From positions 62,001 through 126,000 of the forward strand of contig NZ_FNOZ01000005.1 in the NCBI RefSeq assembly GCF_900107175.1: a stretch of DNA of 64,000 bases, read 5' to 3'. Below, in pieces: positions 1 to 64,000 of the stretch. Within the stretch, counting starts at the first letter, position 1. Each line of letters begins with the position of its first letter. Origin of the DNA: Modestobacter sp. DSM 44400. Lineage in GTDB: Bacteria; Actinomycetota; Actinomycetes; Mycobacteriales; Geodermatophilaceae. The notes beneath the pieces are model-generated. The model did no database searches. It saw nothing but the letters and a program-made list of their open reading frames with translations, and was not told the origin of the DNA. Both the position numbers and the translations under genes were made by a program.

Positions 1-1259
1 GGCAGATCGCGGGCCGGCGGAGCCCACTCCCGCAGCTCGTCGACCAGGTGCTGGCGCGCCGGGTCGGCGTGCCGGGCGCCCACCCGGCGGACTCCGTGCT
101 CGGTCACCAGGTCGATCATGCAGACGTCGGCCAGCCCAGACACGGCCAGGCCGGCCAGCCGCTCGACCATCTCCTCCACCCCGGCGGCGCCGGCCAGCAA
201 CCGGGCCGCGTCGAGCAGGAAGGCCGAGCGCTCGCCCTGTCGGGCGGTCTCCTCGTGCAGCTGGGCCCGTTCCAGCGCCTGTCCGGCCTGCCGCCCCAGG
301 GTCCACAGCAGGTCGACGTCCCGGGCGGACAGCTCACCGGGCACGGGCTGGTCGAGGTCGATCAGGTCGCCGGCGCGGGCCTCGCCGAGGGCCAGCACGA
401 GCACGCCCAGCGCCCGGCTGGCCGCCGACACCGGGACGACGACCAGCGAATGCAGCCCGGCGTCGGCCATCGCGGCGGCCAGCCGCGGCCGCTGTGCGGT
501 CAGCCGGTCGCCGAGGACCAGCGTGCGCAGCCCCTCGGCGAGCTCCAGCGCGACCCGGCCCTCCGCGGCCGTCGCCAGTTCCGCCAGCAACCCGTCGGGC
601 AGGCCGTCGCTGCGCGCGACCACCAGGCTGGGGCGGTCGGCTTCCCCCGCGGCGCGGTCGGTCACCAGCCACAGCGCGGCGCCGCGGGCCCGCAGCGCAC
701 CCCGGGCCTGCTCGACCACGACCGTGGCGACGTCGGAGACGGTGGTTGCCCGGGCGAGCTCGGACACCACCTGCTGCAGCGTGCGCGACCGGGCCTCGGA
801 CTCCTCGGCGGCCCGGTGGGCGGCCAGGATGTCCCGCTCGTAACGCCGCCGCGCGGTGGCCTCGAACAGCGTCGCCCGCACCATCAGCGGCGCCCCGGTG
901 TCGTCGCGCAACTCGACGGCGTTCACCAGGCAGGGCAGCAGCGACCCGTCGACCCGGACGACGTCCAGCGCCACCTCGCGGACCGCGCCCTGCATGCGCA
1001 GCAGCGGCGCCAGGTGGGTGTCGTGGAAGACCTGCCCGCCGACGCTGAGCACGTCGCGCAGCCGGGTGTGCAGGAGCTGCTCGGGCGTGCGCCCGGTCCA
1101 CGCGCAGAACGTCCGGTTGACCTTGACGATCCTGCCGTCGGGCAGCGTGGACAGGTAGCCGCAGGGCGCGTTCTCGTACAGGTCTGCCGGGTCGTCCTCG
1201 AGCAGCTGGTCCAGCTGCGCCCGGACGTCGCTCCCGGACCGCCGTTCCGCGTCGGGCAT
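1..1259 (-). CDS. PAS/GAF sensor protein, RsbP-like (3' end outside window)
   Basis: The frame is open from an ATG (reading MPDAER) to the left window edge, so only the first ~419 residues are present. A PAS domain occupies about residues 15-135 (ENAPCGYL, then DGRIVKVN and TGRTPEQLL), followed by a GAF-like domain at about 160-310 (ALRARGAALWLV, then ALGVLVLALGEA) and the beginning of a second GAF-like segment. In actinobacteria this domain string usually leads to a C-terminal PP2C/SpoIIE phosphatase, which would lie beyond the edge; that part is inference. It starts 8 bp after rsbQ, and B. subtilis pairs RsbQ with the PAS-PP2C phosphatase RsbP, so this is probably the RsbP-type partner that senses a small ligand or energy state and activates a general-stress sigma factor cascade. 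Confidence 0.8.
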   Translation of the reverse strand, partial: MPDAERRSGSDVRAQLDQLLEDDPADLYENAPCGYLSTLPDGRIVKVNRTFCAWTGRTPEQLLHTRLRDVLSVGGQVFHDTHLAPLLRMQGAVREVALDVVRVDGSLLPCLVNAVELRDDTGAPLMVRATLFEATARRRYERDILAAHRAAEESEARSRTLQQVVSELARATTVSDVATVVVEQARGALRARGAALWLVTDRAAGEADRPSLVVARSDGLPDGLLAELATAAEGRVALELAEGLRTLVLGDRLTAQRPRLAAAMADAGLHSLVVVPVSAASRALGVLVLALGEARAGDLIDLDQPVPGELSARDVDLLWTLGRQAGQALERAQLHEETARQGERSAFLLDAARLLAGAAGVEEMVERLAGLAVSGLADVCMIDLVTEHGVRRVGARHADPARQHLVDELREWAPPARDL

Positions 1260-1267
1260 CTCGGCGC

Positions 1268-2062
1268 CTACTGCAGGAACGCCCGGATGGCGGCGGCGGT
1301 CTCCTCGGGCGCACTCAGGTTGGGGCAGTGCCCGGTGGCGGCGAGCTGGGTGAAGGCGCTCCCCAGCACGTGCTCGTGCACGTAGCGGCCGGCCGACTCC
1401 GGGGCGATGACGTCCTGGCTACACTGCAGCACCAGCGTCGGCACCTGCACGCGGGGCAGGTCGGCCCGGTTGTCGGAGAGGAAGGAGACCCGGGCGAACT
1501 GACGGGCGACGTCGGGACTGGTGCGGCAGAAGCTGTTCGTGAGCTCGGCAGCGAGCTCGGGGCGGTCGGGGTTGCCCATGATCGCCGGGGCCATGGCGGC
1601 CGACCAGCCCAGCTGGTTGGCGTCCAGGCTGTCCAGCAGTTCACGGATCTGCTCCCGGGAGAAGCCCCCGGCGTAGTCGCCGTCGTCGACGTAGCGGGCG
1701 CTCGGGCCGACCATCACCAGGACGCCGAAGCGCTCCGGCGCCTCCAGGTAGGCGAGCACGCCGATCATCGCGCTCACTGAATGGCCCACGAAGACGACAT
1801 CGGTGAGTTCCAGTTCGCGCAGCATCTCCACGACGTCCGCGGCGTAGCCGCGCAGCGAGTTGTACTTGACCGGGTCGTACGCCGACAGGTCCGACTGCCC
1901 GAAGCCGACGTGGTCGAAGGTGACGACCCGGTGGTCGACCTCGAAGTCGGAGACGACGAAGCGCCACATGTTCTGGTCGCAGCCGTAACCGTGGGCGAAG
2001 ACCATCGGTCGCCCGTCGGGGACACCGCTCACACGGACGTCGTTCCGTGTGCACACGACCAT
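1268..2062 (-). CDS. rsbQ: alpha/beta hydrolase RsbQ-like, sigma-factor stress pathway
   Basis: A 264-residue alpha/beta hydrolase that resembles Bacillus RsbQ along its length, for example GYGCDQNMW, RVVTFDHVGFGQSDL, FVGHSVSAMIG and QCSQDVIAPES. The nucleophile is Ser95 in GHSVS. The acid is the Asp of QDVIAP (about 217) and the base is the His of GHCPNLS (about 246). RsbQ is thought to bind or convert a small hydrophobic molecule and so activate the PAS-PP2C phosphatase RsbP. The next gene, 8 bp downstream, encodes a PAS/GAF protein, which supports the same pairing here. The same fold and motifs occur in the KAI2/D14 karrikin/strigolactone receptor family. An in-frame GTG two codons inside could be the true start. 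Its promoter would have to lie in the decayed P450 region upstream. Confidence 0.9.
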   Translation of the reverse strand: MVVCTRNDVRVSGVPDGRPMVFAHGYGCDQNMWRFVVSDFEVDHRVVTFDHVGFGQSDLSAYDPVKYNSLRGYAADVVEMLRELELTDVVFVGHSVSAMIGVLAYLEAPERFGVLVMVGPSARYVDDGDYAGGFSREQIRELLDSLDANQLGWSAAMAPAIMGNPDRPELAAELTNSFCRTSPDVARQFARVSFLSDNRADLPRVQVPTLVLQCSQDVIAPESAGRYVHEHVLGSAFTQLAATGHCPNLSAPEETAAAIRAFLQ

Positions 2063-2071
2063 GCGGTGAAC

Positions 2072-2838
2072 CTACGGGACGGCGCTGTCCGGTTTCCACT
2101 GTCCGGTGCGCCCAACCGAGGCTCGGCCGGGGCGAACTCCGGTCAGCAGAACCCGGCTGGCCGAGCGCGCCGGGATGCGCCGCAGGGAGATCGACAGGTG
2201 CTGATCGGGCGGCACGTACTCCAGCCAGGCCAGCCGGACGGCAAGGGCCGACAGCAGCGCCACGGTGATGTCCTCCCCCGGGCAGCGGTGCCCGGTGCGG
2301 AGGTCGCCGGCGCCCTGCGGCACCAGCTCCCAGGCGCAGATCGACCGGCCCAGGAAGCGCTCGGGGCGGAAGGCGTAGGGCTCCTCCCGCAGCTCCGGGT
2401 CGTGGTTCTGCCCGAACAGGTTCTGCAGCACCGTCGCCCCGGCGGGCACCGCCTCGCCGTCCCGGTCCACCTCGCGCGGCGTCCGGCCGCCGATGAAGGG
2501 CGCGAAGGGGTAGAAGCGGCGCACCTCGTGGGCGAAGGCGGTGGCGAACTCCTCGTCGCCAACGCGGAGCCGCTCGTGGGAGTCCGACCAGCGGTGCAGG
2601 GCGTGGGCGGCGAAGGCGACGAACCGGCAGGCGGCGACGGTCGGCCGGACAACGTTGAGCACCTCCACGGCCGGCCACCCGCGGCTCGAGCAGCTCGCCA
2701 TCGGAGTCGCGGTGCCGGGAGACGACGTCGACCACGCTGCCGGCCGGCACGGGCACCGTGCCCACGCTCACGCCGCCGACCAGCCGGCCCAGCCACGTCT
2801 CCCACCGCTGACGCACCCGCCGGGCCCGCCAGGCGCGG
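2072..2838 (-). pseudogene. cytochrome P450 of CYP152 (fatty acid peroxygenase) type, truncated and frameshifted
   Basis: The last ~210 residues carry the heme-thiolate motif GHRCPGED, the short cysteine loop typical of CYP152 peroxygenases, and the helix-K-to-meander run PYAFRPERFLG. A further ~50 residues of the family (WRARRVRQRWETWLG, then VVDVVSRHRDSDGELL) lie upstream in a different frame. The join at about 2670, GGCCGGCC where GGCCGCC would keep frame, looks like one extra base. Homology stops near 2838, so roughly the first 150 residues of a ~415-residue enzyme are missing. It cannot make a working P450. Confidence 0.85.
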
Positions 2839-2840
2839 TG

Positions 2841-2921
2841 TGCGAGAAGGGCACGGTGTGGACGTCCGTCGACGCCGCGGGCGCGGCGCACCTGCGGGCC
2901 CTGGTGGAGCAGCTGGGCTGA
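2841..2921 (+). pseudogene. 3' fragment of an unidentified gene
   Basis: About 26 codons ending in TGA read KGTVWTSVDAAGAAHLRA and then LVEQLG, with the composition of a real protein C-terminus and no start signal. It begins exactly where the oppositely oriented P450 homology ends. I read it as the tail of a divergent neighbour whose 5' half was removed with that of the P450 by one deletion. The family is not recognised. Confidence 0.35.
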
Positions 2922-3008
2922 CTGCGATCGAGGCTGGGCCGCGGTCAGCCCCGGCCCGGTGGGGTCAGTGGCGGTACGATCCGTAGCCGGTGCAGCGCCG
3001 GCCGGGCA

Positions 3009-3644
3009 TCAGCGCAACGAGCCGCACCCGCCCGCGCCGCAGGCGCAGCCGCCACAGCCGGCCGCCGGCTCGGGAGCCGGCCGCCGGGCGAAGCGCCGCA
3101 TGCCGACCGCGCCCAGCAGGTTCGCCCCCCCGAGCGCGGTCACCCCGACGGCGACCACGGCGGTGCCGACGGCGAGCAGCGCGCCCGTCCCGCCGAGCAC
3201 ACCGAGCAGCACCGCGCCGGCGACCAGGACGGCGGCGCCGGCCAGCACGGGCGCCGAGCGCCGGCCGCCGAGGACCAGCGCGGGCATGGCGAGCACGAGG
3301 ACGGCGGTGAGCACCCAGGCGGCCGCAGTCCCCGACAGCAGAGCCACCGCGACGGCGACCAGGCCTAGCCAGGCGGCCAGCGCGCAAGAGGTGGCCGCGG
3401 CTCGGGACAGCCGACCGGCGCGGGCGGCGCGGAGCAGATCCGCGCCGCGCACCGCCGCCCCGACGCCGAGCCCGGCCAGCAGCACCCGGTCGCCGCCGTC
3501 GTCCCGGACCAGTGCGATGACGCCCAGCACCACCAGGACCAGCCCCAACAACGCCATCCGCCGCCACGTCGTCCGGGCGGTCCCGGGGGTGGCCGGCGTG
3601 GTGCCGGCGCTCAGCCGGGCGCTCGAGGTCGCAGCGTTCGTCAC
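3009..3644 (-). CDS. multi-pass membrane protein with cysteine-rich C-terminal tail
   Basis: A 211-residue protein started at GTG (VTNAATSS). A longer frame upstream has no membrane character, so this start is preferred. About six to seven hydrophobic segments follow one another (e.g. ALLGLVLVVLGVIALV, WVLTAVLVLAMPALVLG, VLVAGAVLLGVLGG). The last 20 residues leave the membrane as CGGCACGAGGCGSLR after an Ala/Pro stretch; four cysteines there could bind metal or form a redox site. I do not recognise the family. It lies between the P450 remnant and the divergent DUF1206 array, with 91 bp to the latter, so the two may share a promoter region. Confidence 0.65.
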   Translation of the reverse strand: MTNAATSSARLSAGTTPATPGTARTTWRRMALLGLVLVVLGVIALVRDDGGDRVLLAGLGVGAAVRGADLLRAARAGRLSRAAATSCALAAWLGLVAVAVALLSGTAAAWVLTAVLVLAMPALVLGGRRSAPVLAGAAVLVAGAVLLGVLGGTGALLAVGTAVVAVGVTALGGANLLGAVGMRRFARRPAPEPAAGCGGCACGAGGCGSLR

Positions 3645-3735
3645 GGGGGCAGTGTCCCACCGGCCCGTGCCGGGCGCCGTGCCTCCTCCCGTGTGAAGCT
3701 GACCGCGGGCCGCGGTCGCGCCCGGGAGGAGCGCA

Positions 3736-4577
3736 GTGACACGGACCGGTGAGCCCGACGTCGCCCGGCAGGCGGCGCACAGCACGACACTGCGGCGGCT
3801 GGCCGCCGTCGGACTGGCCGGCTACGGGGTGGTCCACCTGCTGGTCGCCTGGCTGACCGTGCAGCTGGCCTGGAGCTCGGGCGGCGCCGGCCAGGAGCCC
3901 ACCGCCGACCCCGCGGGTGCGCTCGCCGTCCTGGCCGCATCCCCGGGAGGCCGGGGGGTGCTGGGTCTCTGGCCGTCGGCCTCGCCGGCCTGGCGCTGTG
4001 GCAGGCCGTCGAGGTGCTCCGGTCCCGGCACTCGCTCACCGGTACGGGCCCGGACCGGCGACGGGCGTGGCTGCTGCTGGCGCGGACGCTGGGCACCGCC
4101 GTGGCCTACGGCTGGCTGACCGTCACCACCGCGCGCGCGGTGGTGACCGGTGGACAGGAACGCTCGGACGAGGAGCGGTCGGTCCGGGGCGTGCTCGCAC
4201 TGCCCGGCGGCCAGCTGCTGGTCCTCGCGGTGGCGGTCGTGGTCGTGGGAATCGGTGGCTATCAACTGCAGAAGGGCTGGCGGACGGCGTTCCTCGACGA
4301 ACTCGACCTCGCGGGCCTGTCGCCCCGGGCCCGCATGGTGACCCTCCAGCTGTGCCGCGCCGGCTTTCTCGGCAAGGGCGTGGCCTTCGTGCTGGTCGGT
4401 GGGGTCGTCGGCTGGGCGGCCGTCACCTTCGCCCCCCGCCGGGCCACCGGGCTGGACGGCGCCGTGCGGGCCATCGCCGACGCGCCGCTGGGCGCCTGCG
4501 CGCTGACTGGCGTCGCCGCGGGGATCGGCCTGTTCAGCGTCTACTGCTTCACCCGCGCACGTCACCCGGTCAGCTGA
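3736..4577 (+). pseudogene. DUF1206 membrane protein, copy 1, frameshifted
   Basis: First of three tandem paralogs. Residues 1-75 (LAAVGLAGYGVVHLLVAWL) run in one frame and the rest (TLGTAVAYGWLTV, FLGKGVAFVLVGG, ATGLDGAVRAI) in another. The break falls at about 3965-3980: the intact copies read LLWVLAIGL-like there, while this copy has GTGCTGGGTCTCTGG, a small indel. With the shift repaired the protein would be ~280 residues with the usual six membrane segments, so the loss is recent or a base-calling error. Stop and start signals of both halves are otherwise in place, including RBS-like GGGAGGAG before the ATG. Confidence 0.8.
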
Positions 4578-4695
4578 GCGACCTGGCTCCGTGCCGAGCG
4601 CCGGAGAGGCGGTGGACCTCCCGTTGTGCCACCCTGAGCCGCCACGGGGGGACCGTCTCCGGCGCCGGACGCGTCGACGATCGAAGGGACGCACC

Positions 4696-5532
4696 GTGAC
4701 CACGTCCGGCACCGCGCGGGCGGCCGACCAGGCCGGCAACTCCGACGGCCTGGAGGCCCTGGCCCGGGTCGGGCTGCTCGCGTACGGCCTCGTCCACCTG
4801 TTGGTGGCCTGGCTGTCGCTGCAACTGGCCTGGGGCGGCGGTGGTGGGTCGGCCGACCAGTCCGGGGCGATGGCCACCCTGGCCGAGAAGCCCTTCGGCC
4901 AGGGCCTGCTGTGGGTGCTGGCGATCGGGTTGGTCGCGCTGGCGGTCTGGCAGCTGGCCGAGGTGCTGCGGTACCGCGCGCAGCTGGGCTCTTCCGGGAA
5001 CGCCAGGAAGAAGGCGATTCCGAAGATCGTCAAGGCCGTCGCGAAGGCGGCCGTCTTCGCCTTCCTCGCCGTCACCGCGCTCCGGTTCGCCAGCGGCAGC
5101 GGGAAGTCCAGCTCCGGTCAGCAGCAGCAGACGGTGTCGGGGGTGCTGAACTGGCCCGGCGGCCGGGTGCTCGTCGCCATCGCCGCACTGGTGATCATCG
5201 GCATCGGCGTCCACCACGTCCGCAAGGCGGTGAAGAGCAGCTTCCTCGAGGAGATCGACACCGCGCAGGCCTCCCCCGGTGAGCGCCGGCTGATCGAGCG
5301 GCTCGGCCAGGTCGGCTACCTGGCCAAGGGCGTGGCCCTGGCGCTGGTCGGCGGTCTGATCGGCTGGGCGGCGATCACCTTCGACCCGGCCAAGGCCAGC
5401 GGCCTGGACGGCGCCATGCGGACCCTGCTGGACGCGCCGTTCGGCAGATGGCTGCTGACTCTCGTCGCATTGGGCTTCGCGGCGTTCGGCGTCTTCTGCT
5501 TCTTCCGCGCCCGTTACCCGCAGCGCACCTGA
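4696..5532 (+). CDS. DUF1206 family membrane protein, copy 2
   Basis: A 278-residue protein started at GTG (VTTSGTARA), with GAAGGGA 6 bp upstream; the longer frame before it has no protein-like character. Three repeats of a two-helix unit are visible: ARVGLLAYGLVHLLVAWL at ~20, then VKAVAKAAVFAFLAVTALR, then LGQVGYLAKGVALALVGG, each pairing with a second hydrophobic helix, and the family signature ASGLDGAMRTLLDAPFG. DUF1206 proteins are six-helix membrane proteins of unknown role. The three adjacent copies diverge mostly in loops, so they arose by local duplication. Probably co-transcribed with copy 3, 45 bp downstream. Confidence 0.85.
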   Translation: MTTSGTARAADQAGNSDGLEALARVGLLAYGLVHLLVAWLSLQLAWGGGGGSADQSGAMATLAEKPFGQGLLWVLAIGLVALAVWQLAEVLRYRAQLGSSGNARKKAIPKIVKAVAKAAVFAFLAVTALRFASGSGKSSSGQQQQTVSGVLNWPGGRVLVAIAALVIIGIGVHHVRKAVKSSFLEEIDTAQASPGERRLIERLGQVGYLAKGVALALVGGLIGWAAITFDPAKASGLDGAMRTLLDAPFGRWLLTLVALGFAAFGVFCFFRARYPQRT

Positions 5533-5577
5533 GCCGGGTCGCGGCGCGCGGGTGCGGTCCTCGGGCATGCTCACCGG

Positions 5578-6441
5578 GTGAGCGAGCTGACGCAGCGGGC
5601 GCAGGAACTGGTCACGCGCGCCCGGGCGATCACCGACCGGCCGGCGCTCACCCACCTCGCCCGGGTCGGGCTCATCGCCTACGGACTGGTCTACCTGCTG
5701 ATCGGCTGGCTGGCCGCACAGCTGGCCTGGTCCGGACATTCCGCCGAGATCGACGCCGACCAGGGCGGTGCGCTGGGCACCATCGCGGCAGCGCCCGGCG
5801 GGCAGGCCCTGTTGTGGGTGCTCGGCTTCGGCCTGCTGTGCCTGGCGCTGTGGCAGGCCACCGAGGTGCTGCGCTGGTGGACCGGGCTGCTCAGCGCCGA
5901 CCACCGGTGGCGGGTGGCGTACGTGTGCACGAAGTGCCTGCTGAAGGGCGTGGCCTACGCCGCCGTGGGCATCACCACGCTGGTGTTCGCGGTCGGCGCC
6001 GGTTACGACGCCGGCCGCCGCTTCAGCACGCTCACCGACGACGTGCTGGAGATCCCCGGCGGCTCCTGGCTGATCGGCGCGGTGGCGGTCGGGGTGGTCG
6101 CCGTCGGGATCTATGAGCTGGCCCGGGGAGTGACCGGCGGCTTCCTCAAGGACATCGACCTGGACGCCGCGCCGGACCGCTACGAGCCGGTCATCCAGCG
6201 GATCGGGCAGGTCGGCTACCTGGCCAAGGGCATCGCGTTCGTGGTCACCGGCGGGTTGCTGGTCTACGCCGCGGCGACCCGGGACGTGTCGACGGCGACC
6301 GGGCTGGACGGGGCGATGAACGCGATCGGCGCCATCCCGACCGGGCAGTGGCTGCTCACCGCCGTCGCCGTCGGCTTCGCCGCCTTCGGCGTCTACGCGC
6401 TGGCCCGCGCCCGCTATCCCGACCGCGACCCGTCGAGCTGA
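5578..6441 (+). CDS. DUF1206 family membrane protein, copy 3
   Basis: A 287-residue paralog of the two preceding genes, started at GTG (VSELTQRAQELV). It repeats the same pattern: LARVGLIAYGLVYLLIGWL at ~25, CLLKGVAYAAVGITTLVF at ~120, IGQVGYLAKGIAFVVTGGLL at ~205, and TGLDGAMNAIGAIPTGQWLL. Six membrane helices are expected. It is the best preserved of the set by ribosome start and length. It ends 11 bp before the convergent esterase gene. Function unknown; the DUF1206 label comes from the repeat signature only. Confidence 0.85.
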   Translation: MSELTQRAQELVTRARAITDRPALTHLARVGLIAYGLVYLLIGWLAAQLAWSGHSAEIDADQGGALGTIAAAPGGQALLWVLGFGLLCLALWQATEVLRWWTGLLSADHRWRVAYVCTKCLLKGVAYAAVGITTLVFAVGAGYDAGRRFSTLTDDVLEIPGGSWLIGAVAVGVVAVGIYELARGVTGGFLKDIDLDAAPDRYEPVIQRIGQVGYLAKGIAFVVTGGLLVYAAATRDVSTATGLDGAMNAIGAIPTGQWLLTAVAVGFAAFGVYALARARYPDRDPSS

Positions 6442-6452
6442 GCCCGACGGCC

Positions 6453-7406
6453 TCAGCCGGCCGGGTGCCCGTGCAGCAGCTGCGACGCGCGGGCGAGCAC
6501 CTCGGCCAGCGCGGCGTCCGCGGCCGGAGCGAGCGCGACCAGGTGCGCGAACCCGTGCGGCATGCCGGGCAGGTCCACCCACTCGACGCGGCCGGCGGAG
6601 CCGTGGATCGCCTCGGCGTAGGCGCGACCCGAGTCGTGCAGCGGGTCCACTCCGGCGGTCACCACCAGCGCCGGCGGCAGGCCGGCGACGTCGCCCTCGG
6701 CGGGTGAGATCCGCGGGTCGGCCAGGTCGGTCCCCCGCGGCACGTACTGGCGGGTGTACCAGGCCATGTCGGCCAGGGTGAGGAACGGGAGGTGCCCGAA
6801 CTCCCGCACCGAGGACTGGGCGGCGCCGCGGGCGACGTTCGGGTAGAGCAGCAGCTGCGCGGCCGGCTGTGGGCCGGCCGCGTTCCGCAGCAGCTGGCAG
6901 ACGACCGCGGCCAGGTTGCCGCCGCCGCTGTCGCCGGCCACCGCCACCCGCCCCGGTTCCCCGCCGAGTTCGGCCGCGTGCGTCAGCGCCCAGCGGGTGG
7001 CTGCGACTGCGTCCTCCACCGCCGCCGGAAACGGGTGCTCGGGGGCGCGGCGGTACTCCACGGACACGACCACGGCGGGCAGCCGGTCGGCGAGCCGGCG
7101 GGCCAGCCCGTCGTAGTCCTCGACGCCGCCCACGGTCCAGCCGCCCCCGTGCAGGAACACGACGGTCGCGCCGCGCGGATCGGCCGGGCGGTAGGTACGG
7201 GCGGTGAGCCCCTCGCCGAGGGCGACGTCGGCGGTCTCGACGTCCGGGGCACCGGCCAGCCCGGCGGACAACAGGGCGCTGAACCGGCGGCGGGCCTCGG
7301 CCAGGCCGGCCTCGCGGGCCGGTGGCGTCATCAGGGAGGTGAGCCGCGGGAGCAGGGCGGCGAGGTCAGGGTGCAACTGCGGGGGCACGGCTCCGTCGGC
7401 GTCCAT
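6453..7406 (-). CDS. HSL-family (type IV) alpha/beta hydrolase, esterase/lipase
   Basis: A 317-residue hydrolase with the hormone-sensitive-lipase signature: oxyanion-hole HGGGW in FLHGGGWTVGG (~86), nucleophile elbow GDSGGG (~159), catalytic Asp in GVDPLHDSG and His in MPHGFAHL near residue 285. The N-terminal cap (PQLHPDLAALLPRLTSLM) is typical. Such enzymes cleave short-chain acyl esters in the cytosol. No operon partner is obvious: the STAS gene upstream ends 76 bp away with an inverted repeat between. The natural substrate cannot be told from the sequence. Confidence 0.88.
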   Translation of the reverse strand: MDADGAVPPQLHPDLAALLPRLTSLMTPPAREAGLAEARRRFSALLSAGLAGAPDVETADVALGEGLTARTYRPADPRGATVVFLHGGGWTVGGVEDYDGLARRLADRLPAVVVSVEYRRAPEHPFPAAVEDAVAATRWALTHAAELGGEPGRVAVAGDSGGGNLAAVVCQLLRNAAGPQPAAQLLLYPNVARGAAQSSVREFGHLPFLTLADMAWYTRQYVPRGTDLADPRISPAEGDVAGLPPALVVTAGVDPLHDSGRAYAEAIHGSAGRVEWVDLPGMPHGFAHLVALAPAADAALAEVLARASQLLHGHPAG

Positions 7407-7423
7407 CGGGCCATCCTGGCCCC

Positions 7424-7480
7424 AAGGCCCTCTCCCGGGTCCCGCCCCGAGCCTGCGAGGGGTGGGGAGGAGAGAGCCTT
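7424..7480 (-). terminator. possible terminator between STAS gene and esterase gene
   Basis: AAGGCCCTCTC (7424-7434) pairs with GAGAGAGCCTT (7470-7480) with one mismatch, and C-rich and G-rich tracts in the 35-nt loop could extend the fold. It starts just after the STAS stop codon. The long loop makes it a weak call. Confidence 0.4.
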
Positions 7481-7482
7481 TC

Positions 7483-7830
7483 TCAGACGTCGACGACGGC
7501 GAAGACGTCCCAAAGGCCGGTGATCTGCAGGGGCCGGACGACCGCGCGGGCCGTGCCGCACCGCACCGTCATCGTGCGGCCGGCGCTGACCGCTGCGCGA
7601 TGGGCGACGGCGAGCGCGGACAGCCCGGCGGAGTCCAGGAAGGTGACCTGGGAGAGGTCGACCCGGACGCCGGACAGACCCGGGCGCTCCAGGACCTCCA
7701 GCAGGCAGTCGCGCAGGCCAGGGGCGGTCGAGGAGTCGACCTCGCCGTGCACGGCGACGGAACAGTCTTCGGCGGAGGTGGTGATCCGGACGTCGATGCG
7801 CGCAGGATCGTCAACGGGAAGAGCGGTCAT
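7483..7830 (-). CDS. STAS-domain anti-sigma factor antagonist
   Basis: A 115-residue single STAS domain. The beta strand CSVAVHGEVDSSTAPGL and the conserved loop VTFLDSAGLSAL place the phosphorylatable serine in FLDSAG at about residue 67. Unphosphorylated proteins of this type bind a kinase/anti-sigma factor (RsbW class) and free its sigma factor; PP2C phosphatases reverse the phosphorylation. No cognate anti-sigma kinase is adjacent, but the RsbQ/PAS-GAF pair 5 kb away could belong to the same circuit (inference). Start is supported by GGAGG five bases before the ATG. Confidence 0.9.
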   Translation of the reverse strand: MTALPVDDPARIDVRITTSAEDCSVAVHGEVDSSTAPGLRDCLLEVLERPGLSGVRVDLSQVTFLDSAGLSALAVAHRAAVSAGRTMTVRCGTARAVVRPLQITGLWDVFAVVDV

Positions 7831-7962
7831 GGACGCCTCCAGCGGGTCGTGCCGCCGGCGTCAACCGGCAGCCCGTGCGTCAGGGTGGGCACACGATCGC
7901 GGCCTGTGGTTGAACCGCGGACAGGACGCTAGGGACCGAAAGGGTTGCGCACAAGGGTCTTC

Positions 7963-7985
7963 GGCGTGGCGGACCGCGCCACGCC
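7963..7985 (-). terminator. stem-loop terminator of the MetE-like gene
   Basis: Perfect 8-bp stem GGCGTGGC/GCCACGCC with a 7-nt loop, about 45 bp past the stop of the methyltransferase gene. There is no strong T-run, which is normal in high-GC actinobacteria. The rest of the 7831-8030 gap holds the STAS 5' region and nothing else I can identify. Confidence 0.5.
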
Positions 7986-8030
7986 GGGGACCACAGCACA
8001 CTGCCAGCCTCGCTGGGTCGAGCCTCGCAC

Positions 8031-9152
8031 TCAGCCCCAGACCTCCTGCGCCGTCTCCACGACGAGGGCCAGTTTGGCGCTCTGCTCCTCCCGGGTGAGC
8101 GAGTTGCCTTCCACAGTGGAGGAGAAACCGCACTGCGGGGACAGCGCCAACTGCTCCATCGGCACGTGTTCCGCCGCCTCGTCGATGCGCCGCTTCAGGT
8201 CGTCCTTGCTCTCCAGGTCCGGGCGCTTGGTGGTGACCAGGCCCAGGACGACGCGCTTGCCCGGGGGCACGAAGCGCAGCGGCTCGAAGGTCCCCGACCG
8301 GGCGTCGTCGAACTCCAGGAAGAACCCGTCGACCTCCAGCCCGCCGAACAGCGCCTCGGCCACGAAGTCGTAGCCGCCCTCGGCCACCCACGAGGAACGG
8401 AAGTTGCCGCGGCACATGTGCGTGGTGACCGTCAACCCCGCCGGCCGCCCGGCGAGCGCGGCGTTGATCTGGCGGATGTACCGCTCGTGCTGGTGCTCGG
8501 CATCCCGGCCCTGGCCGGCGAGCTCGGCGCGCTGCGCCGGGTCGTTGAGGTAGGCCAGGCTGGTGTCGTCCAGCTGCAGGTATCGGCAGCCCTGCGTCGC
8601 GATGGCCTGCACCTGCTGGCGGTAGGCCGCCGAGAGGGCATCCCAGAAGGAGTCCTCGTCCGGGTAGACGGCCGGGTCGATCGCGGCCGCACCGCCGCGG
8701 TAGTGGACCATCGACGGCGACGGGATGGTCAGCTTGGCCGTCTGCGCGCCACTGACCTGGCTCTGCAGGTACCCGAAGTCCGGACCGAAGATCGGTTCGT
8801 CGATCGACAACGGACCGTCGACCCGGAGCCCGGCCGGGGTGAAGTCGATCGTGCTGTTGGCGTTCTTGAAGTGGACCTCGATGTTCTCCTTCACCTTGCT
8901 GATCCCGTTGATCGCATAGATGAAGTCCATGTGCCACGACGCGCGGCGGAACTCGCCGTCGGTCGCGGTCGACAGGCCCACGTCGCCCTGCAGGCGGACC
9001 ACGTCGGCGATCGCCTCGTCCTCGGTGCCCCGCAGCTCGGCCGCGTCGATCTCCCCCGCGGCGTACCGGGCCCGCGCGTCGAGCAGCGACTTCGGGCGCA
9101 GCAGGCTGCCAACGTGGTCGGCGCGGAACGGAGGGCCGGAGGCATCGGACAT
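8031..9152 (-). CDS. cobalamin-independent methionine synthase C-terminal-like methyltransferase (YxjG/YxjH type)
   Basis: A 373-residue protein consisting only of the C-terminal (beta/alpha)8 catalytic half of MetE. It opens with FRADHVGSLLRP, the usual start of this family, then TDGEFRRASWHMDF, DDTSLAYL (substrate loop), THMCRGNF with the His and Cys zinc ligands, FLEFDD and a C-terminal LSPQCGFSSTVEGN whose Cys is the third zinc ligand. Full MetE is ~750 residues; the short forms transfer methyl groups to homocysteine or other thiols from donors that are not settled. It stands alone, with a hairpin after its stop. No SAM or cobalamin riboswitch is visible in the 80-bp upstream gap. Confidence 0.88.
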   Translation of the reverse strand: MSDASGPPFRADHVGSLLRPKSLLDARARYAAGEIDAAELRGTEDEAIADVVRLQGDVGLSTATDGEFRRASWHMDFIYAINGISKVKENIEVHFKNANSTIDFTPAGLRVDGPLSIDEPIFGPDFGYLQSQVSGAQTAKLTIPSPSMVHYRGGAAAIDPAVYPDEDSFWDALSAAYRQQVQAIATQGCRYLQLDDTSLAYLNDPAQRAELAGQGRDAEHQHERYIRQINAALAGRPAGLTVTTHMCRGNFRSSWVAEGGYDFVAEALFGGLEVDGFFLEFDDARSGTFEPLRFVPPGKRVVLGLVTTKRPDLESKDDLKRRIDEAAEHVPMEQLALSPQCGFSSTVEGNSLTREEQSAKLALVVETAQEVWG

Positions 9153-9238
9153 GGCCTCATCCTGCTCGCCGTCCGCGCTGCCGTCCCGCGGCGGGAGGCC
9201 GGCGGACGTGCACAGGCGACGGGCGGATACTGGTGGCC

Positions 9239-9577
9239 ATGTCGAAGCGGGTCGTCGTCGCCGGGGTCGTGTGGGTGGTCGTCACGGTGCTGGCATTCCT
9301 GGTCGATCCGATCCTGGGCTCGGTGGTGGGCATCTTCGGTGCGACCGGGGTCGTCGTCCTGTCCCTGGGCAACTCCTGGGACCGGCACCCGGACTTCGAG
9401 GAGCGCGAGCTGGACCGGTCCCGCCGGCGGGCGGCCAAGAAGGCGGAGAACTGGGACAAGAACGCCGACGTCCGCGAACGCGACCGCGCGCGCTACACCG
9501 CCCACCAGGCCAAGCTTGCCGTCAAGGCGGAGGCCAAGGAGGCCAGGCGCCAGTCCACCGAGCGACGCGCCTCCTGA
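9239..9577 (+). CDS. small membrane protein with basic, helical cytoplasmic tail
   Basis: A 112-residue protein (MSKRVVVAG); a GTG two codons earlier is an alternative start. Two hydrophobic segments (VVAGVVWVVVTVLAFLV and GSVVGIFGATGVVVLSL) form a hairpin at residues 4-45, followed by a ~65-residue highly charged tail rich in Arg, Lys and Glu (RSRRRAAKKAENWDKN). It is divergent from the methyltransferase gene. I do not recognise the family; the layout suggests a membrane-anchored coiled helix facing the cytoplasm. Confidence 0.6.
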   Translation: MSKRVVVAGVVWVVVTVLAFLVDPILGSVVGIFGATGVVVLSLGNSWDRHPDFEERELDRSRRRAAKKAENWDKNADVRERDRARYTAHQAKLAVKAEAKEARRQSTERRAS

Positions 9578-9589
9578 GGCGAAAACCCC

Positions 9590-9618
9590 TCGACCCAGGA
9601 CGGCGGCACCCCTAGGGT
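9590..9618 (+). promoter_or_regulatory. promoter for a leaderless leader ORF
   Basis: A -35-like TCGACC and a -10-like TAGGGT are separated by 17 bp. Eight bases after the -10 comes an ATG, so transcription would start on or next to the start codon, giving a leaderless mRNA. Prediction from spacing and consensus only. Confidence 0.45.
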
Positions 9619-9626
9619 TTGCGGAC

Positions 9627-9662
9627 ATGGGCTCTTCCTCCGTGCGGCTGCGCACCTCCTGA
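9627..9662 (+). CDS. putative leader peptide, 11 codons, leaderless
   Basis: The ORF reads MGSSSVRLRTS followed by TGA. It sits 8 bp downstream of a -10 hexamer and 11 bp before a perfect 9-bp hairpin, 112 bp ahead of the next gene. This arrangement (leaderless peptide, hairpin, structural gene) resembles actinobacterial attenuation leaders such as those before cysteine and branched-chain amino acid genes. It holds three consecutive serines and two arginines; whether ribosome stalling on Ser or Arg codons regulates the gene downstream is speculative. No homolog is claimed. Confidence 0.4.
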   Translation: MGSSSVRLRTS

Positions 9663-9672
9663 GCTGACCGTC

Positions 9673-9694
9673 GCGGGCGCTCCCCAGCGCCCGC
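9673..9694 (+). terminator. hairpin after the leader ORF, candidate attenuator
   Basis: GCGGGCGCT pairs perfectly with AGCGCCCGC across a CCCC loop, starting 11 bp after the leader stop codon. It is followed by a C-rich tract (TCCCCCCACCCC), which resembles a rut-like unstructured region more than an intrinsic T-run. Confidence 0.45.
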
Positions 9695-9773
9695 CGTCAC
9701 TCCCCCCACCCCGTTCCCCGGCCGGACCGCCGGATGCCGCGGGCTGCCCCACACCCACAGGAGAGGTCTCCCC

Positions 9774-10148
9774 ATGTCACGCCCCATCCCTGCCCTGACC
9801 GACGCCGCCGCGCAGGCCCGCGCCGAGCTCGCCGAGGACGCACACGCCGGCTTCGACCGGCTGGTGCACGCGCTGCTCCCCTCGCCGTCCCGCCAGCCCG
9901 CGCTGGGCGCCGCGTTGCGCGGGCAGCTCCCCGGCACCGCCGGGGTCCGGTGGTTGCACGCCGAGGGGCTCGCACCCACCGCCCGGGCCGCCGACCTGAC
10001 CACCGCCCAGTGGTTGTCGCTGCACACCGCCTGGCTCACCCACGACCAGGCGCCGCGCGGCGGGAACCGGCCGGCCGGGCGGACCGGGCGCGCCGACAGC
10101 CGGCACGGGCACGCGCCCGGCGCCCAGGCCGCGCCGCGCTGGTTCTGA
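9774..10148 (+). CDS. unknown 124-residue protein behind a leader peptide
   Basis: Start ATG is fixed by AGGAGAGG seven bases upstream. The first ~95 residues look like a compact helical domain (ALTDAAAQARAELAEDAHAG, FDRLVHALLP, TAQWLSLHTAWLTHD). The last ~30 are Gly/Arg/His-rich and probably disordered, ending in APRWF. I do not recognise the family and see no membrane segment or signal peptide. The 5' region carries a leaderless 11-codon ORF and hairpin, suggesting regulated expression. The gene stands alone between a small membrane protein and the convergent sacsin-like gene. Confidence 0.65.
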   Translation: MSRPIPALTDAAAQARAELAEDAHAGFDRLVHALLPSPSRQPALGAALRGQLPGTAGVRWLHAEGLAPTARAADLTTAQWLSLHTAWLTHDQAPRGGNRPAGRTGRADSRHGHAPGAQAAPRWF

Positions 10149-10191
10149 AAGAGGACCCCGTCCTCCTCGCGACGGGGCCGCCGGGACGTCG

Positions 10192-13155
10192 TCAGCCGAC
10201 GGCGTCCTCCGCGGCCAGCTCCGCCGCCCGCTCCGGAGCGGCGAACGCCTCGGCGAGCGCCTGCCGCTGCGGCCAGGCACCGGCCCGCCAGGCCAGGGCC
10301 CGGCCGAGCGCGGCCGGGCTGCCGTCGACCGCGTCGGTGTCGCGGCCGGGCCACCAGGCCACTCCGCGGTCGCCGGTAACGGTCAGCGGCTCGTGCACCG
10401 CCACCCGGCCGGTCAGCACCGGCACGCCCAGCCGCGCCGCGGCCAACTCCGCGCCGGGGACGTCGGCCCAGGCCAGCACCCGGACCGCTTGGCTGGTCAC
10501 CTCCGCCTGCAGCACCTCGCTGGCCATCGGCAGGTCGAGGAGATCGGCCACCGCTCCGGGGACACCACCGGCCGGGACGGCGGCCCGATCGACCAGTGGC
10601 TGTAACCACGGCGCGTCGAGCACGACCGCGTCGCCGCTGACCTGCGCCGGGGCGACCCGCACGCGGTCCGGCGGCTCGGCCTCCACCCCGTCCAGGGCGG
10701 CGGCGAGCCGGGCGTAGACGTCGCGGAGGACCGGCGCGGGCACCGTCCGCGCCGGGTCGCCGAGGCGGTCCAGCAGCTCGAGCGCGTCGTCCACGTCAGC
10801 GAGTACGTCGGCCACCGTGCCGGGAGGCTGCAGCAGGTCCAGGACGGCGGCGGGAAGCTCGGGCATCGGTTCGTACAGTCCCTGTAACTCGGTGCTGTCG
10901 GCCGCATGCAGGCGGTCCGGGCGCCGGCCGCCCAGCACCGGCGACGTGCGCAGCCACCAGCGCAGGTAGCCGGGCACGACGGTGCCGTCGAGGTCGAGGT
11001 CGGCCCGCGCCGCCGCCGGCAGCGCGGCCAGCAGCGGCAGCGCGGCCGGCCAGTCCGCCACCAGCTCCAGGTCCCGGACGGCGGTCAGCGGCGGCCAGTG
11101 CGGCGGCGGCGCACCGGCGGGCAACCGGTCCACGACGGCGTCCACCCAGTCGGCGACGCGGTCGACGTCCAGCTCGTCGGGGTCCTCGGCGGTGATCAGC
11201 GCGAAGGTGTCCAGCACGCCGGCAGCCCGTAGTGCGGCAGGCTCCTGCCCGGCGGCGAAGTCGGCGTCCAGCGTGCCCAGCGAGCCGGGTTCCAGGACGG
11301 CGGCCAGCGGTGAGCCGGGCAGCACCAGTTCGCCGGCCGCCGCCCAGCCGCCGTCGGCGTCCGGAAGGGCGAGCTCGGCCAGCCAGGGCAGGTCCCCCGG
11401 TGCGGTGCCGGCCGCAGCGACCAGGGTCAGCACCGCCGCGGCGAGGTCCTCCACGTCGTCCGCCTCGTCCATCCCGCCGTCATCCGCTCGTTCCAGCGAC
11501 GTCTCCACTGCCGCACGAACCTGCGGGTCGGCGAGCACCGCGCCCGCCGTGGCCGGCAGCGCGCCCAGCCGCTCGAGCACCCGGGCTGCGGGGCCCGCGG
11601 TGGCATCCGGGTCGGCGATCCGCAGCCCCAGCGGAGCCAGCCGGGCCACCGGCAGCCCCTCGTCAGCGAGCAGCACCCCGGCCGGGCTCTGCGCCGTCCG
11701 CCCGTCGGCGAGCGGCACCGGCAGGCCGCCCAGCTCGTCGCGGTCGGCGTCGGCGAGTGCGGCGTAGAGGGCCGCCCACCAGGACGGCGGCCGCTGCACG
11801 CTCCGAACCGCCTCCACCACCTCGGCCAGCCCGGCCCGCCGCCCGCCCAGTGCCCGCAGCGCCCGGGAGTCACCGCGCCGTGACCAGCCGGCCGGCAGCA
11901 GTCCGGGCAGCACGCCGGTGAGCGCGGCGACGCGGTCCTCCGTGGGGTCGTCGAGGGCGACCGCGCGCTCGGGGCGCTGCAGCTCCGTCTCCTCCCCCGC
12001 CACCGGCAGCCACGCAGTCAGGGTCAGCCGGTCGAGCACCGCGGTGCCGACGGCGGCGTCCAGCTCGGCGGCGGCCAGCGCGGCCTGCGGCACGAACTGC
12101 AGCAGCACCGGGTCGGGCGGCAGCTCGGCGAGCAGGTCGGCGTAGGCGTTGGCCGCAACCTGCACGAGCGCGTCGGTGACCGGGCCCGGGACGACGTGCC
12201 GGCGATCGGGTCCGAGCGGGAAGGGGGCGATGAGGCGGGCCGGCAGGGAGAGGGGCTCGTCGCCGGCGGTCGGCGCGTGCAGCACCTGCCGTCCGGTCAG
12301 CGGGCGCGGAACGCCGTCGGCGTCCAGCGGCACCGCCCAGGTAACGGTGTAGCCGCGGCGCTCCCGCTCCTCGACCGGCCGCTGGGCGAACAGCTGGGCC
12401 GGCAGCTCCCCGGAGCGTTGGAGAACGTGCCAGGTGGTGGCGCGGTCGCCGTCGGCCAGCCGCGCCGTCCCGCCCACCAGCCGGCTGGTCAGGGTCCGCG
12501 GGACGCCGTCCACCACGACGTCGATCTCGGTCAGTCCCGGCAGGGCGAGCAGCAGCTCCGGCTCGAGCGCGACCAGCGCCGTCCGGACGACGTCCTCGGT
12601 GCCCGGACGCAGCGGCAGCACGACCTCGGTGGACCAACCGGCCCGCGGCACGTCGTCGACCTCGAAGGGCAGCCGGAGGACCGGGACGGCGCCGCCGCGC
12701 CGGGCCAGCTCCTCGGCCAGCGCGGAGACAGCGGTGACGGCCTGCCGGGTGCGGTCGGCGCTGAAGGCGACCGAGCGCACGGTGGACAGCACGGCGGGTT
12801 CGTCGCTGACCGCGAGCACGGCGGCGAAGCCGACCCCGAACCGGCCGACGGTCCCGGCCTCGTCCCGCTTGGCCGAGGCGCGCAGGGTGGCCAGCGCCTG
12901 CACGCCACCGTCGTCCAGGGGCGCGCCGGTGTTGGCGGCCCACAGGACCCCGCCGGTCAGCTCCAGCCGCAGCCGGCCGGGCACCCCGGCGCGGGCCGCG
13001 GCATCGGCGGCGTTCTGCGCGAGCTCGACCAGCAGCCGATCGCGGTACCCGCCCCGGACCAGGTCCTCCTCGGCGTTGGCGTCCTCCCGGAAGCGGGCCG
13101 GGGAGTCGGTCCAGGCGGCCAGTACCCGGCGGCGGAGTTCAGCGGGATCGGGCAC
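10192..13155 (-). CDS. sacsin-type GHKL ATPase protein, 987 residues
   Basis: The N-terminal ~200 residues form an Hsp90/sacsin-type ATP-binding domain. The N-box ELAQNAADAA (Glu44, Asn48, Asp51) holds the Mg-ligand Asn, and GTVGRFGVGFAAVL (~100) is the glycine-rich lid. AANTGAPLDDGGV matches the conserved Asp/Gly loop. The remaining ~780 residues contain no motif I know; they are Ala/Leu/Asp-rich with regularly spaced W and P positions and are soluble in character. Actinobacterial proteins annotated as sacsin N-terminal ATPase-like have this length. A chaperone or conflict-system role has been suggested for relatives, but neither is shown here. It starts at GTG and ends 44 bp from the convergent gene. 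Confidence 0.8.
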   Translation of the reverse strand: MPDPAELRRRVLAAWTDSPARFREDANAEEDLVRGGYRDRLLVELAQNAADAAARAGVPGRLRLELTGGVLWAANTGAPLDDGGVQALATLRASAKRDEAGTVGRFGVGFAAVLAVSDEPAVLSTVRSVAFSADRTRQAVTAVSALAEELARRGGAVPVLRLPFEVDDVPRAGWSTEVVLPLRPGTEDVVRTALVALEPELLLALPGLTEIDVVVDGVPRTLTSRLVGGTARLADGDRATTWHVLQRSGELPAQLFAQRPVEERERRGYTVTWAVPLDADGVPRPLTGRQVLHAPTAGDEPLSLPARLIAPFPLGPDRRHVVPGPVTDALVQVAANAYADLLAELPPDPVLLQFVPQAALAAAELDAAVGTAVLDRLTLTAWLPVAGEETELQRPERAVALDDPTEDRVAALTGVLPGLLPAGWSRRGDSRALRALGGRRAGLAEVVEAVRSVQRPPSWWAALYAALADADRDELGGLPVPLADGRTAQSPAGVLLADEGLPVARLAPLGLRIADPDATAGPAARVLERLGALPATAGAVLADPQVRAAVETSLERADDGGMDEADDVEDLAAAVLTLVAAAGTAPGDLPWLAELALPDADGGWAAAGELVLPGSPLAAVLEPGSLGTLDADFAAGQEPAALRAAGVLDTFALITAEDPDELDVDRVADWVDAVVDRLPAGAPPPHWPPLTAVRDLELVADWPAALPLLAALPAAARADLDLDGTVVPGYLRWWLRTSPVLGGRRPDRLHAADSTELQGLYEPMPELPAAVLDLLQPPGTVADVLADVDDALELLDRLGDPARTVPAPVLRDVYARLAAALDGVEAEPPDRVRVAPAQVSGDAVVLDAPWLQPLVDRAAVPAGGVPGAVADLLDLPMASEVLQAEVTSQAVRVLAWADVPGAELAAARLGVPVLTGRVAVHEPLTVTGDRGVAWWPGRDTDAVDGSPAALGRALAWRAGAWPQRQALAEAFAAPERAAELAAEDAVG

Positions 13156-13259
13156 CCGGGCAGCATGCCGCAGGCCGTCCGGGCATCACGACCTGTACGG
13201 GCGGCATCCGTCGTTCGCCGGTCGGTCACCGGTGTGGCGATGGACCCCGATGACCGGGC

Positions 13260-13778
13260 ATGTCTCTGCAGGAGGCCCATGGAACAGGTCCAACCCGCGG
13301 GCTCGTCGAGGGCGACGGAGCCTGGTCCGCGGTCATGCGTGGGCCCTCAACGATGGACCGTGCGGTGCTCGACGTCGTGCAGCAACAGCTTGCCGTGTAC
13401 GGCGACGTTGCTGACATGCGGCACATCTGGGGTGATTCCGCCGAGATGTGGTTCGTCGAGGTGCAGCCGGTCAATTTCCGAGCCGCGCCGATGAGCCTTG
13501 CCTTCGACGGCCAGGACCTGCTCAACGTGAACGTGGGTGCGACGTGGTTCGAGGTCTTTCCCTTTCGTGAGGACTCGCTCAACTGGTTGCGCGGCATCGT
13601 CCGGGCCGTGCTCGCCGGCCGCGTCGAGGAAGCCCGCACATGGGGCGATGCCTTCGCCCGCCTGCACACGGAGGCCGGGACCATGAGAGTCGGACACGTC
13701 CACTGGCCGTTGCCCTGGAGATGGCGACCCGTCCGGCGCTACGAGTCGTACGGCGACCGCGTCACCTCGGGCCAATGA
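13260..13778 (+). CDS. hypothetical protein, possible immunity-like small globular domain
   Basis: A 172-residue frame whose central part (YGDVADMRHIWGDSAEMWF, then VEVQPVNFRAAP, LNVNVGATWFEVFPF) has strong alpha/beta character with many aromatics. The first ~30 codons are less convincing, so ATG at 13335 or 13353 (MDRAVLDVV) may be the true start. The lower GC of some codons compared with neighbours hints at transfer. Function unknown. It resembles in size and aromatic pattern the small proteins found near toxin or contact systems, but no toxin gene is present. Confidence 0.5.
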   Translation: MSLQEAHGTGPTRGLVEGDGAWSAVMRGPSTMDRAVLDVVQQQLAVYGDVADMRHIWGDSAEMWFVEVQPVNFRAAPMSLAFDGQDLLNVNVGATWFEVFPFREDSLNWLRGIVRAVLAGRVEEARTWGDAFARLHTEAGTMRVGHVHWPLPWRWRPVRRYESYGDRVTSGQ

Positions 13779-13945
13779 GCCGGCGGCCCTCACCGGCATC
13801 TGCCGCCCTCACGGCAAGACGCCCCTGTCCCTGAGTGGGGCCGCTCAGGAACAGCGCCGAAGCAGTCGAGGGACTCGGTCCGGGGGCGCGCCGCCGAGAG
13901 CTCCCGAGGAGCCGATCGGTGCGGCAGGCGGCCTCCTGCGGCGGT

Positions 13946-15133
13946 TCAGGTGATGCGGATCTCGGTGCCGTCGGGGCGGTAGGTGCGCCATCGGCCGTCG
14001 GGTGGTCGCTCGACCCGGAACCCGTGATGGACCTTGGTGTGATGGCGTTCGCAGAGCAGCGCGGAGTTCGCCCGCGACGTCTCGCCACCGAGGGCCCAGT
14101 GGACGAGGTGATGCACATCACACCAGTGCGAGGGAGCTCCGCAGCCGGTGAACACGCAGGTGCGGTCGCGATACTCGACCGCCCGCCGGAGATGGGGCGG
14201 GACGACGCGGTGGGTGCGGCCCAGGTCCAGTGGCTGACCGTCGGGGCCCAGGACGATCCGGGTGACCACCGCGTCGCAGGCTAACCACCGGGCCCGGGCG
14301 GCGGACAGGGTCTGGGCGAAGCCGGTGGTCGCGGCGTGCGGGCCGTCGGCCGGGTCGACCAGATCGTCGACCCCGAGGGTGAGCACGACGTGCGGCTTCA
14401 CCGTGCGCAGTGTCGGCAGCGTCCCCGCGGCTAGTTGGTTGTCGACCAACTGCACCAGCGCGTCGGCCAACTGCTGGGACCGCGACCGTGCGTCGCCCTT
14501 GGGGCGGTCGGCCTGCACGATGGACTCGAGTGCTGCCTGCAGCTTCTCCCCGCCGATTGCGTCCAACTGTCCACCGAAGCCGAGGGCTCCGTCGCCGTGG
14601 CGGCTCATCCACATCCGCCGCTGCTCGGTCGGGTCCGGCTCGGGACCGTCGGGGTCCAACGCGTCGCGGTAGCGGCGCACGGTGGTCACGACCTGCTCGT
14701 GCAGGTGGACCGAGGCGAGCCGGGCGAGGTCGGCGTCTATCGCGGCCAGGTCGACGCCCTGCTGCTCGGCGGCGCTGATCTTGTCCGGGGTGGCGATCTG
14801 GCTGATCTGGTCGACCTTGGCGGCGGTGATCGCCCCGTCGGCGAACCCGCCCGCGACCGCGGGCAGGTGCTCCAGCGCCCGCCCGGCGCGCACCACCCGA
14901 CCGTCGACCGCCGAAAGCAGCGCGTGACCGACCAGCCAGGACCGCACGCTCTTCAGCCCGTCGTGCTCGGCGGCCTGGGTGCTCTCCGCGTGCCGCACGG
15001 TGCGAGTCAGCTCGGCGGTGGCGCGGTTGACCACCCGCACCAGCTCCGCCACCCGATCCAGCACTTCCGGAGCCACCATCGCGTGCAGGTCATCGGCTGC
15101 CAGGGAGTCCAGGGCCGACGACAACTCGCCCAC
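13946..15133 (-). CDS. DUF222 / 13E12-repeat HNH endonuclease family protein
   Basis: A 395-residue protein. The DUF222 region covers about residues 15-270 (VAELVRVVNRATAEL; SVRSWLVGHALLSAVDGRVV; GAITAAKVDQI). A C-terminal HNH nuclease at ~330-375 reads CVFTGCGAPSHWCDVHHLV followed by NSALLCERHHTKVHH. It has the two CxxC-like metal pairs and the HH catalytic centre. These proteins exist in many copies per actinobacterial genome (13E12 family) and behave like dispersed selfish or defence-linked nucleases; the actual function is not established. GTG start with GGGGAGGTG upstream. Its 5' region is the scar that contains the MaoC remnant. Confidence 0.9.
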   Translation of the reverse strand: MGELSSALDSLAADDLHAMVAPEVLDRVAELVRVVNRATAELTRTVRHAESTQAAEHDGLKSVRSWLVGHALLSAVDGRVVRAGRALEHLPAVAGGFADGAITAAKVDQISQIATPDKISAAEQQGVDLAAIDADLARLASVHLHEQVVTTVRRYRDALDPDGPEPDPTEQRRMWMSRHGDGALGFGGQLDAIGGEKLQAALESIVQADRPKGDARSRSQQLADALVQLVDNQLAAGTLPTLRTVKPHVVLTLGVDDLVDPADGPHAATTGFAQTLSAARARWLACDAVVTRIVLGPDGQPLDLGRTHRVVPPHLRRAVEYRDRTCVFTGCGAPSHWCDVHHLVHWALGGETSRANSALLCERHHTKVHHGFRVERPPDGRWRTYRPDGTEIRIT

Positions 15134-15336
15134 GACACCTCCCCAGCGTTTCGAACTTCTGTTCGAAGTCTATCGCCTGACAACGCTCGCGACAAGACAA
15201 AGCGCAGGTCAGAACCCCGATGAGAGTCAGCCGCAGTACCGGATCAGGGCCGTCGCCATGCAGGCCGGCCGGGGCTGCCCGGCCGCCTCGACGGTCCAGG
15301 GTCAAGGACGGGATACCCAGGGACGCCGGCGTCCCG

Positions 15337-15468
15337 GTGGTCGCCGGCGGCGTCGGTGAAACCGTCGACCCGCTCCCGGCTGATCTCGGTCCAGTTCCCC
15401 GGGCCCAGCTGCCGCCCGACCAGGCCGGCCGGGCCGGCGACGCCCTCCACGGTCACGGGGGTGGGCAC
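15337..15468 (-). pseudogene. MaoC-type dehydratase, 5' remnant only
   Basis: The 44 codons from the GTG read PTPVTVEGVAGPAGLVGRQL and then NWTEISRERVDGFTDAAGDH, the standard N-terminus of MaoC/R-specific enoyl-CoA hydratases. The next residues should be the conserved QWIHVD-like strand; instead the frame runs into unrelated sequence and stops at 15244. About 100 codons including the catalytic Asp/His are gone. The missing part ends beside the HNH endonuclease gene, so the loss may stem from that element's arrival. Confidence 0.65.
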
Positions 15469-15547
15469 GAAAGGTCTCCTCGGTGATCGGCGTCCAGCGC
15501 GACAGCCTCCTGGAGCGCCCGGCTACCGACGGGTAACCTGCCGCACC

Positions 15548-17143
15548 ATGCCGCTCGGCGAAGAGTTGGACAACACACCTCCGGTGCCGGAGCGGAACCG
15601 CTCCGCGGTGCCGTCGAGCATTCTGACGGGCACCTCGGCCACCACCGCCGGGACCGTGGACCGCCACACCACCGACGAGACCTTCTCCTCCACCGACCCT
15701 GCCACCGGCGCGGTCGTCGGCGTCTTTCCCATGCACGACGCCCAGGCGGTCGCCGAGACCGTCGCCCGCGCCCGGGTCGCCGCGGAGAAGTGGGCCGCGC
15801 TCGGCTTCGGGGAGCGCAGGCTGCGGCTGGCCGCCTACCGCGGCTACCTCGCCCGGCGCATCCACGAGCTCGCCGACCTGGTGCACCGGGAGAACGGCAA
15901 GCCACACGCCGACGCGATCCTCGAGATCACCCTGGCCGTCGACCACCTGGCCTGGGCCGGCGCGCACGCGGCGAAGACCCTGGGCCCGCGAAAGGTCAAC
16001 CCCGGCCTGCTCGCGGCCAACCACGCCGCCTACCTGGAGTACCAGCCGCTCGGCGTGGTCGGCATGATCGGGCCGTGGAACTACCCGGTGTTCACGCCGA
16101 TGGGCTCGATCGCCTACGCGCTCGCCGCCGGGAACGCCGTCGTCTTCAAGCCCAGCGAGTTCACCCCCGCCATCGGGGCATGGTTGGCCGCCGCCTGGCG
16201 CGCCGCCGTCCCCGACGTCGCCGACGTCTTCCAGCTGGTCACCGGCAACGGCTCGACCGGTGCGGCGCTGTGCCGGGCGAAGGTCGGCAAGCTGGCCTTC
16301 ACCGGCTCGGCCGCGACCGGCCGCAAGGTCATGGCCGCCTGCGCCGAGACGCTCACCCCGGTGCTCATGGAGTGCGGTGGCAAGGACGCGATGATCGTCG
16401 ACGACGACGCCGACGTGGTCGCCGCCGCCGACGGCGCGGTCTGGGGCGGCATGAGCAACGCCGGGCAGACCTGCATCGGCATCGAGCGGGTCTACGCCAC
16501 CGCCGCGGTCTACGACCGCTTCGTCACCGAGGTGACCCGGCAGGTCGCGGAGTTGCGCCCGGGTTCGGACGACGGGGCGACCTACGGCCCGATGACCATG
16601 GTGAGCCAGACCGACGTCGTCCGCCGCCACGTGGACGACGCCCTCGCCACCGGCGGCCGCGTGGCGGTCGGCGGCACCGTGGATGGCGGCTTCATCGCCC
16701 CCACGATCCTGTTGGACGTGCCGGAATCGTCGTCCGCCGTCCAGGAGGAGACGTTCGGCCCGACGCTGACCATCACCAGGGTGGCCGACGCCGAGGAGGG
16801 CCTGGCCCGCGCCAACGCCACCCCGCTCGGGCTGGGCGGCTCGGTGTTCAGCGGGTCAACCGACAAGGCGATGGACCTGGCCCGCCGGATGCGCAGCGGG
16901 ATGACCTCGATCAACTCGGTGCTGACCTTCGCCTCGGTGCCCTCGCTGCCTTTCGGCGGGGTCGGCGAGAGCGGCTTCGGGCGGATTCACGGCGAGGACG
17001 GGCTGCGCGAGTTCACCCGGGCCAAGTCGATCACCCGCCAGCGGGTCGGGCTGCCGGTGAACCTGATGAGCTTCGGCCGGCCGGCCGCCGCGGCCGACGC
17101 ACTGGCGCGGGTCCTGGGCATCGTCCACGGGAGGCACCGGTAA
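15548..17143 (+). CDS. NAD(P)-dependent aldehyde dehydrogenase
   Basis: A 531-residue ALDH superfamily enzyme, started at the ATG reading MPLGEELDN (in-frame codons further upstream overlap the MaoC remnant). Visible motifs: PWNYPVFTPMGS (cofactor loop, ~175), KPSEFTP, FTGSAATGRKVM (Rossmann loop, ~255), catalytic base Glu in MECGGKDAMI (~280), nucleophile Cys in GQTCIGIERVY (~314), and EETFGPTLTI. The C-terminus has PFGGVGESGFGR. It oxidises aldehydes to acids; the substrate is not evident, though similarity is to succinate-semialdehyde/betaine-aldehyde types. Its stop is followed at once by a headless GMC oxidoreductase, a frequent operon partner that has been lost here. Confidence 0.9.
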   Translation: MPLGEELDNTPPVPERNRSAVPSSILTGTSATTAGTVDRHTTDETFSSTDPATGAVVGVFPMHDAQAVAETVARARVAAEKWAALGFGERRLRLAAYRGYLARRIHELADLVHRENGKPHADAILEITLAVDHLAWAGAHAAKTLGPRKVNPGLLAANHAAYLEYQPLGVVGMIGPWNYPVFTPMGSIAYALAAGNAVVFKPSEFTPAIGAWLAAAWRAAVPDVADVFQLVTGNGSTGAALCRAKVGKLAFTGSAATGRKVMAACAETLTPVLMECGGKDAMIVDDDADVVAAADGAVWGGMSNAGQTCIGIERVYATAAVYDRFVTEVTRQVAELRPGSDDGATYGPMTMVSQTDVVRRHVDDALATGGRVAVGGTVDGGFIAPTILLDVPESSSAVQEETFGPTLTITRVADAEEGLARANATPLGLGGSVFSGSTDKAMDLARRMRSGMTSINSVLTFASVPSLPFGGVGESGFGRIHGEDGLREFTRAKSITRQRVGLPVNLMSFGRPAAAADALARVLGIVHGRHR

Positions 17144-17146
17144 GCC

Positions 17147-18600
17147 CGCCCAGCGGCCTGGCCGGGCGGCTGACCGAGGATCCCTCGCTCCGGGTGCTGA
17201 TCCTCGAGGCGGACGGGAGCGACGACGTCCTCGAGGTGCAGATCCCCCGCGGCCCTCTGCAGGTGTGGCGCACCCGCCGCGACTGGAACTACGCCACCGA
17301 CCCGCAGCCGGGGCTGGCCGGCCGGCAGCTGTTCTGGCCGCGCGGCAAACTTCTCGGCGGCTCCTCGTCGATCAACGCGATGAGCTACATCCGCGGTGCG
17401 GCCGCCGACTACGACGAGTGGGCGCAGCTGACCGGTGACGACGCCTCGTCGTATGCGAACGTGCTGCCGCTGTTCCGCCGCGGCGAGGACGACTCGCGCG
17501 CGGAGCTGACGAGTTCCACGACGCCGCGGGCCGCTGCGGTTGGAGAACCTGCGCTCCCCGCACCGCTGGACCCGCGCCGTCGTCGAGTCCGCCGTCGCGG
17601 CCGGGTACCCGCGCAACGACGAATTCAACGGCGCGAGGCAGGAGGGCGTGGGCACCTACCAGGTGACCCAGCAGCGGGGACGGCGCTGGTCGGCCGCTGA
17701 CGCCTACCTGCGGCCCGCGCTGGACCGGCCGAACCTCACGGTCCGCACCGGCGCGCACGCCACCCGGGTGCTGCTGTCGGGTGGGCGGGGCACCGGCGTC
17801 GAGTACCTGCAGAACGGACGGCGGGACACCGTGCACGCCCCCGGCGACGTGTTACTGGCCGGCGGCGCGGTCAACTCCCCGCAGCTGCTGATGCTCTCGG
17901 GCATCGGGCCGGCGGACCACCTGCGCTCGGTCGGCGTCGACGTCGCGCACGAGCTGCCCGGGGTGGGCAGCGGGCTGCAGGACCACCCGCTGGTACCCAC
18001 CATCTGGCACGTGCGCTCGGGGAAGTCACTGTTCCGGGCGGAGTCGCCGTCCGGGTACGCGCAGTGGTTCGGTGCCCGCCGCGGACCGCTGACCTCCAAC
18101 CTGGCCGAGGCCGGGCTGTTCACCCGGTCCGCCGACGATCTGCCCGAACCCGACCTGCATTACCACTTCCTGCCGGTCGAGTTCTGGCGTCAGGCCGAGG
18201 TCCACCCCGACGTCGACGCCTTCACCGCGGCCACCGTGCTGGTGCGCGTGCACTCCCGCGGCTCGGTGCGGTTGCGCTCGGCCGACCCGACCTGGGCCCC
18301 GGCGATCGACGCCGGCTACCTGACCGACGACTGCGACCTCGAGGCCCTGGTCACCGGCATGGAGCGGGCCCGGGACATCGCCGCCGGTCCGCTGGCCCGC
18401 GTGCTGGCCGAGGAGTGGTCGCCCGGCGGCACGGTGCGCGGCCGGGAGGCGCTCCGCACGAAGGCATCGAGGGGCTGCGGGTGGTCGACGCCTCGGTGAT
18501 GCCGACGCTGGCCCGCGGCAACACCAACGCCCCCACGATCATGATCGCCGAGCGCGGCGCCGACCTGGTGAAGGAGCCTCGGCGCGTCGCCGGTCCCCGC
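17147..18600 (+). pseudogene. GMC-family FAD oxidoreductase (choline dehydrogenase-like), extensively damaged
   Basis: Homology begins at GLAGRLTEDPSLRVLILEA. The start codon and the dinucleotide-binding GxGxxG strand (~17 residues) are missing. The FAD/substrate motifs [40 protein letters not shown] and [18 protein letters not shown] survive. Frameshifts fall at about 17510 and 17540. Near 18465 about 60 codons are deleted, taking out the HPxGTCRMG active-site histidine segment. The tail [20 protein letters not shown] follows in a third frame with no proper stop. It must be inactive. Intact relatives oxidise alcohols such as choline and pass aldehydes to an ALDH like the one upstream. Confidence 0.9.
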
Positions 18601-18618
18601 GTGACTTGGCCTGAACGG

Positions 18619-19950
18619 TCAGCCGTGGGCCTCGGCGGCCGCGGCGGGGGTCGGCTCGACGGGCATCGTGGTCGGGGTCGCCGGTGGCGTCGGACGCCGG
18701 CGGATCGAGATCGACAGCGCGGCGGCGAACACGCACAGCACCGCGGCGCCGTACCAGGCGCCGTCGTAGGAGCCGGTCACCTCCCGGATGACGCCCGCAC
18801 CGAACGCGGCCAGCGCGGCGCCGATCTGGTGGGAGGCGAAGACCCAGCCGAACACCACCGGCGCCCGGGTGCCGAAGTACTGCCGGCACAGCGCCAGCGT
18901 CGGCGGCACGGTGGCCACCCAGTCCAGGCCGTAAAAGACGATGAACGCGATCATGCTGACCCGGATGTCGGTGCCGAACAGCTGCGGCAGCAGGAACAAC
19001 GACAGCCCGCGCAGCGCGTAGTACGTCAGCAGCAGCACCCGCGGGTCGGTCCGGTCGGTGAGCCAGCCGGAAAAGATGGTCCCGGCGACGTCGAACACCC
19101 CGACCACTGCGAGCAGCCCGGCCGCCGTGGTCACCGGCATGCCGTGGTCGTGCGCAGCGGAGATGAAGTGCGGCTGCACGATCCCGTTGGTCGAGGCGCC
19201 GCAGATCATGAACCCGCCGGCCAGCAACCAGAACACCGGCGTGCGCACGGCACCGGTCAGCCCGCGGATCGCCGTCCGGGCCGGGTTGCCGTGCACCGGG
19301 TCGGCGTCGTCGGCGGCCGTGCCGCCGTAGGGCGTCACGCCCAGGTCTCGCGGGCGGTCCCGCAGCAGCCAGGCGACGAATGGGACGACGGCGAGCGCGG
19401 CGACCGTCGTCCCCAGCGCGGCCGGTCGCCAGCCCGCCCGCTCGCTGATCGCGGCGACCACCGGCAGAAAGATCAGCTGACCGGTGGCACCGGCGGCAGT
19501 GAGGATGCCCGAGACCAGACCGCGCCGGGCGACGAACCAGCGGCCGGTGACCGTGGCGACCAGGGACATCGCCATCGACCCGGTGCCCAGGCCGACCAGC
19601 ACGCCCCAGCACAGCACCAGCTGCCAGCTGGCGGTCATGAACACCGTCAGGCCGCTGCCCAGCGCGACCACCAGCAGCGCGGCGACCACGACCCGGCGGA
19701 TGCCGAAGCGCTCCATCAGCGCGGCGGCGAAGGGCGCGGTGAGCCCGTAGAGGGCCAGGTTGATCGCCACCGCCAGGGAGATGGTCGACAGCGACCAGCC
19801 GAACTCCTCGTGCAGCGGGTCGATCAGCACCCCGGGGACGGCGCGGAAGGCGGCTGCCCCGATCAGCGCCAGGAAGGTCACCGCGGCGACCCACCACGCC
19901 GGGTGGACGCGACGGGTTCGGGGCGGCAGCACGCTGGTCACGCTGCACAT
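18619..19950 (-). CDS. MFS transporter, oxalate/formate or monocarboxylate antiporter-like
   Basis: A 443-residue protein with 12 predicted membrane helices. The family pattern is [20 protein letters not shown] (loop 2-3), [19 protein letters not shown] (helix 5), [21 protein letters not shown] and [17 protein letters not shown] near helices 9-11. The closest named group by pattern is OFA/MCT-like carboxylate carriers, but the substrate is uncertain. A Pro/Ala-rich cytoplasmic tail ends the protein. It is divergent from the GlxA-AraC regulator gene (62 bp apart), which is the likely controller. The GTG at codon 4 is an alternative start. Confidence 0.85.
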
Positions 19951-20012
19951 CGTGGAGGCCCGCCGTCGCGAAGGCCAGTGGCCCGGCGGCCAGCATGTGC
20001 AACGATCCGGCC

Positions 20013-21029
20013 ATGTCCACAGCTGAGGCCCCGGAGCGGCACGAGGTCGTCGTCCTGGCCCTGCCGAACACGGTCGCCTTCGAGCTCGGCCTTCCCTCCC
20101 GCTTCCTCGGCGGCGCGGTCGACGCCGCCGGCCGGCCGCTCTACCGGGTCCGGGTGGCCACCCTGGACGGCGGGCCGGTGCGCACCTCGGCGGGCTACTC
20201 GGTGCTGCCCGAGCACGACGGCTCGGCGCTGGCGACGGCGCAGACCGTCGTCGTCCCTGGCGTGTACGGGAGCCCGGCCATGACCGACGGAACCCTCCTG
20301 CCCGAGCTCACCGCGGCGTTGCGGGAGGCCGCCGGCCACGCCCGGTCGGTGTCGATCTGCACCGGCGCCTTCGTGCTCGCCGCCGCCGGGCTGCTCGACG
20401 GTCGCCCGGCGACCACCCACTGGATGCACAGCGCCGCGTTCGCCGCGCTGTACCCGGCCGTGCGCCTGGACCCGGACGTGCTCTTCGTCGACGACGGCGA
20501 CGTGCTCACCTCCGCGGGCAACGCGGCCGGCATCGACCTGCTGCTGCACGTGGTGCGGCGCGACCACGGCGCGGAGGTCGCCAACCGGATCGCCCGGCGC
20601 AGCGTCGTCGCCCCGTGGCGGGACGGCGGCCAGTCGCAGTTCATCGAGCGCCCGGTGCCCGAGCCCGGCGACAGCGGGACGGCGGCCACCCGGACCTGGG
20701 CGCTGGACCGACTGGGCGAGCCACTGTCGTTGGCCGACCTGGCCGCGCACTCGGCGATGAGCGTGCGCAGCTTCACCCGCCGGTTCCGCCAGGAGACCGG
20801 ACTCAGCCCCGCCCGCTGGCTCGCTCAGCAGCGCGTCGCACTGGCCCGGCAACTGCTGGAGGCGAGCGACACCCCGGTCGAACGGATCGCCGTCGACGCC
20901 GGATTCGGGACGACGGCCTCGCTGCGCCAGCACCTGCATGCCGCCATCGGGGTGGCCCCGCTGGCCTACCGGCGCACCTTCCGCGGCACCCCCGATGTGA
21001 TCAGCAACTCCTCCGCTTCCACCCGCTGA
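20013..21029 (+). CDS. GlxA family transcriptional regulator (DJ-1/PfpI-like + AraC HTH)
   Basis: A 338-residue protein from the ATG of MSTAEAPER; an ATG six codons earlier is possible but has no better signal. Residues ~10-190 form a class I glutamine amidotransferase-like (DJ-1/PfpI) domain with [20 protein letters not shown] and TTHWMHS. Residues ~230-330 carry the double AraC helix-turn-helix: [20 protein letters not shown] and [20 protein letters not shown]. Such regulators usually control a neighbouring catabolic or transport gene in response to a small amine or acid; the divergent MFS gene is the obvious target. Confidence 0.92.
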
Positions 21030-21230
21030 GGTACCGCATCTGGCACAGTGGGGGGCACCGGCGCCGCCCACCGCTCATCCGAGAGCGGATGGACTCGACG
21101 TCGGCGCGAGGCTGCGCCACCGAGGCGCGCCGGCGACCCGACGTTCGACCGGATGTGCGAAGCGGCCCCCCTGAGGCGGCCCCGCGCCCGGTGGATGAAC
21201 GGTGGCCACCGAACTGTTGAGGACTTCCGT

Positions 21231-22964
21231 ATGACCACCCCCTCGTTCCCCCCTGCCCAGCACGACGGCGCTGACCGCCCGCGCCGTCACGCCATCCGCC
21301 CGGCGAGCGCAACCGACGCCGCCGCACCGACCACCACCCCTGCCGTCGGACCGGGCACGCACCTGTCCACCGACGTCGCCGGCGAGCGCAACCGCCGCCG
21401 CCGCGGTGGCCGCGGCCGCGGCACCGGCCCGCGCACCGAGGAGACCGGCGTCGAGGTCGCCACTCCGCGCTCCGAGCCGGCCAACCCCCGCCCTCAGGCC
21501 GCCCCGGCCGTCGTCCCCGCCGGCGACGTCCCGACCGTGCTGCCGACCGACACCACCTTCGCCGAGCTCGGCGTGCCCGCCCCGCTCGTCGAGGTGCTCA
21601 CCGCCAGCGGCATCACCGCACCGTTCCCGATCCAGGTCGCGACCCTGCCCGACACCCTCGCCGGGCGCGACGTGCTCGGCCGCGGACGCACCGGCTCGGG
21701 CAAGACGCTGGCCTTCAGCATCCCGCTCGTCGCCCGGCTGGCGGCCTCCACCACCAAGCGGCAGCCCCGCCGCCCGCGCGCTCTGATCCTGGTGCCGACC
21801 CGTGAGCTGGCCAACCAGGTCGCGGCCGTGGTCGACCCGCTGGCCCGAGCGCTGGGCATGAAGACCACCGTGGTGTTCGGCGGCGTCGGCCAGAACCCGC
21901 AGGTGCAGGCGCTCGCCGGCGGCATCGACGTGCTCATCGCCTGCCCCGGCCGACTGGAGGACCTGATCGGCCAGGGGCACGCCGACCTCGGCGCCGTCGA
22001 GATCACCATCCTGGACGAGGCCGACCACATGGCCGACCTGGGCTTCCTGCCCGGCGTCAAGCGGCTGCTGGACCGCACCCCCAAGGTCGGCCAGCGGCTG
22101 CTCTTCTCGGCCACGCTGGACAACGGCGTCGACGTGCTCGTCAAGCGGTACCTGGACCGCCCGACGACCCACTCGGTCGACCCGGCCGTGGCGCCGGTGT
22201 CGACGATGACCCACCACGTGTTCCGGGTCGACGCTGCGGACAAGGGCGACATCGTCCGCGAGCTGGCCTCCGGCCTGGGCCGCACCCTGCTGTTCACCCG
22301 CACCAAGCACCAGGCCAAGAAGCTGGCCAAGCAGCTCACCGCCGCCGGGGTCCCCGCCGTCGACCTGCACGGGAACCTGAGCCAGAACGCCCGCGAGCGC
22401 AACCTCGAGGCGTTCAGCACCGGTGAGAGCCGGGTGCTGTGCGCCACCGACATCGCCGCCCGCGGCATCCACGTCGACGACGTCGCCATCGTCGTCCACG
22501 TCGACCCGCCGGCCGAGCACAAGGCCTACCTCCACCGCTCGGGCCGCACCGCCCGCGCCGGTGCCGGCGGCATCGTGGTCACCATCGCCACGCCCGACCA
22601 GGCCGGCGAGGTCCGCCTGCTGGCCCGCCAGGCCGGCATCCAGCCCGAGGTGTCGGCGATCAAGCCCGGCGCGCGGGAGATCGTGGCGCTGACCGGCCCG
22701 GCCGCGCCCTACGTCGAGCCGGCCCCGGTCGCCGCCCCGCAGCCGCAGGGCACCGGCGGTGGCCGTCGCCGCAGCGGTGGCGGCGGCGGTGGCGGTGGCG
22801 GGTCCGCGTCGTCCACGGCGGGGCGGTCCGGCGGCCGGGCGTCCTCCGGCGGCTCGTCCGCCGGTCGCTCGTCGGGCCCGGCGCGCACCCGGGCCGAGCT
22901 CGCCGCCCGGGCGGGGCAGGCGCCGTCCGGCGCCGGCCGCAGCCGCGGGCGCGCCGGCCGCTGA
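21231..22964 (+). CDS. DEAD-box ATP-dependent RNA helicase with Gly/Ser/Arg tail
   Basis: A 577-residue helicase, started at ATG with GAGGA upstream. In order: a disordered basic N-terminus (~95 residues, RNRRRRGGRGRG), Q-motif region FAELGVPAPLVEVL...FPIQ, Walker A GRTGSGKT, PTRELANQ, motif II DEAD (DEADHMADLGF), SAT (LLFSATLD), motif V ATDIAARGIHVDDV, and motif VI HRSGRTARAG. The last ~90 residues are low-complexity Gly/Ser/Arg, typical of RNA-binding, condensate-prone helicase tails. It unwinds structured RNA, probably in ribosome assembly or mRNA decay and cold adaptation. The 200-bp upstream region holds no gene and may be a regulated 5' UTR. Confidence 0.92.
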   Translation: MTTPSFPPAQHDGADRPRRHAIRPASATDAAAPTTTPAVGPGTHLSTDVAGERNRRRRGGRGRGTGPRTEETGVEVATPRSEPANPRPQAAPAVVPAGDVPTVLPTDTTFAELGVPAPLVEVLTASGITAPFPIQVATLPDTLAGRDVLGRGRTGSGKTLAFSIPLVARLAASTTKRQPRRPRALILVPTRELANQVAAVVDPLARALGMKTTVVFGGVGQNPQVQALAGGIDVLIACPGRLEDLIGQGHADLGAVEITILDEADHMADLGFLPGVKRLLDRTPKVGQRLLFSATLDNGVDVLVKRYLDRPTTHSVDPAVAPVSTMTHHVFRVDAADKGDIVRELASGLGRTLLFTRTKHQAKKLAKQLTAAGVPAVDLHGNLSQNARERNLEAFSTGESRVLCATDIAARGIHVDDVAIVVHVDPPAEHKAYLHRSGRTARAGAGGIVVTIATPDQAGEVRLLARQAGIQPEVSAIKPGAREIVALTGPAAPYVEPAPVAAPQPQGTGGGRRRSGGGGGGGGGSASSTAGRSGGRASSGGSSAGRSSGPARTRAELAARAGQAPSGAGRSRGRAGR

Positions 22965-22985
22965 CGGCCTGCACCACCGACCACC

Positions 22986-23032
22986 CCGGGCTGGTCGTCG
23001 TCTCCTGCACGTCGAGACGGCGACCAGCCCGG
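22986..23032 (+). terminator. terminator of the DEAD-box helicase gene
   Basis: A 19-bp stem with one mismatch and a 9-nt loop begins 22 bp after the helicase stop. Left arm starts CCGGGCTGGTCG; right arm ends GCGACCAGCCCGG. Confidence 0.75.
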
Positions 23033-23132
23033 AGTCGTCTCCGGGTTCAGGACCTGACCGGATGGGCACCTGGCTCCGGGAGAAGGATGCAGTTGAACAC
23101 TGCACCAACCCCGTCACCCCAGTGAGGTCCCC

Positions 23133-23618
23133 ATGCGCCTGCCCATCACCCTCAGCGAGATCGCCCCGCGCGTCGCGACCGGTGCCTTCATTCTCAACTC
23201 CGGCCTCGGGAAGCGGAACGCCGACGAGGGCACCGCCGCCGGCCTGCACGGCTTCGCCGCCGGCACCTATCCCTTCCTCAAGGGCGTCAAGCCCGCGACT
23301 TTCGCCAAGACGCTGTCGACCACCGAGATCGTGATCGGGGCAGCCCTGCTGACCCCCTTCGTGCCGACCGCGGTCGCCGGCGCGGCCCTGACCGGCTTCT
23401 CCGCCGGCCTCATCGGCCTCTATCTGCGCACCCCCGGCATGACCAAGTCGGGCGCGAGCGTCGCGCCGACGCAGGAGGGCCTGCCCATCTCCAAGGACGT
23501 GTGGATGCTCGGCATCGGCATCGGCCTGCTCACCCGCGGCCTGGTCGACCGCGGGACCCCGAAGGCCGGGGTGTCCCGACGAGACAAGAAGAAGTCGGCC
23601 CGGCAGCTGTTCGCCTGA
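23133..23618 (+). CDS. membrane protein, DoxX-like small actinobacterial family
   Basis: A 161-residue protein whose start MRLPITLSEIAPRVATGAF is typical of a widespread but uncharacterised actinobacterial family. Hydrophobic segments lie at about 60-100 (TEIVIGAALLTPFVPTAVAG, then LTGFSAGLIGLYL) and 122-136 (VWMLGIGIGLLTRGLV). The central KGVKPATFAKTL and the basic end SRRDKKKSARQLFA face the cytoplasm. The two- to four-helix arrangement recalls DoxX/DUF-type proteins, but I do not claim a role. It lies convergent to a hydrolase gene 2 bp away. Confidence 0.7.
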   Translation: MRLPITLSEIAPRVATGAFILNSGLGKRNADEGTAAGLHGFAAGTYPFLKGVKPATFAKTLSTTEIVIGAALLTPFVPTAVAGAALTGFSAGLIGLYLRTPGMTKSGASVAPTQEGLPISKDVWMLGIGIGLLTRGLVDRGTPKAGVSRRDKKKSARQLFA

Positions 23619-23620
23619 GC

Positions 23621-24319
23621 TCAGCCGCGCCGCCCCGGCCGTCCCCGCGCGGGCCCGGCCGGGGCGGCGCCCAGCTCCCGCAGCAGCCGGACGACGTCGT
23701 CCGGACGGGTCTGCGGCGTCATGTGCGCCGCTCCCGGCAGCTCCACCAGCCGCCCGTGCGGCGCGCAGCCGGCCAGGTGCAGCGCCCAGTCCCGGGGGCA
23801 CAGCGCGTCCCGGGTCCCGCGGACGACGACCACCGGCACCGCGACGCCGCGCAGCCGGTCGTCGACCGGGTCCGGTGCGGTCCGCCGCCACAGGGCGGCC
23901 ATGGCCCGGGGGCCGGTCCGCAGCCACTGCGCCATGACCAGCGGGACCTGCCACACCGGCTCGCGCACCGCCGTCCGCACCCAGCGTGCCGCAAGCACCG
24001 GCAGCCGCCGCATCGGCGGATCGGTGGTGGGCCCGAGCAGCAGCACCCCGACAATCCGCTCGTCGCGCGCAGCGGCCACGGCCGCGACCTGGCAGCTCTG
24101 CGAGTGACCGACCAGCAGCACCGGCCCGGGCCCGAGCCGGGCCAGGAGCAGCCCGGCGAGCTCATCGGTCGAGGGCACCGCCGTCCGCAGGCCCATCCCC
24201 GGCAGCAGGACGACGTCGGCGGCGATCCGCCGGCGCACCCGGACCCAGGACCGCCGGTCCAGGCCCAGGCCAGGGACGAGCAGCACATCGGGAACACCCC
24301 GCAGCGCCACACTGCTCAT
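23621..24319 (-). CDS. alpha/beta hydrolase
   Basis: A 232-residue minimal alpha/beta hydrolase. The oxyanion region is LVPGLGLDRRSW, the nucleophile elbow is GHSQS (Ser ~96), the acid is in RGTRDALCP (Asp ~178) and the base His in GAAHMTPQTRP (~205). No lid large enough to define a subfamily is present. Such enzymes are cytosolic esterases, peroxidases or ring-cleavage hydrolases; this one cannot be assigned further. It starts at ATG 91 bp from the divergent NADH dehydrogenase gene. Confidence 0.8.
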   Translation of the reverse strand: MSSVALRGVPDVLLVPGLGLDRRSWVRVRRRIAADVVLLPGMGLRTAVPSTDELAGLLLARLGPGPVLLVGHSQSCQVAAVAAARDERIVGVLLLGPTTDPPMRRLPVLAARWVRTAVREPVWQVPLVMAQWLRTGPRAMAALWRRTAPDPVDDRLRGVAVPVVVVRGTRDALCPRDWALHLAGCAPHGRLVELPGAAHMTPQTRPDDVVRLLRELGAAPAGPARGRPGRRG

Positions 24320-24409
24320 CTTGATAAGGACCGTCCCGGCGGCCGCGACGACGCCTCCCGACCGGGGGTGGCCGCAGGAACCGGGGACCCAATGGGAGGA
24401 TCAGTCATC

Positions 24410-25828
24410 ATGACGACATCAGGAGGCACCGTGAGCAGCGGCCAGACCCCCGGACGACGACCCCGGGTGGTCATCATCGGCTCCGGCTTCGGCGGGCTGT
24501 TCGCCGCGCAGCGGCTGCGCAAGGCCCCCGTCGACCTGACTCTGGTCGCCAAGACCACCCACCACCTCTTCCAGCCGCTGCTCTACCAGGTGGCCACCGG
24601 CATCCTGTCCCCCGGCGAGATCGCGCCGGCCACCCGGGAGATCCTCAGGCACCAGGAGAACACCCGCGTCGTCCTCGGTGAGGTCACCGACGTCGACCTC
24701 GACGCCCGTACCGTCACCTCCACGGTGCTCGGCCGCACCACGGTGCTCGCCTACGACGAGCTGATCGTCGCCGCCGGCGCCGGTCAGTCCTACTTCGGCA
24801 ACGACCACTTCGCCGAGTACGCGCCCGGCATGAAGAGCATCGACGACGCCCTCGAGCTGCGCGGCCGCATCTTCGGCGCCTTCGAGCTTGCCGAGCTCGC
24901 CACCGACCCGGCCGAGATCGACCGGCTGCTGACCTTCATCGTCGTCGGCGCGGGCCCCACCGGCGTGGAGATGGCCGGCCAGATTGCCGAGCTGGCCCGC
25001 CGCACGCTGCACCGCGACTTCACGACCATCGACCCGAGCTCGGCCCGGGTCATCCTCCTCGACGCCGCCCCGCAGGTGCTGCCGCCGTTCGGCCCGCTCG
25101 GGCAGAAGGCGCACAAGCGGCTCAACGAGATCGGCATCGAGGTCCAGCTGGGCGCAATGGTGACCGACGTCGACGCCGACGGCATCGTGGTCAAGGACGG
25201 CGACGGTCACCAGCGCCGGATCCACGCAGCCACCAAGATCTGGGCCGCCGGCGTGCAGGCCAGCCCGCTCGGTGCGCAGCTGGGCGAGCAGTCCGGTGCC
25301 GCCGTCGACCGCGCCGGGCGCATCTCGGTGTTGTCCGATCTCACACTGCCGGGCCACCCCGAGGTGCACGTCGTCGGCGACATGATCAGCCTCGACCGGC
25401 TGCCCGGCGTCGCCCAGGTCGCCATCCAGGGCGGCCGCTTCGCTGCTGACGCGATCACGGCCCGGACCGCCGGCCGCCCGACAGCGCCAGAGTTCCACTA
25501 CCACGACAAGGGCAGCATGGCGACGATTTCCCGGTTCTCCGCGGTCGCCCAGGTCGGCAAGCTCAAGTTGTCGGGCTTTCTCGCCTGGATGATGTGGCTG
25601 GTGGTCCACCTGGCCTACATCGTCGGTTTCCGCAGCCGCGTCACCACGGTGCTGCACTGGATGGTCAGCTTCCTCGGCCGCGGCCGCTCCGAGCGGGTCG
25701 CCACCCAGCAGCAGGTCTACGGCCGGCTGGCCCTGGAGGAACTCGGCCCCGACTTCGAGGTCTCCAAGGCCGGCGGCCAGCACCACCACGGCGAGCCCGT
25801 CGACGTCACCGGACGCCAGTCCGCCTGA
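24410..25828 (+). CDS. type II NADH:quinone oxidoreductase (NDH-2 family)
   Basis: A 472-residue single-subunit flavoprotein. FAD-binding GSGFGGLFAAQRL (~22), the quinone/FAD contact HHLFQPLLYQVATGIL, the NAD-binding fold VVGAGPTGVEMAGQIAEL (~180) and the C-terminal FAD site HVVGDMIS then PGVAQVAIQGG match NDH-2. A hydrophobic stretch (LSGFLAWMMWLVVHLAYIVG, ~395) is the usual membrane-docking helix. It passes electrons from NADH to menaquinone without pumping protons. A GTG seven codons in, with AGGAGG just before it, is an alternative start; an ATG at 24392 lies in frame too. Confidence 0.92.
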   Translation: MTTSGGTVSSGQTPGRRPRVVIIGSGFGGLFAAQRLRKAPVDLTLVAKTTHHLFQPLLYQVATGILSPGEIAPATREILRHQENTRVVLGEVTDVDLDARTVTSTVLGRTTVLAYDELIVAAGAGQSYFGNDHFAEYAPGMKSIDDALELRGRIFGAFELAELATDPAEIDRLLTFIVVGAGPTGVEMAGQIAELARRTLHRDFTTIDPSSARVILLDAAPQVLPPFGPLGQKAHKRLNEIGIEVQLGAMVTDVDADGIVVKDGDGHQRRIHAATKIWAAGVQASPLGAQLGEQSGAAVDRAGRISVLSDLTLPGHPEVHVVGDMISLDRLPGVAQVAIQGGRFAADAITARTAGRPTAPEFHYHDKGSMATISRFSAVAQVGKLKLSGFLAWMMWLVVHLAYIVGFRSRVTTVLHWMVSFLGRGRSERVATQQQVYGRLALEELGPDFEVSKAGGQHHHGEPVDVTGRQSA

Positions 25829-25960
25829 CCACGGCAGGGACGAGTTCGTGACTGCCTGACCGCCCTGGCGCAGCGCGCGGACCCCGCGCTGCACCGCGAC
25901 AAGCGGCAGCGTCGGTCGGCGGGCTCCGGACCGGGCGTCGCCCCGCCCGGCTGCCCCCGG

Positions 25961-26920
25961 TCAGCCGTCGGCCGCCCGCAGCTGTTCGAACCGCGCCTGC
26001 GAGCGGTCCCGGATCGAGGCGGCGGTCTCGGCCCGGCGGGCCGCGGCGTCGCGGCGCCGCTCGGCCTCGGTGACGTCGGTGGCCGCCCTGCGCTCTTTCT
26101 GCTCCGTACACCGCAGCTCGTCGGTGAGCTCGGCCACCCGGGCCTGCAGCTCCTCGGCGCGGGCCCGGTGTTTCTCGACCCGTTGCCCGGCCGCCTCGGC
26201 CGCAGCCGCGGCGTCCCGCGCCACGGCGGCGGACTCCTCGACGTCCTGCTCGGCCTGGGCCAGTTCCCGGCAGCGCTGCTCCTCGGCGTCCCGTCGGCGC
26301 TGCTCCTCCGCCGCCCGCTCGCGGGCCGCCGCGTTCTCCCCTGCCTTCGCGTCCCTGCCCGACTTCGGGGCCTTGCCTGGCTTCGCAGCCGGCGCCGGTG
26401 TCCGCTTCGCAACCCCCACCGGGGTGGCCGCCGCTCCGCCGAGGTCCACCGGCCCGAGGCCGGTGTAGCTGAGCGCGGCGGTCAACTGCCCGCCCAGCAG
26501 CGCCTCCCCCGCAACGGAATCGGCGACCGCGGCGCGCAGCGTGCCCTCGACCTGCTCGGCGATGGCGCTGCTCACGTCGTGCCCCTGCCGGTGGGCGAGC
26601 GCCCGGGCCTGCCGGGTGAGCGCGGCAATGACCTGTGCGCGCTGCCTGCCCAGCTCCTTCAGCTGCTCGCCTGACAGCGAGAGCTGGGCCCCGCGCATCG
26701 CCCCGCCCAGCTCGACCAGCTGGACGATCTCCTTCCGCTGGGCGCGGACCAGCAGGTTGCACACCCAGGCGGCCGTGGAGGGCTTCGGCAGCGCGCCGAT
26801 GCCCGCGGCGAGCGCTTTCTCCCCGACCGTCCTCGCCCGGTCCTGCGCCACGGTGCGGGCCGCCACGAAGTCCCCCGGCGGGACGCCGTACAGCTCGTCG
26901 GCGACGTCGGCGAGGTCCAT
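25961..26920 (-). CDS. coiled-coil protein of unknown function, actinobacterial
   Basis: A 319-residue protein. Residues 1-160 are a helical domain with conserved-looking VADELYGVPPGDFVAARTVA and LPKPSTAAWVCNLLVR, a pattern repeated in annotated hypothetical proteins across actinobacteria. A Pro/Ala/Lys linker (~175-200) leads into a long charged coiled coil (~200-305, e.g. ERAAEEQRRRDAEEQRCREL). No signal peptide or membrane segment. It may act as a structural or adaptor protein. It stands alone between the NADH dehydrogenase and a decayed secreted-protein gene. Confidence 0.75.
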   Translation of the reverse strand: MDLADVADELYGVPPGDFVAARTVAQDRARTVGEKALAAGIGALPKPSTAAWVCNLLVRAQRKEIVQLVELGGAMRGAQLSLSGEQLKELGRQRAQVIAALTRQARALAHRQGHDVSSAIAEQVEGTLRAAVADSVAGEALLGGQLTAALSYTGLGPVDLGGAAATPVGVAKRTPAPAAKPGKAPKSGRDAKAGENAAARERAAEEQRRRDAEEQRCRELAQAEQDVEESAAVARDAAAAAEAAGQRVEKHRARAEELQARVAELTDELRCTEQKERRAATDVTEAERRRDAAARRAETAASIRDRSQARFEQLRAADG

Positions 26921-26946
26921 CCCCGCATCGTGCCGGAGCGGGCGCG

Positions 26947-27650
26947 TCAGCGGGTGACCGGCTGACCGTCGGCCAGCGGCACGCAGATCGCGTCCGGGTC
27001 GTCGGCGCAGGCGGTGCCGCCGGTCAGCAGGCCCACGGTGAGCGGTCGTTCCCGGCCCGAGTCGCTGCGCAGGCGCAGGTTCGAGACACGCAGCTGCAGC
27101 GTGGGGAGGACCTCGGGGCGCCCTCGGGGGTCGCCGGGGTGACCGCCTGGGCCAGGACGACGTACCCGGTGACCCGCGAGGTCCCCCGGGCGTAGAAGGT
27201 GTCGGTGGTCGGCAGCGGCGGGGGGTCCTGGCAGTAGTGCTCGTCCTTGGTCGCCGGCTCGACGAAGACGCCGAGGTCGCCGAGGTTCGCCGGCGTCGCG
27301 GGCCCAGGGGTGACGGTGAGGTGCCCGGTCAGCCCGCCGGTGGACCCGCCGGCGGCCTCGAAGGTGAACACGACCGGCACCGTCTGGGCCGAACGGCAGT
27401 CGACCCCGCAGTCGTCGGCCACCTGGGAGAACGGCGGAACGACCCCGGTCCGCACCTGATCCATGGAGACCGTCAGGTGGCCTCCTCCCCGGCCGTCGAC
27501 GGCCGGGACGTCGCCCTCCGCCAGCACGAGCGGGTACCGGACGGGCGACGCAGGAGACGTCGCACCGGCCGCCGTCATCACGACGGCAACACCCACCGCG
27601 AGGACCCGCACACCACGACCGACCCGGCCCTCGACCTGCACAGACGGCAC
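26947..27650 (-). pseudogene. secreted protein with cysteine pairs, frameshifted near C-terminus
   Basis: GTG start (VPSVQVEGR) with AAGGAG five bases upstream. A signal peptide (GVRVLAVGVAVVMTAAGATS) leads into a beta-rich domain (VPVVFTFEAAGGSTGGLTGH) with cysteines in DDCGVDCRSAQ and EHYCQDPPPL. At about 27118 the frame breaks. The correct continuation RPEVLPTLQLRVSNLRLRSD, then ACADDPDAICVPLADGQ, runs in the next frame to a stop at 26947. Repaired, it would be ~234 residues. A one-base indel in a G/C-rich run (GGGGCGCCCTCGGGGG) could be a read error. Family unknown. Confidence 0.65.
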
Positions 27651-27724
27651 GGACTCCTTCTCGGTCCTGATTGCGGGCCGAGAGCGTCCCATTCCGGGGC
27701 GTCCCGTGAGAAGAGGCGAAGGAA

Positions 27725-28537
27725 TCAGTCGCCGAGCGCGACCGGACGGTCCGCGACGTGGCTGTACTGGGACCACGAGCCGGGGTACAGCCGGCCCGGC
27801 GCGAAGCCGGCCAGCTCGAGGGCCAGGAGGTTGTGGCAGGCGGTCACGCCCGAGCCGCAGTAGGACACGACCGACGCCTCGCCGGTGACCCCGACCTCCT
27901 GGAATCGGCGCCGCAGCTCCTCGGCCGGAAGGAATCGGCCGTCCGCGTCGAGGTTCGTGCGGCAGGGCACGTTCCGGGCGCCCGGGACGTGCCCGGGGCG
28001 CGGGTCGACCGGTTCCTGCTCGCCCCGGAAGCGGTCGGCGTTGCGGGCGTCGAGCACCACGTTCGCCGGGTCGCCGGCGTCGTCGATGTCGGCCAGCCGG
28101 TCGGCCGACCAGGGGCGGGGGGTGAAGTCGGCGCGCGGCCGCGCCGGCGTCGCCTGCTCCAGCGGGCCGTCGTAGGCCGACAGGCCGCCGTCGAGCAGGG
28201 CCGCGTCGTGACCGGTCACCCGCAGCATCCAGACCAGCCGGGCGGCGATGACACCGCCGGCGTCGTCGTAGGCCACCACCGGATCGACGTCCCCGATGCC
28301 CAGTTGGGCCATGCCCTCGGCGAAAACCTCCGGCGCCGGCAGCGGGTGCCGGCCGGACTCCGGGTCGCCCTGCGCGGCGAGCCAGCGGTCCAGGTCGACG
28401 AACAGCGCGCCGGGGAGGTGCCCCGACTCGTAGGCCGCCCGGCCGGACCGGCCGTCCAGGTACCAGCGCACGTCAGCGAGGACGACGGAGTCTCCCCGCG
28501 CCTGGCACCAGGAACTGTCGACGACCGGTGGGATCAC
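27725..28537 (-). CDS. thiosulfate / 3-mercaptopyruvate sulfurtransferase
   Basis: A 270-residue tandem rhodanese. The N-terminal inactive domain contains RAAYESGHLPGALFVDLD; the C-terminal domain carries the active-site loop CGSGVTAC (Cys ~235), whose GSGVTA form is typical of mercaptopyruvate or thiosulfate transferases of this length. It moves sulfane sulfur to cyanide or thiols in the cytosol. GTG start. The gene is upstream of the broken secreted-protein gene (75 bp) and divergent from an esterase gene. Confidence 0.92.
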   Translation of the reverse strand: MIPPVVDSSWCQARGDSVVLADVRWYLDGRSGRAAYESGHLPGALFVDLDRWLAAQGDPESGRHPLPAPEVFAEGMAQLGIGDVDPVVAYDDAGGVIAARLVWMLRVTGHDAALLDGGLSAYDGPLEQATPARPRADFTPRPWSADRLADIDDAGDPANVVLDARNADRFRGEQEPVDPRPGHVPGARNVPCRTNLDADGRFLPAEELRRRFQEVGVTGEASVVSYCGSGVTACHNLLALELAGFAPGRLYPGSWSQYSHVADRPVALGD

Positions 28538-28725
28538 CGGCCGAACGTACAGCCGGCGTCCGACGCGTCCACCGGGTCACCTGCCCAGCTGCCGGGGCCA
28601 GGTCCGGGCGCCCGCCGGGTGGGGTCGCCCGGCTGATGAGCTGGAGCGCCGCCGGCCTACCGTGCGCCATGGCCCGGCGCGTACGGCGGCGGCGCGAACG
28701 CCGAACGACAGCAGAGACGGGGGAC

Positions 28726-29610
28726 ATGGCCAGCCCGCAGATGAGAGCGGTCGCGGTGTTCCTGCGGCTGACCAGCAAGCCCCGGATGGCCACCGTCGAG
28801 CGCGCGCGGAAGCGCATCGCGGCGCCCAAGGGCACGTCGGAGCCGCCCGCGGCGGTGCGCGAGCGGCACGAGGTGAGCACCCGGCAGGTCGAGGGGTTCA
28901 ACTGCCACACGGTCGCACCGCGGGGGCGCCGTGCGGAACGCGCCGCGGTCTACCTGCACGGCGGCGCGTACATCAACGAGATCGTGCCCCAGCACTGGGC
29001 GCTGGTCTCACGGCTGGCCGACGCCGGCGTCCGGGTGGAGGTGCCCATCTACGGTCTCGCCCCCCGGCACACGCACCGGGAGGCGTATCCGTTCGTGACC
29101 GCCGTCTACTGGCAGCTGCTGGCCGCCGTGGGCGCCTCTGTGGTGGCCCTCGTCGGGGACTCCGCCGGCGGTGGCCTGGCGCTGGGCGTGGCCCAGACCC
29201 TGGGCGCGGCCGGCCTGCCGCAGCCGCGGCGACTGGTCCTGCTGTCCCCCTGGCTGGACCTGACCCTGCGCAACCCCGGCCTTCCCGCCGTCGAGGCCCG
29301 CGACCCCTGGCTGAGCAGCGCCGGTTTGATCGAGGCGGGGACGGCGTGGGCCCGCGGGAACGACCCGACCGACCCACGGCTCAGCCCGTTGAACGGACCA
29401 CTCGCCGGCATCGCCCCGATGGACGTGTACGTCGGCACCCGTGAGCTCTGCCTCCCCGACGTCCTCCGCCTGCAGGATCGGGCCGCGGCCGCCGGCGCCC
29501 ACCTGGAAGTGACGGTCTGCGACGGCGCCGTCCACGTCTACCCGCTCACCCCCACACCCGAGGGCCGGGCGGCCGCCAGGACCATCGTCGAGACGGTGTC
29601 CCGGGGCTGA
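28726..29610 (+). CDS. HSL-type alpha/beta hydrolase (esterase)
   Basis: A 294-residue esterase from the ATG of MASPQMRAV; open codons further upstream have no start signal. Motifs: oxyanion HGGAY (~70), GDSAGGGLALG (nucleophile Ser ~145), an Asp in VGTRELCLPDVL (~248) and the expected His in GAVHVYPL (~274). The arrangement and the WLDLT loop mark the hormone-sensitive-lipase group with a small cap. It is 31 bp from the convergent cupin remnant. Substrate unknown, probably short-chain acyl esters. Confidence 0.85.
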   Translation: MASPQMRAVAVFLRLTSKPRMATVERARKRIAAPKGTSEPPAAVRERHEVSTRQVEGFNCHTVAPRGRRAERAAVYLHGGAYINEIVPQHWALVSRLADAGVRVEVPIYGLAPRHTHREAYPFVTAVYWQLLAAVGASVVALVGDSAGGGLALGVAQTLGAAGLPQPRRLVLLSPWLDLTLRNPGLPAVEARDPWLSSAGLIEAGTAWARGNDPTDPRLSPLNGPLAGIAPMDVYVGTRELCLPDVLRLQDRAAAAGAHLEVTVCDGAVHVYPLTPTPEGRAAARTIVETVSRG

Positions 29611-29641
29611 GCCGGCCGGGGACGTCCGGTCCCGGTGCGGG

Positions 29642-30050
29642 TCAGACCGGCTGTTGGCCGTACTCGTCGTCGGTGACGAGGTTGCCCCAGGTGGTCTCGC
29701 TGCCGTCGGGGTCGCCGTCCCAGATCGCGGTGTGGACCATGAACTGGTCGGGCGCGGCACCGTGCCAGTGCCACTTGCCCGGCGGCGTCCAGATCACATC
29801 GCCGGGGCGGATCACGACGACGTCGCCGCCGCGCGACTGGACCAACTCGATCCCGTCGGTGACGTGCAAGGTCCGCCCGTAGGCGTGCGTGTGCCACGCG
29901 GTCCGCGCGCACGGGCGAAGCGGACGGTGTTGACGCGGAGCCGGGAGGGCGCTTCGCCCTTGGTGATCACGTTGAAGTGGCCGGTGAACCATTGCTCCGG
30001 GCCCTTGACCGTCGACTGCTTGGGCGGGATCTCCCCTGTCTTGTCTCCTT
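29642..30050 (-). pseudogene. cupin-domain protein (carboxymuconolactone-associated type), start lost and frameshifted
   Basis: The metal-binding cupin core TAWHTHAYGRTLHVTDG and PGDVIWTPPGKWHWHGA is intact (His in THAYG, WHWHG). The upstream half reads EIPPKQSTVKGPEQWFTG and VITKGEAPSRLRVNTVRFA in another frame; at ~29905 one or two bases are missing before ARTAWHT. A good RBS (AAGGAGAC) exists but no start codon follows at the right distance. Intact relatives of ~130 residues sit with alcohol dehydrogenase-like genes, as the adjacent ADH remnant shows. Confidence 0.8.
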
Positions 30051-30069
30051 GTTCTGGCCTACATGGCCG

Positions 30070-30410
30070 TCAGGGCTGGACGAGGACCTTCAGGCCTCAC
30101 GGGTGTCCATGGCGCGGTAGGCGTCGAGGGCGCCGTCGAGGTCGACGGTGCGGTCGAACACCTTGCTCGGCTCGATGCGGCGCTCCAGGACGTCGGGCAG
30201 GGGCTCCTCGATGTAGGCGCGGACCGGGGCCGGCCCACCGGTGAGGGTGATGTTGCCGCCGAACGGGCTGCCGAACCCGATCGGCGTCTCCTCGTACCGG
30301 GGAACGCCGACCCGGCTGATCACATCGCCGGGGCGCACGACGCCGTAGGCCACCTCGCAGGCGGGCAGGTGACCGACGCACTCCAGTACCGCGTGCGTGC
30401 CCTGACCCAC
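30070..30410 (-). pseudogene. zinc-type alcohol dehydrogenase, 3' third only
   Basis: About 106 codons match the C-terminal third of medium-chain zinc alcohol dehydrogenases: THAVLECVG, AYGVVRPGDVISRVGVP, ITLTGGPAPVRAYIEE, then FDRTVDLDGALDAYRAMD. The catalytic-zinc and cofactor-binding halves are absent. The end is also damaged: after REA a stop occurs where one extra C would restore the usual LKVLVQP to a stop at 30070. Non-functional. Confidence 0.8.
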
Positions 30411-30414
30411 ACCG

Positions 30415-30527
30415 CAGAGTCGGCCTCTCCGTCAGCTGATGCGCTGCGCGTTTTCGCCAGCTGGGCGGCCACCGTCGAGGGCGCAGCCGTCCTCCCCGAC
30501 GGGACGACCGAGCCCCGCCAGGCCTGA
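30415..30527 (+). pseudogene. 3' fragment of an unidentified gene
   Basis: About 32 codons reading SADALRVFASWAATVEGAAV and then LPDGTTEPRQA end in TGA with protein-like composition and no start. It abuts the truncated 5' side of the oppositely oriented ADH remnant, repeating the head-to-head scar seen near 2.84 kb. Identity unknown. Confidence 0.3.
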
Positions 30528-30558
30528 GCGCGCCGACCGCCTGACGTGGGGACGACAA

Positions 30559-30588
30559 AGCCCCGCACGGAGGCGTCCGTGCGGGGCT
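30559..30588 (-). terminator. intrinsic terminator of nrdJ
   Basis: Perfect 13-bp stem (AGCCCCGCACGGA with its complement), 4-nt loop, about 45 bp after the nrdJ stop, followed on the transcribed strand by CTTTGTC. Confidence 0.8.
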
Positions 30589-30633
30589 CAGTCGCGCTCA
30601 GCCGGTGCTCACCGGCGCCACGTTCGGGCTACC

Positions 30634-33519
30634 TCAGCTGCAGCCGCTGGTCGAGCCGCAGCCCTCGCAGACGTAGCAGCTGCCGGCCGGGCGCATCTTC
30701 GTGCCGCAGGTCATGCACAGCGGCGCGTCGGTGGCGGTCCCGGTGACCAGCTCGAGCAGCTCGGCCGAGGAGTGGGCCTCCTTGACCGACTTCGGGCCGG
30801 CCGGGGTGACCTTCTCCTCCACCTTGGCGATCTCGATCGGTGCCGAGCCGCGCAGCTGCTCCAGGTCGACGTCGTCCTCCTCGACCGCGGGGGTCGAGGC
30901 CGAGGTGCCGTAGGACCCGGCCACCTGGGCGGCCCGCTCTTCGGCGGTGAAGATGCCGAGGTTGGCCCGCTTGTCGACGGACAGGTGGTCGAGCGCCAGC
31001 CGCCGGAAGATGTAGTCCATGACCGACTGGGCGATCCGGATGTCCGGGTCGTCGGTCATGCCGGCCGGCTCGAAGCGCATGTTGGTGAACTTCTGGATGT
31101 AGGTCTCCAGCGGCACACCGTGCTGCAGCGCGAGCGAGATGCCGATCGAGAAGGCGTCCATCACACCGGCCAGCGTTGAGCCCTGCTTGCCCAGCTTGAG
31201 AAACACCTCGCCGAGGCTGCCGTCCTCGTACATCCCGGCGGTCATGTAGCCCTCGGCGCCGGCGACGCTGAAGGACGTGGTGACGCTGGTGCGCTTCTTG
31301 GGCAGCCGCTTGCGCACCGGGTGCGAGAGCGAGGCGGCCGGGGTGGCCACCGATGCCTCCGCCGCGGCCTTGGTGCCGTCGTTCTTGCCCTTGCCACCGG
31401 ACAGCGGCTGGCCGACCTTGCAGTTGTCGCGGTAGATCGCCAGCGCCTTGAGGCCGAGCTTCCAGCCCTGGAAGTAGATGTGCTCGACGTCCTCGATGGT
31501 CGCCGACTCCGGCATGTTGACCGTCTTGCTGATGGCACCGGAGATGAACGGCTGGACCGCGGCCATCATTCGGACGTGGCCCATCGGGGAGATGGCCCGC
31601 TCCCCCATCGCGCAGTCGAAGACCTCGTAGTGCTCCGGGCGCAGGCTCGGGGCGTCGACGACGTGGCCGTGCTCGGCGATGAACTCGACGATCGCCTCGA
31701 CCTGCTCGTCCTGGTAGCCCAGGCTCTTCAGTGCCCGCGGCACCGTCTGGTTGACGATCTGCATGGAGCCGCCGCCGACCAGCTTCTTGAACTTGACCAG
31801 CGAGAAGTCCGGCTCGATGCCGGTCGTGTCGCAGTCCATCATGAAGCCGATGGTGCCGGTGGGGGCCAGTACGGAGGCCTGCGCGTTGCGCCAGCCGTTC
31901 TCCGCGCCGATGGCCAGGCACTCCTGCCACTGGCCGGTCGCGGCCTTCAGCACGTCTGCGTCGTCGGCGCCGACCGGACGGATGGCGTCGTTGGCCGCGG
32001 CGTGCTTGCGCATCACCCGGGCGTGCGCGTCGGCGTTGCGGGCGAAGCCGTCGTAGGCGCCGACGATGCCGGCCAGCTCAGCGGAGCGACGGTAGGCGGT
32101 CCCGGTCATCAGCGAGGTGATCGCCGCGGCCAGCGTCTGGCCACCGCGCGAGTCGTAGGCGTGGCCGGTGGCCATCAGCAGGGCGCCGAGGTTGGCGTAG
32201 CCGATGCCCAGCTGCCGGTAGGCGCGGGTGGTCTCCCCGATGGGCTCGGTCGGGAAGTCGGCGAAGCAGATGGAGATGTCCATCGCGGTGATGACCAGCT
32301 CGACGGCCTTGACGAAGGTCTTGGCGTCGAACGTGCCGTCGTCCTTGAGGAACTTCATCAGGTTCAACGAGGCGAGGTTGCACGAGCTGTTGTCCAGACT
32401 CATGTACTCCGAGCAGGGGTTCGAGGCGTTGATCCGCCCCGTCTCGGGGTTGGTGTGCCAGTCGTTGATGATGTCGTCGTACTGGATGCCCGGGTCGGCG
32501 CACTCCCACGCCGCCAGGGTGACCTTGCGGAACAGTGCCTTGGCGTCGACGGTGTCGATCACCGAGCCGTCGGAGCGGGCACGCAGGCCGAACTCGGTGC
32601 CGTCCTCCACCGCGCGCATAAACTCCTCGTTGACGCGGACGGAGTTGTTGGCGTTCTGGTACTGGACGCTGGTGATGTCCTTGCCGCCGAGGTCCATGTC
32701 GTACCCGGCGTCCCGCAGCGCGCGAATCTTGTTCTCCTCGCGCGCCTTGGTCTCGATGAACTCCTCGACGTCGGGGTGGTCGATGTCCAGCACGACCATC
32801 TTCGCCGCGCGGCGGGTGGCGCCACCGGACTTGATGGTGCCGGCGGAGGCGTCGGCGCCGCGCATGAAGGAGACCGGGCCCGAGGCGGTGCCACCGGAGG
32901 ACAGCAACTCCTTGGAGGAGCGGATCCGGGAGAGGTTGAGCCCGGCGCCGGAGCCGCCCTTGAAGATCAGGCCCTCTTCCCGGTACCAGTTCAGGATCGA
33001 GTCCATCGTGTCGTCGACGGCCAGGATGAAGCAGGCGCTGACCTGCTGCGGCGAGGCGGTGCCGACGTTGAACCAGACAGGCGAGTTGAAGCTGAACACC
33101 TGGTGCAGCAGCATCCAGGTCAGCTCGTGCTCGAAGATCTCGGCGTCGCCCTCGGTGGCGAAGTAGTCGTACTCGCGACCGGCCGCGCCATAGGTGAGCA
33201 CAACGCGGTCGATCAGCTGGCGCAGGCTGGTCTCCCGCTGCGCCGAGCCGACCGCCCCACGGAAGTACTTCGTGGTGACGATGTTGGTGGCGTTGAGACT
33301 CCACCCGGCCGGGAACTCGACCCCGCGCTGCTCGAAGTTGATGGAGCCGTCCCGCCAGTTGGTCAGAACGACGTCCCGACGCTCCCAGGTCACCTCGTCA
33401 TAGGGGTGCACACCAGGGGTCGTGTAGACGCGCTTGACCTTCAGCGCCTTGCCGCGGTTGGGCGACTTGCCGCCGCTGCTACGGCGGTTGGTCGAGAGGC
33501 GGTCGGTGGTCTCGGTCAT
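30634..33519 (-). CDS. nrdJ: class II (adenosylcobalamin-dependent) ribonucleotide reductase
   Basis: A 961-residue vitamin B12-dependent ribonucleoside-diphosphate reductase that makes dNTP precursors with or without oxygen. Landmarks: QVSACFILAVDDTMDSIL with the N-terminal redox Cys, the substrate site NPCSEYMSLDNSSCNLASLN with the thiyl Cys, PTGTIGFMMDCDTTGIEPDF, and a C-terminal zinc-ribbon/reducing tail CMTCGTKMRPAGSCYVCEGCG. Length and tail fit the actinobacterial NrdJ. It lies 143 bp downstream of nrdR, on the same strand and probably in the same transcript, as in Streptomyces nrdRJ. No cobalamin riboswitch is visible. Terminator at 30559-30588. Confidence 0.97.
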   Translation of the reverse strand: MTETTDRLSTNRRSSGGKSPNRGKALKVKRVYTTPGVHPYDEVTWERRDVVLTNWRDGSINFEQRGVEFPAGWSLNATNIVTTKYFRGAVGSAQRETSLRQLIDRVVLTYGAAGREYDYFATEGDAEIFEHELTWMLLHQVFSFNSPVWFNVGTASPQQVSACFILAVDDTMDSILNWYREEGLIFKGGSGAGLNLSRIRSSKELLSSGGTASGPVSFMRGADASAGTIKSGGATRRAAKMVVLDIDHPDVEEFIETKAREENKIRALRDAGYDMDLGGKDITSVQYQNANNSVRVNEEFMRAVEDGTEFGLRARSDGSVIDTVDAKALFRKVTLAAWECADPGIQYDDIINDWHTNPETGRINASNPCSEYMSLDNSSCNLASLNLMKFLKDDGTFDAKTFVKAVELVITAMDISICFADFPTEPIGETTRAYRQLGIGYANLGALLMATGHAYDSRGGQTLAAAITSLMTGTAYRRSAELAGIVGAYDGFARNADAHARVMRKHAAANDAIRPVGADDADVLKAATGQWQECLAIGAENGWRNAQASVLAPTGTIGFMMDCDTTGIEPDFSLVKFKKLVGGGSMQIVNQTVPRALKSLGYQDEQVEAIVEFIAEHGHVVDAPSLRPEHYEVFDCAMGERAISPMGHVRMMAAVQPFISGAISKTVNMPESATIEDVEHIYFQGWKLGLKALAIYRDNCKVGQPLSGGKGKNDGTKAAAEASVATPAASLSHPVRKRLPKKRTSVTTSFSVAGAEGYMTAGMYEDGSLGEVFLKLGKQGSTLAGVMDAFSIGISLALQHGVPLETYIQKFTNMRFEPAGMTDDPDIRIAQSVMDYIFRRLALDHLSVDKRANLGIFTAEERAAQVAGSYGTSASTPAVEEDDVDLEQLRGSAPIEIAKVEEKVTPAGPKSVKEAHSSAELLELVTGTATDAPLCMTCGTKMRPAGSCYVCEGCGSTSGCS

Positions 33520-33662
33520 CGTGCGGGGCTCCCCTGTAGTAGCTCTGCGACAGGACCGGCGGCTGGGAAGTCGGCGGGCGCCGAAGCCGGGGCGGTTCCT
33601 GGTGGTGCGGGTCGTGCGGGAACAGGCCCACCGCCATCTCTAGCAGTGGGGTCTGACGGTTC

Positions 33663-34148
33663 TCAGGTGACGGCGGCGCTGCCGGGGTCTGGGGAGCGGG
33701 TCGACTCGGCGGCCCGCAGTTCGGCGATCTCCTTCTCGAAGTCGGCGACCGAGGAGAAGTTGCGATAGACGCTGGCGAAGCGCAGGTAGGCGACCTCGTC
33801 GAGGTCCCGCAACGGCTTGAGGATGGCCAGCCCCACCTCGTGGGCGGGGATCTCCGCCGCACCGGTGCCCCGGACGGCGTCCTCGACCCGCTGGGCCAGT
33901 AGCGCCAGCTGGTCCTCGTCGACCGGGCGGCCCTGACAGGCCCTACGGACGCCGGCGACCACCTTGGCGCGGTCGAACGGCTCGCTGACGCCGCTCCGCT
34001 TGACCACGGCCAGGACCGCCTCCTCGACGGTGGTGAACCGTCGTCCACAGCCGGGACAGGACCGGCGGCGGCGCGTGGCGGCTCCCTCGTCGGTCTCCCG
34101 CGAGTCGACGACGCGGCTGTCGGGGTTGTGGCAGAAGGGGCAACGCAT
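33663..34148 (-). CDS. nrdR: transcriptional repressor NrdR
   Basis: A 161-residue regulator from ATG ([20 protein letters not shown]). An in-frame GTG four codons earlier is possible, but GAGGGGGTG is correctly spaced for this ATG. The zinc ribbon has CPFC and CPGCGRRF. An ATP-cone follows ([38 protein letters not shown]). NrdR senses (d)ATP and represses ribonucleotide reductase genes. Directly upstream of nrdJ; two NrdR-box-like sites overlap its own promoter. Confidence 0.97.
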
Positions 34149-34316
34149 GCGGTGGTTCACCCCCTCTCCGAGGTGTCGGAACGCCTCCGCCCGTGGGTAC
34201 GTGACACCCTCGGCGGAGCGACCTGGAGCCGTCCTGTGGACTCGTCCGGGGACATCCGGTGGATGGCCCGGGGAGAACGTGTGGAACGGCCTGTGGACGG
34301 TCTTACAACTTTGTAA

Positions 34317-34364
34317 CTACTAGATGTTGTGGTGGAACCGTACGACTACCCCTACAGGTGTGCA
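34317..34364 (-). promoter_or_regulatory. two candidate NrdR boxes
   Basis: On the minus strand the 16-mer CCACAACATCTAGTAG (34317-34332) keeps the NrdR core CwAnATnTwG. A second, half-conserved 16-mer at 34349-34364 begins exactly 32 bp away, the three-turn spacing known for NrdR box pairs. Together they flank the predicted -10. A separate palindrome TTACAA-CT-TTGTAA lies at 34303-34316. The rest of the 34149-34545 gap (397 bp) shows nothing else beyond the nrdR promoter. Confidence 0.55.
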
Positions 34365-34365
34365 A
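34337..34365 (-). promoter_or_regulatory. predicted nrdR-nrdJ promoter
   Basis: On the minus strand, -35 TTGCAC and -10 TACGGT are 17 bp apart, about 190 bp before the nrdR start. The -35 lies inside one NrdR-box-like site and the start point falls in the other, the geometry expected for repression. Confidence 0.4.
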
Positions 34366-34545
34366 GCCCTGACGCGCATGTCGTGTTCCACCCTGACCCC
34401 CGGGGACCGCCCGGCCCCTCTGGTCACACCGGCGGGAGCTCCGGAGCAGTCGCTCGATGGGGGCCCGCGGAGGGCGTGCGGCAGGGCGGCGGCGGCGGCA
34501 GTGGGCGCGGCGGCACCGCCCAGGACTGACTGCCGGCCGCGGGGG

Positions 34546-35154
34546 TCAGGGGAGCTGGAGAACCTGCCCCGGCGCCAGCAGCGTGCCGCCGAGATCGTTG
34601 GCGTCCTCGATCGCGTCGACGACGGCCCGCACGTCCTCCTCCGGGGCCACCTCGCGCGCGATGGACCACAGCGTGTCGCCCGCCTGGACGACGACGCTGC
34701 TCTGCCCGGCGAGTTCGAGCCGGGGGCCGGCGCCGTCGAACTCGGCTACCAGGAGCACCGAGGCAATGGTCAGCCCGGTGGCGACGGACAGGGCCGCGAC
34801 GAGACGGCGACCGCGGCGGGTCAACCGCAGCGGAGCAGACGTCGCCTCCCCCGCGTACCGCTCCCTCGCCGTCCGGGCCACTCCTGCCGGAATGGACGGG
34901 CACCCGCCGCGGACCGGCCGCGCACCCGCGACGCCGTCGTGCCGTCCGGCCCGAGCACCCGGCCGGACGGCGTCGCGACGCGCGGTGGCAGGCGCGGCCG
35001 ACTGCGGACCCCGGGCAGTCGACGCGTCCGGCCGGGCCGCCGGGCGGCCGGGGAGCGGCCGGGCGCCGGCCGACCGGACGGGCAGCGGCGGCGGCGGCGG
35101 CGGCGGAACAGGGGTCTCACTGAACTCTGCGCTGGTCATCGTCTCGCTCCTCAC
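34546..35154 (-). CDS. LysM-domain membrane protein, SOS-regulated neighbour of lexA
   Basis: A 202-residue protein: Pro-rich disordered N-terminus (~110 residues with a polyproline run), one transmembrane helix (LVAALSVATGLTIASVLLVA, ~120-140) and a C-terminal LysM domain (VVVQAGDTLWSIAREVAPEE, then LAPGQVLQL). The position next to divergent lexA with SOS boxes between matches mycobacterial Rv2719c/ChiZ and corynebacterial DivS, which stop cell division during DNA damage. The same role here is inference from place and domain. Start within a Met pair (MRSETMTS); the second Met is as likely. Confidence 0.85.
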   Translation of the reverse strand: MRSETMTSAEFSETPVPPPPPPPLPVRSAGARPLPGRPAARPDASTARGPQSAAPATARRDAVRPGARAGRHDGVAGARPVRGGCPSIPAGVARTARERYAGEATSAPLRLTRRGRRLVAALSVATGLTIASVLLVAEFDGAGPRLELAGQSSVVVQAGDTLWSIAREVAPEEDVRAVVDAIEDANDLGGTLLAPGQVLQLP

Positions 35155-35172
35155 ATCCGGGCGCCGACCGGG

Positions 35173-35188
35173 TCGAACGTCTGTTCGA
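35173..35188. promoter_or_regulatory. LexA (SOS) box 1, perfect
   Basis: TCGAAC-GTCT-GTTCGA, an exact match to the actinobacterial LexA consensus TCGAAC-N4-GTTCGA. It lies 19 bp before the LysM gene start. Confidence 0.9.
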
Positions 35189-35189
35189 T

Positions 35190-35205
35190 TCGAACGCCTG
35201 TGCGA
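35190..35205. promoter_or_regulatory. LexA (SOS) box 2
   Basis: TCGAAC-GCCT-GTGCGA, one mismatch to consensus. One base separates it from box 1, so the two would be occupied on nearly the same helix face. Confidence 0.65.
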
Positions 35206-35250
35206 TGTCTACCGGAGCCCACCGACGAAATCACCTCGACACGGCGTTCT

Positions 35251-35266
35251 TCGAACAACTGTTTGA
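35251..35266. promoter_or_regulatory. LexA (SOS) box 3, lexA-proximal
   Basis: TCGAAC-AACT-GTTTGA, one mismatch. It is 79 bp before the lexA start and probably mediates lexA autoregulation. Confidence 0.75.
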
Positions 35267-35344
35267 ACGAGAGGCGGGGAGACGTTACTGTCCGTGTTGA
35301 TCACCAGAGTTCGCACCGCGGGGTGCGCCGGGCGAGGGGGACAC

Positions 35345-36145
35345 ATGGCGGTCGACAGTCGTACGACGGAGGACACGGCGGGCACGCCCCGTCGGAAGCG
35401 GGCCACTCCGAGGCCGGCGGACGAGTCCGGCGGCGGCGCGGTGCGCGAGTTCCCTGACCGCGGCGAGGCCGGCGACGGTCTCACCCAGCGCCAGCGCCGG
35501 GTGCTCGACGTCATCCGCGACTCCATCGAGCGGCGCGGCTACCCGCCTTCGGTCCGGGAGATCGGCGAGGCCGTCGGTCTGTCCTCCGCGTCCTCGGTCG
35601 CCCACCAGCTGTCGGTCCTGCAGCGCAAGGGCTGGCTGCGCCGCGATCCCAACCGGCCGCGCGCCCTCGACGTCCGCCTGCCGGGCGAGGTCCCCGGCGG
35701 TGCGTCGCCGTCGGCGCAGGCGCTGGCCGACGCGGGTGGGGGGAGCGGCACCGACGAGGCGCACGCCCCGGTGCCGACCTACGTCCCCCTGGTCGGCCGC
35801 ATCGCCGCCGGTGGTCCGGTGCTGGCCGAGCAGGCCGTCGAGGACGTCTTCCCGCTGCCCCGCGAGCTCGTCGGCGAGGGCACCCTCTTCATGCTCAAGG
35901 TGACCGGTGACTCGATGGTCGAGGCGGCCATCTGCGACGGCGACTGGGTGGTCGTGCGCCAGCAGCCGACCGCGGAGAACGGCGAGATCGTCGCGGCGAT
36001 GATCGACGGCGAGGCGACCGTGAAGACCTATAAGCGACGCGACGGTCACGTGTGGCTGATGCCCCACAACCCTGCCTACGAGCCCATCCCGGGCGACGAC
36101 GCCACGGTCCTGGGCCGGGTCGTCACGGTGCTGCGCCGAGTCTGA
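35345..36145 (+). CDS. lexA: SOS repressor LexA
   Basis: A 266-residue repressor-protease from ATG (MAVDSRTTE) with GAGGGGG upstream; codons before it are open but lack a site. A disordered ~45-residue extension leads to the winged helix ([33 protein letters not shown]), then the autocleavage Ala-Gly in [13 protein letters not shown], catalytic Ser in [11 protein letters not shown] and Lys in ATVKTYKRR. RecA-stimulated self-cleavage lifts repression of SOS genes. Boxes upstream suggest autoregulation and control of the divergent LysM gene. Confidence 0.97.
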
Positions 36146-36169
36146 CCCAACCGGTGCGACGGGGAGGCC

Positions 36170-37249
36170 TCAGGCCCGACGGCGCAGCCTTCCCCAGCTC
36201 CAGACGAGGATGGTGGCCACCGCCGCGGCGATCGCCGCGGCGGTGAGGACGCCGGCCCGCCCCGTGTCCGGCAGCGCGGCCGCCGCCGGGCCGGCCGGCG
36301 CGGTCGACGCAGCGGGGGCGACGGCGCCGTCCACGGGGAGCACCGTGACCACGGCTGGCATCCCCTCCCCGGAGACGAGCAGGTCGCGCCCGTTCTCGGC
36401 GAAGGCGATCGCCTCGCCCTGTGGCGACTCCGGGAGCGGCACCCGCGCGGGCGCGCCCTGCAGGGCGCCCACGATGTCGGACCCCTTCAGCGGCCAGACG
36501 TAGGCGTCGGTGTACGTGCGCAGCGCAATGCGCTGCCCGTCGCCGGACACGGCCCCGCCGGTGACGAGCAGCTGCCCGGCCCGACCGACCGGGCCGCCCG
36601 GCGTGCCGGTGAGCGTGAAGCCCAACTGGGCGACCTTCGACATGGTCAGCGTCGCCCCGTCGACCATCGGAGCGTCGGGCCGGTACACCGCGCTGGCACC
36701 CAGGACCTCCTTGGTCACCAGATACGGCGTGCCGTCCGGGGCCAGCAGCAGGGCCTCGGCGTCGTGCGCGCCGTCGGGGTAGGTGAGCCGGGTCAGCGAC
36801 GCGCCGCCGTCCGGACGCATCCCGATCATTGCCACCGTGGTGCGACTCTGGCGGTTGTCGCCGGTGTCGGCCAGCCAGATCGTGCCGTCGGCGGCCGGCG
36901 CGAGGTCCTCGGGGTCGAAGGGGTCGACCGGGGCCGACCGCACCTCGCTCACTGCGCAGGCAGCGTCGAGCACGTAGACCACGGCCGAGTCCCCGCCGTC
37001 GTTCATCGCCAGCAGGCTCGCGCCCGCGGTGGCCAGGCCGGAGAGCTCAGGCAACCGAGGATCGGTGATCGTGCACTGCGTCGCGGGGGCGCCGTAGGCG
37101 TCGACCACCGGCCCGGCCGTCGACTCGGCGGCCACCGGGGAGGCGGGGAGCACGGCCCACAGCAGGCCCAGCGGGACGGCCACCAGCGCACCGGCGGGGC
37201 GGACGGCGCGGCCGGCCGGGCTACGCCTGCCGACGGCCTGCTCTGGCAC
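36170..37249 (-). CDS. LPDTG cell-wall-anchored beta-propeller-like protein
   Basis: A 359-residue exported protein. Signal peptide at ~15-40 (ALVAVPLGLLWAVLPASPVAA). The mature part has repeated blade-like strands (LPELSGLATAGASLLAMNDG, GTIWLADTGDNRQSRTT, DAEALLLAPDGTPYLVTKE, GEAIAFAENGRDLLVSGEG). The end is a complete sortase signal: LPDTG at ~326-330, a hydrophobic helix and RLRRR. It should therefore be linked to peptidoglycan by a sortase. Its start overlaps the end of the PAP2 gene by 29 bp, so the two are probably translated together. Function unknown. Confidence 0.8.
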   Translation of the reverse strand: MPEQAVGRRSPAGRAVRPAGALVAVPLGLLWAVLPASPVAAESTAGPVVDAYGAPATQCTITDPRLPELSGLATAGASLLAMNDGGDSAVVYVLDAACAVSEVRSAPVDPFDPEDLAPAADGTIWLADTGDNRQSRTTVAMIGMRPDGGASLTRLTYPDGAHDAEALLLAPDGTPYLVTKEVLGASAVYRPDAPMVDGATLTMSKVAQLGFTLTGTPGGPVGRAGQLLVTGGAVSGDGQRIALRTYTDAYVWPLKGSDIVGALQGAPARVPLPESPQGEAIAFAENGRDLLVSGEGMPAVVTVLPVDGAVAPAASTAPAGPAAAALPDTGRAGVLTAAAIAAAVATILVWSWGRLRRRA

Positions 37250-37961
37250 GCACCCAGCGTGTCAGCACCAGCGCATCGAGCAGGTGCACCACGCCCAGGA
37301 GCAGGACGCCGACGGCGGCGCCGACGACCGCATCGGTGACCCAGTGGAAGTCCAGCGCCACCATGGCCACACCCGTCGCCACCGGCCCCGCCAGGCTCAG
37401 CACCCAGGCGGCCCGCTGGACCCGGTCCGGCAGGCCGAACTCCACGACCTGCCAGCGAGCCACGCCCCACATGAGCACGGCGTTGGCCACGTGACCGGAG
37501 GGGTAGCTGGCGCCCTCGCGGTGGAAGAAGGAGCCGGGGTAGGCCGGCGCGGTGCGCCCGGTGCCCCACTTGAAGGCGTAGACGACCCCGGTGAGCAGCA
37601 CGAGGGCCAGCAGGACGCGGACCAGCGGCACCAGCGTGCGTTCCCGCCACCACAGCCAGCCGACCAGGCCGGCCAGCACGATGAGGATGAAACCCCGGCC
37701 CCCGGCCTGGGTGAACACCCACACGGGCCAGTACGCCGAGGAGTGCCGCAGATCCCAGGAACTGACCACCTCGGAGACCCGCAGGTCCATGCCCTCCAGC
37801 CTGCCCCGGGTGAGCAGGTCGACGGTGACCACGAGGGCGACCACCGCGGCCAGCGCCAGCGCCCACCACGGCGGCCGGCCGGTGCCGATCACCCGCGCGC
37901 GCACAGGCACGGACGGTTCCCCGAGGGGTTCCGCCGTCCGCTGCACCGCACCGCTGGCCAC
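37221..37961 (-). CDS. PAP2-family membrane phosphatase
   Basis: A 246-residue enzyme from GTG (VASGAVQRT); codons further upstream are not protein-like. Three signature motifs: KWGTGRTAP (motif 1, ~135), SYPSGHVAN (motif 2, ~155) and the motif 3 region VALDFHWVTDAVVG (~205, conserved His). About six membrane helices. Such enzymes dephosphorylate phosphatidate, undecaprenyl pyrophosphate or similar lipids on the outer face. Motif 3 lacks the usual SR before the spacer, so activity is likely but not certain. Confidence 0.85.
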   Translation of the reverse strand: MASGAVQRTAEPLGEPSVPVRARVIGTGRPPWWALALAAVVALVVTVDLLTRGRLEGMDLRVSEVVSSWDLRHSSAYWPVWVFTQAGGRGFILIVLAGLVGWLWWRERTLVPLVRVLLALVLLTGVVYAFKWGTGRTAPAYPGSFFHREGASYPSGHVANAVLMWGVARWQVVEFGLPDRVQRAAWVLSLAGPVATGVAMVALDFHWVTDAVVGAAVGVLLLGVVHLLDALVLTRWVRARAGRRQA

Positions 37962-38031
37962 GACCTCACGGTACCGGGACCGTGACCTGCCCGTGACCGT
38001 CTCGACACGCCGTTCCGGAACCCGCCGCGGA

Positions 38032-38065
38032 CCGGCCCGGGTCCTCCGTCGAGGACCCGGGCCGG
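38032..38065 (-). terminator. intrinsic terminator of hflX
   Basis: Perfect 15-bp stem (starts CCGGCCCGGGTCCTC) with a CGTC loop, directly after the hflX stop codon. Confidence 0.85.
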
Positions 38066-38073
38066 GACGGCGG

Positions 38074-39546
38074 TCAGGCGACCGGTGCGGTGAACACGGC
38101 CAGCGCTGCGGCCAGGCCGGCGTCGACCCGGGCCGACAGGCGCGTGCCCTCGGCCTCGTGATCCTCGGTGAGCACCTCGCCGTCCCGGTGCACCCGGGCG
38201 ACCAGGTCACCCCGGTCGTAGGGCACCAGCACGTCGACGTCGACTTCGGGGTGCGGCAGCCGTCCGGCGATGACCTCGCGCAGCGCGCCGATGCCCTCCC
38301 CGGTCCGGGCGGACACCCACAACGCGCCGGGCAGGGCCTGCCGCAGGAGCAGCACGTCCTCCTCGGTCATCGCGTCGACCTTGTTGACCACGATCAGCTC
38401 CGGCACCGCCGCGGCGTCGATCTCGTTCAACACGACCCGGACGGCGTTGATCTGGCCGAGTGGATCGGGGTCGGAGCCGTCGACGATGTGCAGCAGCAGG
38501 TCGGCGGCCGCCACCTCCTCCAGCGTCGACCGGAAGGCGTCGACGAGCTGGTGCGGCAGGTGCCGCACGAACCCGACCGTGTCGGTGAGGGTGTACTCGC
38601 GGCCCTCGGCGGTCTCCGCCCGGCGGACCGTGGGGTCCAGCGTGGCGAACAGCGCATCCTGCACCAGCACCCCGGCGTCGGTGAGCTGGTTGAGCAGGCT
38701 GGACTTCCCGGCATTGGTGTACCCGGCGATGGCCACGCTGGGCACCGCGTTGCGGTCCCGCGAGGAGCGCTGGGTCGCCCGTGCGGTGGCCATCCCGGCG
38801 ATCTCCCGGCGCAGCTTGCTCACCCGCGACCGGATCCGCCGACGGTCGGTCTCGATCTTCGTCTCACCCGGACCACGGGTACCGATGCCGCCACCGCCTG
38901 CGACGCGACCACCGGCCTGCCGGCTCAGCGACTCACCCCAGCCGCGCAGCCGCGGCAGCATGTACTGCATCTGGGCCAGCTCGACCTGGGCCTTGCCCTC
39001 CCGGCTGGTCGCGTGCTGGGCGAAGATGTCCAGGATCAGCGCGGTCCGGTCGACCACCTTGACCTTGAGCACCTTCTCCAGCTGGTTGAGCTGGCCGGGG
39101 GTCAGCTCACCGTCGAAGACCACGGTGTCGGCGCCGGTGTCCGCGACGATGTCACGGATCTCGTTGGCCTTGCCCGACCCAACGTAGGTGGCCGGGTCGG
39201 GCTTGTCCCGCCGCTGCACGAGGGCCTCGAGCACCTCGGAGCCGGCCGTCTCGGCCAGCGCGGCCAGCTCGACCAGCGAGCGCTGCGCGTCGACCGCCGT
39301 CCCCTCGGTCCAGACCCCGACCAGCACCACACGCTCCAGGCGCAGCTGCCGGTACTCGACCTCGGTGACGTCGGTGAGCTCGGTGCCCAGCCCGGCGACG
39401 CGGCGGAGGGAACCACGCTCCTCCAGGGCGTAGGACCCGGTGGTGTCGTCGATCGGGGGCTCCTCGGACCGGGGCGCGGAACGCGCGGCCGTGTCGGCGC
39501 GCGCCTCCGCCTGGTCGGGCAGGGCTCGGTTCTGGGCTGTCGTCAT
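38074..39546 (-). CDS. hflX: ribosome-associated GTPase HflX
   Basis: A 490-residue GTPase from ATG (MTTAQNRAL) with GGAG four bases upstream; in-frame ATGs up to 20 codons earlier are weaker. N-terminal HflX domain with TYVGSGKANEIRDIV and FDGELTPGQLNQLEK. The glycine-rich linker GGRVAGGGGIGTRGPGETKI and coiled arm follow. G-domain: G1 GYTNAGKSSLLN, G2 TLDPTVRR, G3 DTVGFVRHLP, G4 NKVD. HflX splits stalled 70S ribosomes under heat or antibiotic stress. Terminator follows. Confidence 0.95.
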   Translation of the reverse strand: MTTAQNRALPDQAEARADTAARSAPRSEEPPIDDTTGSYALEERGSLRRVAGLGTELTDVTEVEYRQLRLERVVLVGVWTEGTAVDAQRSLVELAALAETAGSEVLEALVQRRDKPDPATYVGSGKANEIRDIVADTGADTVVFDGELTPGQLNQLEKVLKVKVVDRTALILDIFAQHATSREGKAQVELAQMQYMLPRLRGWGESLSRQAGGRVAGGGGIGTRGPGETKIETDRRRIRSRVSKLRREIAGMATARATQRSSRDRNAVPSVAIAGYTNAGKSSLLNQLTDAGVLVQDALFATLDPTVRRAETAEGREYTLTDTVGFVRHLPHQLVDAFRSTLEEVAAADLLLHIVDGSDPDPLGQINAVRVVLNEIDAAAVPELIVVNKVDAMTEEDVLLLRQALPGALWVSARTGEGIGALREVIAGRLPHPEVDVDVLVPYDRGDLVARVHRDGEVLTEDHEAEGTRLSARVDAGLAAALAVFTAPVA

Positions 39547-39610
39547 CGTCTCCAGCGTGGCACGCCCCAGCGTCAGGGGCATCTGAGTTGTCATCGCCGG
39601 GTACAACGCC

Positions 39611-40147
39611 TCAGCCGTCCGGGTGCATCCCGAGATAGACCGACCACTTCTCGCCGGCCGGGTCGGCCGGCCGGCGGGCGAACTCGTCCAGCAGCCCGTA
39701 CAGCCGGTCCCGGAACTCCGCCAGCTCCGCCACGGACAGCCGCAGGCCCAGCCGGGTGCTGGACAGCTGGTCCTCCCCCACGCCGGCGACCTCGTCGAGG
39801 AACGCGGCCAGCAGCGGGTCCCGGGCCGGGGCGGGACGGCCGTCGAGGTCCATCAGCCAGCTCTTCCCGGTCGCCCGGTAGGGCACCTCGCGAGCGCCGC
39901 GGCTGCCCCGCCGCTCCTGCTCCGGTGCCAGAAAGCCCGCGTCGACCAGCGTCCGGACGTGGTGCAGCACGCTGGCCGGGTTCCGGTCCAGCCGGGACGC
40001 AATCTCCCGGTTGGTCAGCGCCTCATCCAGGCACAGCCGCAGCACCCGCAGCCGGACGGCGGAGGCCAGTGCGCGGGCCTCGGCGTCGGTCGCCGGACGG
40101 CGGATGCCGTCCCTCCCCGGGCGCTTCACCGGGCCGTCCCCGCTCAT
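39611..40147 (-). CDS. ArsR-like winged-helix transcriptional regulator
   Basis: A 178-residue regulator from ATG (MSGDGPVKRPGR). Residues ~20-85 form a winged helix (VRLRVLRLCLDEALTNREIA, DRNPASVLHHVRTLVDAGFL), with an effector-like helical C-terminus (AAFLDEVAGVGEDQL, AELAEFRDRLYGLLDEFARR). The pattern suits the helix-turn-helix/ArsR proteins that sit beside MFS exporters. It is divergent from the MFS gene with a palindrome CATTG-CC-CAATG in the shared region, a plausible operator. Confidence 0.85.
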   Translation of the reverse strand: MSGDGPVKRPGRDGIRRPATDAEARALASAVRLRVLRLCLDEALTNREIASRLDRNPASVLHHVRTLVDAGFLAPEQERRGSRGAREVPYRATGKSWLMDLDGRPAPARDPLLAAFLDEVAGVGEDQLSSTRLGLRLSVAELAEFRDRLYGLLDEFARRPADPAGEKWSVYLGMHPDG

Positions 40148-40181
40148 GGGACAGAGCCTAGGCGGACACGCCGATAAGTGA

Positions 40182-40210
40182 TTGACATTGCCCAATGGGA
40201 GGCCCAGGCT
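40182..40210 (+). promoter_or_regulatory. MFS promoter with overlapping palindromic operator
   Basis: A perfect -35 TTGACA (40182-40187), 17-bp spacer and -10-like CAGGCT end 7 bp before a GTG start, implying a leaderless mRNA. The palindrome CATTG-CC-CAATG (40186-40197) overlaps the -35, a good position for repression by the divergent ArsR-like protein. Confidence 0.5.
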
Positions 40211-40217
40211 GCCGCGC

Positions 40218-41525
40218 GTGACCCCTCCGCGCAGCCTCTGGCGGCACCGCGACTTCGGGCACCTGTGGGCGGCGGAGACCGTCAGCCAGGTGGGCACCCA
40301 GGTGACCCAGCTTGCGCTGCCGGTGCTGGCGGTCACGTACCTGGCCGCGTCCCCGCTGCAGATGGGCTACCTGACCGCGCTGGAGACCGCGGCCTTCCTG
40401 GTGATCGGGCTGCCGGCCGGCGCGTGGGTGGACCGGTGGCGCCGCAAGCGCGTGCTGGTGTTCGCCGACGTCGTCCGGGCGGTCACCCTGGCGACGCTGC
40501 CGACCGCCTACCTGGCCGACCTGCTGACGCTCGGGCAGCTGTTCGTCGTCGCCGCGGTCACCGGCACGGCGACCGTCTTCTTCGACGTCGCCTACCAGAG
40601 CTACCTGCCGGCGCTGGTCGACCGGGATCAGATCGTCGACGGCAACGGGAAGCTGGAGGCCAGCCGGGCGGTGGCCCAGGTCGCCGGGCCGGGCGCGGCC
40701 GGTGTCCTCCTGCGCGTGGTCGGCGCCCCGCTGCTCATCACGGTCGACGCGGTCTCCTTCCTGATCTCCGCGCTGCTCATCGGCGGCATCCGGCAGCCCG
40801 ACCGGGTGCCCGACCGCGCCACCCGGCGACCGATGCGGACCGAGATCGCCGAGGGGCTGTCCTTCGTCGTCCGTCACCCGCTGCTGCGCCGGATCGTGGC
40901 CTGCACCGGGACGTCGAACTTGTTCTCCACGATCGCCTACACGCTGCTGGTCCTCTTCGCGCTGCGCCAGCTGGGCCTGTCGGAGAGCCAGCTCGGCTTC
41001 ATCTTCTCCGCCGGCGCGGTCGGCGGGCTGGTCGGCGCGGTGACCGGCGCCCGTTTCACCCGGTGGGTCGGTGAAGGCCGGGCCATCCCGCTGTCCATCC
41101 TGGTGACCGTTCCGTTCGCCGCGCTCACCCCGCTGGCGTCCGTGGGCGCTCCGGTGGTGCTGTTGGTGCTCAGCCAGTTCGCGTTCAGCTGGGCGGTGGT
41201 CGTCTACAACGTCACCCAGGTCAGCTTCCGCCAGCGGCTGTGTCCGCCAACGCTGCTGGGCCGGATGAACGCCTCGGTCCGGTTCCTGGTCTACGGCACG
41301 ATGCCGGTGGGCGGCCTGCTCGGCGGGGCGCTCGGCACCTGGCTCGGCGTCGTCCCGACGCTGTGGATCGCCGTCGGCGGCCAGGCCCTGGCCGCAGCCT
41401 GGGTCGTACTGAGCCCACTGATCGGAATGCGCGACCTCCCCGACGGGTGGGACGGCGGCCGGCTGCCCGATGATGCGGAACCGGTGGCGCCGGGGACCGG
41501 GCTCCAGGGGCACGAGGGACAGTGA
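40218..41525 (+). CDS. MFS transporter, enterobactin-exporter/macrolide-efflux-like (EntS type)
   Basis: A 435-residue, 12-helix carrier started at GTG (VTPPRSLWRHRDFGHLW), the usual opening of this family. ETVSQVGTQVTQLALPV marks helix 1 and GLPAGAWVDRWRRKRVLVF the loop 2-3 motif. FDVAYQSYLPALVDRDQIVDGNGKLEASRAVAQVAGPG is split over helices 4-5, and EIAEGLSFVVRHPLLRRI lies before helix 7. Substrate unknown; relatives export drugs or siderophores. Overlaps the damaged second copy by 4 bp (GTGA). Confidence 0.9.
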   Translation: MTPPRSLWRHRDFGHLWAAETVSQVGTQVTQLALPVLAVTYLAASPLQMGYLTALETAAFLVIGLPAGAWVDRWRRKRVLVFADVVRAVTLATLPTAYLADLLTLGQLFVVAAVTGTATVFFDVAYQSYLPALVDRDQIVDGNGKLEASRAVAQVAGPGAAGVLLRVVGAPLLITVDAVSFLISALLIGGIRQPDRVPDRATRRPMRTEIAEGLSFVVRHPLLRRIVACTGTSNLFSTIAYTLLVLFALRQLGLSESQLGFIFSAGAVGGLVGAVTGARFTRWVGEGRAIPLSILVTVPFAALTPLASVGAPVVLLVLSQFAFSWAVVVYNVTQVSFRQRLCPPTLLGRMNASVRFLVYGTMPVGGLLGGALGTWLGVVPTLWIAVGGQALAAAWVVLSPLIGMRDLPDGWDGGRLPDDAEPVAPGTGLQGHEGQ

Positions 41526-42448
41526 TCGATGCTCCTGGTCCCGGCGCCCCGACCGCCGCGGTGGGCACTCCGCGCAGCCTCTGGCGGCACCGCGACTTCC
41601 GGCAGCTGTGGGCCGCGGAGACGGTGAGCCAGGTGGGCAGCCAGGTGACCCTGGTGGCCCTGCCACTGCTGGCGGTCACGATGCTGGCGGCGACGCCCTT
41701 CCAGATGGGCGTCCTGACGTCCCTGGAGACGCTGGCCTTCCTGGTCATCGGGCTCCCGGCGGGTGCCTGGGTGGACCGCTGGCGCCGCAAGCGGGTGCGC
41801 GTCACCGGGGACCTGGTGCGGGCGGTCGCCATCGGCTCGCTGCCGGTCGCCGCCGCCTTCGACGTGCTGACCCTGGGCAGCTCTACGTGGTCGCACTGGT
41901 GTCCGGGACCGCCACCGTGTTCTTCGACGTCGGCTACCAGAGCTACCTGCCCTGGCTGGTGGACAGGAACCAGATCGTCGACGGGAACTCCAAGCTGGAG
42001 GCCAGCCGCGCGGTCGCCCAGGTCGCGGGCCCCGGTATCACCGGCGTGCTCATCCGGGTGCTCGGTGCGCCGGCCCTCATCGCCGTCGACGCGTTCTCCT
42101 TCCTGCTGTCGGCGCTGTTCATCGGGCGCACCAGCCGGCCCGACGTCGTTCCGGACCGGGCTGCTCGCCGGCCGCTGCGCGTGGAGATCGCCGAGGGGCT
42201 GTCCTTCGTCGTCCGCCATCCGCTGCTGCGCCGGATGGTGGCCTGCACCGGGCTCGCCAACCTGGCCGGCTCGTTCACGGGGGCGCTGCTCGTCCTCTAC
42301 GCGATCCGCCGGCTCGGACTGAGCGAGTCCGTCGTCGGGCTGGTGTTCTCCGCCGGCGCCGCTGCTGGGCATGCGCGACCAGCCCGATGAGTGGGACGGC
42401 GGCCGGCTGCCCGTCGCGGAGCCGGTTGCGCCGGGGGCCGGCGGGTAG
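41522..42448 (+). pseudogene. second, tandem copy of the MFS transporter, frameshifted and internally deleted
   Basis: Near-duplicate of the preceding gene (TPRSLWRHRDFRQLWAAE; EIAEGLSFVVRHPLLRRM). At about 41875, CTGACCCTGGGCAGC lacks one base relative to copy 1 and the frame shifts. Near 42360 the sequence jumps from helix 7-8 (VVGLVFSAGA) to the last ~25 codons (LLGMRDQPDEWDGGRLPVA), losing about 390 bp. The product would lack helices 8-12. Starts by a 4-bp GTGA overlap, so it was once translationally coupled. Confidence 0.9.
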
Positions 42449-42487
42449 GGCCGCTGCGACCGCGCTCCACGCACGGAGGGACAGCCC

Positions 42488-42673
42488 ATGAGCACACCGC
42501 AGGAACCCGACGACCCCGGCCGCGACCCCGAGGGCCTGGACCCGCCACGCGACATCCTCGACGCGCCGGGGGCCACCCCCGAAAAGGGCAGCTACCAGCC
42601 GCACCGGCCCACCCAGCCACGCGACCGCCCCTCCGACGAGCCGCCGACGTCGACGGAGGGCGGCGGCCCCTGA
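42488..42673 (+). CDS. small disordered protein of unknown function
   Basis: 61 residues, Pro/Asp/Glu-rich (MSTPQEPDDPGRDPEGLDPP), with GGAGGGACA seven bases before the ATG. No hydrophobic segment. The composition differs from random frames, and the RBS is strong, so I accept it as a gene. It sits between the MFS remnant and the convergent dapF gene. No family recognised. Confidence 0.5.
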   Translation: MSTPQEPDDPGRDPEGLDPPRDILDAPGATPEKGSYQPHRPTQPRDRPSDEPPTSTEGGGP

Positions 42674-42724
42674 GCACGGTCAGCACGGCCCGGCCGTTCC
42701 GCTTCTGCACCGGAGGTGGGTCGG

Positions 42725-43615
42725 TCAGCCGGCCAGCCACGCCGGGGCGAGGTGGCCGGCGGCGACCACGACGGCGGGCCCGCTGAGCACCGTCGTCCGG
42801 CCGTCGAAGCCGACCGACAGCCGGCCACCGGGAACGTCGACCACGACGGTTCCGGTGCTCCTGCCGGCTGCGGTCAATGCCGCGGAGGCGACTGCGCAGG
42901 CACCGGTCCCGCACGAGCGGGTCTCCCCCACGCCCCGCTCGTGGACCCGCATCCGGGCGTGCGCGTCGGCGCCGTCAGCAGTCGGGAGGACGTTGACCAC
43001 CTCGACGTTCACGCCCTCGGGGAACATCGCCGCGTCGACGGGCGGCACGGTGGAGAGGTCGACCTCGGCGACCGGCTCGTCGAGCAGGACCACCAGGTGC
43101 GGGTTGCCCATCGAGATTCCCACGCCGAGCACCGAGCGGCCGCCCAGCACCATCGCGCCGTCGCCGAGCGGGCGGGCCGGACCCATGTCGACCCAGTAGC
43201 CGCCCTCAGGCAGAGCCCCGACCCGGCGCGGTCCGCCGCGGGTGCCGACCAGGACGCCGGCCTCGGCGGCCGCCCGGTCCAGCAGCCCCTCGGCGAGCAG
43301 CACGTGCAGGAAGAGCCGGATCCCGTTGCCGCACATCTCCGCGTGCGAGCCGTCGGCGTTGCGGTGGTCCATGAACCACTCGCACCGGGACAGCGCCTCC
43401 CCCAGGACGGCGGCGGCGTCGGGGACCAGGGCGCTGGGCACGACCCGCAGGACGCCGTCCCCACCGAGGCCCGCCCGCCGGTCGCAGAGCCGGCGCACCA
43501 GTGCGGCGTCCAGCCGGCCCTCGGGCCACACCGACCCGTCGGGGTCGGGCAGGACGACGAAGTCGTTCTCCGTGCCGTGGCCCTGCAGGACCCGGGGGCC
43601 GGCGCTCTCGATCAC
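42725..43615 (-). CDS. dapF: diaminopimelate epimerase
   Basis: A 296-residue DapF that converts LL- to meso-diaminopimelate for lysine and peptidoglycan. The two catalytic cysteines are in EMCGNGIRLF (~85) and RSCGTGACAVA (~232). N-terminal GHGTENDFVVLPD and GVGISMGNPHLV are typical. GTG start overlaps the miaA stop by 4 bp (GTGA), so it is translationally coupled in the LigB-like-miaA-dapF operon. Confidence 0.96.
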   Translation of the reverse strand: MIESAGPRVLQGHGTENDFVVLPDPDGSVWPEGRLDAALVRRLCDRRAGLGGDGVLRVVPSALVPDAAAVLGEALSRCEWFMDHRNADGSHAEMCGNGIRLFLHVLLAEGLLDRAAAEAGVLVGTRGGPRRVGALPEGGYWVDMGPARPLGDGAMVLGGRSVLGVGISMGNPHLVVLLDEPVAEVDLSTVPPVDAAMFPEGVNVEVVNVLPTADGADAHARMRVHERGVGETRSCGTGACAVASAALTAAGRSTGTVVVDVPGGRLSVGFDGRTTVLSGPAVVVAAGHLAPAWLAG

Positions 43616-44556
43616 CCGTCGATCGTACGGACGCCGCGCACCCCGCCGAGCAGGTCGAGCACCCGGCCGGCCAGGTCGGGGGCCGACGCGTCGAACCAGG
43701 TGGTGGCAGCGTCCCGGCGGAACCAGGAGCGCTGCCGCCGGACGAAGCGCCGGGTGGTGGTGACCGTCCGCTCGCGGGCCTCCTGAGCGGTGAGGACCCC
43801 GTCGAACTGCTGCAGCACCTGTGCATAGCCCAGCGCCCGGGAGGCGGTCGGCCCCTCGCGCAGCCCGTCGGCGGCGAGCGACTCGACCTCGGCGACGAAA
43901 CCGGCGGCCCACATCCGGTCCACCCGCTCGGCGACCCGGCGGTCCAGCTCCTCGGCGGCCCGGTCCAGGCCCACGGTGAGCGCCCGGTAGTGCGGCCGGG
44001 GCGCCGGCAGCTGGGCGACGAAGGGTCGGCCGGTCAGCTCCACCACCTCCAGCGCCCGGACCACTCGCCTGCCGTTGCTGGGCAGGATCGCCGCGGCGGC
44101 GGCCGGGTCGACGGCGGTCAGCCGGGCGTGCAGCGCCTCCTGCCCGTCCGCATCGAGCTCCGCGGTCAGACGGGCCCGGATCGCCGGATCGGTGCCGGGG
44201 AAGTCCAGCTCGTCCAGCACCGCCCGCACGTAGAGGCCCGAGCCGCCGACGACCAGCGGGACGACGCCGGCCGCCCGCAGCCGGTCGACCTCTGCGCGGG
44301 CCCGCAGCCGGTACTCCGCCACCGACGCCGGCTCCCGCACGTGCCAGAGGTCCAGCAGGTGGTGGGGCACCCCGGCGCGTTCGGCGAGGTCGGGCTTCGC
44401 CGTCCCGATGTCCATCCCGCGGTAGAGCTGCATCGAGTCGGCGTTGACGACCTCTGCGCCCAGCCGGTTCGCGAGCGCGACGGCCAGCGCGGTCTTGCCG
44501 GTCGCCGTCGGGCCGACGATCGCAACCACCGGCGGTCCGGCGTCCGATGCGGTCAC
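43612..44556 (-). CDS. miaA: tRNA dimethylallyltransferase
   Basis: A 314-residue MiaA that adds the dimethylallyl group to A37 of tRNAs reading UNN codons. P-loop GPTATGKTALA, catalytic/recognition DSMQLYRGMDIGTAKP, HHLLDLW, SGLYVRAVLD and SRALGYAQVLQ are all present. GTG start (VTASDAGPP) overlaps the upstream LigB-like gene by 4 bp. The second enzyme of the pathway, MiaB, is 3 kb away on the same strand. Confidence 0.96.
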   Translation of the reverse strand: MTASDAGPPVVAIVGPTATGKTALAVALANRLGAEVVNADSMQLYRGMDIGTAKPDLAERAGVPHHLLDLWHVREPASVAEYRLRARAEVDRLRAAGVVPLVVGGSGLYVRAVLDELDFPGTDPAIRARLTAELDADGQEALHARLTAVDPAAAAAILPSNGRRVVRALEVVELTGRPFVAQLPAPRPHYRALTVGLDRAAEELDRRVAERVDRMWAAGFVAEVESLAADGLREGPTASRALGYAQVLQQFDGVLTAQEARERTVTTTRRFVRRQRSWFRRDAATTWFDASAPDLAGRVLDLLGGVRGVRTIDG

Positions 44557-45245
44557 GGCGTCCGCCACTCGGCGACGAGGTAGCCCACGCCGAACGGGGC
44601 GGCGGCGTAGCGGAGGTGCCCGACGACCGGCCGCCCGCGGAGGGCGGTGCCGACCCCGCGCCACACCGGAACGCCTGCGGCGAGCAGCCGTTCCCCCTCC
44701 ACCGGGTCGAGCTCGGCCAGCGCGGCGGCGTTCCCGGCGGCGAGGGCCGCAGCGACGGCGTCGTCGAACGGGGCGGCGTCCGGGTCCAGGTGGCCGGGCG
44801 CCTTCTCGCTGCGGCGGGCCGAACCGTCGCCCATCGCCAGGACGCCGGTCCGGGCCGGCAGGTCCGCCAACGCGTCCGCGACGTCCTCGGGCCCGACGCC
44901 GAGCCGGACGCCGGTGTGCCCGGCCTGGTCCAGCAGCCAGGCACCGAGCGTGTGCGCCAGAGGCAGCCGACGCCCATCCGGGCGCACCCGCCCGGCGAAG
45001 GGCACTTCGAGGTCGACGCCGAATCCGCGCAGGTCACCGGCGTCCCCGGGGCCGAACCGGACGTGCGGGGCGCCGTTCCCGACCACCACCACGACCTCGG
45101 GCATCTCATCGAGCATGGACTGCACGGTCCGCGTCACGGCGGCCCGCAGCGCCGAGACGGCGTCGCTCGGGGCACCCGCCACGGCCGGCACGAGCAACGG
45201 CGGCTGCGGGCAGAAGGCCACCGTCACCGGCGCGGGAGGGCTCAC
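44553..45245 (-). CDS. class III extradiol dioxygenase LigB-like protein
   Basis: A 230-residue protein from GTG (VSPPAPVTVAFCPQPPLLVP). It matches the LigB-like subunit fold found next to miaA in many actinobacteria: VVVVGNGAPHVRFG, DLEVPFAGRVRP, LAMGDGSARRSEKAPGHLD, FGVGYLVAEW. The usual metal-binding His/Glu set is only partly visible. Catalysis has not been shown for this family to my knowledge. Only 17 bp separate its start from the divergent DUF349 gene, so their promoters must overlap coding sequence. Confidence 0.8.
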   Translation of the reverse strand: MSPPAPVTVAFCPQPPLLVPAVAGAPSDAVSALRAAVTRTVQSMLDEMPEVVVVVGNGAPHVRFGPGDAGDLRGFGVDLEVPFAGRVRPDGRRLPLAHTLGAWLLDQAGHTGVRLGVGPEDVADALADLPARTGVLAMGDGSARRSEKAPGHLDPDAAPFDDAVAAALAAGNAAALAELDPVEGERLLAAGVPVWRGVGTALRGRPVVGHLRYAAAPFGVGYLVAEWRTP

Positions 45246-45262
45246 GGAAGGGAGTGTCGCCG

Positions 45263-47023
45263 ATGCATCGTGGAAGACTGCTGCCCGTGTCGAGCACGGA
45301 GAACACCGGAGACCAGACGCCCCAGGCCACTCCCCCCGCGGAGACCTCCTCGGAGGAGACGGAGCAGGGGGCGACCGGCGATGCGCCGACCGCGGACCTG
45401 ACCGGCGCGGAGGCGACCGCCGAACCCTCGGGCACCGAGAGGCCGTCCTCCCCGCAGGAGGCCTCGGAACTGGCCGCCGCAGCTGCCGCCGGCGACCTGG
45501 GCGCAGCTCGAGATGACGCGGTGACGTCCAGTCCGGGCGCCCTCGCCTCGACCGCTGCCGCCGGTGACGTCCCCACCGCCGAGCCCGTTGCCGAGCAGCC
45601 CGCCGAGCAGCCCGCCGAGCAGCCGGCCGAGCACGCCACCCCGGAGGCCCTGACCGACACGGTCCCCGAGTCCGTCGGCGAGATCTCCGCCGTCCCGACG
45701 CCGGGGCCACGGCCGATGGCGCCGAGGCACGCACCGGTGCCCACCCCGCCGGCGCAGGCCCCCGCGGCCGCAGCAGCGCCGGCGGCCGAGGCCGCCCCGG
45801 CCGAGCCGGCCTCGGACCCCACGCTGTGGGGCCGGGTCGACGAGGAGGGCACCGTCTACGTCCGCACCGGCGACGACGAGCGGGCGGTGGGCTCGTGGCA
45901 GGCCGGCGAGCCGGCCGAGGGCCTGGCGCACTACGGACGGCGCTTCGACGACCTGGCCACCGAGGTCGTGCTGCTGGAGGCCCGCCTCGGCGCGCACACC
46001 GGCAACCCGAACGAGATACGGGCCAAGGCGCAGACGCTGGCCGAGACCATCCCGCTGGCCACCGCCGTCGGCGACCTCGACAGCCTGGCCGCCCGGGCCC
46101 GCGCCATGGTCAGCATGGCCGACACTGCGGTCGCGGCGAACCGGGCCGAGAAGGCCGCCGCCCGCGCCGTGCAGGTGCAGCGCAAGGAGGCCCTCGCCGC
46201 CGAGGCCGAGCAGATCGCCGCGGACTCCACGCAGTGGAAGGCTGCCGGCGACCGACTCAAGGCGATCGTCGAGGAGTGGAAGACGATCAAGGGCATCGAC
46301 CGCAAGACCGACGACGCGCTGTGGCAGCGCTTCGCCGCGGCGCGGGACGCCTTCGGCCGCCGCCGCGGGGCCCACTTCGCCTCGCTGGACGTCCAGCGCA
46401 CCGAGTCCCGGACGGCCAAGACCGAGCTGATCGAGGAGGCCGAGCGGCTGTCCCGCTCGACCGAGTGGGGTCCGACGAGCGCGGCGATGCGCACGCTGAT
46501 GGACCGCTGGAAGGCCGTCCCCCGCACCGGCCGGGACACCGACGACGACCTCTGGAAGCGGTTCCGCGCCGCCCAGGACGTCTTCTTCGCCGCCCGCACC
46601 GGGAACGACAAGGCGCGCAGCAGCGAGGAGCAGTCCAACCAGCAGGAGAAGGAGGAGCTGCTGGCCGAGGCGGAGAAGATCGACCCGTCCAAGGACCTGC
46701 GCACGGCGCAGAACACCCTGCGCAAGATCCAGGAACGCTACGACGCCGTCGGGCACGTCCCGCGCGGGGCGATGCGCGACCTGGAGGACCGGATGCGCGC
46801 GGTCGAGGACAAGGTTCGCGGCGCCGCCGACTCCACCCGCCCCCGGGTCGAGCCGGAGAACCCGCTGCTCACCTCCATGCGCGCGGCGGTCACCAAGGCT
46901 GAGGAGCAGCTGGCCAAGGCCGAGGCGTCAGGGAACGCGAAGCGGGTCAGCGAGGCGCAGGCGAACCTGACCACGCGCCGTGAGTGGCTGACCGAGGCCG
47001 AGAAGTCGTCGTCCCGGCGCTGA
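45263..47023 (+). CDS. DUF349 repeat protein
   Basis: A 586-residue protein. The ATG (MHRGRLLPV) has GGAAGGGAG nine bases upstream; a GTG eight codons later (VSSTENTG) is an alternative. Residues ~10-185 are Pro/Ala/Glu-rich and disordered, with a 12-bp DNA tandem repeat coding EQPA. Then come three DUF349 helical units (SLAARARAMVSMADTAVAAN; DSTQWKAAGDRLKAIVEEWK; STEWGPTSAAMRTLMDRWKA) and a C-terminal coiled coil. Proteins of this type contact RNA polymerase or ribosomes in some bacteria, but the role is not settled. Confidence 0.85.
   Translation: MHRGRLLPVSSTENTGDQTPQATPPAETSSEETEQGATGDAPTADLTGAEATAEPSGTERPSSPQEASELAAAAAAGDLGAARDDAVTSSPGALASTAAAGDVPTAEPVAEQPAEQPAEQPAEHATPEALTDTVPESVGEISAVPTPGPRPMAPRHAPVPTPPAQAPAAAAAPAAEAAPAEPASDPTLWGRVDEEGTVYVRTGDDERAVGSWQAGEPAEGLAHYGRRFDDLATEVVLLEARLGAHTGNPNEIRAKAQTLAETIPLATAVGDLDSLAARARAMVSMADTAVAANRAEKAAARAVQVQRKEALAAEAEQIAADSTQWKAAGDRLKAIVEEWKTIKGIDRKTDDALWQRFAAARDAFGRRRGAHFASLDVQRTESRTAKTELIEEAERLSRSTEWGPTSAAMRTLMDRWKAVPRTGRDTDDDLWKRFRAAQDVFFAARTGNDKARSSEEQSNQQEKEELLAEAEKIDPSKDLRTAQNTLRKIQERYDAVGHVPRGAMRDLEDRMRAVEDKVRGAADSTRPRVEPENPLLTSMRAAVTKAEEQLAKAEASGNAKRVSEAQANLTTRREWLTEAEKSSSRR
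45590..45637 (+). repeat. 12-bp tandem repeat inside the DUF349 gene
   Basis: Four units of GCCGAGCAGCCC (the last two slightly altered) encode AEQP repeats in the disordered N-terminus. A likely site of length variation between strains. Confidence 0.8.
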
Positions 47024-47049
47024 GGCCCTGCCCCGGCCATTGAGGCATA

Positions 47050-47097
47050 GGAGGCTTTCCACCCGGTCCGCCGCGCGATACCGGGTGAAGAGCTTCC
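47050..47097. terminator. bidirectional terminator between DUF349 gene and miaB
   Basis: A perfect 8-bp core CACCCGGT/ACCGGGTG with a 12-nt loop is extended on both sides by a further ten positions with seven matches. It sits in the 96-bp gap between two convergent genes. Confidence 0.6.
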
Positions 47098-47119
47098 TGT
47101 GCCTGGGGCGGCGCGCCGG

Positions 47120-48562
47120 TCAGGCGGGTGTGGGGACGCCGATCCGCGGCATGCCCAGCAGCACGCCGGGCGTGGTGGGCCGGGTGTCGGCCGCACTGGC
47201 GTCGCCCGCCCGGGTGCGCCGGTGGGTCAGCAGCGCACCGTCGGCGACCAGGAAGTGCGGAGCCGCCTGGGTCACGACCGTCTCCACGACGTCGCCGGGT
47301 CGCACGCCGTCCGCCGTCGTGAAGTGCACCAGCCGGCCGTCGCGGGCCCGGCCGGACAGCCGCCCGCGGGCGGCGTCCTTGCTCCCCTCGCCGGAGGCGA
47401 CCAGCAGCTCGACGGTCGACCCGATCAGCGCCCGGTTCTCCGACCAGCTGATCTCGTCCTGCAGGGCGGTCAGCCGCAGGTAGCGCTCCTGGACGACGTC
47501 CTTGGGCAGCTGGCCGTCCATCTCCGCGGCCGGGGTGCCCGGCCGCTTGGAGTACTGGAACGTGAAGGCGCTGGCGAACCGGGCCTGCGCGACGACGTCC
47601 AGGGTGGCCTGGAAGTCCCCCTCGGTCTCGCCGGGGAAGCCGACGATGACGTCGGTGGTGATCGCCGCGTCGGGCATGGTGGCCCGGACCCGGTCGATGA
47701 TGCCGAGGTAGCGCTCCTGCCGGTACGCGCGGCGCATCCGGCGCAGGACGTCGTCGGACCCGGACTGCAGCGGCATGTGCAGCTGGTGGCAGACCGCCGG
47801 CGTCCCGGCCATCGCATCGATGACGTCGTCCGTGAACTCGCGCGGGTGCGGGCTGGTGAACCGCACTCGCTCAAGTCCCTCGATCGCTCCCGTAGCGCGC
47901 AGCAGATCGGCGAACGCGCCGCGGTTCCCGAACTCGACGCCGTAGGCGTTGACGTTCTGGCCGAGCAGGGTCACTTCGAGCACGCCCTGGTCGACCAGCG
48001 CCTGCACCTCGGCGAGCACGTCACCGGGACGGCGGTCCTTCTCGGTCCCGCGCAGCGACGGGACGATGCAGAACGTGCACGTGTTGTTGCACCCGACGCT
48101 GATGGAGACCCAGCCGGAGTATGCGGAGTCGCGCTTCGCCGGGAGGCTGGAGGGGAAAACCTCCAGCGCCTCGACGATCTCCACCTGGGCCTCGGCGTTG
48201 TGCCGGGAACGCTCCAGCAGCACGGGCAGCGAGCCGACGTTGTGCGTGCCGAAGACGACGTCAACCCAGGGGGCGCGGCGGACGATCTCGCCGCGATCCT
48301 TCTGCGCCAGGCAGCCACCGACGGCGATCTGCATGCCGGGGTGGGCGTCCTTGACCGGCCGCAGGTGCCCGAGGTTGCCGTACAGCCGGTTGTCGGCGTT
48401 CTCCCGGACCGCGCAGGTGTTGAGGACGACGACGTCGGCGTCAGCACCCTCGGCAGCAGCCCGGTACCCGGCCTCCTCGAGCAGGCCGGAGAGCCGCTCG
48501 GAGTCGTGCACGTTCATCTGACAGCCGTAGGTGCGCACCCGGTACGTCTTGCCTTGGTCCAC
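47120..48562 (-). CDS. miaB: tRNA-2-methylthio-N6-dimethylallyladenosine synthase
   Basis: A 480-residue radical-SAM methylthiotransferase from GTG ([13 protein letters not shown]). The auxiliary-cluster cysteines are in [21 protein letters not shown] and GGCLAQKD; the radical-SAM motif is CNNTCTFC (~155). A C-terminal TRAM domain follows ([12 protein letters not shown] to ~445) with a short tail. It completes the ms2i6A37 modification begun by MiaA. It is convergent with the DUF349 gene. Confidence 0.97.
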
Positions 48563-48608
48563 GGGCCGATCGTACGGACGGGCGCGGCCCGCCCCGTCGG
48601 TGCGGCGG

Positions 48609-49115
48609 TCAGCGGGCGGGGTCGAGGAACCGGTCGAAGACGAAACCGGTCGCCTGCGCCTGCACGTACTTGTCCACGACGTCGATCGCCCAGTCCTTCG
48701 CCGTCCAGCTCGACGGGTGATAGACGCCCAGCGCGGTGCTGAGCAGCAGCTCCGTCGGGTAGACGGTGGCGGAGGTGACATTGACGGCCTTCTGCCCCCG
48801 CAGACCCGCCTTGGCGGCCAGTCCGTAGGCCGTGCCCCAGTTGACGCTGAGCCCGAAGTGCGCGGCCCAGTTCAGTCGGGTCCGCGCCTGCTGGGTCTCG
48901 GGGTGGACCGGGAGCAGTGTCTCCGCCAGGTGTGCCGGCGCGTAGCTTTCCTGGCGGCCGGTGAGGGGCATCTCGACGAACTTCTGGAAAGCGCTCATCA
49001 CTGCGGTCCCGGCGACGGCGGCCAGGACGCCGCGGCTGATCAACGTGGCCGAACTCGTGGTTCCAATAGGAGAAGCCCTACCCGACCGCGCAGGGTTCAT
49101 CCCGGGCCGCCGCAT
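48609..49115 (-). CDS. hypothetical membrane-associated protein
   Basis: A 168-residue protein with an N-terminal hydrophobic segment ([19 protein letters not shown], ~28-46) and a second around [19 protein letters not shown] (~86-105). The order of His, Trp and Gly around the second segment resembles the DUF1440/YagU group of inner-membrane proteins, but the match is too weak for a name. ATG further in ([10 protein letters not shown]) is unlikely. It is divergent from the glutamate transporter genes. Confidence 0.55.
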
Positions 49116-49199
49116 CCCACAGCCGACGCCGGTCTTCGTTACAGCTTCGTGATGGCAGCGCGACGTACCGAAGACCGGCGCGGCCTAGGGTCACAGGCT

Positions 49200-49955
49200 G
49201 TGACCGAACGCCCGAACGGAGAACCTCTCGTCCGCCTGACCGGCGTCAACAAGTGGTTCGGCGACCTGCACGTGCTACAGGACATCGACCTGACCATCGA
49301 TCGCGGCGAGGTCGTCGTGGTCATCGGCCCGTCAGGTTCGGGCAAGTCCACGTTGTGCCGCACCGTCAACCGGCTGGAGTCCATCGAGAGCGGCGAGATC
49401 ACCATCGACGGCCAGCGGCTGCCGGAGGAGGGCAAGGAGCTCGCCCGGCTCCGCAGTGACGTCGGCATGGTGTTCCAGAGCTTCAACCTCTTCGCGCACA
49501 AGACCGTGCTGGAGAACGTGACGCTGGGGCCGATCAAGGTGCGCAAGCAGTCCAAGACCGACGCCGAGAAGCGCGCCCGCGAACTGTTGGAGCGGGTCGG
49601 CGTGAGCGCCCAGGCCGACAAGGTCCCCGCCCAACTGTCCGGCGGCCAGCAGCAGCGCGTCGCCATCGCCCGGGCGCTGGCCATGGACCCCAAGGTGATG
49701 CTCTTCGACGAGCCCACCTCCGCCCTGGACCCCGAGATGATCAACGAGGTCCTCGACGTGATGACCGCGCTGGCCCGCGACGGCATGACGATGGTCGTGG
49801 TCACCCACGAGATGGGGTTCGCCCGTCGCGCCGCGAACCGGGTCGTGTTCATGGACAACGGCCGGATCGTCGAGTCCTCGACGCCGGAGACGTTCTTCAC
49901 CGACCCGAGCTCCGACCGGGCCAAGGACTTCCTCTCCAAGATCTTGAATCACTGA
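49200..49955 (+). CDS. gluA: glutamate/polar amino acid ABC transporter ATPase
   Basis: A 251-residue ATPase from GTG (VTERPNGEP). Walker [11 protein letters not shown]-loop FQSFNLFAH, signature [15 protein letters not shown], Walker [13 protein letters not shown] and switch VVTHE are complete. It energises import with the binding protein and two permeases downstream (28-bp gap). A -10-like TAGGGT ends 8 bp before the GTG and no RBS is seen, so the message may be leaderless. Closest named relatives are GluA of Corynebacterium and GlnQ. Confidence 0.95.
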
Positions 49956-49983
49956 CCCACCGCACCCCACGAGAGGACCCTCC

Positions 49984-50877
49984 ATGCGCATCACCCGTTA
50001 CGCCGCTGCCTTCGCGGCAATCGGCGTCGTGCTCACCGGCTGTTCCAGCGAGGCCGGCAACCAGGCCGAGCAACAGACCGGCAACACCGTCGCCGTCGAG
50101 ACCGAGACCTCGTTCGAACCCGGAACGACGATGGCCGAGCTCGCCGAGGCCGGAACGATGACCGTCGGCACCAAGTTCGACCAGCCCGGCTTCGGCCTGC
50201 TCAACCCGAACACCAAGGCGCCCGAGGGCTTCGACGTCGAGATCGCCAAGCTCATCGCCGCCCAGCTCGGCATCGCCCCCGAGGACATCACCTGGACCGA
50301 GACCGTGTCCGCCAACCGGGAACCGTTCCTGATGAACGGCCAGGTGGACATGGTGGCGGCGACGTACACGATCAACGACGACCGCAAGCAGAAGATCGAC
50401 TTCGCCGGCCCGTACTACGAGGCGGGCCAGGACATCATGGTGGCCGCCGGCAACCCGCTGGGCATCGAAGGCCCCGACGACCTGGCCGGCAAGCGGGTCT
50501 GCTCGGTCGAGGGCTCGACCCCGGCCGAGAACATCCGCACCAACTACCCCGAAGCACAGCTCACGCTGTTCGACGTGTACTCCAAGTGCGCCGACGCGCT
50601 GACCAACGGCCAGGTCGACGCCGTCACCACCGACAACGTCATCCTGACCGGGCTGGTCGCCGGCAACCCCGACGGCTTCGAGCTCGTGGGCAACCCGTTC
50701 ACGAAGGAGCCCTACGGCATCGGCGTCCCCAAGGGGGACGACGCCTTCCGCGCCTTCATCAACGACACCCTCGAAGAGGCCTTCGACAACGGCGACTGGG
50801 CCGACGCCTGGGACCGCACCGCCGGGGCGATCAGCGGCACCGAGGCACCCGAGCCGCCGGCCGTCGACCGGTACTGA
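49984..50877 (+). CDS. gluB: glutamate-type ABC transporter substrate-binding lipoprotein
   Basis: A 297-residue lipoprotein: signal peptide with lipobox LTGCSS (acylated Cys at ~20), then a Pro/Glu spacer and the periplasmic-binding-protein class II fold (GTKFDQPGFGLLNP, GFDVEIAKLIAAQLG, MVAATYTINDDRKQKIDFAG, YGIGVPKGDDAFRAFIN). RBS AGAGGACC precedes the ATG. It presents glutamate, or a related amino acid, to GluC/GluD. Confidence 0.94.
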   Translation: MRITRYAAAFAAIGVVLTGCSSEAGNQAEQQTGNTVAVETETSFEPGTTMAELAEAGTMTVGTKFDQPGFGLLNPNTKAPEGFDVEIAKLIAAQLGIAPEDITWTETVSANREPFLMNGQVDMVAATYTINDDRKQKIDFAGPYYEAGQDIMVAAGNPLGIEGPDDLAGKRVCSVEGSTPAENIRTNYPEAQLTLFDVYSKCADALTNGQVDAVTTDNVILTGLVAGNPDGFELVGNPFTKEPYGIGVPKGDDAFRAFINDTLEEAFDNGDWADAWDRTAGAISGTEAPEPPAVDRY

Positions 50878-50883
50878 TCCGAT

Positions 50884-50924
50884 CGCGGCGCCGCCGGGCG
50901 GCCGGTCCGTCCGGCGGCGCCGCG
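50884..50924 (+). terminator. intercistronic stem-loop between gluB and gluC
   Basis: Perfect 14-bp GC stem (CGCGGCGCCGCCGG and complement) with a 13-nt loop, 6 bp after the gluB stop. Such hairpins protect the upstream mRNA and lower permease expression, giving more binding protein than membrane subunits. Confidence 0.7.
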
Positions 50925-50949
50925 CCGCCCAGCCCCGAGAGGAGGCGCC

Positions 50950-51597
50950 GTGCAGTTCTTCATCGACAACTTCCCGCTGCTGCGGGACGCCTTCCTCACG
51001 ACGCTGAGCCTGTCCCTGCTGGCCGGGCTCCTCGCCCTGGTCCTCGGGACGCTGCTGGCGGCCCTCCGGGTCAGCCCCATCACGCCGTTGCGCGGACTGG
51101 CCACCTTCTACGTGGAGACCTTCCGGAACACGCCCTTGACGGTCGTGTTCTTCTTCCTGATCTTCGGCCTGCCGCAGATCGACTTCGCGGTCGGCTTCTT
51201 CACCGGTTCGGTGATCGCCGTGGGCCTCTATACCGCCGCGTTCGTGGCCGAAGCCGTCCGGTCAGGGATCAACGCGGTCCCCTCGGGCCAGGCGGAGGCC
51301 TCGCGCGCGCTCGGGCTGTCCTTCGGGCAGTCGTTGCGCGAGGTGGTCCTCCCCCAGGCGTTCCGCACGGTCGTACCGCCGCTGGGCAACGTCTGGATCG
51401 CCATGGTGAAGAACACCTCGATCGCCGCCGGGTTCGCCGTGACCGAACTGACTGCATCGCTGCAGCGGTTGTCCAACGCCAACGCCGGGGAGCTGGTGTT
51501 GGTGCTCCTCGCGATCGTGCTGGGTTACATGCTGATCACCGTTCCTTCGGCCTTCGCCGTGAGTCGTCTCGAGCGTCGGGTGGCGATCCTGCGATGA
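50950..51597 (+). CDS. gluC: glutamate-type ABC transporter permease 1
   Basis: A 215-residue permease from GTG with strong AGAGGAGG upstream. Five membrane helices; the family signature ETFRNTPLTVVFFFLIFGLP and the EAA loop EASRALGLSFGQSLREVVLP contact the ATPase. Forms a heterodimer with GluD, whose ATG overlaps its stop by 4 bp. Confidence 0.94.
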   Translation: MQFFIDNFPLLRDAFLTTLSLSLLAGLLALVLGTLLAALRVSPITPLRGLATFYVETFRNTPLTVVFFFLIFGLPQIDFAVGFFTGSVIAVGLYTAAFVAEAVRSGINAVPSGQAEASRALGLSFGQSLREVVLPQAFRTVVPPLGNVWIAMVKNTSIAAGFAVTELTASLQRLSNANAGELVLVLLAIVLGYMLITVPSAFAVSRLERRVAILR

Positions 51598-52490
51598 GCA
51601 CGCCTGTCCTGTTCGACCTGCCAGGGCCCAAGGCGCGCGCCCGCATCCGGCTCAGCACGGTCGTCGGTGCCGTCCTGATCCTGGCCATCGTCGTCTTCGT
51701 GCTGGTCCGGCTCGGTGGGAACGGGCAACTCGAAGCCCAACGCTGGTCGGTGCTCTTCGACCCCAACAGCGGCGTGCCGCAGGCCCTCGGCGAGGCCCTG
51801 GTCGCCACGCTGAAGGTCGCTGCCCTGGGGATGGTCCTGGCCACGGCGCTCGGCATGCTGCTGGCCGTGGGGCGGCTGTCGGACCGCTGGTGGGTGCGCG
51901 TTCCGGTCACCACGGTGATCGAGTTCTTCCGGGCCATCCCGCTGCTCGTAGTCATCTTCACGCTGTACTTCGTGCTGCCGGGCTTCGGGGTGCGGCTGAG
52001 TGCCTACAGCGCGCTGACCGGTGGCCTCGTGCTCTACAACATGGCCGTACTGGCCGAGATCTTCCGGGCCGGCATCCTGTCGGTGGACCGCGGCCAGCGG
52101 GAAGCCGCGTTCGGGCTGGGCCTGCGCAAGTCGCAGGTCATGACGTTGGTCCTGCTTCCGCAGGCCGTTCGCCGGATGCTGCCGGTGCTGGTGGCGCAGC
52201 TGGTCGTCCTGCTCAAGGACAGCTCGCTGGGCTTCATCATCGGCTACTTCGAGCTCCTCCGGCAGGCGCGCAGCCTGGTGGAGTTCTTCACCCCGACGTT
52301 CGGCAACCAGTACACCTTCCAGCTGTACGTCGCCGCCGCCCTGATCTACATCATCGTCAACGTGGCGATCTCCCAGGTCGCCCGCTACATCGAGCGGCGC
52401 ACCAGCCGGAACGCGAAGGCCGGCAGGGTCGCTCCGGTCCCGATGCCGGACGAGGGCATGACCGCGCCGGTCCCCGTCCCGCGGCGCTGA
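51594..52490 (+). CDS. gluD: glutamate-type ABC transporter permease 2
   Basis: A 298-residue permease that starts in an ATGA overlap with gluC. EFFRAIPLLVVIFTLYFVLP and the EAA loop EAAFGLGLRKSQVMTLVLLP match the His/Glu/Gln permease family. It has an extra N-terminal helix (VVGAVLILAIVVFVLVRLGG) and a Pro-rich cytoplasmic end. An imperfect GGCACC/GGTGCC hairpin shortly after the stop (about 52500-52530) may end the operon. Confidence 0.94.
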   Translation: MSTPVLFDLPGPKARARIRLSTVVGAVLILAIVVFVLVRLGGNGQLEAQRWSVLFDPNSGVPQALGEALVATLKVAALGMVLATALGMLLAVGRLSDRWWVRVPVTTVIEFFRAIPLLVVIFTLYFVLPGFGVRLSAYSALTGGLVLYNMAVLAEIFRAGILSVDRGQREAAFGLGLRKSQVMTLVLLPQAVRRMLPVLVAQLVVLLKDSSLGFIIGYFELLRQARSLVEFFTPTFGNQYTFQLYVAAALIYIIVNVAISQVARYIERRTSRNAKAGRVAPVPMPDEGMTAPVPVPRR

Positions 52491-52682
52491 CCGAGCGGGG
52501 CACCGGCCACCTCCCTCGGGTGCCACCCCGTTGCTGGGCCCGACGCGGCGGGTGATGCACGACACTCCCGGCGCCCGTACTGTCGACCGGCGGCGCCCGG
52601 CGCAGGACCGGCTGGTCGTCGCACGGCGGACGGGTGGACCGGCACGGCGCCACGCTCCCCCGCGGACTCGACGAGGAGTCGG

Positions 52683-53483
52683 ATGGCACAGGGCACACGG
52701 GAGGCGGCTTCCCCCCACGACAGCCAGGTCGCGTGCCTGCTGCACCACCTGATCGCGACCAGCAGCAGCGTGCTGAAGGCGGCAGCCGGGAGCATCTCGC
52801 TGATCGACGCCTCGCGGGACCGGTACGCAAAGGTGGCCGAACGCGGGACGTCCTGTCGGCTGGGCAGCAGCTTCCCACTCGACGAGGGGATCACCGGGCG
52901 AGTCGTCGCCCAGCGACGGCCCGTGGTACTGAAAACCTACGGCGAGATCCGCGCGGGTCACCTGGCGGCCGAGGAGGCAGCGCACTCCGGCGCCGTCGTG
53001 GCCGTGCCCATCTGGTGGCGCGGTGACGTCGTTGGCGCGAACGTCGTGTTCGCCTGCCGGTCCCGACGCTTCACGGTCGCCGAGATCGACGAGCTCGAGC
53101 TGCTCACCCAGACGGCCGTTCCCGGTCTCGTCCGCGCCGGGGTCGACGAAGCTTCGCTGGCCCACCTGATCCGGCGGCGGCGCGGAGACGACCGCCTGCT
53201 CGCCGAGACTCCGGGGCCACGCGTGGGGGCGGCCCCGAATGCGGGCAGTTCCGCTGACCGGTCGCCGCTGACCCGGCGGGAACGGGAGACCGTCGTCCTG
53301 CTCGCTCGCGGCCTGAGCAACCGGCAGCTCGCCAGCGCGCTGGTGCTGTCGCCCAAGACGGTGGAGAAGCACGTGGCCGCAGTGCTGCACAAGACCGGCA
53401 CGGGCAGCCGCACCGCCGCCGTGATGAGCGCGCTGGAACGGGGTTGGCTGCCGCGCCCGAGCGATCGGCCGACCTCCGGCTGA
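52683..53483 (+). CDS. GAF-LuxR type transcriptional regulator
   Basis: A 266-residue regulator with GAGGAG six bases before ATG. Residues ~25-165 are a GAF sensor (ISLIDASRDRYAKVAERGTS, GITGRVVAQRRPVVLKTYGE, VAVPIWWRGDVVGANVVFAC). Residues ~198-260 hold the LuxR/NarL helix-turn-helix (LTRRERETVVLLARGLSNRQ, LSPKTVEKHVAAVLHKTG). It lies 101 bp upstream of the aldolase-DhaLK operon on the same strand and is its probable activator, sensing a small ligand through the GAF domain (inference). Confidence 0.88.
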   Translation: MAQGTREAASPHDSQVACLLHHLIATSSSVLKAAAGSISLIDASRDRYAKVAERGTSCRLGSSFPLDEGITGRVVAQRRPVVLKTYGEIRAGHLAAEEAAHSGAVVAVPIWWRGDVVGANVVFACRSRRFTVAEIDELELLTQTAVPGLVRAGVDEASLAHLIRRRRGDDRLLAETPGPRVGAAPNAGSSADRSPLTRRERETVVLLARGLSNRQLASALVLSPKTVEKHVAAVLHKTGTGSRTAAVMSALERGWLPRPSDRPTSG

Positions 53484-53510
53484 CAACTGGGGGAATCACC
53501 CCATACAACA

Positions 53511-53521
53511 GTGACGGTCAC
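53511..53521. promoter_or_regulatory. palindrome before the aldolase operon
   Basis: GTGAC-G-GTCAC, 64 bp before the aldolase start, next to a small GGGG-AATCA-CCCC hairpin. It is a candidate operator for the GAF-LuxR regulator. No confident -35/-10 pair was found here. Confidence 0.3.
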
Positions 53522-53584
53522 CACGCTTTACTCCTGTTACAGAACCAGTCGTGCCCGTGTCCGACCGAGAGCACAGGAGTGTCG

Positions 53585-54445
53585 GTGCCCGTCGTCCCCA
53601 TGAAGGAGCTCCTCGACCGTGCGCTGGCCGACCGGTACGGCGTGCCGGCGTTCAACATCATCAACGACCTGAGCATCGAGGCGGTCCTCGCGGCCGCCGT
53701 CGCGGAGAACTCCCCGGTCATCCTGCAGACGTCGGTCAAGACGGTGCGGATGTACGGCCGCGCCCAGCTGTTCGACATCTTCCGCGCCCTGGTCCGCGGC
53801 GTCCCCGTGCCCGTGACGCTGCACCTGGATCACTGCCCGGACCGCTCCGTCATCAGCGACTGCCTCCAGGGCGGCTGGAACTCCGTCCTGTTCGACGCCC
53901 ACGAGCTCGACGTCGCGGAGAACCTCCGACAGACCACCGAGGTCGTGGCCGATGCCCGGGCGCGCGGTGCGCACGTTGAGGGCGAGATCGAGGGCATCCA
54001 AGGAGTCGAGGACGGCATCGGCTCCGACGAAGCCTCCCTCGTCCAGACGCTCGAGGTCGCCGTGGACTTCATCCAGCGCACAGGGGTGGACTGCTTCGCC
54101 CCCGCCATCGGCAACGCCCACGGTCAGTACGCATCCGCTCCCGTGCTCGACTCCCAGCGGGTGAGCGACCTCGTGGAGGCGACCGGCGTGCCGATGGCCC
54201 TGCACGGCGGGACCGGGCTGTCCGCCGAGCAGTTCCAGGACCTCATCGCCCGCGGCTGCGCCAAGGTCAACATTTCCACGGCGCTCAAGCAGGTGTACAT
54301 GCAGTCGAGCCTGCAGTTCCTGCTCAGCGCCGAGGAGAAGGGGAAGTGGGACCCGCCGTCCCTGTTCGCTCACCAGCGCAGCGCCGTGATGGACATGGCG
54401 CAGGAGCACATGCGCACATTCGGCAGTTCGGGACGTGCCTGGTGA
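53585..54445 (+). CDS. class II ketose-bisphosphate aldolase (FBA/GatY/KbaY family)
   Basis: A 286-residue zinc aldolase from GTG (VPVVPMKELL), with AGGAG five bases upstream. Family motifs: YGVPAFNIINDLSIEAVLAA, metal-binding HLDHCPD (~81), VLFDAHELD, Glu in EGEIEGIQGVEDG (~135), zinc His in AIGNAHGQY (~178), ALHGGTGLS and KVNISTAL for phosphate binding. These enzymes cleave ketose (bis)phosphates to DHAP and an aldehyde. The neighbours (DhaLK, CbbY-like phosphatase) suggest a dedicated sugar pathway rather than glycolysis. The stop overlaps the next start (GTGA). Confidence 0.9.
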   Translation: MPVVPMKELLDRALADRYGVPAFNIINDLSIEAVLAAAVAENSPVILQTSVKTVRMYGRAQLFDIFRALVRGVPVPVTLHLDHCPDRSVISDCLQGGWNSVLFDAHELDVAENLRQTTEVVADARARGAHVEGEIEGIQGVEDGIGSDEASLVQTLEVAVDFIQRTGVDCFAPAIGNAHGQYASAPVLDSQRVSDLVEATGVPMALHGGTGLSAEQFQDLIARGCAKVNISTALKQVYMQSSLQFLLSAEEKGKWDPPSLFAHQRSAVMDMAQEHMRTFGSSGRAW

Positions 54446-55263
54446 GCGCCCTGGTCTTCGACTGCGACGGCGTGCTCGCCGACACCGAGCGGTACGGCCA
54501 CCTGCCCGCGTTCAACGCGACCTTCGCCGAGCACGGCCTCCCGGTGCGCTGGAGCGAGGACGACTACGGGGAGAAGCTGGCGATCGGCGGCGGGAAGGAG
54601 CGGATGGCCAGCCTGTTCCGCGACCCGAAGTTCGTCCGCACCGCCAGCATCCCGGACGACGACGGTACGCGCGCCCAGCTGCTCACCGAGTGGCACCGCA
54701 CGAAGACGGCGCGGTTCCGCGCGCTGGTGGCCGCAGGGCAGATCCCGGCCCGCCCCGGCGTCGCGCGGCTGATCACCGAAGCACTCGACGAGGGATGGAC
54801 CGTCGCGGTCGCGTCCACGTCGGCCGAGGAGTCCGTCCACGCCGTCCTCGAGCACGCCGTCGGGGCGGACACCGCGGGGCGGATACCGGTCTTCGCCGGT
54901 GACGTCGTGCCGGCCAAGAAGCCCGATCCGGCGATCTACGACCTGGTGGTGGCGACCCTCGGCCTGAATCGCGGCGACACGCTGGTCGTGGAGGACTCAC
55001 GCAACGGGCTGCTCGCCGCGACCGGCGCCGGCCTGCCCTGTCTGGTCACGGTCAACGGGTACACCAGGACCGAGCCGTTCGACGAGGCCGTCCTGGTGGT
55101 GTCCGAACTCGGGGACCCCGGCCGGCCGCCGATCGAGGTACTGGCCAACCGGGGGCGCGCGCACCCCGGCGACCACATCGCGCTGGCGGACGTGCGGGCG
55201 TGCCTCGGCGCACCGACGGCCCCCGCCTCATCCACCGGCCGTTCTCTGGGAGGAACTGCGTGA
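54442..55263 (+). CDS. HAD phosphatase, CbbY-like
   Basis: A 273-residue HAD-superfamily enzyme from GTG (VSALVFDCDGVLADTERYGH). Nucleophile Asp and acid Asp lie in FDCDG, motif II Ser/Thr in VASTS, Lys in PAKKPDPAIY and acidic motif IV in VVEDSRNGL. The cap start (AFNATFAEHGLPVRWSEDDY, GGGKERM) is close to CbbY, the xylulose-1,5-bisphosphate phosphatase, more than to beta-phosphoglucomutase. The C-terminal ~40 residues extend beyond the usual end. Likely removes a phosphate from a sugar (bis)phosphate in the same pathway. GTGA overlaps at both ends. Confidence 0.85.
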   Translation: MSALVFDCDGVLADTERYGHLPAFNATFAEHGLPVRWSEDDYGEKLAIGGGKERMASLFRDPKFVRTASIPDDDGTRAQLLTEWHRTKTARFRALVAAGQIPARPGVARLITEALDEGWTVAVASTSAEESVHAVLEHAVGADTAGRIPVFAGDVVPAKKPDPAIYDLVVATLGLNRGDTLVVEDSRNGLLAATGAGLPCLVTVNGYTRTEPFDEAVLVVSELGDPGRPPIEVLANRGRAHPGDHIALADVRACLGAPTAPASSTGRSLGGTA

Positions 55264-55907
55264 GCAGCACCGCACAACGGCAGGCGGACCTGGTCGTCCG
55301 CACGATCGCCCAGGCGGCCGTCGACAACGAGAAGTACTTCGGCGACCTCGACGCCGTCGTCGGCGACGGCGACTTCGGCTACTCACTGGCCCGCGGCTTC
55401 GAGACCGTGCTCGCCGGATGGGACGACGTCGACCGCACTGACATCGGCACCTTCCTGAAGAAGATCGGAATGATGATCACGGCCCGGATCGGGGGCACTT
55501 CCGGGCCCATCTGGGGAACCGCGTTCATGCGAGCCGGGATGACCGCAGGCGCGACGGACACCCTGACCGGGGATCAGGTCGTGGCCATGCTGCGCGCAGC
55601 CATCGAGGGCATCAAGGCGCGCGGCCAGTCCGACGTCGGCGACAAGACCCTGCTCGACGTCCTGGCGCCCGTGACCGACCGTCTGGAGGCCGAGGTGGCC
55701 GCGGGGGCCGACGCCACCCAGACTCTGACAGCACTGGCCGTCACCGCCAAGGAGGCCGCGGAGGCCACCGTGGACATGGTCGCCAAGCGCGGCCGCGCGT
55801 CCTACACGGGCGAGCGCAGCAAGGGATCGGTCGACGCCGGCGCCATGGGCGTGGCCGTGATCATCGGTCGGATCAACGAGGCCTGGCAGACAGAGGGAGC
55901 GTCATGA
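55260..55907 (+). CDS. dhaL: dihydroxyacetone kinase-type ADP/ATP-binding subunit DhaL
   Basis: A 215-residue Dak phosphatase/L-domain protein. The nucleotide-metal loop VVGDGDFGYSLARGF (~28) contains the Asp cluster, GGTSGPIWGTAFMRAG the P-loop-like turn, DKTLLDVLAPV the third site, and SKGSVDAGAMGVAVI the end. In E. coli DhaL carries ADP that is re-phosphorylated by the PTS protein DhaM; no DhaM or PTS gene is seen here, so ATP exchange is likelier. Overlaps dhaK by ATGA. Confidence 0.92.
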   Translation: MSSTAQRQADLVVRTIAQAAVDNEKYFGDLDAVVGDGDFGYSLARGFETVLAGWDDVDRTDIGTFLKKIGMMITARIGGTSGPIWGTAFMRAGMTAGATDTLTGDQVVAMLRAAIEGIKARGQSDVGDKTLLDVLAPVTDRLEAEVAAGADATQTLTALAVTAKEAAEATVDMVAKRGRASYTGERSKGSVDAGAMGVAVIIGRINEAWQTEGAS

Positions 55908-56899
55908 AGAAGTTCGTCAACGACCCGAAGCAGTTCGTCCCGGAGATGCTCGAGGGGCTCGCGCTGGCCAACCCGCACACCCTGAAGTACCTCCCGGAGT
56001 ACAACCTCGTCATGCGTGCGGACTCCCCGCGCGAGGACAAGGTGTCCATCGTGCAGGGCTCGGGCTCCGGCCACGAGCCCGCCCACGTCATGATCGTCGG
56101 CAGGGGGATGCTGGACGCCGCGTGTCCCGGTGACGTCTTCGCCGCGCCGCCGATGAACTACGTCTACGAGACGGCCAAGCTGCTGGCCACGCCCAAGGGT
56201 GTGCTGTTGCTGGTGAACAACTACACCGGCGACCGGATGGCCTTCGACATGGGCAAGGAGATGGCCGAGTCCGAGGGCATCAAGGTCGAGATCCTGACGA
56301 TCAACGACGACGTGGCCGTCAAGGACTCGACCTACACGGTGGGCCGGCGTGGCGTGGCCGGGAACTTCTTCGTCATCAAGGCGGTGGGCGCGGCCGCGGA
56401 GCAGGGCGCCGACCTCGACGAGGTGATCCGGGTGGGCAAGAAGGTCAATGACGTGACCCGGACGATGGGCGTTGCGCTCACCGCCTGCACCCCGCCGGCC
56501 AAGGGCTCACCGCTGTTCGAGCTGGGTGCGGACGAGATCGAGATGGGCGTCGGCATCCACGGCGAGCCCGGCCGCGAGCGCAAGAAGATGACGAACGCCG
56601 ACGCCCTCACCGACGAGCTGCTCGACGCTGTCGTCACCGACCTGCCGTACACCGCCGGCGACAACGTCGCCCTGATGATCAACGGCCTGGGCGGCACCCC
56701 GATCAGCGAGCTCTACATCCTGTACCGCCGCGCCCACCAGCAGCTCGCCGAGCGCGGCATCACCGTCACCCGCAGTTACGTCAATGAGTACTGCACTTCG
56801 CTTGACATGGCCGGCGCCTCGCTCACGCTCGTCAAACTGGACGACGAGATCGACGCGCTGCTCAGCGCGCCGGCGGAGGTCCCGGTCCGGGTGTTCTGA
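55904..56899 (+). CDS. dhaK: dihydroxyacetone kinase-type substrate subunit DhaK
   Basis: A 331-residue DhaK. SGSGHEPAHVMIVGRGMLDA forms the sugar phosphate-binding loop and GIHGEPGRERKKM (~218) holds the histidine that binds the ketose carbonyl covalently. NNYTGDRMAFDMG, DLPYTAGDNVALMINGLGGT and EYCTSLDMAGASLTL complete the family. It phosphorylates dihydroxyacetone or a related ketose (erythrulose, for example) together with DhaL. The subunit order L before K is reversed relative to E. coli dhaKLM. Confidence 0.94.
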   Translation: MKKFVNDPKQFVPEMLEGLALANPHTLKYLPEYNLVMRADSPREDKVSIVQGSGSGHEPAHVMIVGRGMLDAACPGDVFAAPPMNYVYETAKLLATPKGVLLLVNNYTGDRMAFDMGKEMAESEGIKVEILTINDDVAVKDSTYTVGRRGVAGNFFVIKAVGAAAEQGADLDEVIRVGKKVNDVTRTMGVALTACTPPAKGSPLFELGADEIEMGVGIHGEPGRERKKMTNADALTDELLDAVVTDLPYTAGDNVALMINGLGGTPISELYILYRRAHQQLAERGITVTRSYVNEYCTSLDMAGASLTLVKLDDEIDALLSAPAEVPVRVF

Positions 56900-56963
56900 C
56901 CTCGCCAGCGAACGACGGCGCGGGCAGCTGCCCGGACCGCACATCTCATCCAGTGGAGACACC

Positions 56964-57377
56964 ATGGGCAGGCAGATCACGCTCGACCAGGCCGAGGCCA
57001 TCCTCGATGCGTGCAAGGCGGAGGCGGTGACCGTCGGCCAACCGATGAACATCGCGGTGGTGGACGACGGCGGCAACCTCGTGGCCTTCGCGGCCATGGA
57101 CGGCACGAAGCTCATCGGCGTCGACATCTCCCAGAAGAAGGCACTCACCGCCGTCTATTTCCAGACCGACACCCGAGACCTCGCCGAGCTCGTGCAGCCG
57201 GGACAACCGCTGTTCGGCATCGAGTCGACCACGGGGGGGCGACTGGTCGTCTTCGGTGGTGGAGTGCTGCTGACCGGTCCCGACGGTTCGCTCGTCGGCG
57301 GTGTCGGAGTGAGTGCCGGGACGGTCGAGGAGGACCACCAGGTCGCTGAGGCCGGGCGGAGGGCGTTCGCCGGCTGA
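56964..57377 (+). CDS. HbpS/GlcG-family (DUF336) protein
   Basis: A 137-residue GlcG/HbpS domain (ITLDQAEAILDACKAEAV, MNIAVVDDGGNLVAFAAMDG, KKALTAVYFQTDTRDL, VGVSAGTVEEDHQVAEAG). RBS GTGGAGAC precedes ATG. Relatives bind heme or corrin-like ligands and are found beside glycolate, diol and DHA-kinase genes with no settled function. Last gene of the island, 64 bp after dhaK; probably the same transcript. No secretion signal, unlike Streptomyces HbpS. Confidence 0.85.
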   Translation: MGRQITLDQAEAILDACKAEAVTVGQPMNIAVVDDGGNLVAFAAMDGTKLIGVDISQKKALTAVYFQTDTRDLAELVQPGQPLFGIESTTGGRLVVFGGGVLLTGPDGSLVGGVGVSAGTVEEDHQVAEAGRRAFAG

Positions 57378-57549
57378 AGCTGCCGGGGGCCCGGCGCGGG
57401 CGTCGCACCGGTTCCGTCTCCGCCCGCGCACGGGGCTCACGCGCGTCGACGGGCCCATTTCGTGATCCCACACGCGCCACGGGTGGAGCGGGCGAGCTTG
57501 TCACGTTCCGCCAGTCCTGCCCGGAGTGAGGACTGCCGAGATCTAGGGC

Positions 57550-57979
57550 ATGACCGCCGCTCATGTCTTAGCCCCGGACCTGGACGACCTGGACGACCCC
57601 GACGACCTCGATGACCCCGACGACCTGGCGGACACCGCCCAGATCTTCGTCAGCCGGCTGCGCGGCAGCGCCGCGGACTTCGCCGCGGCAGCGGGTGCCG
57701 AGTCAGCGATCGTCCGTGAGGCGGTCCCGCCGGGCCCGGCACCGCCGGTCCCGCTGCCGGGTGGTGCTGCGCTACGCCACCGGTGAGGAGAGCGACGTGA
57801 CGTTCCTGGGCCCGGTCAGCCACCCCGCGCGCGGCCGGGAGCTGACCATGTCGCAGTTCGACACCTCGATCCAGCTGTGGCTGGGCACCGGTCAGGAGCG
57901 CAGCCGGCGTTGGCTCGTGCCGGACGAGGACGCCGCCGACGGTGTCGCCGTCGACGTCACCGCCTGGCTCGACCGCTGA
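57550..57979 (+). pseudogene. acidic hypothetical protein, probably frameshifted
   Basis: ATG start followed by a near-repeat acidic stretch (DLDDLDDPDDLDDPDDLAD) and ADTAQIFVSRLRGSAADFAA in one frame. A coherent C-terminal half, RVVLRYATGEESDVTFLGPV then MSQFDTSIQLWLGTGQERSR to TAWLDR, is in the next. They meet at ~57760 in GCCGGGTGGTGC. Together they would make ~142 residues. Function unknown. It could also be two short overlapping genes, but the second lacks a start. Confidence 0.45.
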
Positions 57980-58011
57980 CCCCGGCGGTCGCCGACCTTC
58001 GGTGAGGCCGT

Positions 58012-58058
58012 GAACTCCAATAGCCCAGAACCGATCCGGTTCTGGGCCATTGGAGTTC
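58012..58058. terminator. long hairpin downstream of recX
   Basis: Arms of 22 bp with one mismatch around a 3-nt loop; the left arm begins GAACTCCAAT and the right arm ends ATTGGAGTTC. It sits in the convergent gap between recX and the acidic hypothetical gene and can serve both. The extreme stem length could also mark a small repeated element. Confidence 0.7.
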
Positions 58059-58109
58059 GATGGCGTGTCGGGGCGCGGGACGAGAACCGGCGGCTGCGGG
58101 AGCCGGAGG

Positions 58110-59159
58110 TCAGCGCGGAGGCTCTGCGCGCCGGCCGATCGGGACCCAGCGCCCCTCTCCCACCTCGTCCGCCGTCCCGGCGGCACGCTGGCCGGCGATG
58201 CCGCTCCCGCCGCCGAGGCCGCCGCCGTTCGGCTTCCCTCCGGTGGTGGCCCGGGACGCCTTGCGACCTCCGAGCCCGCCGCTCCCGAAGCCCCCGCCGC
58301 TCGCCGAACTGCGGTTCCCGAAACCGCCGCCACCCGAGCCACGGCTGGCGAAGCCACCACCGCCGGGAACGATCTCCTCCGCGGCCCCGACGTTCTCGAG
58401 CTCGTCACTGCCAGGGAGGTCGTCGTCGGGATCGGTGCCCGTGTCGCCGGCATCGGCGTACACGGCGTCCAGCGCCTCGCGCGCCACGATTCCGGCCAGT
58501 CCACCGCCGTAGCCCTTGCGGGCGAGCATGCCGACCAGTCGGCGCTCGGCGGTCACCTGGTCCAGTCGGGCCATGCTGCGGGCCTTGCGCTCCACCAGTC
58601 GGCGTGCGGTGTCCCACTCGTCCTGCGGGTCGACCTCGGCGACCGCCGCAGCGGCCACTTCGTCGTCGATGCCCTTGGCCCGGAGCTCCTGGGTCAGCGC
58701 CCGGCGGGCCAGGCCGCGACCGGACTGCCGCGAGGTCACCCACGCCGCAGCGAACGCGGCGTCGTCGATCAATCCGACCTCGGTAAGCCGGTCGAGCACG
58801 GCCTCGACGACGTCGTCGGCGACCTCGCGCCGGGCCAGGAGTTCCGCGAGCTGCTGGCGGGTCTTGGACGCCCCGGTCAGCGCCCGCAGGCAGATGCCGC
58901 GGGCAACTTCGACCGGGTCGCGGTCGTCGGCGGGAGCCGTCGACCCGTCGTCGGTGGAACCGTCGGCGCCGGTGGCGCTGCCGGCTCGTCGACCTGCGCC
59001 ACGGCCGCTGCGTCCATCGCCGAACCCGGACCCGGACCGCGCGCCGGCTCGGCCCCGCCCCGAGGCGGCACCCGCGCGGCGGCGGCCGGACCGGCGGGCG
59101 TCGCCATCCGCCGGTCCCGCCTCAGCGTCGGGGTCCGGACCGGACCACGGGTCGTTCAT
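58110..59159 (-). CDS. recX: RecX, regulator of RecA, with disordered Gly/Arg-rich flanks
   Basis: A 349-residue protein, against ~170 for typical RecX. The RecX helical repeats cover about residues 80-235 (VARGICLRALTGASKTRQQL, VVEAVLDRLTEVGLIDDAAF, WVTSRQSGRGLARRALTQEL, AERRLVGMLARKGYGGGLA). The N-terminus is a ~75-residue Arg/Gly-rich stretch and the last ~100 residues are Gly/Ser/Phe-rich (GGGGFASRGSGGGGFGNR). RecX caps or inhibits RecA filaments. The extensions look disordered and may bind DNA or drive clustering (inference). Starts 7 bp after recA. Confidence 0.88.
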   Translation of the reverse strand: MNDPWSGPDPDAEAGPADGDARRSGRRRAGAASGRGRAGARSGSGFGDGRSGRGAGRRAGSATGADGSTDDGSTAPADDRDPVEVARGICLRALTGASKTRQQLAELLARREVADDVVEAVLDRLTEVGLIDDAAFAAAWVTSRQSGRGLARRALTQELRAKGIDDEVAAAAVAEVDPQDEWDTARRLVERKARSMARLDQVTAERRLVGMLARKGYGGGLAGIVAREALDAVYADAGDTGTDPDDDLPGSDELENVGAAEEIVPGGGGFASRGSGGGGFGNRSSASGGGFGSGGLGGRKASRATTGGKPNGGGLGGGSGIAGQRAAGTADEVGEGRWVPIGRRAEPPR

Positions 59160-59166
59160 GACCGGC

Positions 59167-60210
59167 TCAGAAGTCGACCGGCTCAGCTGCCGGCGCCTCA
59201 GCCTTCGGCGCGCCGATGCCCAGCTTCTCCTTGATCTTCTTTTCGATCTCGTCGGCCAGGTCCGGGTTGTCCTTCAGGAAGGTGCGGACGTTCTCCTTGC
59301 CCTGGCCGAGCTGGTCGCCCTCATAGGTGTACCAAGCACCGGACTTGCGGACGATGCCCTGCTCGACACCGATGTCGATGAGGCCACCCTCGCGGCTGAA
59401 GCCAGTGCCCCAGATGAGGTCGAGCTCGGCCTGCTTGAACGGCGCGGCCACCTTGTTCTTGACGACCTTCACCCGCACCCGGCTGCCGACCGCGTCGGTG
59501 CCCTGCTTGAGGGTTTCGATGCGCCGGACGTCGAGCCGGACCGAGGAGTAGAACTTCAGCGCCCGGCCGCCGGTGGTGACCTCCGGCGAGCCGTAGACCA
59601 CGCCGACCTTCTCGCGCAGCTGGTTGATAAAGATCATCGTGGTGCCGGAGTTGCTCAACGCACCGGTGATCTTGCGGAGCGCCTGGCTCATCAGCCGGGC
59701 CTGCAGACCCACGTGGCTGTCACCCATCTCGCCCTCGATCTCGGCGCGCGGCACGAGCGCGGCCACCGAGTCGACGACGATGACATCCAGCGCGCCGGAG
59801 CGGATCAGCATGTCGGCAATTTCCAGCGCCTGCTCACCGGTGTCGGGCTGGCTGATCAGCAGGGCGTCGGTGTCCACGCCGATCGCGCGGGCGTAGTCGG
59901 GGTCCAGGGCGTGCTCGGCGTCGATGAACGCCGCGATGCCGCCGGAGGCCTGGGCGTTGGCCACCGCGTGCAGGGCGACCGTCGTCTTGCCGGAGGCCTC
60001 GGGGCCGTAGACCTCCACGACCCGGCCACGGGGCAGCCCCCCGATGCCGAGCGCGATGTCCAAGGCGATGGACCCGGTCGGGATGACCTTCATGGCGACC
60101 TCGGGCGAGTCGCCCAGGCGCATCACGGAGCCCTTGCCGAACTGCTTGTCGATCTGGGCGAGGGCCATGTCGAGGGCCTTGTCGCGGTCCAGCGTTGCCA
60201 TGGTGGCCAC
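59167..60210 (-). CDS. recA: recombinase RecA
   Basis: A 347-residue RecA, full length, with the usual opening [20 protein letters not shown]. Walker [10 protein letters not shown], Walker [14 protein letters not shown]1 [20 protein letters not shown], ATPase sensor [17 protein letters not shown], and acidic C-terminus. Polymerises on ssDNA, drives recombination and triggers LexA cleavage. ATG at codon 4 is the alternative start. Two damage-responsive signals lie upstream: a LexA box and a PafBC-like promoter. No intein. Confidence 0.98.
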
Positions 60211-60242
60211 CTTCGGTGTCGCGGGGAAGCGGGTCGTCGCCG

Positions 60243-60264
60243 ACGCTAGGGCGGGGGTCTGACA
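60243..60264 (-). promoter_or_regulatory. PafBC / RecA-NDp-type promoter of recA
   Basis: On the minus strand TGTCAGAC, 8 bp, then TAGCGT. This matches 6 of 8 positions of the RecA-NDp element TGTCAGTG with the exact N8 spacing and TAnnnT -10 hexamer. It lies 33 bp before the recA start and would allow LexA-independent induction by PafBC, as in mycobacteria. Confidence 0.6.
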
Positions 60265-60321
60265 CTTTCGACGGACCGAGCAAATCTGTGGACGGGCCGC
60301 CGACCTGTGGACGACGGTAGA

Positions 60322-60337
60322 CCGAACAGGTGTTCGA
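60322..60337. promoter_or_regulatory. LexA (SOS) box of recA
   Basis: CCGAAC-AGGT-GTTCGA, one mismatch, 112 bp before the recA start. Its reverse form TCGAAC-ACCT-GTTCGG is close to the mycobacterial recA box. Confidence 0.8.
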
Positions 60338-60384
60338 TTCCAGCGGACACGCCGGAGGTGTCCGGGCAGCGGTCCCGAGCGCGC

Positions 60385-60579
60385 TCAGCGCTTCTTCGGC
60401 GGTACGTCGTACTCCTCGCAGATGGCCAGCCAGACCTTGCGCAGCGCGACGCCGGCCTCGATGGCCTCGACCGCCGTTCGGCCACCGACGGCGGAGAGGA
60501 CGTGGTCGCGCGCCACGCTCTCGGCTCGCATGGACCCGAACAGCTCGTGCATCCGGGTCCAGAACTCCTGCAGACGCAC
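60385..60579 (-). CDS. DUF3046 protein
   Basis: A 64-residue protein from GTG (VRLQEFWTRMHELFGSMRAE). The pattern SVARDHVLSAVGGRTAVEAI, then VWLAICEEYDVPP, fits the DUF3046 family, which sits directly upstream of recA in most actinobacteria. The role is not known; its position ahead of the recA regulatory region suggests co-regulation. Confidence 0.9.
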   Translation of the reverse strand: MRLQEFWTRMHELFGSMRAESVARDHVLSAVGGRTAVEAIEAGVALRKVWLAICEEYDVPPKKR

Positions 60580-60620
60580 GACGACGACGGTACCCAGCCC
60601 GTCGGGAGACAGCCGCCGGC

Positions 60621-61902
60621 CTAGCGACCCGGCGTGGCCGGCAGCAGCGAACGCCGGCTGCCTGCCCACACGGCGGCCAGCGGCAGCACCAGCACCGCGG
60701 CGGCGACGGCCACCAGCCTGAACCCCCCGACGGCGAGCAGCGGTCCCCCGACCGCCCCCGCGACCGCGGCACCCAGGCCCATCAGCAGGTCGGTGGCGCC
60801 CTGCGCGGTGGGCCGCACGGCGGCCGGGACGGCCTCGGTCACCAGCGTCGAGCCGGCCACCAGCCCGCACGACCAGCCCAGCCCGAGCAGGAACAGGCCG
60901 ATGCCGAGCTGGACGGCCGCGCCGGGCGGCGCCGTCCCGGCGACCAGGCCGGCCAGCAGGAGGAGCAGCCCGCCGACGGCGACCGTGGCCGACCGGCCGG
61001 CCCGGTCGGCCAGCCAGCCCACGGCCGGCGAGAACAGGTACATGCCGGCCACGTGCACGCTGATGACCAGGCCGATGAGGCGCAGCGTCGTCCCCTCGGT
61101 GCCGCCGGACCCGGCGCCCATGTGCACTGGCGTCATCACCATCAACCCGACCATGACCGAGTGCGAGACGACGACGGCGCACAGCCCCAGCCGCCCGCCC
61201 GGCGTCGCCCAGACCGCGCGCAGAGCGGCCGGTGTCCCCGTCCGCGGGGCAGGCTGCAGCGGTCCGTCCCCGGTCGCCAGCCGCCGGGCCAGCAGCAGCG
61301 GATCGGGCCGGAGGAGCAGCAGGGCACCAGCGGCGACGACGGCGAAGGCGAGGACCGACAGCACGAACGCACCACCGAGCGCGGGCAGCCCGAGCGCCCG
61401 GCCCGCATCGTCAGCGGGGCCGGCCAGGTTCGGGCCCAGCACCGACCCGACGGTCGTCGCCCAGACCACCAGCGACAACGCCCGGCCGCGGGAGGCAGGC
61501 TCGGCCAGGTCGGCGACGACGAGCGGCCTGCAGGCCGCTCGTCGTCGCCGCCCCGAACGCGAACAGGCCGGCCAGCAGCAGGGGCAGCGAGGACGCCGCG
61601 GTCGCCGCGACCACCACCAGGGCACCGGCCACCGCGATGCCGTAGCCCAGCGCCAGCCCGGCCCGTCGTCCGAACCCGTCACTGACCCGGGCCAACGGGA
61701 CGGCGATGACCGCGGCGCCCAGCACGCTGGCAGTCTGTCCGAGCCCGGCCGCCGAGTCGCTGCCGGCGACCTGCCGGGCCAGCAGCCCGCCGACGGTGAT
61801 GCCCACGGTCACGCCCAGCCCGCCGAGGGCGACCGCTCCGGAGAGCACGGGGAGCGTCCGGCGCTGGACGGCGGCCGGGTCGGCCGGCAGCTGGGGAGTC
61901 AC
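60621..61902 (-). pseudogene. MFS transporter broken at a perfect palindrome
   Basis: GTG start (VTPQLPADPAAVQRR) and helices 1-3 (LGGLGVTVGITVGGLLARQV, FAFGAATTSGLQA) are in one frame. From DLAEPASRGRALSLVVW (helix 4) to the end, SRRSLLPATPGR, the protein is in another. The two meet exactly at the 40-bp palindrome 61511-61550, where the expected sequence after SGLQA (usually RYAATDLA-like) has been replaced by the inverted copy of the bases before it. Repaired, it would be a ~425-residue, 12-helix carrier. Substrate unknown. Confidence 0.88.
61511..61550. repeat. perfect 40-bp palindrome without spacer
   Basis: Two exact 20-bp arms (left arm CGGCGACGACGAGCGGCCTG) meet with no loop inside the MFS gene. 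A palindrome this long inside coding sequence is unexpected; it coincides with the frameshift. Confidence 0.97.
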
Positions 61903-61961
61903 GCCGCGAGTCTGCCGTCCCGGGCCACCGGCTGACGGCCCCGACCGGGTAGACAAGGGCA

Positions 61962-63173
61962 ATGCGCGCACACGGCACCGGCCGGGCTCCCCGGCACCGG
62001 CGCCGCCCGCTCGCCGTGGTGGCAAGCGTGCTCGTCGCGCTGGCCGCCTGCGGGGACGGCGGCGGGCGCAGCGCGTCCAGCCCGAGCGCGACGACGAGCG
62101 CGTCCACGACCACCCCGACCGCGGCCGCCTCGTCGTCCGCCCCGGCGGCATCGTGCGCCCAGCAGACGCTCGACCGGCTGGACCGGCCGGCCCGGATCGG
62201 GCAGCTGCTGTTGGTCGGGGTGCCCATCGACGACCCGGTGACCGGGCTGGAACAGCTGGCCGGCGTCCCGGTGGGCGGGGTCTTCCTGCACGGGCGCAGC
62301 ACTGCCGGTGCCGCCGCGATCGGCGCCGCGGTCGCCCAGCTCCGGTCGGCGACCGGGGTGCCACTGGAGGTCGCCGTCGACCAGGAGGGCGGCCTGGTGC
62401 AGGCGCTGAAGGGCACCGGCTTCGACCCGGTGCCCAGCGCCCTGCAGCAGGGCCGGCTGGCACCGGAGGCACTGCGCAGCGCGACCGCGACGTGGGCGCA
62501 GCAGCTGCACGGCGCGGGCATCACGTTGGACCTGGCGCCGGTGGCCGACGCCGTGCCCGCCGGCACGGAGGCGCAGAACCCGCCGATCGGCGCCGTCGAC
62601 CGGCAGTTCGGCAGCGACCCCGTGCAGGTGGCCGCTGCGGTGACGACCCTCGTGGGCGCGCTCCAGGACGCCGGGGTGGCCGCCACCGTCAAGCACTTCC
62701 CGGGCCTGGGCCGGGTCGACGTCAACACCGACACGGACGTGGGGGCGGCCGACCCCGAGACCAGCCCCACCGACCCGTACCTGGAACCCTTCCGCGCCGC
62801 CGTGGCCGCCGGCACGGCCGCAGTCATGGTCAGCTCGGCGACCTACCCACAGCTGGACCCCGACCGGGCCGCCGTCTTCTCCCCCGCGGTGATCGGCCTG
62901 CTGCGCGACCAGCTCGGCTTCGACGGCGTCGTGGTCGCCGACGACCTCGGCCAGGCGGTGGCGCTGTCGGCCACACCGGTCGGCGAGCGGGCGGTCTCGG
63001 CCGTGGGCGCGGGGGTCGACGTCGTCCTCACCGTGCGTGGGCAGGACGCCGCACCGATGTCCGCGGCGCTGGCCGACCGCGCCGCGGCCGATGCGGGGTT
63101 CGCCGCCCGGATCGACGAGTCCGCACTGCGCGTGCTGGCCCTCAAGGAGCGATTCGGCCTGCTCCACTGCTGA
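61962..63173 (+). CDS. glycoside hydrolase family 3 lipoprotein, NagZ-like
   Basis: A 403-residue lipoprotein: signal peptide (LAVVASVLVALAAC, acylated Cys ~30), then a Ser/Thr/Ala-rich linker (~35-65). The GH3 barrel follows: RIGQLLLVGVPIDDP, VAVDQEGGLVQAL, the substrate/catalytic loop VAATVKHFPGLGRVDVNTDT (His/Asp dyad region) and nucleophile Asp in FDGVVVADDLGQ. Surface beta-N-acetylhexosaminidases of this type trim peptidoglycan or extracellular GlcNAc glycosides. Convergent with the acyl-CoA dehydrogenase gene. Confidence 0.88.
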   Translation: MRAHGTGRAPRHRRRPLAVVASVLVALAACGDGGGRSASSPSATTSASTTTPTAAASSSAPAASCAQQTLDRLDRPARIGQLLLVGVPIDDPVTGLEQLAGVPVGGVFLHGRSTAGAAAIGAAVAQLRSATGVPLEVAVDQEGGLVQALKGTGFDPVPSALQQGRLAPEALRSATATWAQQLHGAGITLDLAPVADAVPAGTEAQNPPIGAVDRQFGSDPVQVAAAVTTLVGALQDAGVAATVKHFPGLGRVDVNTDTDVGAADPETSPTDPYLEPFRAAVAAGTAAVMVSSATYPQLDPDRAAVFSPAVIGLLRDQLGFDGVVVADDLGQAVALSATPVGERAVSAVGAGVDVVLTVRGQDAAPMSAALADRAAADAGFAARIDESALRVLALKERFGLLHC

Positions 63174-63222
63174 ACCCACCTGCGGTGTCGGAGCCGAACG
63201 GCTACGCCGTGCCACCAGGCAG

Positions 63223-64000
63223 CTACAGGCCCATCGCGCGGCCGACGATCTCCCGCATGATCTCGTTGGTGCCGCCGTAGATGGACTGCACGCGGGCATC
63301 CCGCCAGGCCTTCGACACCGGGTACTCGTCCATGTAGCCGTAGCCGCCGTGCAACTGCAGGCACCGGTCGGCGACCTTGTTCTGCAGCTCCGTCGTCCAG
63401 TACTTGGCCATCGCCGCGTCGGTCGCGGTGAGGTCGCCGGAGTCGAGCTGGCGCATGCACTCGTCGACGAAGGTGCGGGCGATCGTGGTCTCGGTCTGCA
63501 GCTCCGCCAGGACGAACCGGGTGTTCTGGAAGCTGCCGACCGTCGTGCCGAACGCCGTCCGGTTGGTCACGTACTCCACCGTCTGCGCCAGCACGGTCTC
63601 TGCCGCCGCGACCGCCCCGACGGCGATGGACAGCCGCTCCTGCGGCAGGTTGGTCATCAGGTGGCCGAAGCCGCCGTCCTCGGTACCGAGCAGGTTCGCC
63701 CCCGGCACCCGGACGTCGGCGAAGAACAGCTCCGCGGTGTCCTGCGCCTTCAGGCCCACCTTGGCCAGGTTGCGCCCCCGGGTGAAGCCGGGCATGTTCC
63801 GCTCGACGACCAGCAGGCTGGTGCCGCGCGAGGCCGGCGCGTCGGGGTCGGTGCGGGCCACCACGATGACCAGGTCGGCGTTGATGCCGCTGGTGATGAA
63901 CGTCTTGGACCCGTTGAGCACCCAGTCCCCGCCGTCCCGGCGTGCGGTCGTCGCGATGCCCTGCAGGTCGCTGCCGGTGCCCGGCTCGGTCATCGCGATG
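63223..64000 (-). CDS. acyl-CoA dehydrogenase (5' end outside window)
   Basis: The frame runs through the right window edge; 259 residues of the C-terminal two thirds are visible. MTEPGTGSDLQGIATTARRD is the FAD/substrate loop, followed by NGSKTFITSGINADLVIVVA, GFGHLMTNLPQERLSIAVGA, QNTRFVLAELQTE and LQLHGGYGYMDEYP. The expected catalytic Glu is in YGGTNEIMREIVGRAMGL near the end. Such flavoenzymes desaturate acyl-CoA esters. The chain-length class cannot be told; the visible part resembles the FadE long/medium-chain group. Confidence 0.92.
   Translation of the reverse strand, partial: IAMTEPGTGSDLQGIATTARRDGGDWVLNGSKTFITSGINADLVIVVARTDPDAPASRGTSLLVVERNMPGFTRGRNLAKVGLKAQDTAELFFADVRVPGANLLGTEDGGFGHLMTNLPQERLSIAVGAVAAAETVLAQTVEYVTNRTAFGTTVGSFQNTRFVLAELQTETTIARTFVDECMRQLDSGDLTATDAAMAKYWTTELQNKVADRCLQLHGGYGYMDEYPVSKAWRDARVQSIYGGTNEIMREIVGRAMGL

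Follow-up and report, generated by a model that had tools for sequence, protein, structure and literature searches.

The genes for a class II aldolase, a CbbY-type HAD phosphatase, DhaL and DhaK form a real unit that has been co-inherited far beyond chance. We hypothesize that this unit is a sugar-phosphate assembly module in which DhaLK, the aldolase and CbbY together make a ketose monophosphate, a reading that we hold tentatively, as possible rather than probable when taken as a whole. The kinase-aldolase-phosphatase set may be an undescribed small-sugar pathway.

The window analyzed here is a 64,000-nt stretch of DNA from Modestobacter sp. DSM 44400, and all coordinates are positions within it. 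The block of interest (52683-57377) comprises six genes, all on the plus strand, whose families were assigned with Pfam and NCBIfam. The first (52683..53483) encodes a GAF-LuxR transcriptional regulator of 266 aa, with PF13185/PF01590 GAF and PF00196 GerE domains above cut-off. It is followed by genes for the aldolase (53585..54445; 286 aa; PF01116, 265 bits), for which the GTG at 53585 is the likely start although the mechanical open reading frame begins at 53444; the CbbY-type phosphatase (54442..55263; 273 aa), whose best PDB match is 4uav, the Arabidopsis CbbYA (213 bits); DhaL (55260..55907; 215 aa; Dak2, PF02734; above the TIGR02365 cut-off); DhaK (55904..56899; 331 aa; Dak1, PF02733; above the TIGR02363 cut-off); and an HbpS/GlcG-like protein (56964..57377; 137 aa; PF03928, 131 bits). 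Overlaps of 4 bp join aldolase to CbbY (GTGA, 54442-54445), CbbY to DhaL (GTGA, 55260-55263) and DhaL to DhaK (ATGA, 55904-55907); the HbpS gene lies outside this chain, 64 bp downstream. To the left lie an ATPase, an SBP_bac_3 protein and two BPD permeases of a polar-amino-acid type ABC transporter, ending at 52490, and to the right RecX/RecA occupy 58110-60210 on the minus strand. The block fills this gluABCD / recX-recA site in the window and in four Modestobacter loci, and in five relatives (two of the same genus and three of the same family) the site is empty, with GluD, a small open reading frame, RecX and RecA and none of the module genes between them. An earlier note on this DNA had placed the six genes at these positions, described four of them as linked by 4-bp GTGA/ATGA overlaps and proposed an insertion between gluABCD and recX-recA; the family matches, the three overlaps and the empty sites agree with it on each point.

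The same note regarded the block as a self-contained catabolic island and named co-occurrence in related genomes, beforehand, as the test of that view. This co-occurrence is found: synteny of aldolase, CbbY, DhaL and DhaK holds at 31 of the 35 loci that could be tested (those with a CbbY at least 53% identical), and the four-gene core is syntenic in all 14 surveyed genomes. Across the 50 loci with the block, the distances computed for the four core proteins are correlated with one another (0.87-0.91, against a permutation maximum of 0.39). The distribution is patchy (14 of 394 genomes of the class, including that of DSM 44400), and we propose that the module would be horizontally mobile. When 58 loci were clustered, no family beyond the core and the regulator occurred in more than 14, the largest extra family being an ABC-ATPase cluster; thus neither a dedicated transporter nor a dehydrogenase is regularly part of the module, in line with their absence from this one copy in the earlier note. 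A regulator homolog lies upstream in 29 of the 35 and 11 of the 14 module loci, at a threshold of at least 55 bits that the LuxR domain alone can reach, and the regulator at one locus (L101) is a long form, GAF-HisKA_3-HATPase-REC-GerE. HbpS, counted by the earlier note in the gene set, does not belong to the conserved part: it is optional, being present in six of 95 loci besides the window (L001-L004, L083, L109).

In the copy on a Cryobacterium plasmid, the module is followed by genes for an aquaporin, HbpS, TPI, RpiB and a split transketolase, and the last three could be consumers of the module product. These isomerases, of the TPI and RpiB families, are an argument for a tetrulose route, in which DhaLK would be an erythrulose kinase, isomerases would yield erythrose 4-phosphate, and the aldolase and CbbY would join this to DHAP and lead through sedoheptulose 1,7-bisphosphate to sedoheptulose 7-phosphate. 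The Cryobacterium RpiB does match the model for D-erythrulose-4-phosphate isomerase, but it does so below the cut-off (118.8 versus 240 bits), whereas it passes that for general ribose-5-phosphate isomerase B (145 versus 135). Moreover, L083 is the only one among 51 core loci at which the module has TPI, RpiB and transketolase in its company, and the likeness of the CbbY is to a phosphatase of a C5 bisphosphate. We consider this route decidedly unlikely.

The phosphatase is 49% identical to Arabidopsis CbbYA, while the two proven XuBP phosphatases, CbbYA and the CbbY of Rhodobacter sphaeroides, are 42% identical to each other. Among the 87 columns that these two have in common, 69 are kept, including GGKER, H85, K88 and R104; in four control HADs the number is 36-41 of 86 and the motif is missing, and a fifth, a closer relative, keeps 56 of 86 with GGERR/H/K/R. 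Judged by these residues, the module phosphatase is CbbY-like in detail, as the earlier note had it. It nevertheless differs from the known enzymes in its linkage, being accompanied by an aldolase and a DHA-kinase-like pair instead of RuBisCO, and in the tree it is separate from the branch of the bacterial Rubisco-operon CbbYs. No RuBisCO large subunit was found in the DSM 44400 genome or in the 84 aldolase-CbbY loci surveyed, two Rubisco loci serving as positive controls; we therefore reject a Rubisco repair role. According to PMC10212915, XuBP arises by aldol addition between DHAP and glycolaldehyde phosphate, and CbbY converts it to Xu5P.

The aldolase has the PF01116 domain and the HLDH and HGG motifs of class II FBP/tagatose-BP aldolases, and it is homologous over its full length to those of known structure (PDB 7nc7, 7ncc, 3q94, 8q57, 8q58). 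Where these have N-x-N-T-x-x-Q or N-x-D-T-x-x-R, however, the module enzyme has N-x-S-T-x-x-K; QTSVKT, HLDHC and NxSTxxK are typical, though not invariant, in its kind. It reaches none of the NCBIfam FBA/TBPA equivalog cut-offs (best 232.9 versus 343), and its motifs and scores mark it as a distinct subfamily that deviates from the FBP/TBP aldolases. Since its score against the TIGR00167 subfamily comes close to the cut-off (211 versus 215.6), FBP or SBP is possible as its compound. The module aldolase is not the only one in the strain, as the earlier note's reading requires: the genome holds a second aldolase-family match, 30% identical over 8-239, on which grounds we rejected a role as the ordinary glycolytic aldolase. 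GlpX, TAL and transketolase are all found in the genome too, and we rejected a role for the module as a stand-in for a missing FBPase or transaldolase. Pairs of fba and glpX, as on the Bacillus methanolicus plasmid, resemble the module in combining an aldolase with a sugar bisphosphatase, and the fba there shares 36% identity with the aldolase of the window; glpX presumably lies on that plasmid as well. The module differs in that its phosphatase is a CbbY-type HAD, not GlpX, and in its additional DhaLK pair.

In nearly all loci with a CbbY at least 53% identical, the genes for aldolase and CbbY are separated by at most 40 bp or overlap, and the pair recurs without the module DhaLK beside FGGY, DUF1537 and PfkB sugar kinases, in Proteobacteria and one actinobacterial MAG. 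Thus, the two enzymes probably act together. At canonical DhaK loci neither a module aldolase nor a module CbbY was found (0 of 58, some loci being repeated); in the survey of 84 aldolase-CbbY loci, 21 had less than 5 kb of flank on one side, so neighbors there may escape notice. The pairs bear on a catabolic alternative, in which DhaLK would phosphorylate a ketose or its phosphate at C1, the aldolase would split the product into DHAP and an aldehyde, and CbbY would take phosphate from a bisphosphate intermediate or repair an over-phosphorylated by-product. An FGGY kinase adjoins 20 of the 33 pairs without a module DhaK, and the examined pairs of this kind (L064, L084) have sugar ABC transporter genes, like catabolic operons. 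A further point concerns the erythritol/threitol pathway of Mycobacterium smegmatis (LerK, DerK, LerI, DerI), in which we know of no aldolase or bisphosphatase and whose LerK we take to be a DhaK-family protein; the module differs from it in having neither polyol dehydrogenase nor isomerases. PMC10733421 describes LerK as an L-erythrulose 1-kinase, a known precedent for such catabolism. On the other hand, a phosphatase acting before cleavage would waste ATP, and transporter, isomerase and dehydrogenase are not regular in the actinobacterial module. The module reactions can run in the cleavage direction, and the catabolic role and C3-C5 ketose substrate first suggested are presumptive; a phosphatase behind an aldolase suits condensation at least as well, and we judge catabolic cleavage rather unlikely.

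The kinase subunits resemble those of DhaKLM systems (E. coli, L. lactis and a second locus in the same genome) in family and catalytic residues. The module has the hemiaminal-forming His, the catalytic His/Asp and DhaL, and the equivalents of H56, D109 and H218 (E. coli numbering) are present in all 40 module DhaKs. The module differs from DhaKLM in that its DhaK forms one separate clade (SH-aLRT 100), its operon lacks DhaM and six loop residues are altered. The canonical S50, G52, G62, S80, K104 and V/I110 become Q, S, M, A, N and R (Q51 S53 M63 A81 N105 R111 in the module DhaK); all 53 module rows carry replacements, whereas all 34 canonical rows retain the usual residues, and the full module signature occurs in none of the 34 canonical and 20 other DhaK rows. 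In the E. coli enzyme, residues 80 and 104 presumably contact DHA, whose second hydroxymethyl group would be held by the loops concerned. The signature marks a clade and may in part reflect drift. In DhaL, F39 (52 of 54 module rows) and S42 (54 of 54) stand where comparison rows have H (41 of 53) and N (39 of 53), one of these 53 rows duplicating the gene of the window. Several of the DhaK replacements are bulkier, and were glycolaldehyde the substrate, the loops would have been rebuilt for it.

The altered loop residues weigh against plain dihydroxyacetone assimilation, by which DHA would be phosphorylated to DHAP and joined to GAP as FBP, with the HAD enzyme as fructose bisphosphatase. DhaK and DhaL do pass the cut-offs for DHA-kinase equivalogs, and the Cryobacterium copy adds a MIP-family channel and TPI. 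Yet the DhaK loops are altered across the module clade, and the DSM 44400 genome already has a MIP-DhaK-DhaL-DhaM locus, GlpX and the second aldolase-family match; we regard plain assimilation as very unlikely. The separate DhaKLM also bears on the phosphate donor. A second DhaK is present in 28 of 28 carriers tested, with DhaM adjoining it in 25, and one module locus is itself adjoined by DhaM and HPr; a stand-alone ATP-dependent DHA kinase is therefore doubtful, and the earlier note's proposal of one free of DhaM and the PTS is not supported. With the low-complexity filter off, the same query found DhaM in one of 51 core loci (L025) versus 22 of 30 canonical loci. Both subunits score above the NCBIfam cut-offs for E. 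coli-type subunits, and by sequence the module DhaLK leans to that type.

A point in favor of the xylulose-monophosphate cycle is that a DHA kinase, an FBP aldolase and a bisphosphatase serve in its regenerating part. Formaldehyde assimilation by this cycle, with a transketolase-like dihydroxyacetone synthase encoded elsewhere, is nevertheless hardly credible. Seventeen genomes, of which 14 carry the module and three combine aldolase-CbbY with a different DhaKL, yielded no NDMA-dependent methanol dehydrogenase above cut-off; 13 of them have relatives below it, and the 14 control genomes of this search included no positive control. The DSM 44400 genome has one full-length transketolase match. 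On these grounds we set methylotrophy aside.

Returning to the assembly of a sugar phosphate, we infer the direction, the identity of the substrate, the phosphate donor and the ligand of the regulator as follows. The GAF-LuxR protein would turn the module on upon sensing a small ligand. DhaL-DhaK would phosphorylate a small free carbonyl compound, probably other than plain dihydroxyacetone, the phosphate coming from ATP or, with greater likelihood, through a DhaM/PTS relay whose genes lie at another place in the genome. The aldolase would then condense DHAP with an aldehyde or aldehyde phosphate to a ketose 1,n-bisphosphate, and CbbY would take off the C1 phosphate, making the sequence one-way and feeding a ketose monophosphate, perhaps xylulose 5-phosphate, into the pentose phosphate pathway. 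One specific form, unlikely when taken by itself, is a glycolaldehyde-fixing pathway: DhaLK would be a glycolaldehyde kinase, and glycolaldehyde phosphate and DHAP would give xylulose 1,5-bisphosphate and, through CbbY, xylulose 5-phosphate. Among openly licensed texts we found no description of this gene set by title or abstract opening, so a subscription paper may exist; by term counts, HbpS and aldolase are absent from the main text of a survey of dha regulons (PMC4777399).

If the proposed assembly is correct, CbbY-type phosphatases would gain a biochemical role beyond carbon fixation, and a DhaK/DhaL subfamily labeled dihydroxyacetone kinase by automatic annotation would have a new substrate. 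Were glycolaldehyde the substrate, a phosphatase from the aldolase operons of heterotrophs would be the ancestor or sister of plant CbbYA, and the bacterial Rubisco-operon type would not. Even with DHA as the substrate, the labels "ordinary FBA" and "generic HAD" for the aldolase and phosphatase would need correcting. More broadly, the proposal would give soil actinobacteria and others a small route from C2-C4 carbonyls to pentose phosphates, with a testable connection from a PTS relay to a module that builds sugars.

The aldolase, CbbY-type phosphatase, DhaL and DhaK genes constitute a co-inherited unit. All six genes that the earlier note had claimed for this block (52683-57377) are present as described, as judged by ORF and family checks, and the overlaps said to join four of them were found as three 4-bp overlaps, GTGA, GTGA and ATGA, linking aldolase, CbbY-like phosphatase, DhaL and DhaK in turn; the HbpS-like gene follows the DhaK gene after a 64-bp gap. 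Our phosphatase scan started from peptide patterns taken from the window's own enzyme and so falls short of an unbiased census. From 159 relatives we kept the 80 best, of which 39 reach 53% identity and 41 fall below it. Among the 39, aldolase lies immediately upstream of CbbY at all 38 loci with room, DhaL is downstream at 33/36, as is DhaK at 32/36, and the full four-gene set is found at 31/35. HbpS occurs at only 4 of these 39 loci, so the expected neighborhood co-occurrence of five families holds for the four core genes but not for HbpS. Among the 41 lower relatives, aldolase is upstream at 31/39 and DhaK present at 3/36, those three being Chloroflexi. Six loci have incomplete sets, two of them outside the 35 where contigs end: four (L008, L009, L026 and L033) carry a fused DhaK-DhaL of another clade a few kb upstream, L036 is a cut contig, and the genes of L027 match in pieces only. 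At this last locus (9145-11890, Actinoplanes liguriensis), aldolase, DhaL and DhaK align only as fragments, which may reflect decay of the module or a faulty assembly. The four genes are together in 14/14 genome-survey loci (13 from a class survey and one from an order survey), and correlations among the pairwise distances of their protein products, taken over 50 loci, are 0.87-0.91, where permutation gave 0.39 at most.

The distribution of the module is that of a mobile accessory trait, given its patchy occurrence, a plasmid copy beside transposase and recombinase genes, and block-free sites in relatives. The CbbY gene is found in 2/61 genomes of the order (60% identity or more) and, with an E-value of 1e-45 or lower, in 14/394 genomes of the class (own genome included) and 7/138 genera; carriers include Actinomycetota, Chloroflexota and one Acidobacteriota MAG, with the closest named copies in Modestobacter. 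The copy on Cryobacterium plasmid pA10BH1 (L083, 12009-32734) adjoins a Tn3-family transposase and a recombinase. In the window, part of a 5.0-Mb genome in 182 contigs, the block is flanked upstream by a polar-amino-acid type ABC transporter and downstream by RecX and RecA on the opposite strand. Five relatives lacking the block (two from the same genus and three from the same family) have GluD followed by a small ORF, RecX and RecA, and in the window, as in four Modestobacter loci, the block lies between GluD and the small ORF, which bears out the proposed insertion beside gluABCD and recX-recA.

The window DhaK keeps all three residues aligned to E. coli H56, D109 and H218. In a 67-row tree, module DhaKs (25 rows from three phyla) form one clade (SH-aLRT 100, by a quick method that uses no bootstrap). 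Four fused-type loci were set aside from 57, leaving 53 aligned rows, 52 of them distinct since L081 repeats the window gene; these carry Q51, S53, M63, A81 (51/53, G in two), N105 and R111 (51/53), the other four being invariant (53/53). In 34 canonical rows, which include one own gene three times over, these columns read S, G, G, S, K and V/I. Positions 50-62 and 104-110 are sequence neighbors of the catalytic H56 and D109. We take S80 and K104 of the E. coli protein to be DHA contacts. The full residue set is absent from 20 further diverse DhaKs, two of which (L155, gapped at three columns, and L157) have a lone R at position 110; no aldolase or CbbY was found near these 20 loci, nor a module aldolase or CbbY in 58 canonical DhaK loci of 3.9 to 12 kb, some repeating a gene. 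Separately, a DhaK paralog at L144 (G124:C299) has C, E and G at the three catalytic positions instead of H, D and H, which suggests a DhaQ-like regulator.

The earlier proposal of a stand-alone ATP-dependent DHA kinase is spoken against by several observations. Module DhaK and DhaL exceed the NCBIfam cut-offs for E. coli-type subunits (424.6 vs 406.3 and 177 vs 138.3 bits). A further locus in the own genome reads MIP-DhaK-DhaL-DhaM, and another DhaK occurs in 28/28 tested carriers, adjoined by DhaM in 25 (not in G063, in G064 or in G022, whose contig stops close by). This DhaK is canonical in 26 carriers (at least 60% identical to the own copy), compared with 27/113 sampled non-carriers of the class (Fisher p about 1e-11, with kinship ignored and the sets sampled differently). 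DhaM itself is present at 1/51 core loci vs 22/30 canonical control loci. At L025, a Solirubrobacterales MAG locus, genes for HPr and a DhaM-type EIIA-Man (978-2022, minus strand) are divergent from the module aldolase gene, which ties the module to a PTS relay. Judging from these sequences, module DhaLK may borrow such a relay, and may act otherwise than in DHA phosphorylation.

A GAF-LuxR homolog lies upstream at 29/35 loci whose CbbY is 53% or more identical (drawn from the 80 best of the 159 relatives) and at 11/14 genome-survey loci, at a limit of 55 bits that a LuxR domain alone can reach. Regulator types vary (GAF-LuxR, long GAF-kinase-REC-LuxR, GntR-UTRA and sugar-bind), consistent with sugar or sugar-phosphate sensing. 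A relative at L101 (10944-12776, minus strand) combines GAF, histidine kinase, receiver and LuxR domains in one polypeptide, whereas the window regulator (52683-53483) has GAF and LuxR only, as would result from loss of the phosphorelay core. After the module, the Cryobacterium plasmid carries genes for aquaporin, HbpS, TPI (on the opposite strand), RpiB, a split transketolase and GntR. Among 33 loci with the aldolase-CbbY pair and no module DhaK, 20 have an FGGY kinase, 15 a transaldolase-family protein and 19 a TPP dehydrogenase E1, 15 proteobacterial and four actinobacterial (L046, L052, L053, L056-L061, L064, L065, L070-L072 and L076; also L008, L009, L026 and L033); the proteobacterial ones examined have sugar ABC and RpiR genes. 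Core locus L007 also has such an E1, and E2 proteins occur in L053, L033 and L007. The E1 and transaldolase genes beside the pair point to a second, larger pathway.

The window phosphatase matches Arabidopsis CbbYA with 213 bits and 49% identity, a closer match than that between the two proven CbbYs (42%). It keeps the GGKER motif, missing in four control HADs; a fifth (L173) is intermediate (56/86 columns, GGERR). The gene for this CbbY-like HAD (39% identity) and a canonical DhaK gene are some 1.7 kb apart at G007:C1:2144334-2147635 (minus strand; L116, L173), which may connect phosphatases of this kind with ordinary DHA kinase loci. In a 64-row tree, the module phosphatases, plant CbbYA (PDB 4uav) and nearly all other aldolase-linked ones fall together (branch 99), and the other side holds Rubisco-operon types (Rhodobacter, Afipia), three without aldolase and one with (L074). 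The plant xylulose-1,5-bisphosphate (XuBP) phosphatase thus tentatively groups with aldolase-linked bacterial enzymes, apart from Rubisco-operon CbbY, given the long branches. RuBisCO is absent from the own genome, and its large subunit had no match in 84 aldolase-CbbY loci, 21 of which have a flank shorter than 5 kb; the search did recover both positive controls, the Rubisco loci L085 and L087.

The aldolase is a PF01116 enzyme that scores under all FBA/TBPA equivalog cut-offs and has typical motifs of its own (aligned with 37 related rows and five PDB chains); the other aldolase match in the own genome is only 30% identical to it. The enzyme families of the module are known already; in the literature searched we found no description of the gene combination, the DhaK clade or the aldolase subfamily. 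According to PMC10212915, XuBP arises by aldol addition of DHAP and glycolaldehyde phosphate, and xylulose 5-phosphate is the product of CbbY. Methylotrophy is unlikely, as a search for the NDMA-dependent methanol dehydrogenase found 0/17 genomes above cut-off. The aldolase may work in the cleavage direction, a tetrulose may be routed via sedoheptulose bisphosphate, or the module may serve plain DHA gluconeogenesis. We favor a kinase, condensation and phosphatase sequence over these, as the sole arrangement using every enzyme's best-supported activity: DhaLK would carry out a phosphorylation, an aldol condensation would follow, and the phosphatase would remove the C1 phosphate to yield xylulose 5-phosphate, conferring a one-way character on the sequence.
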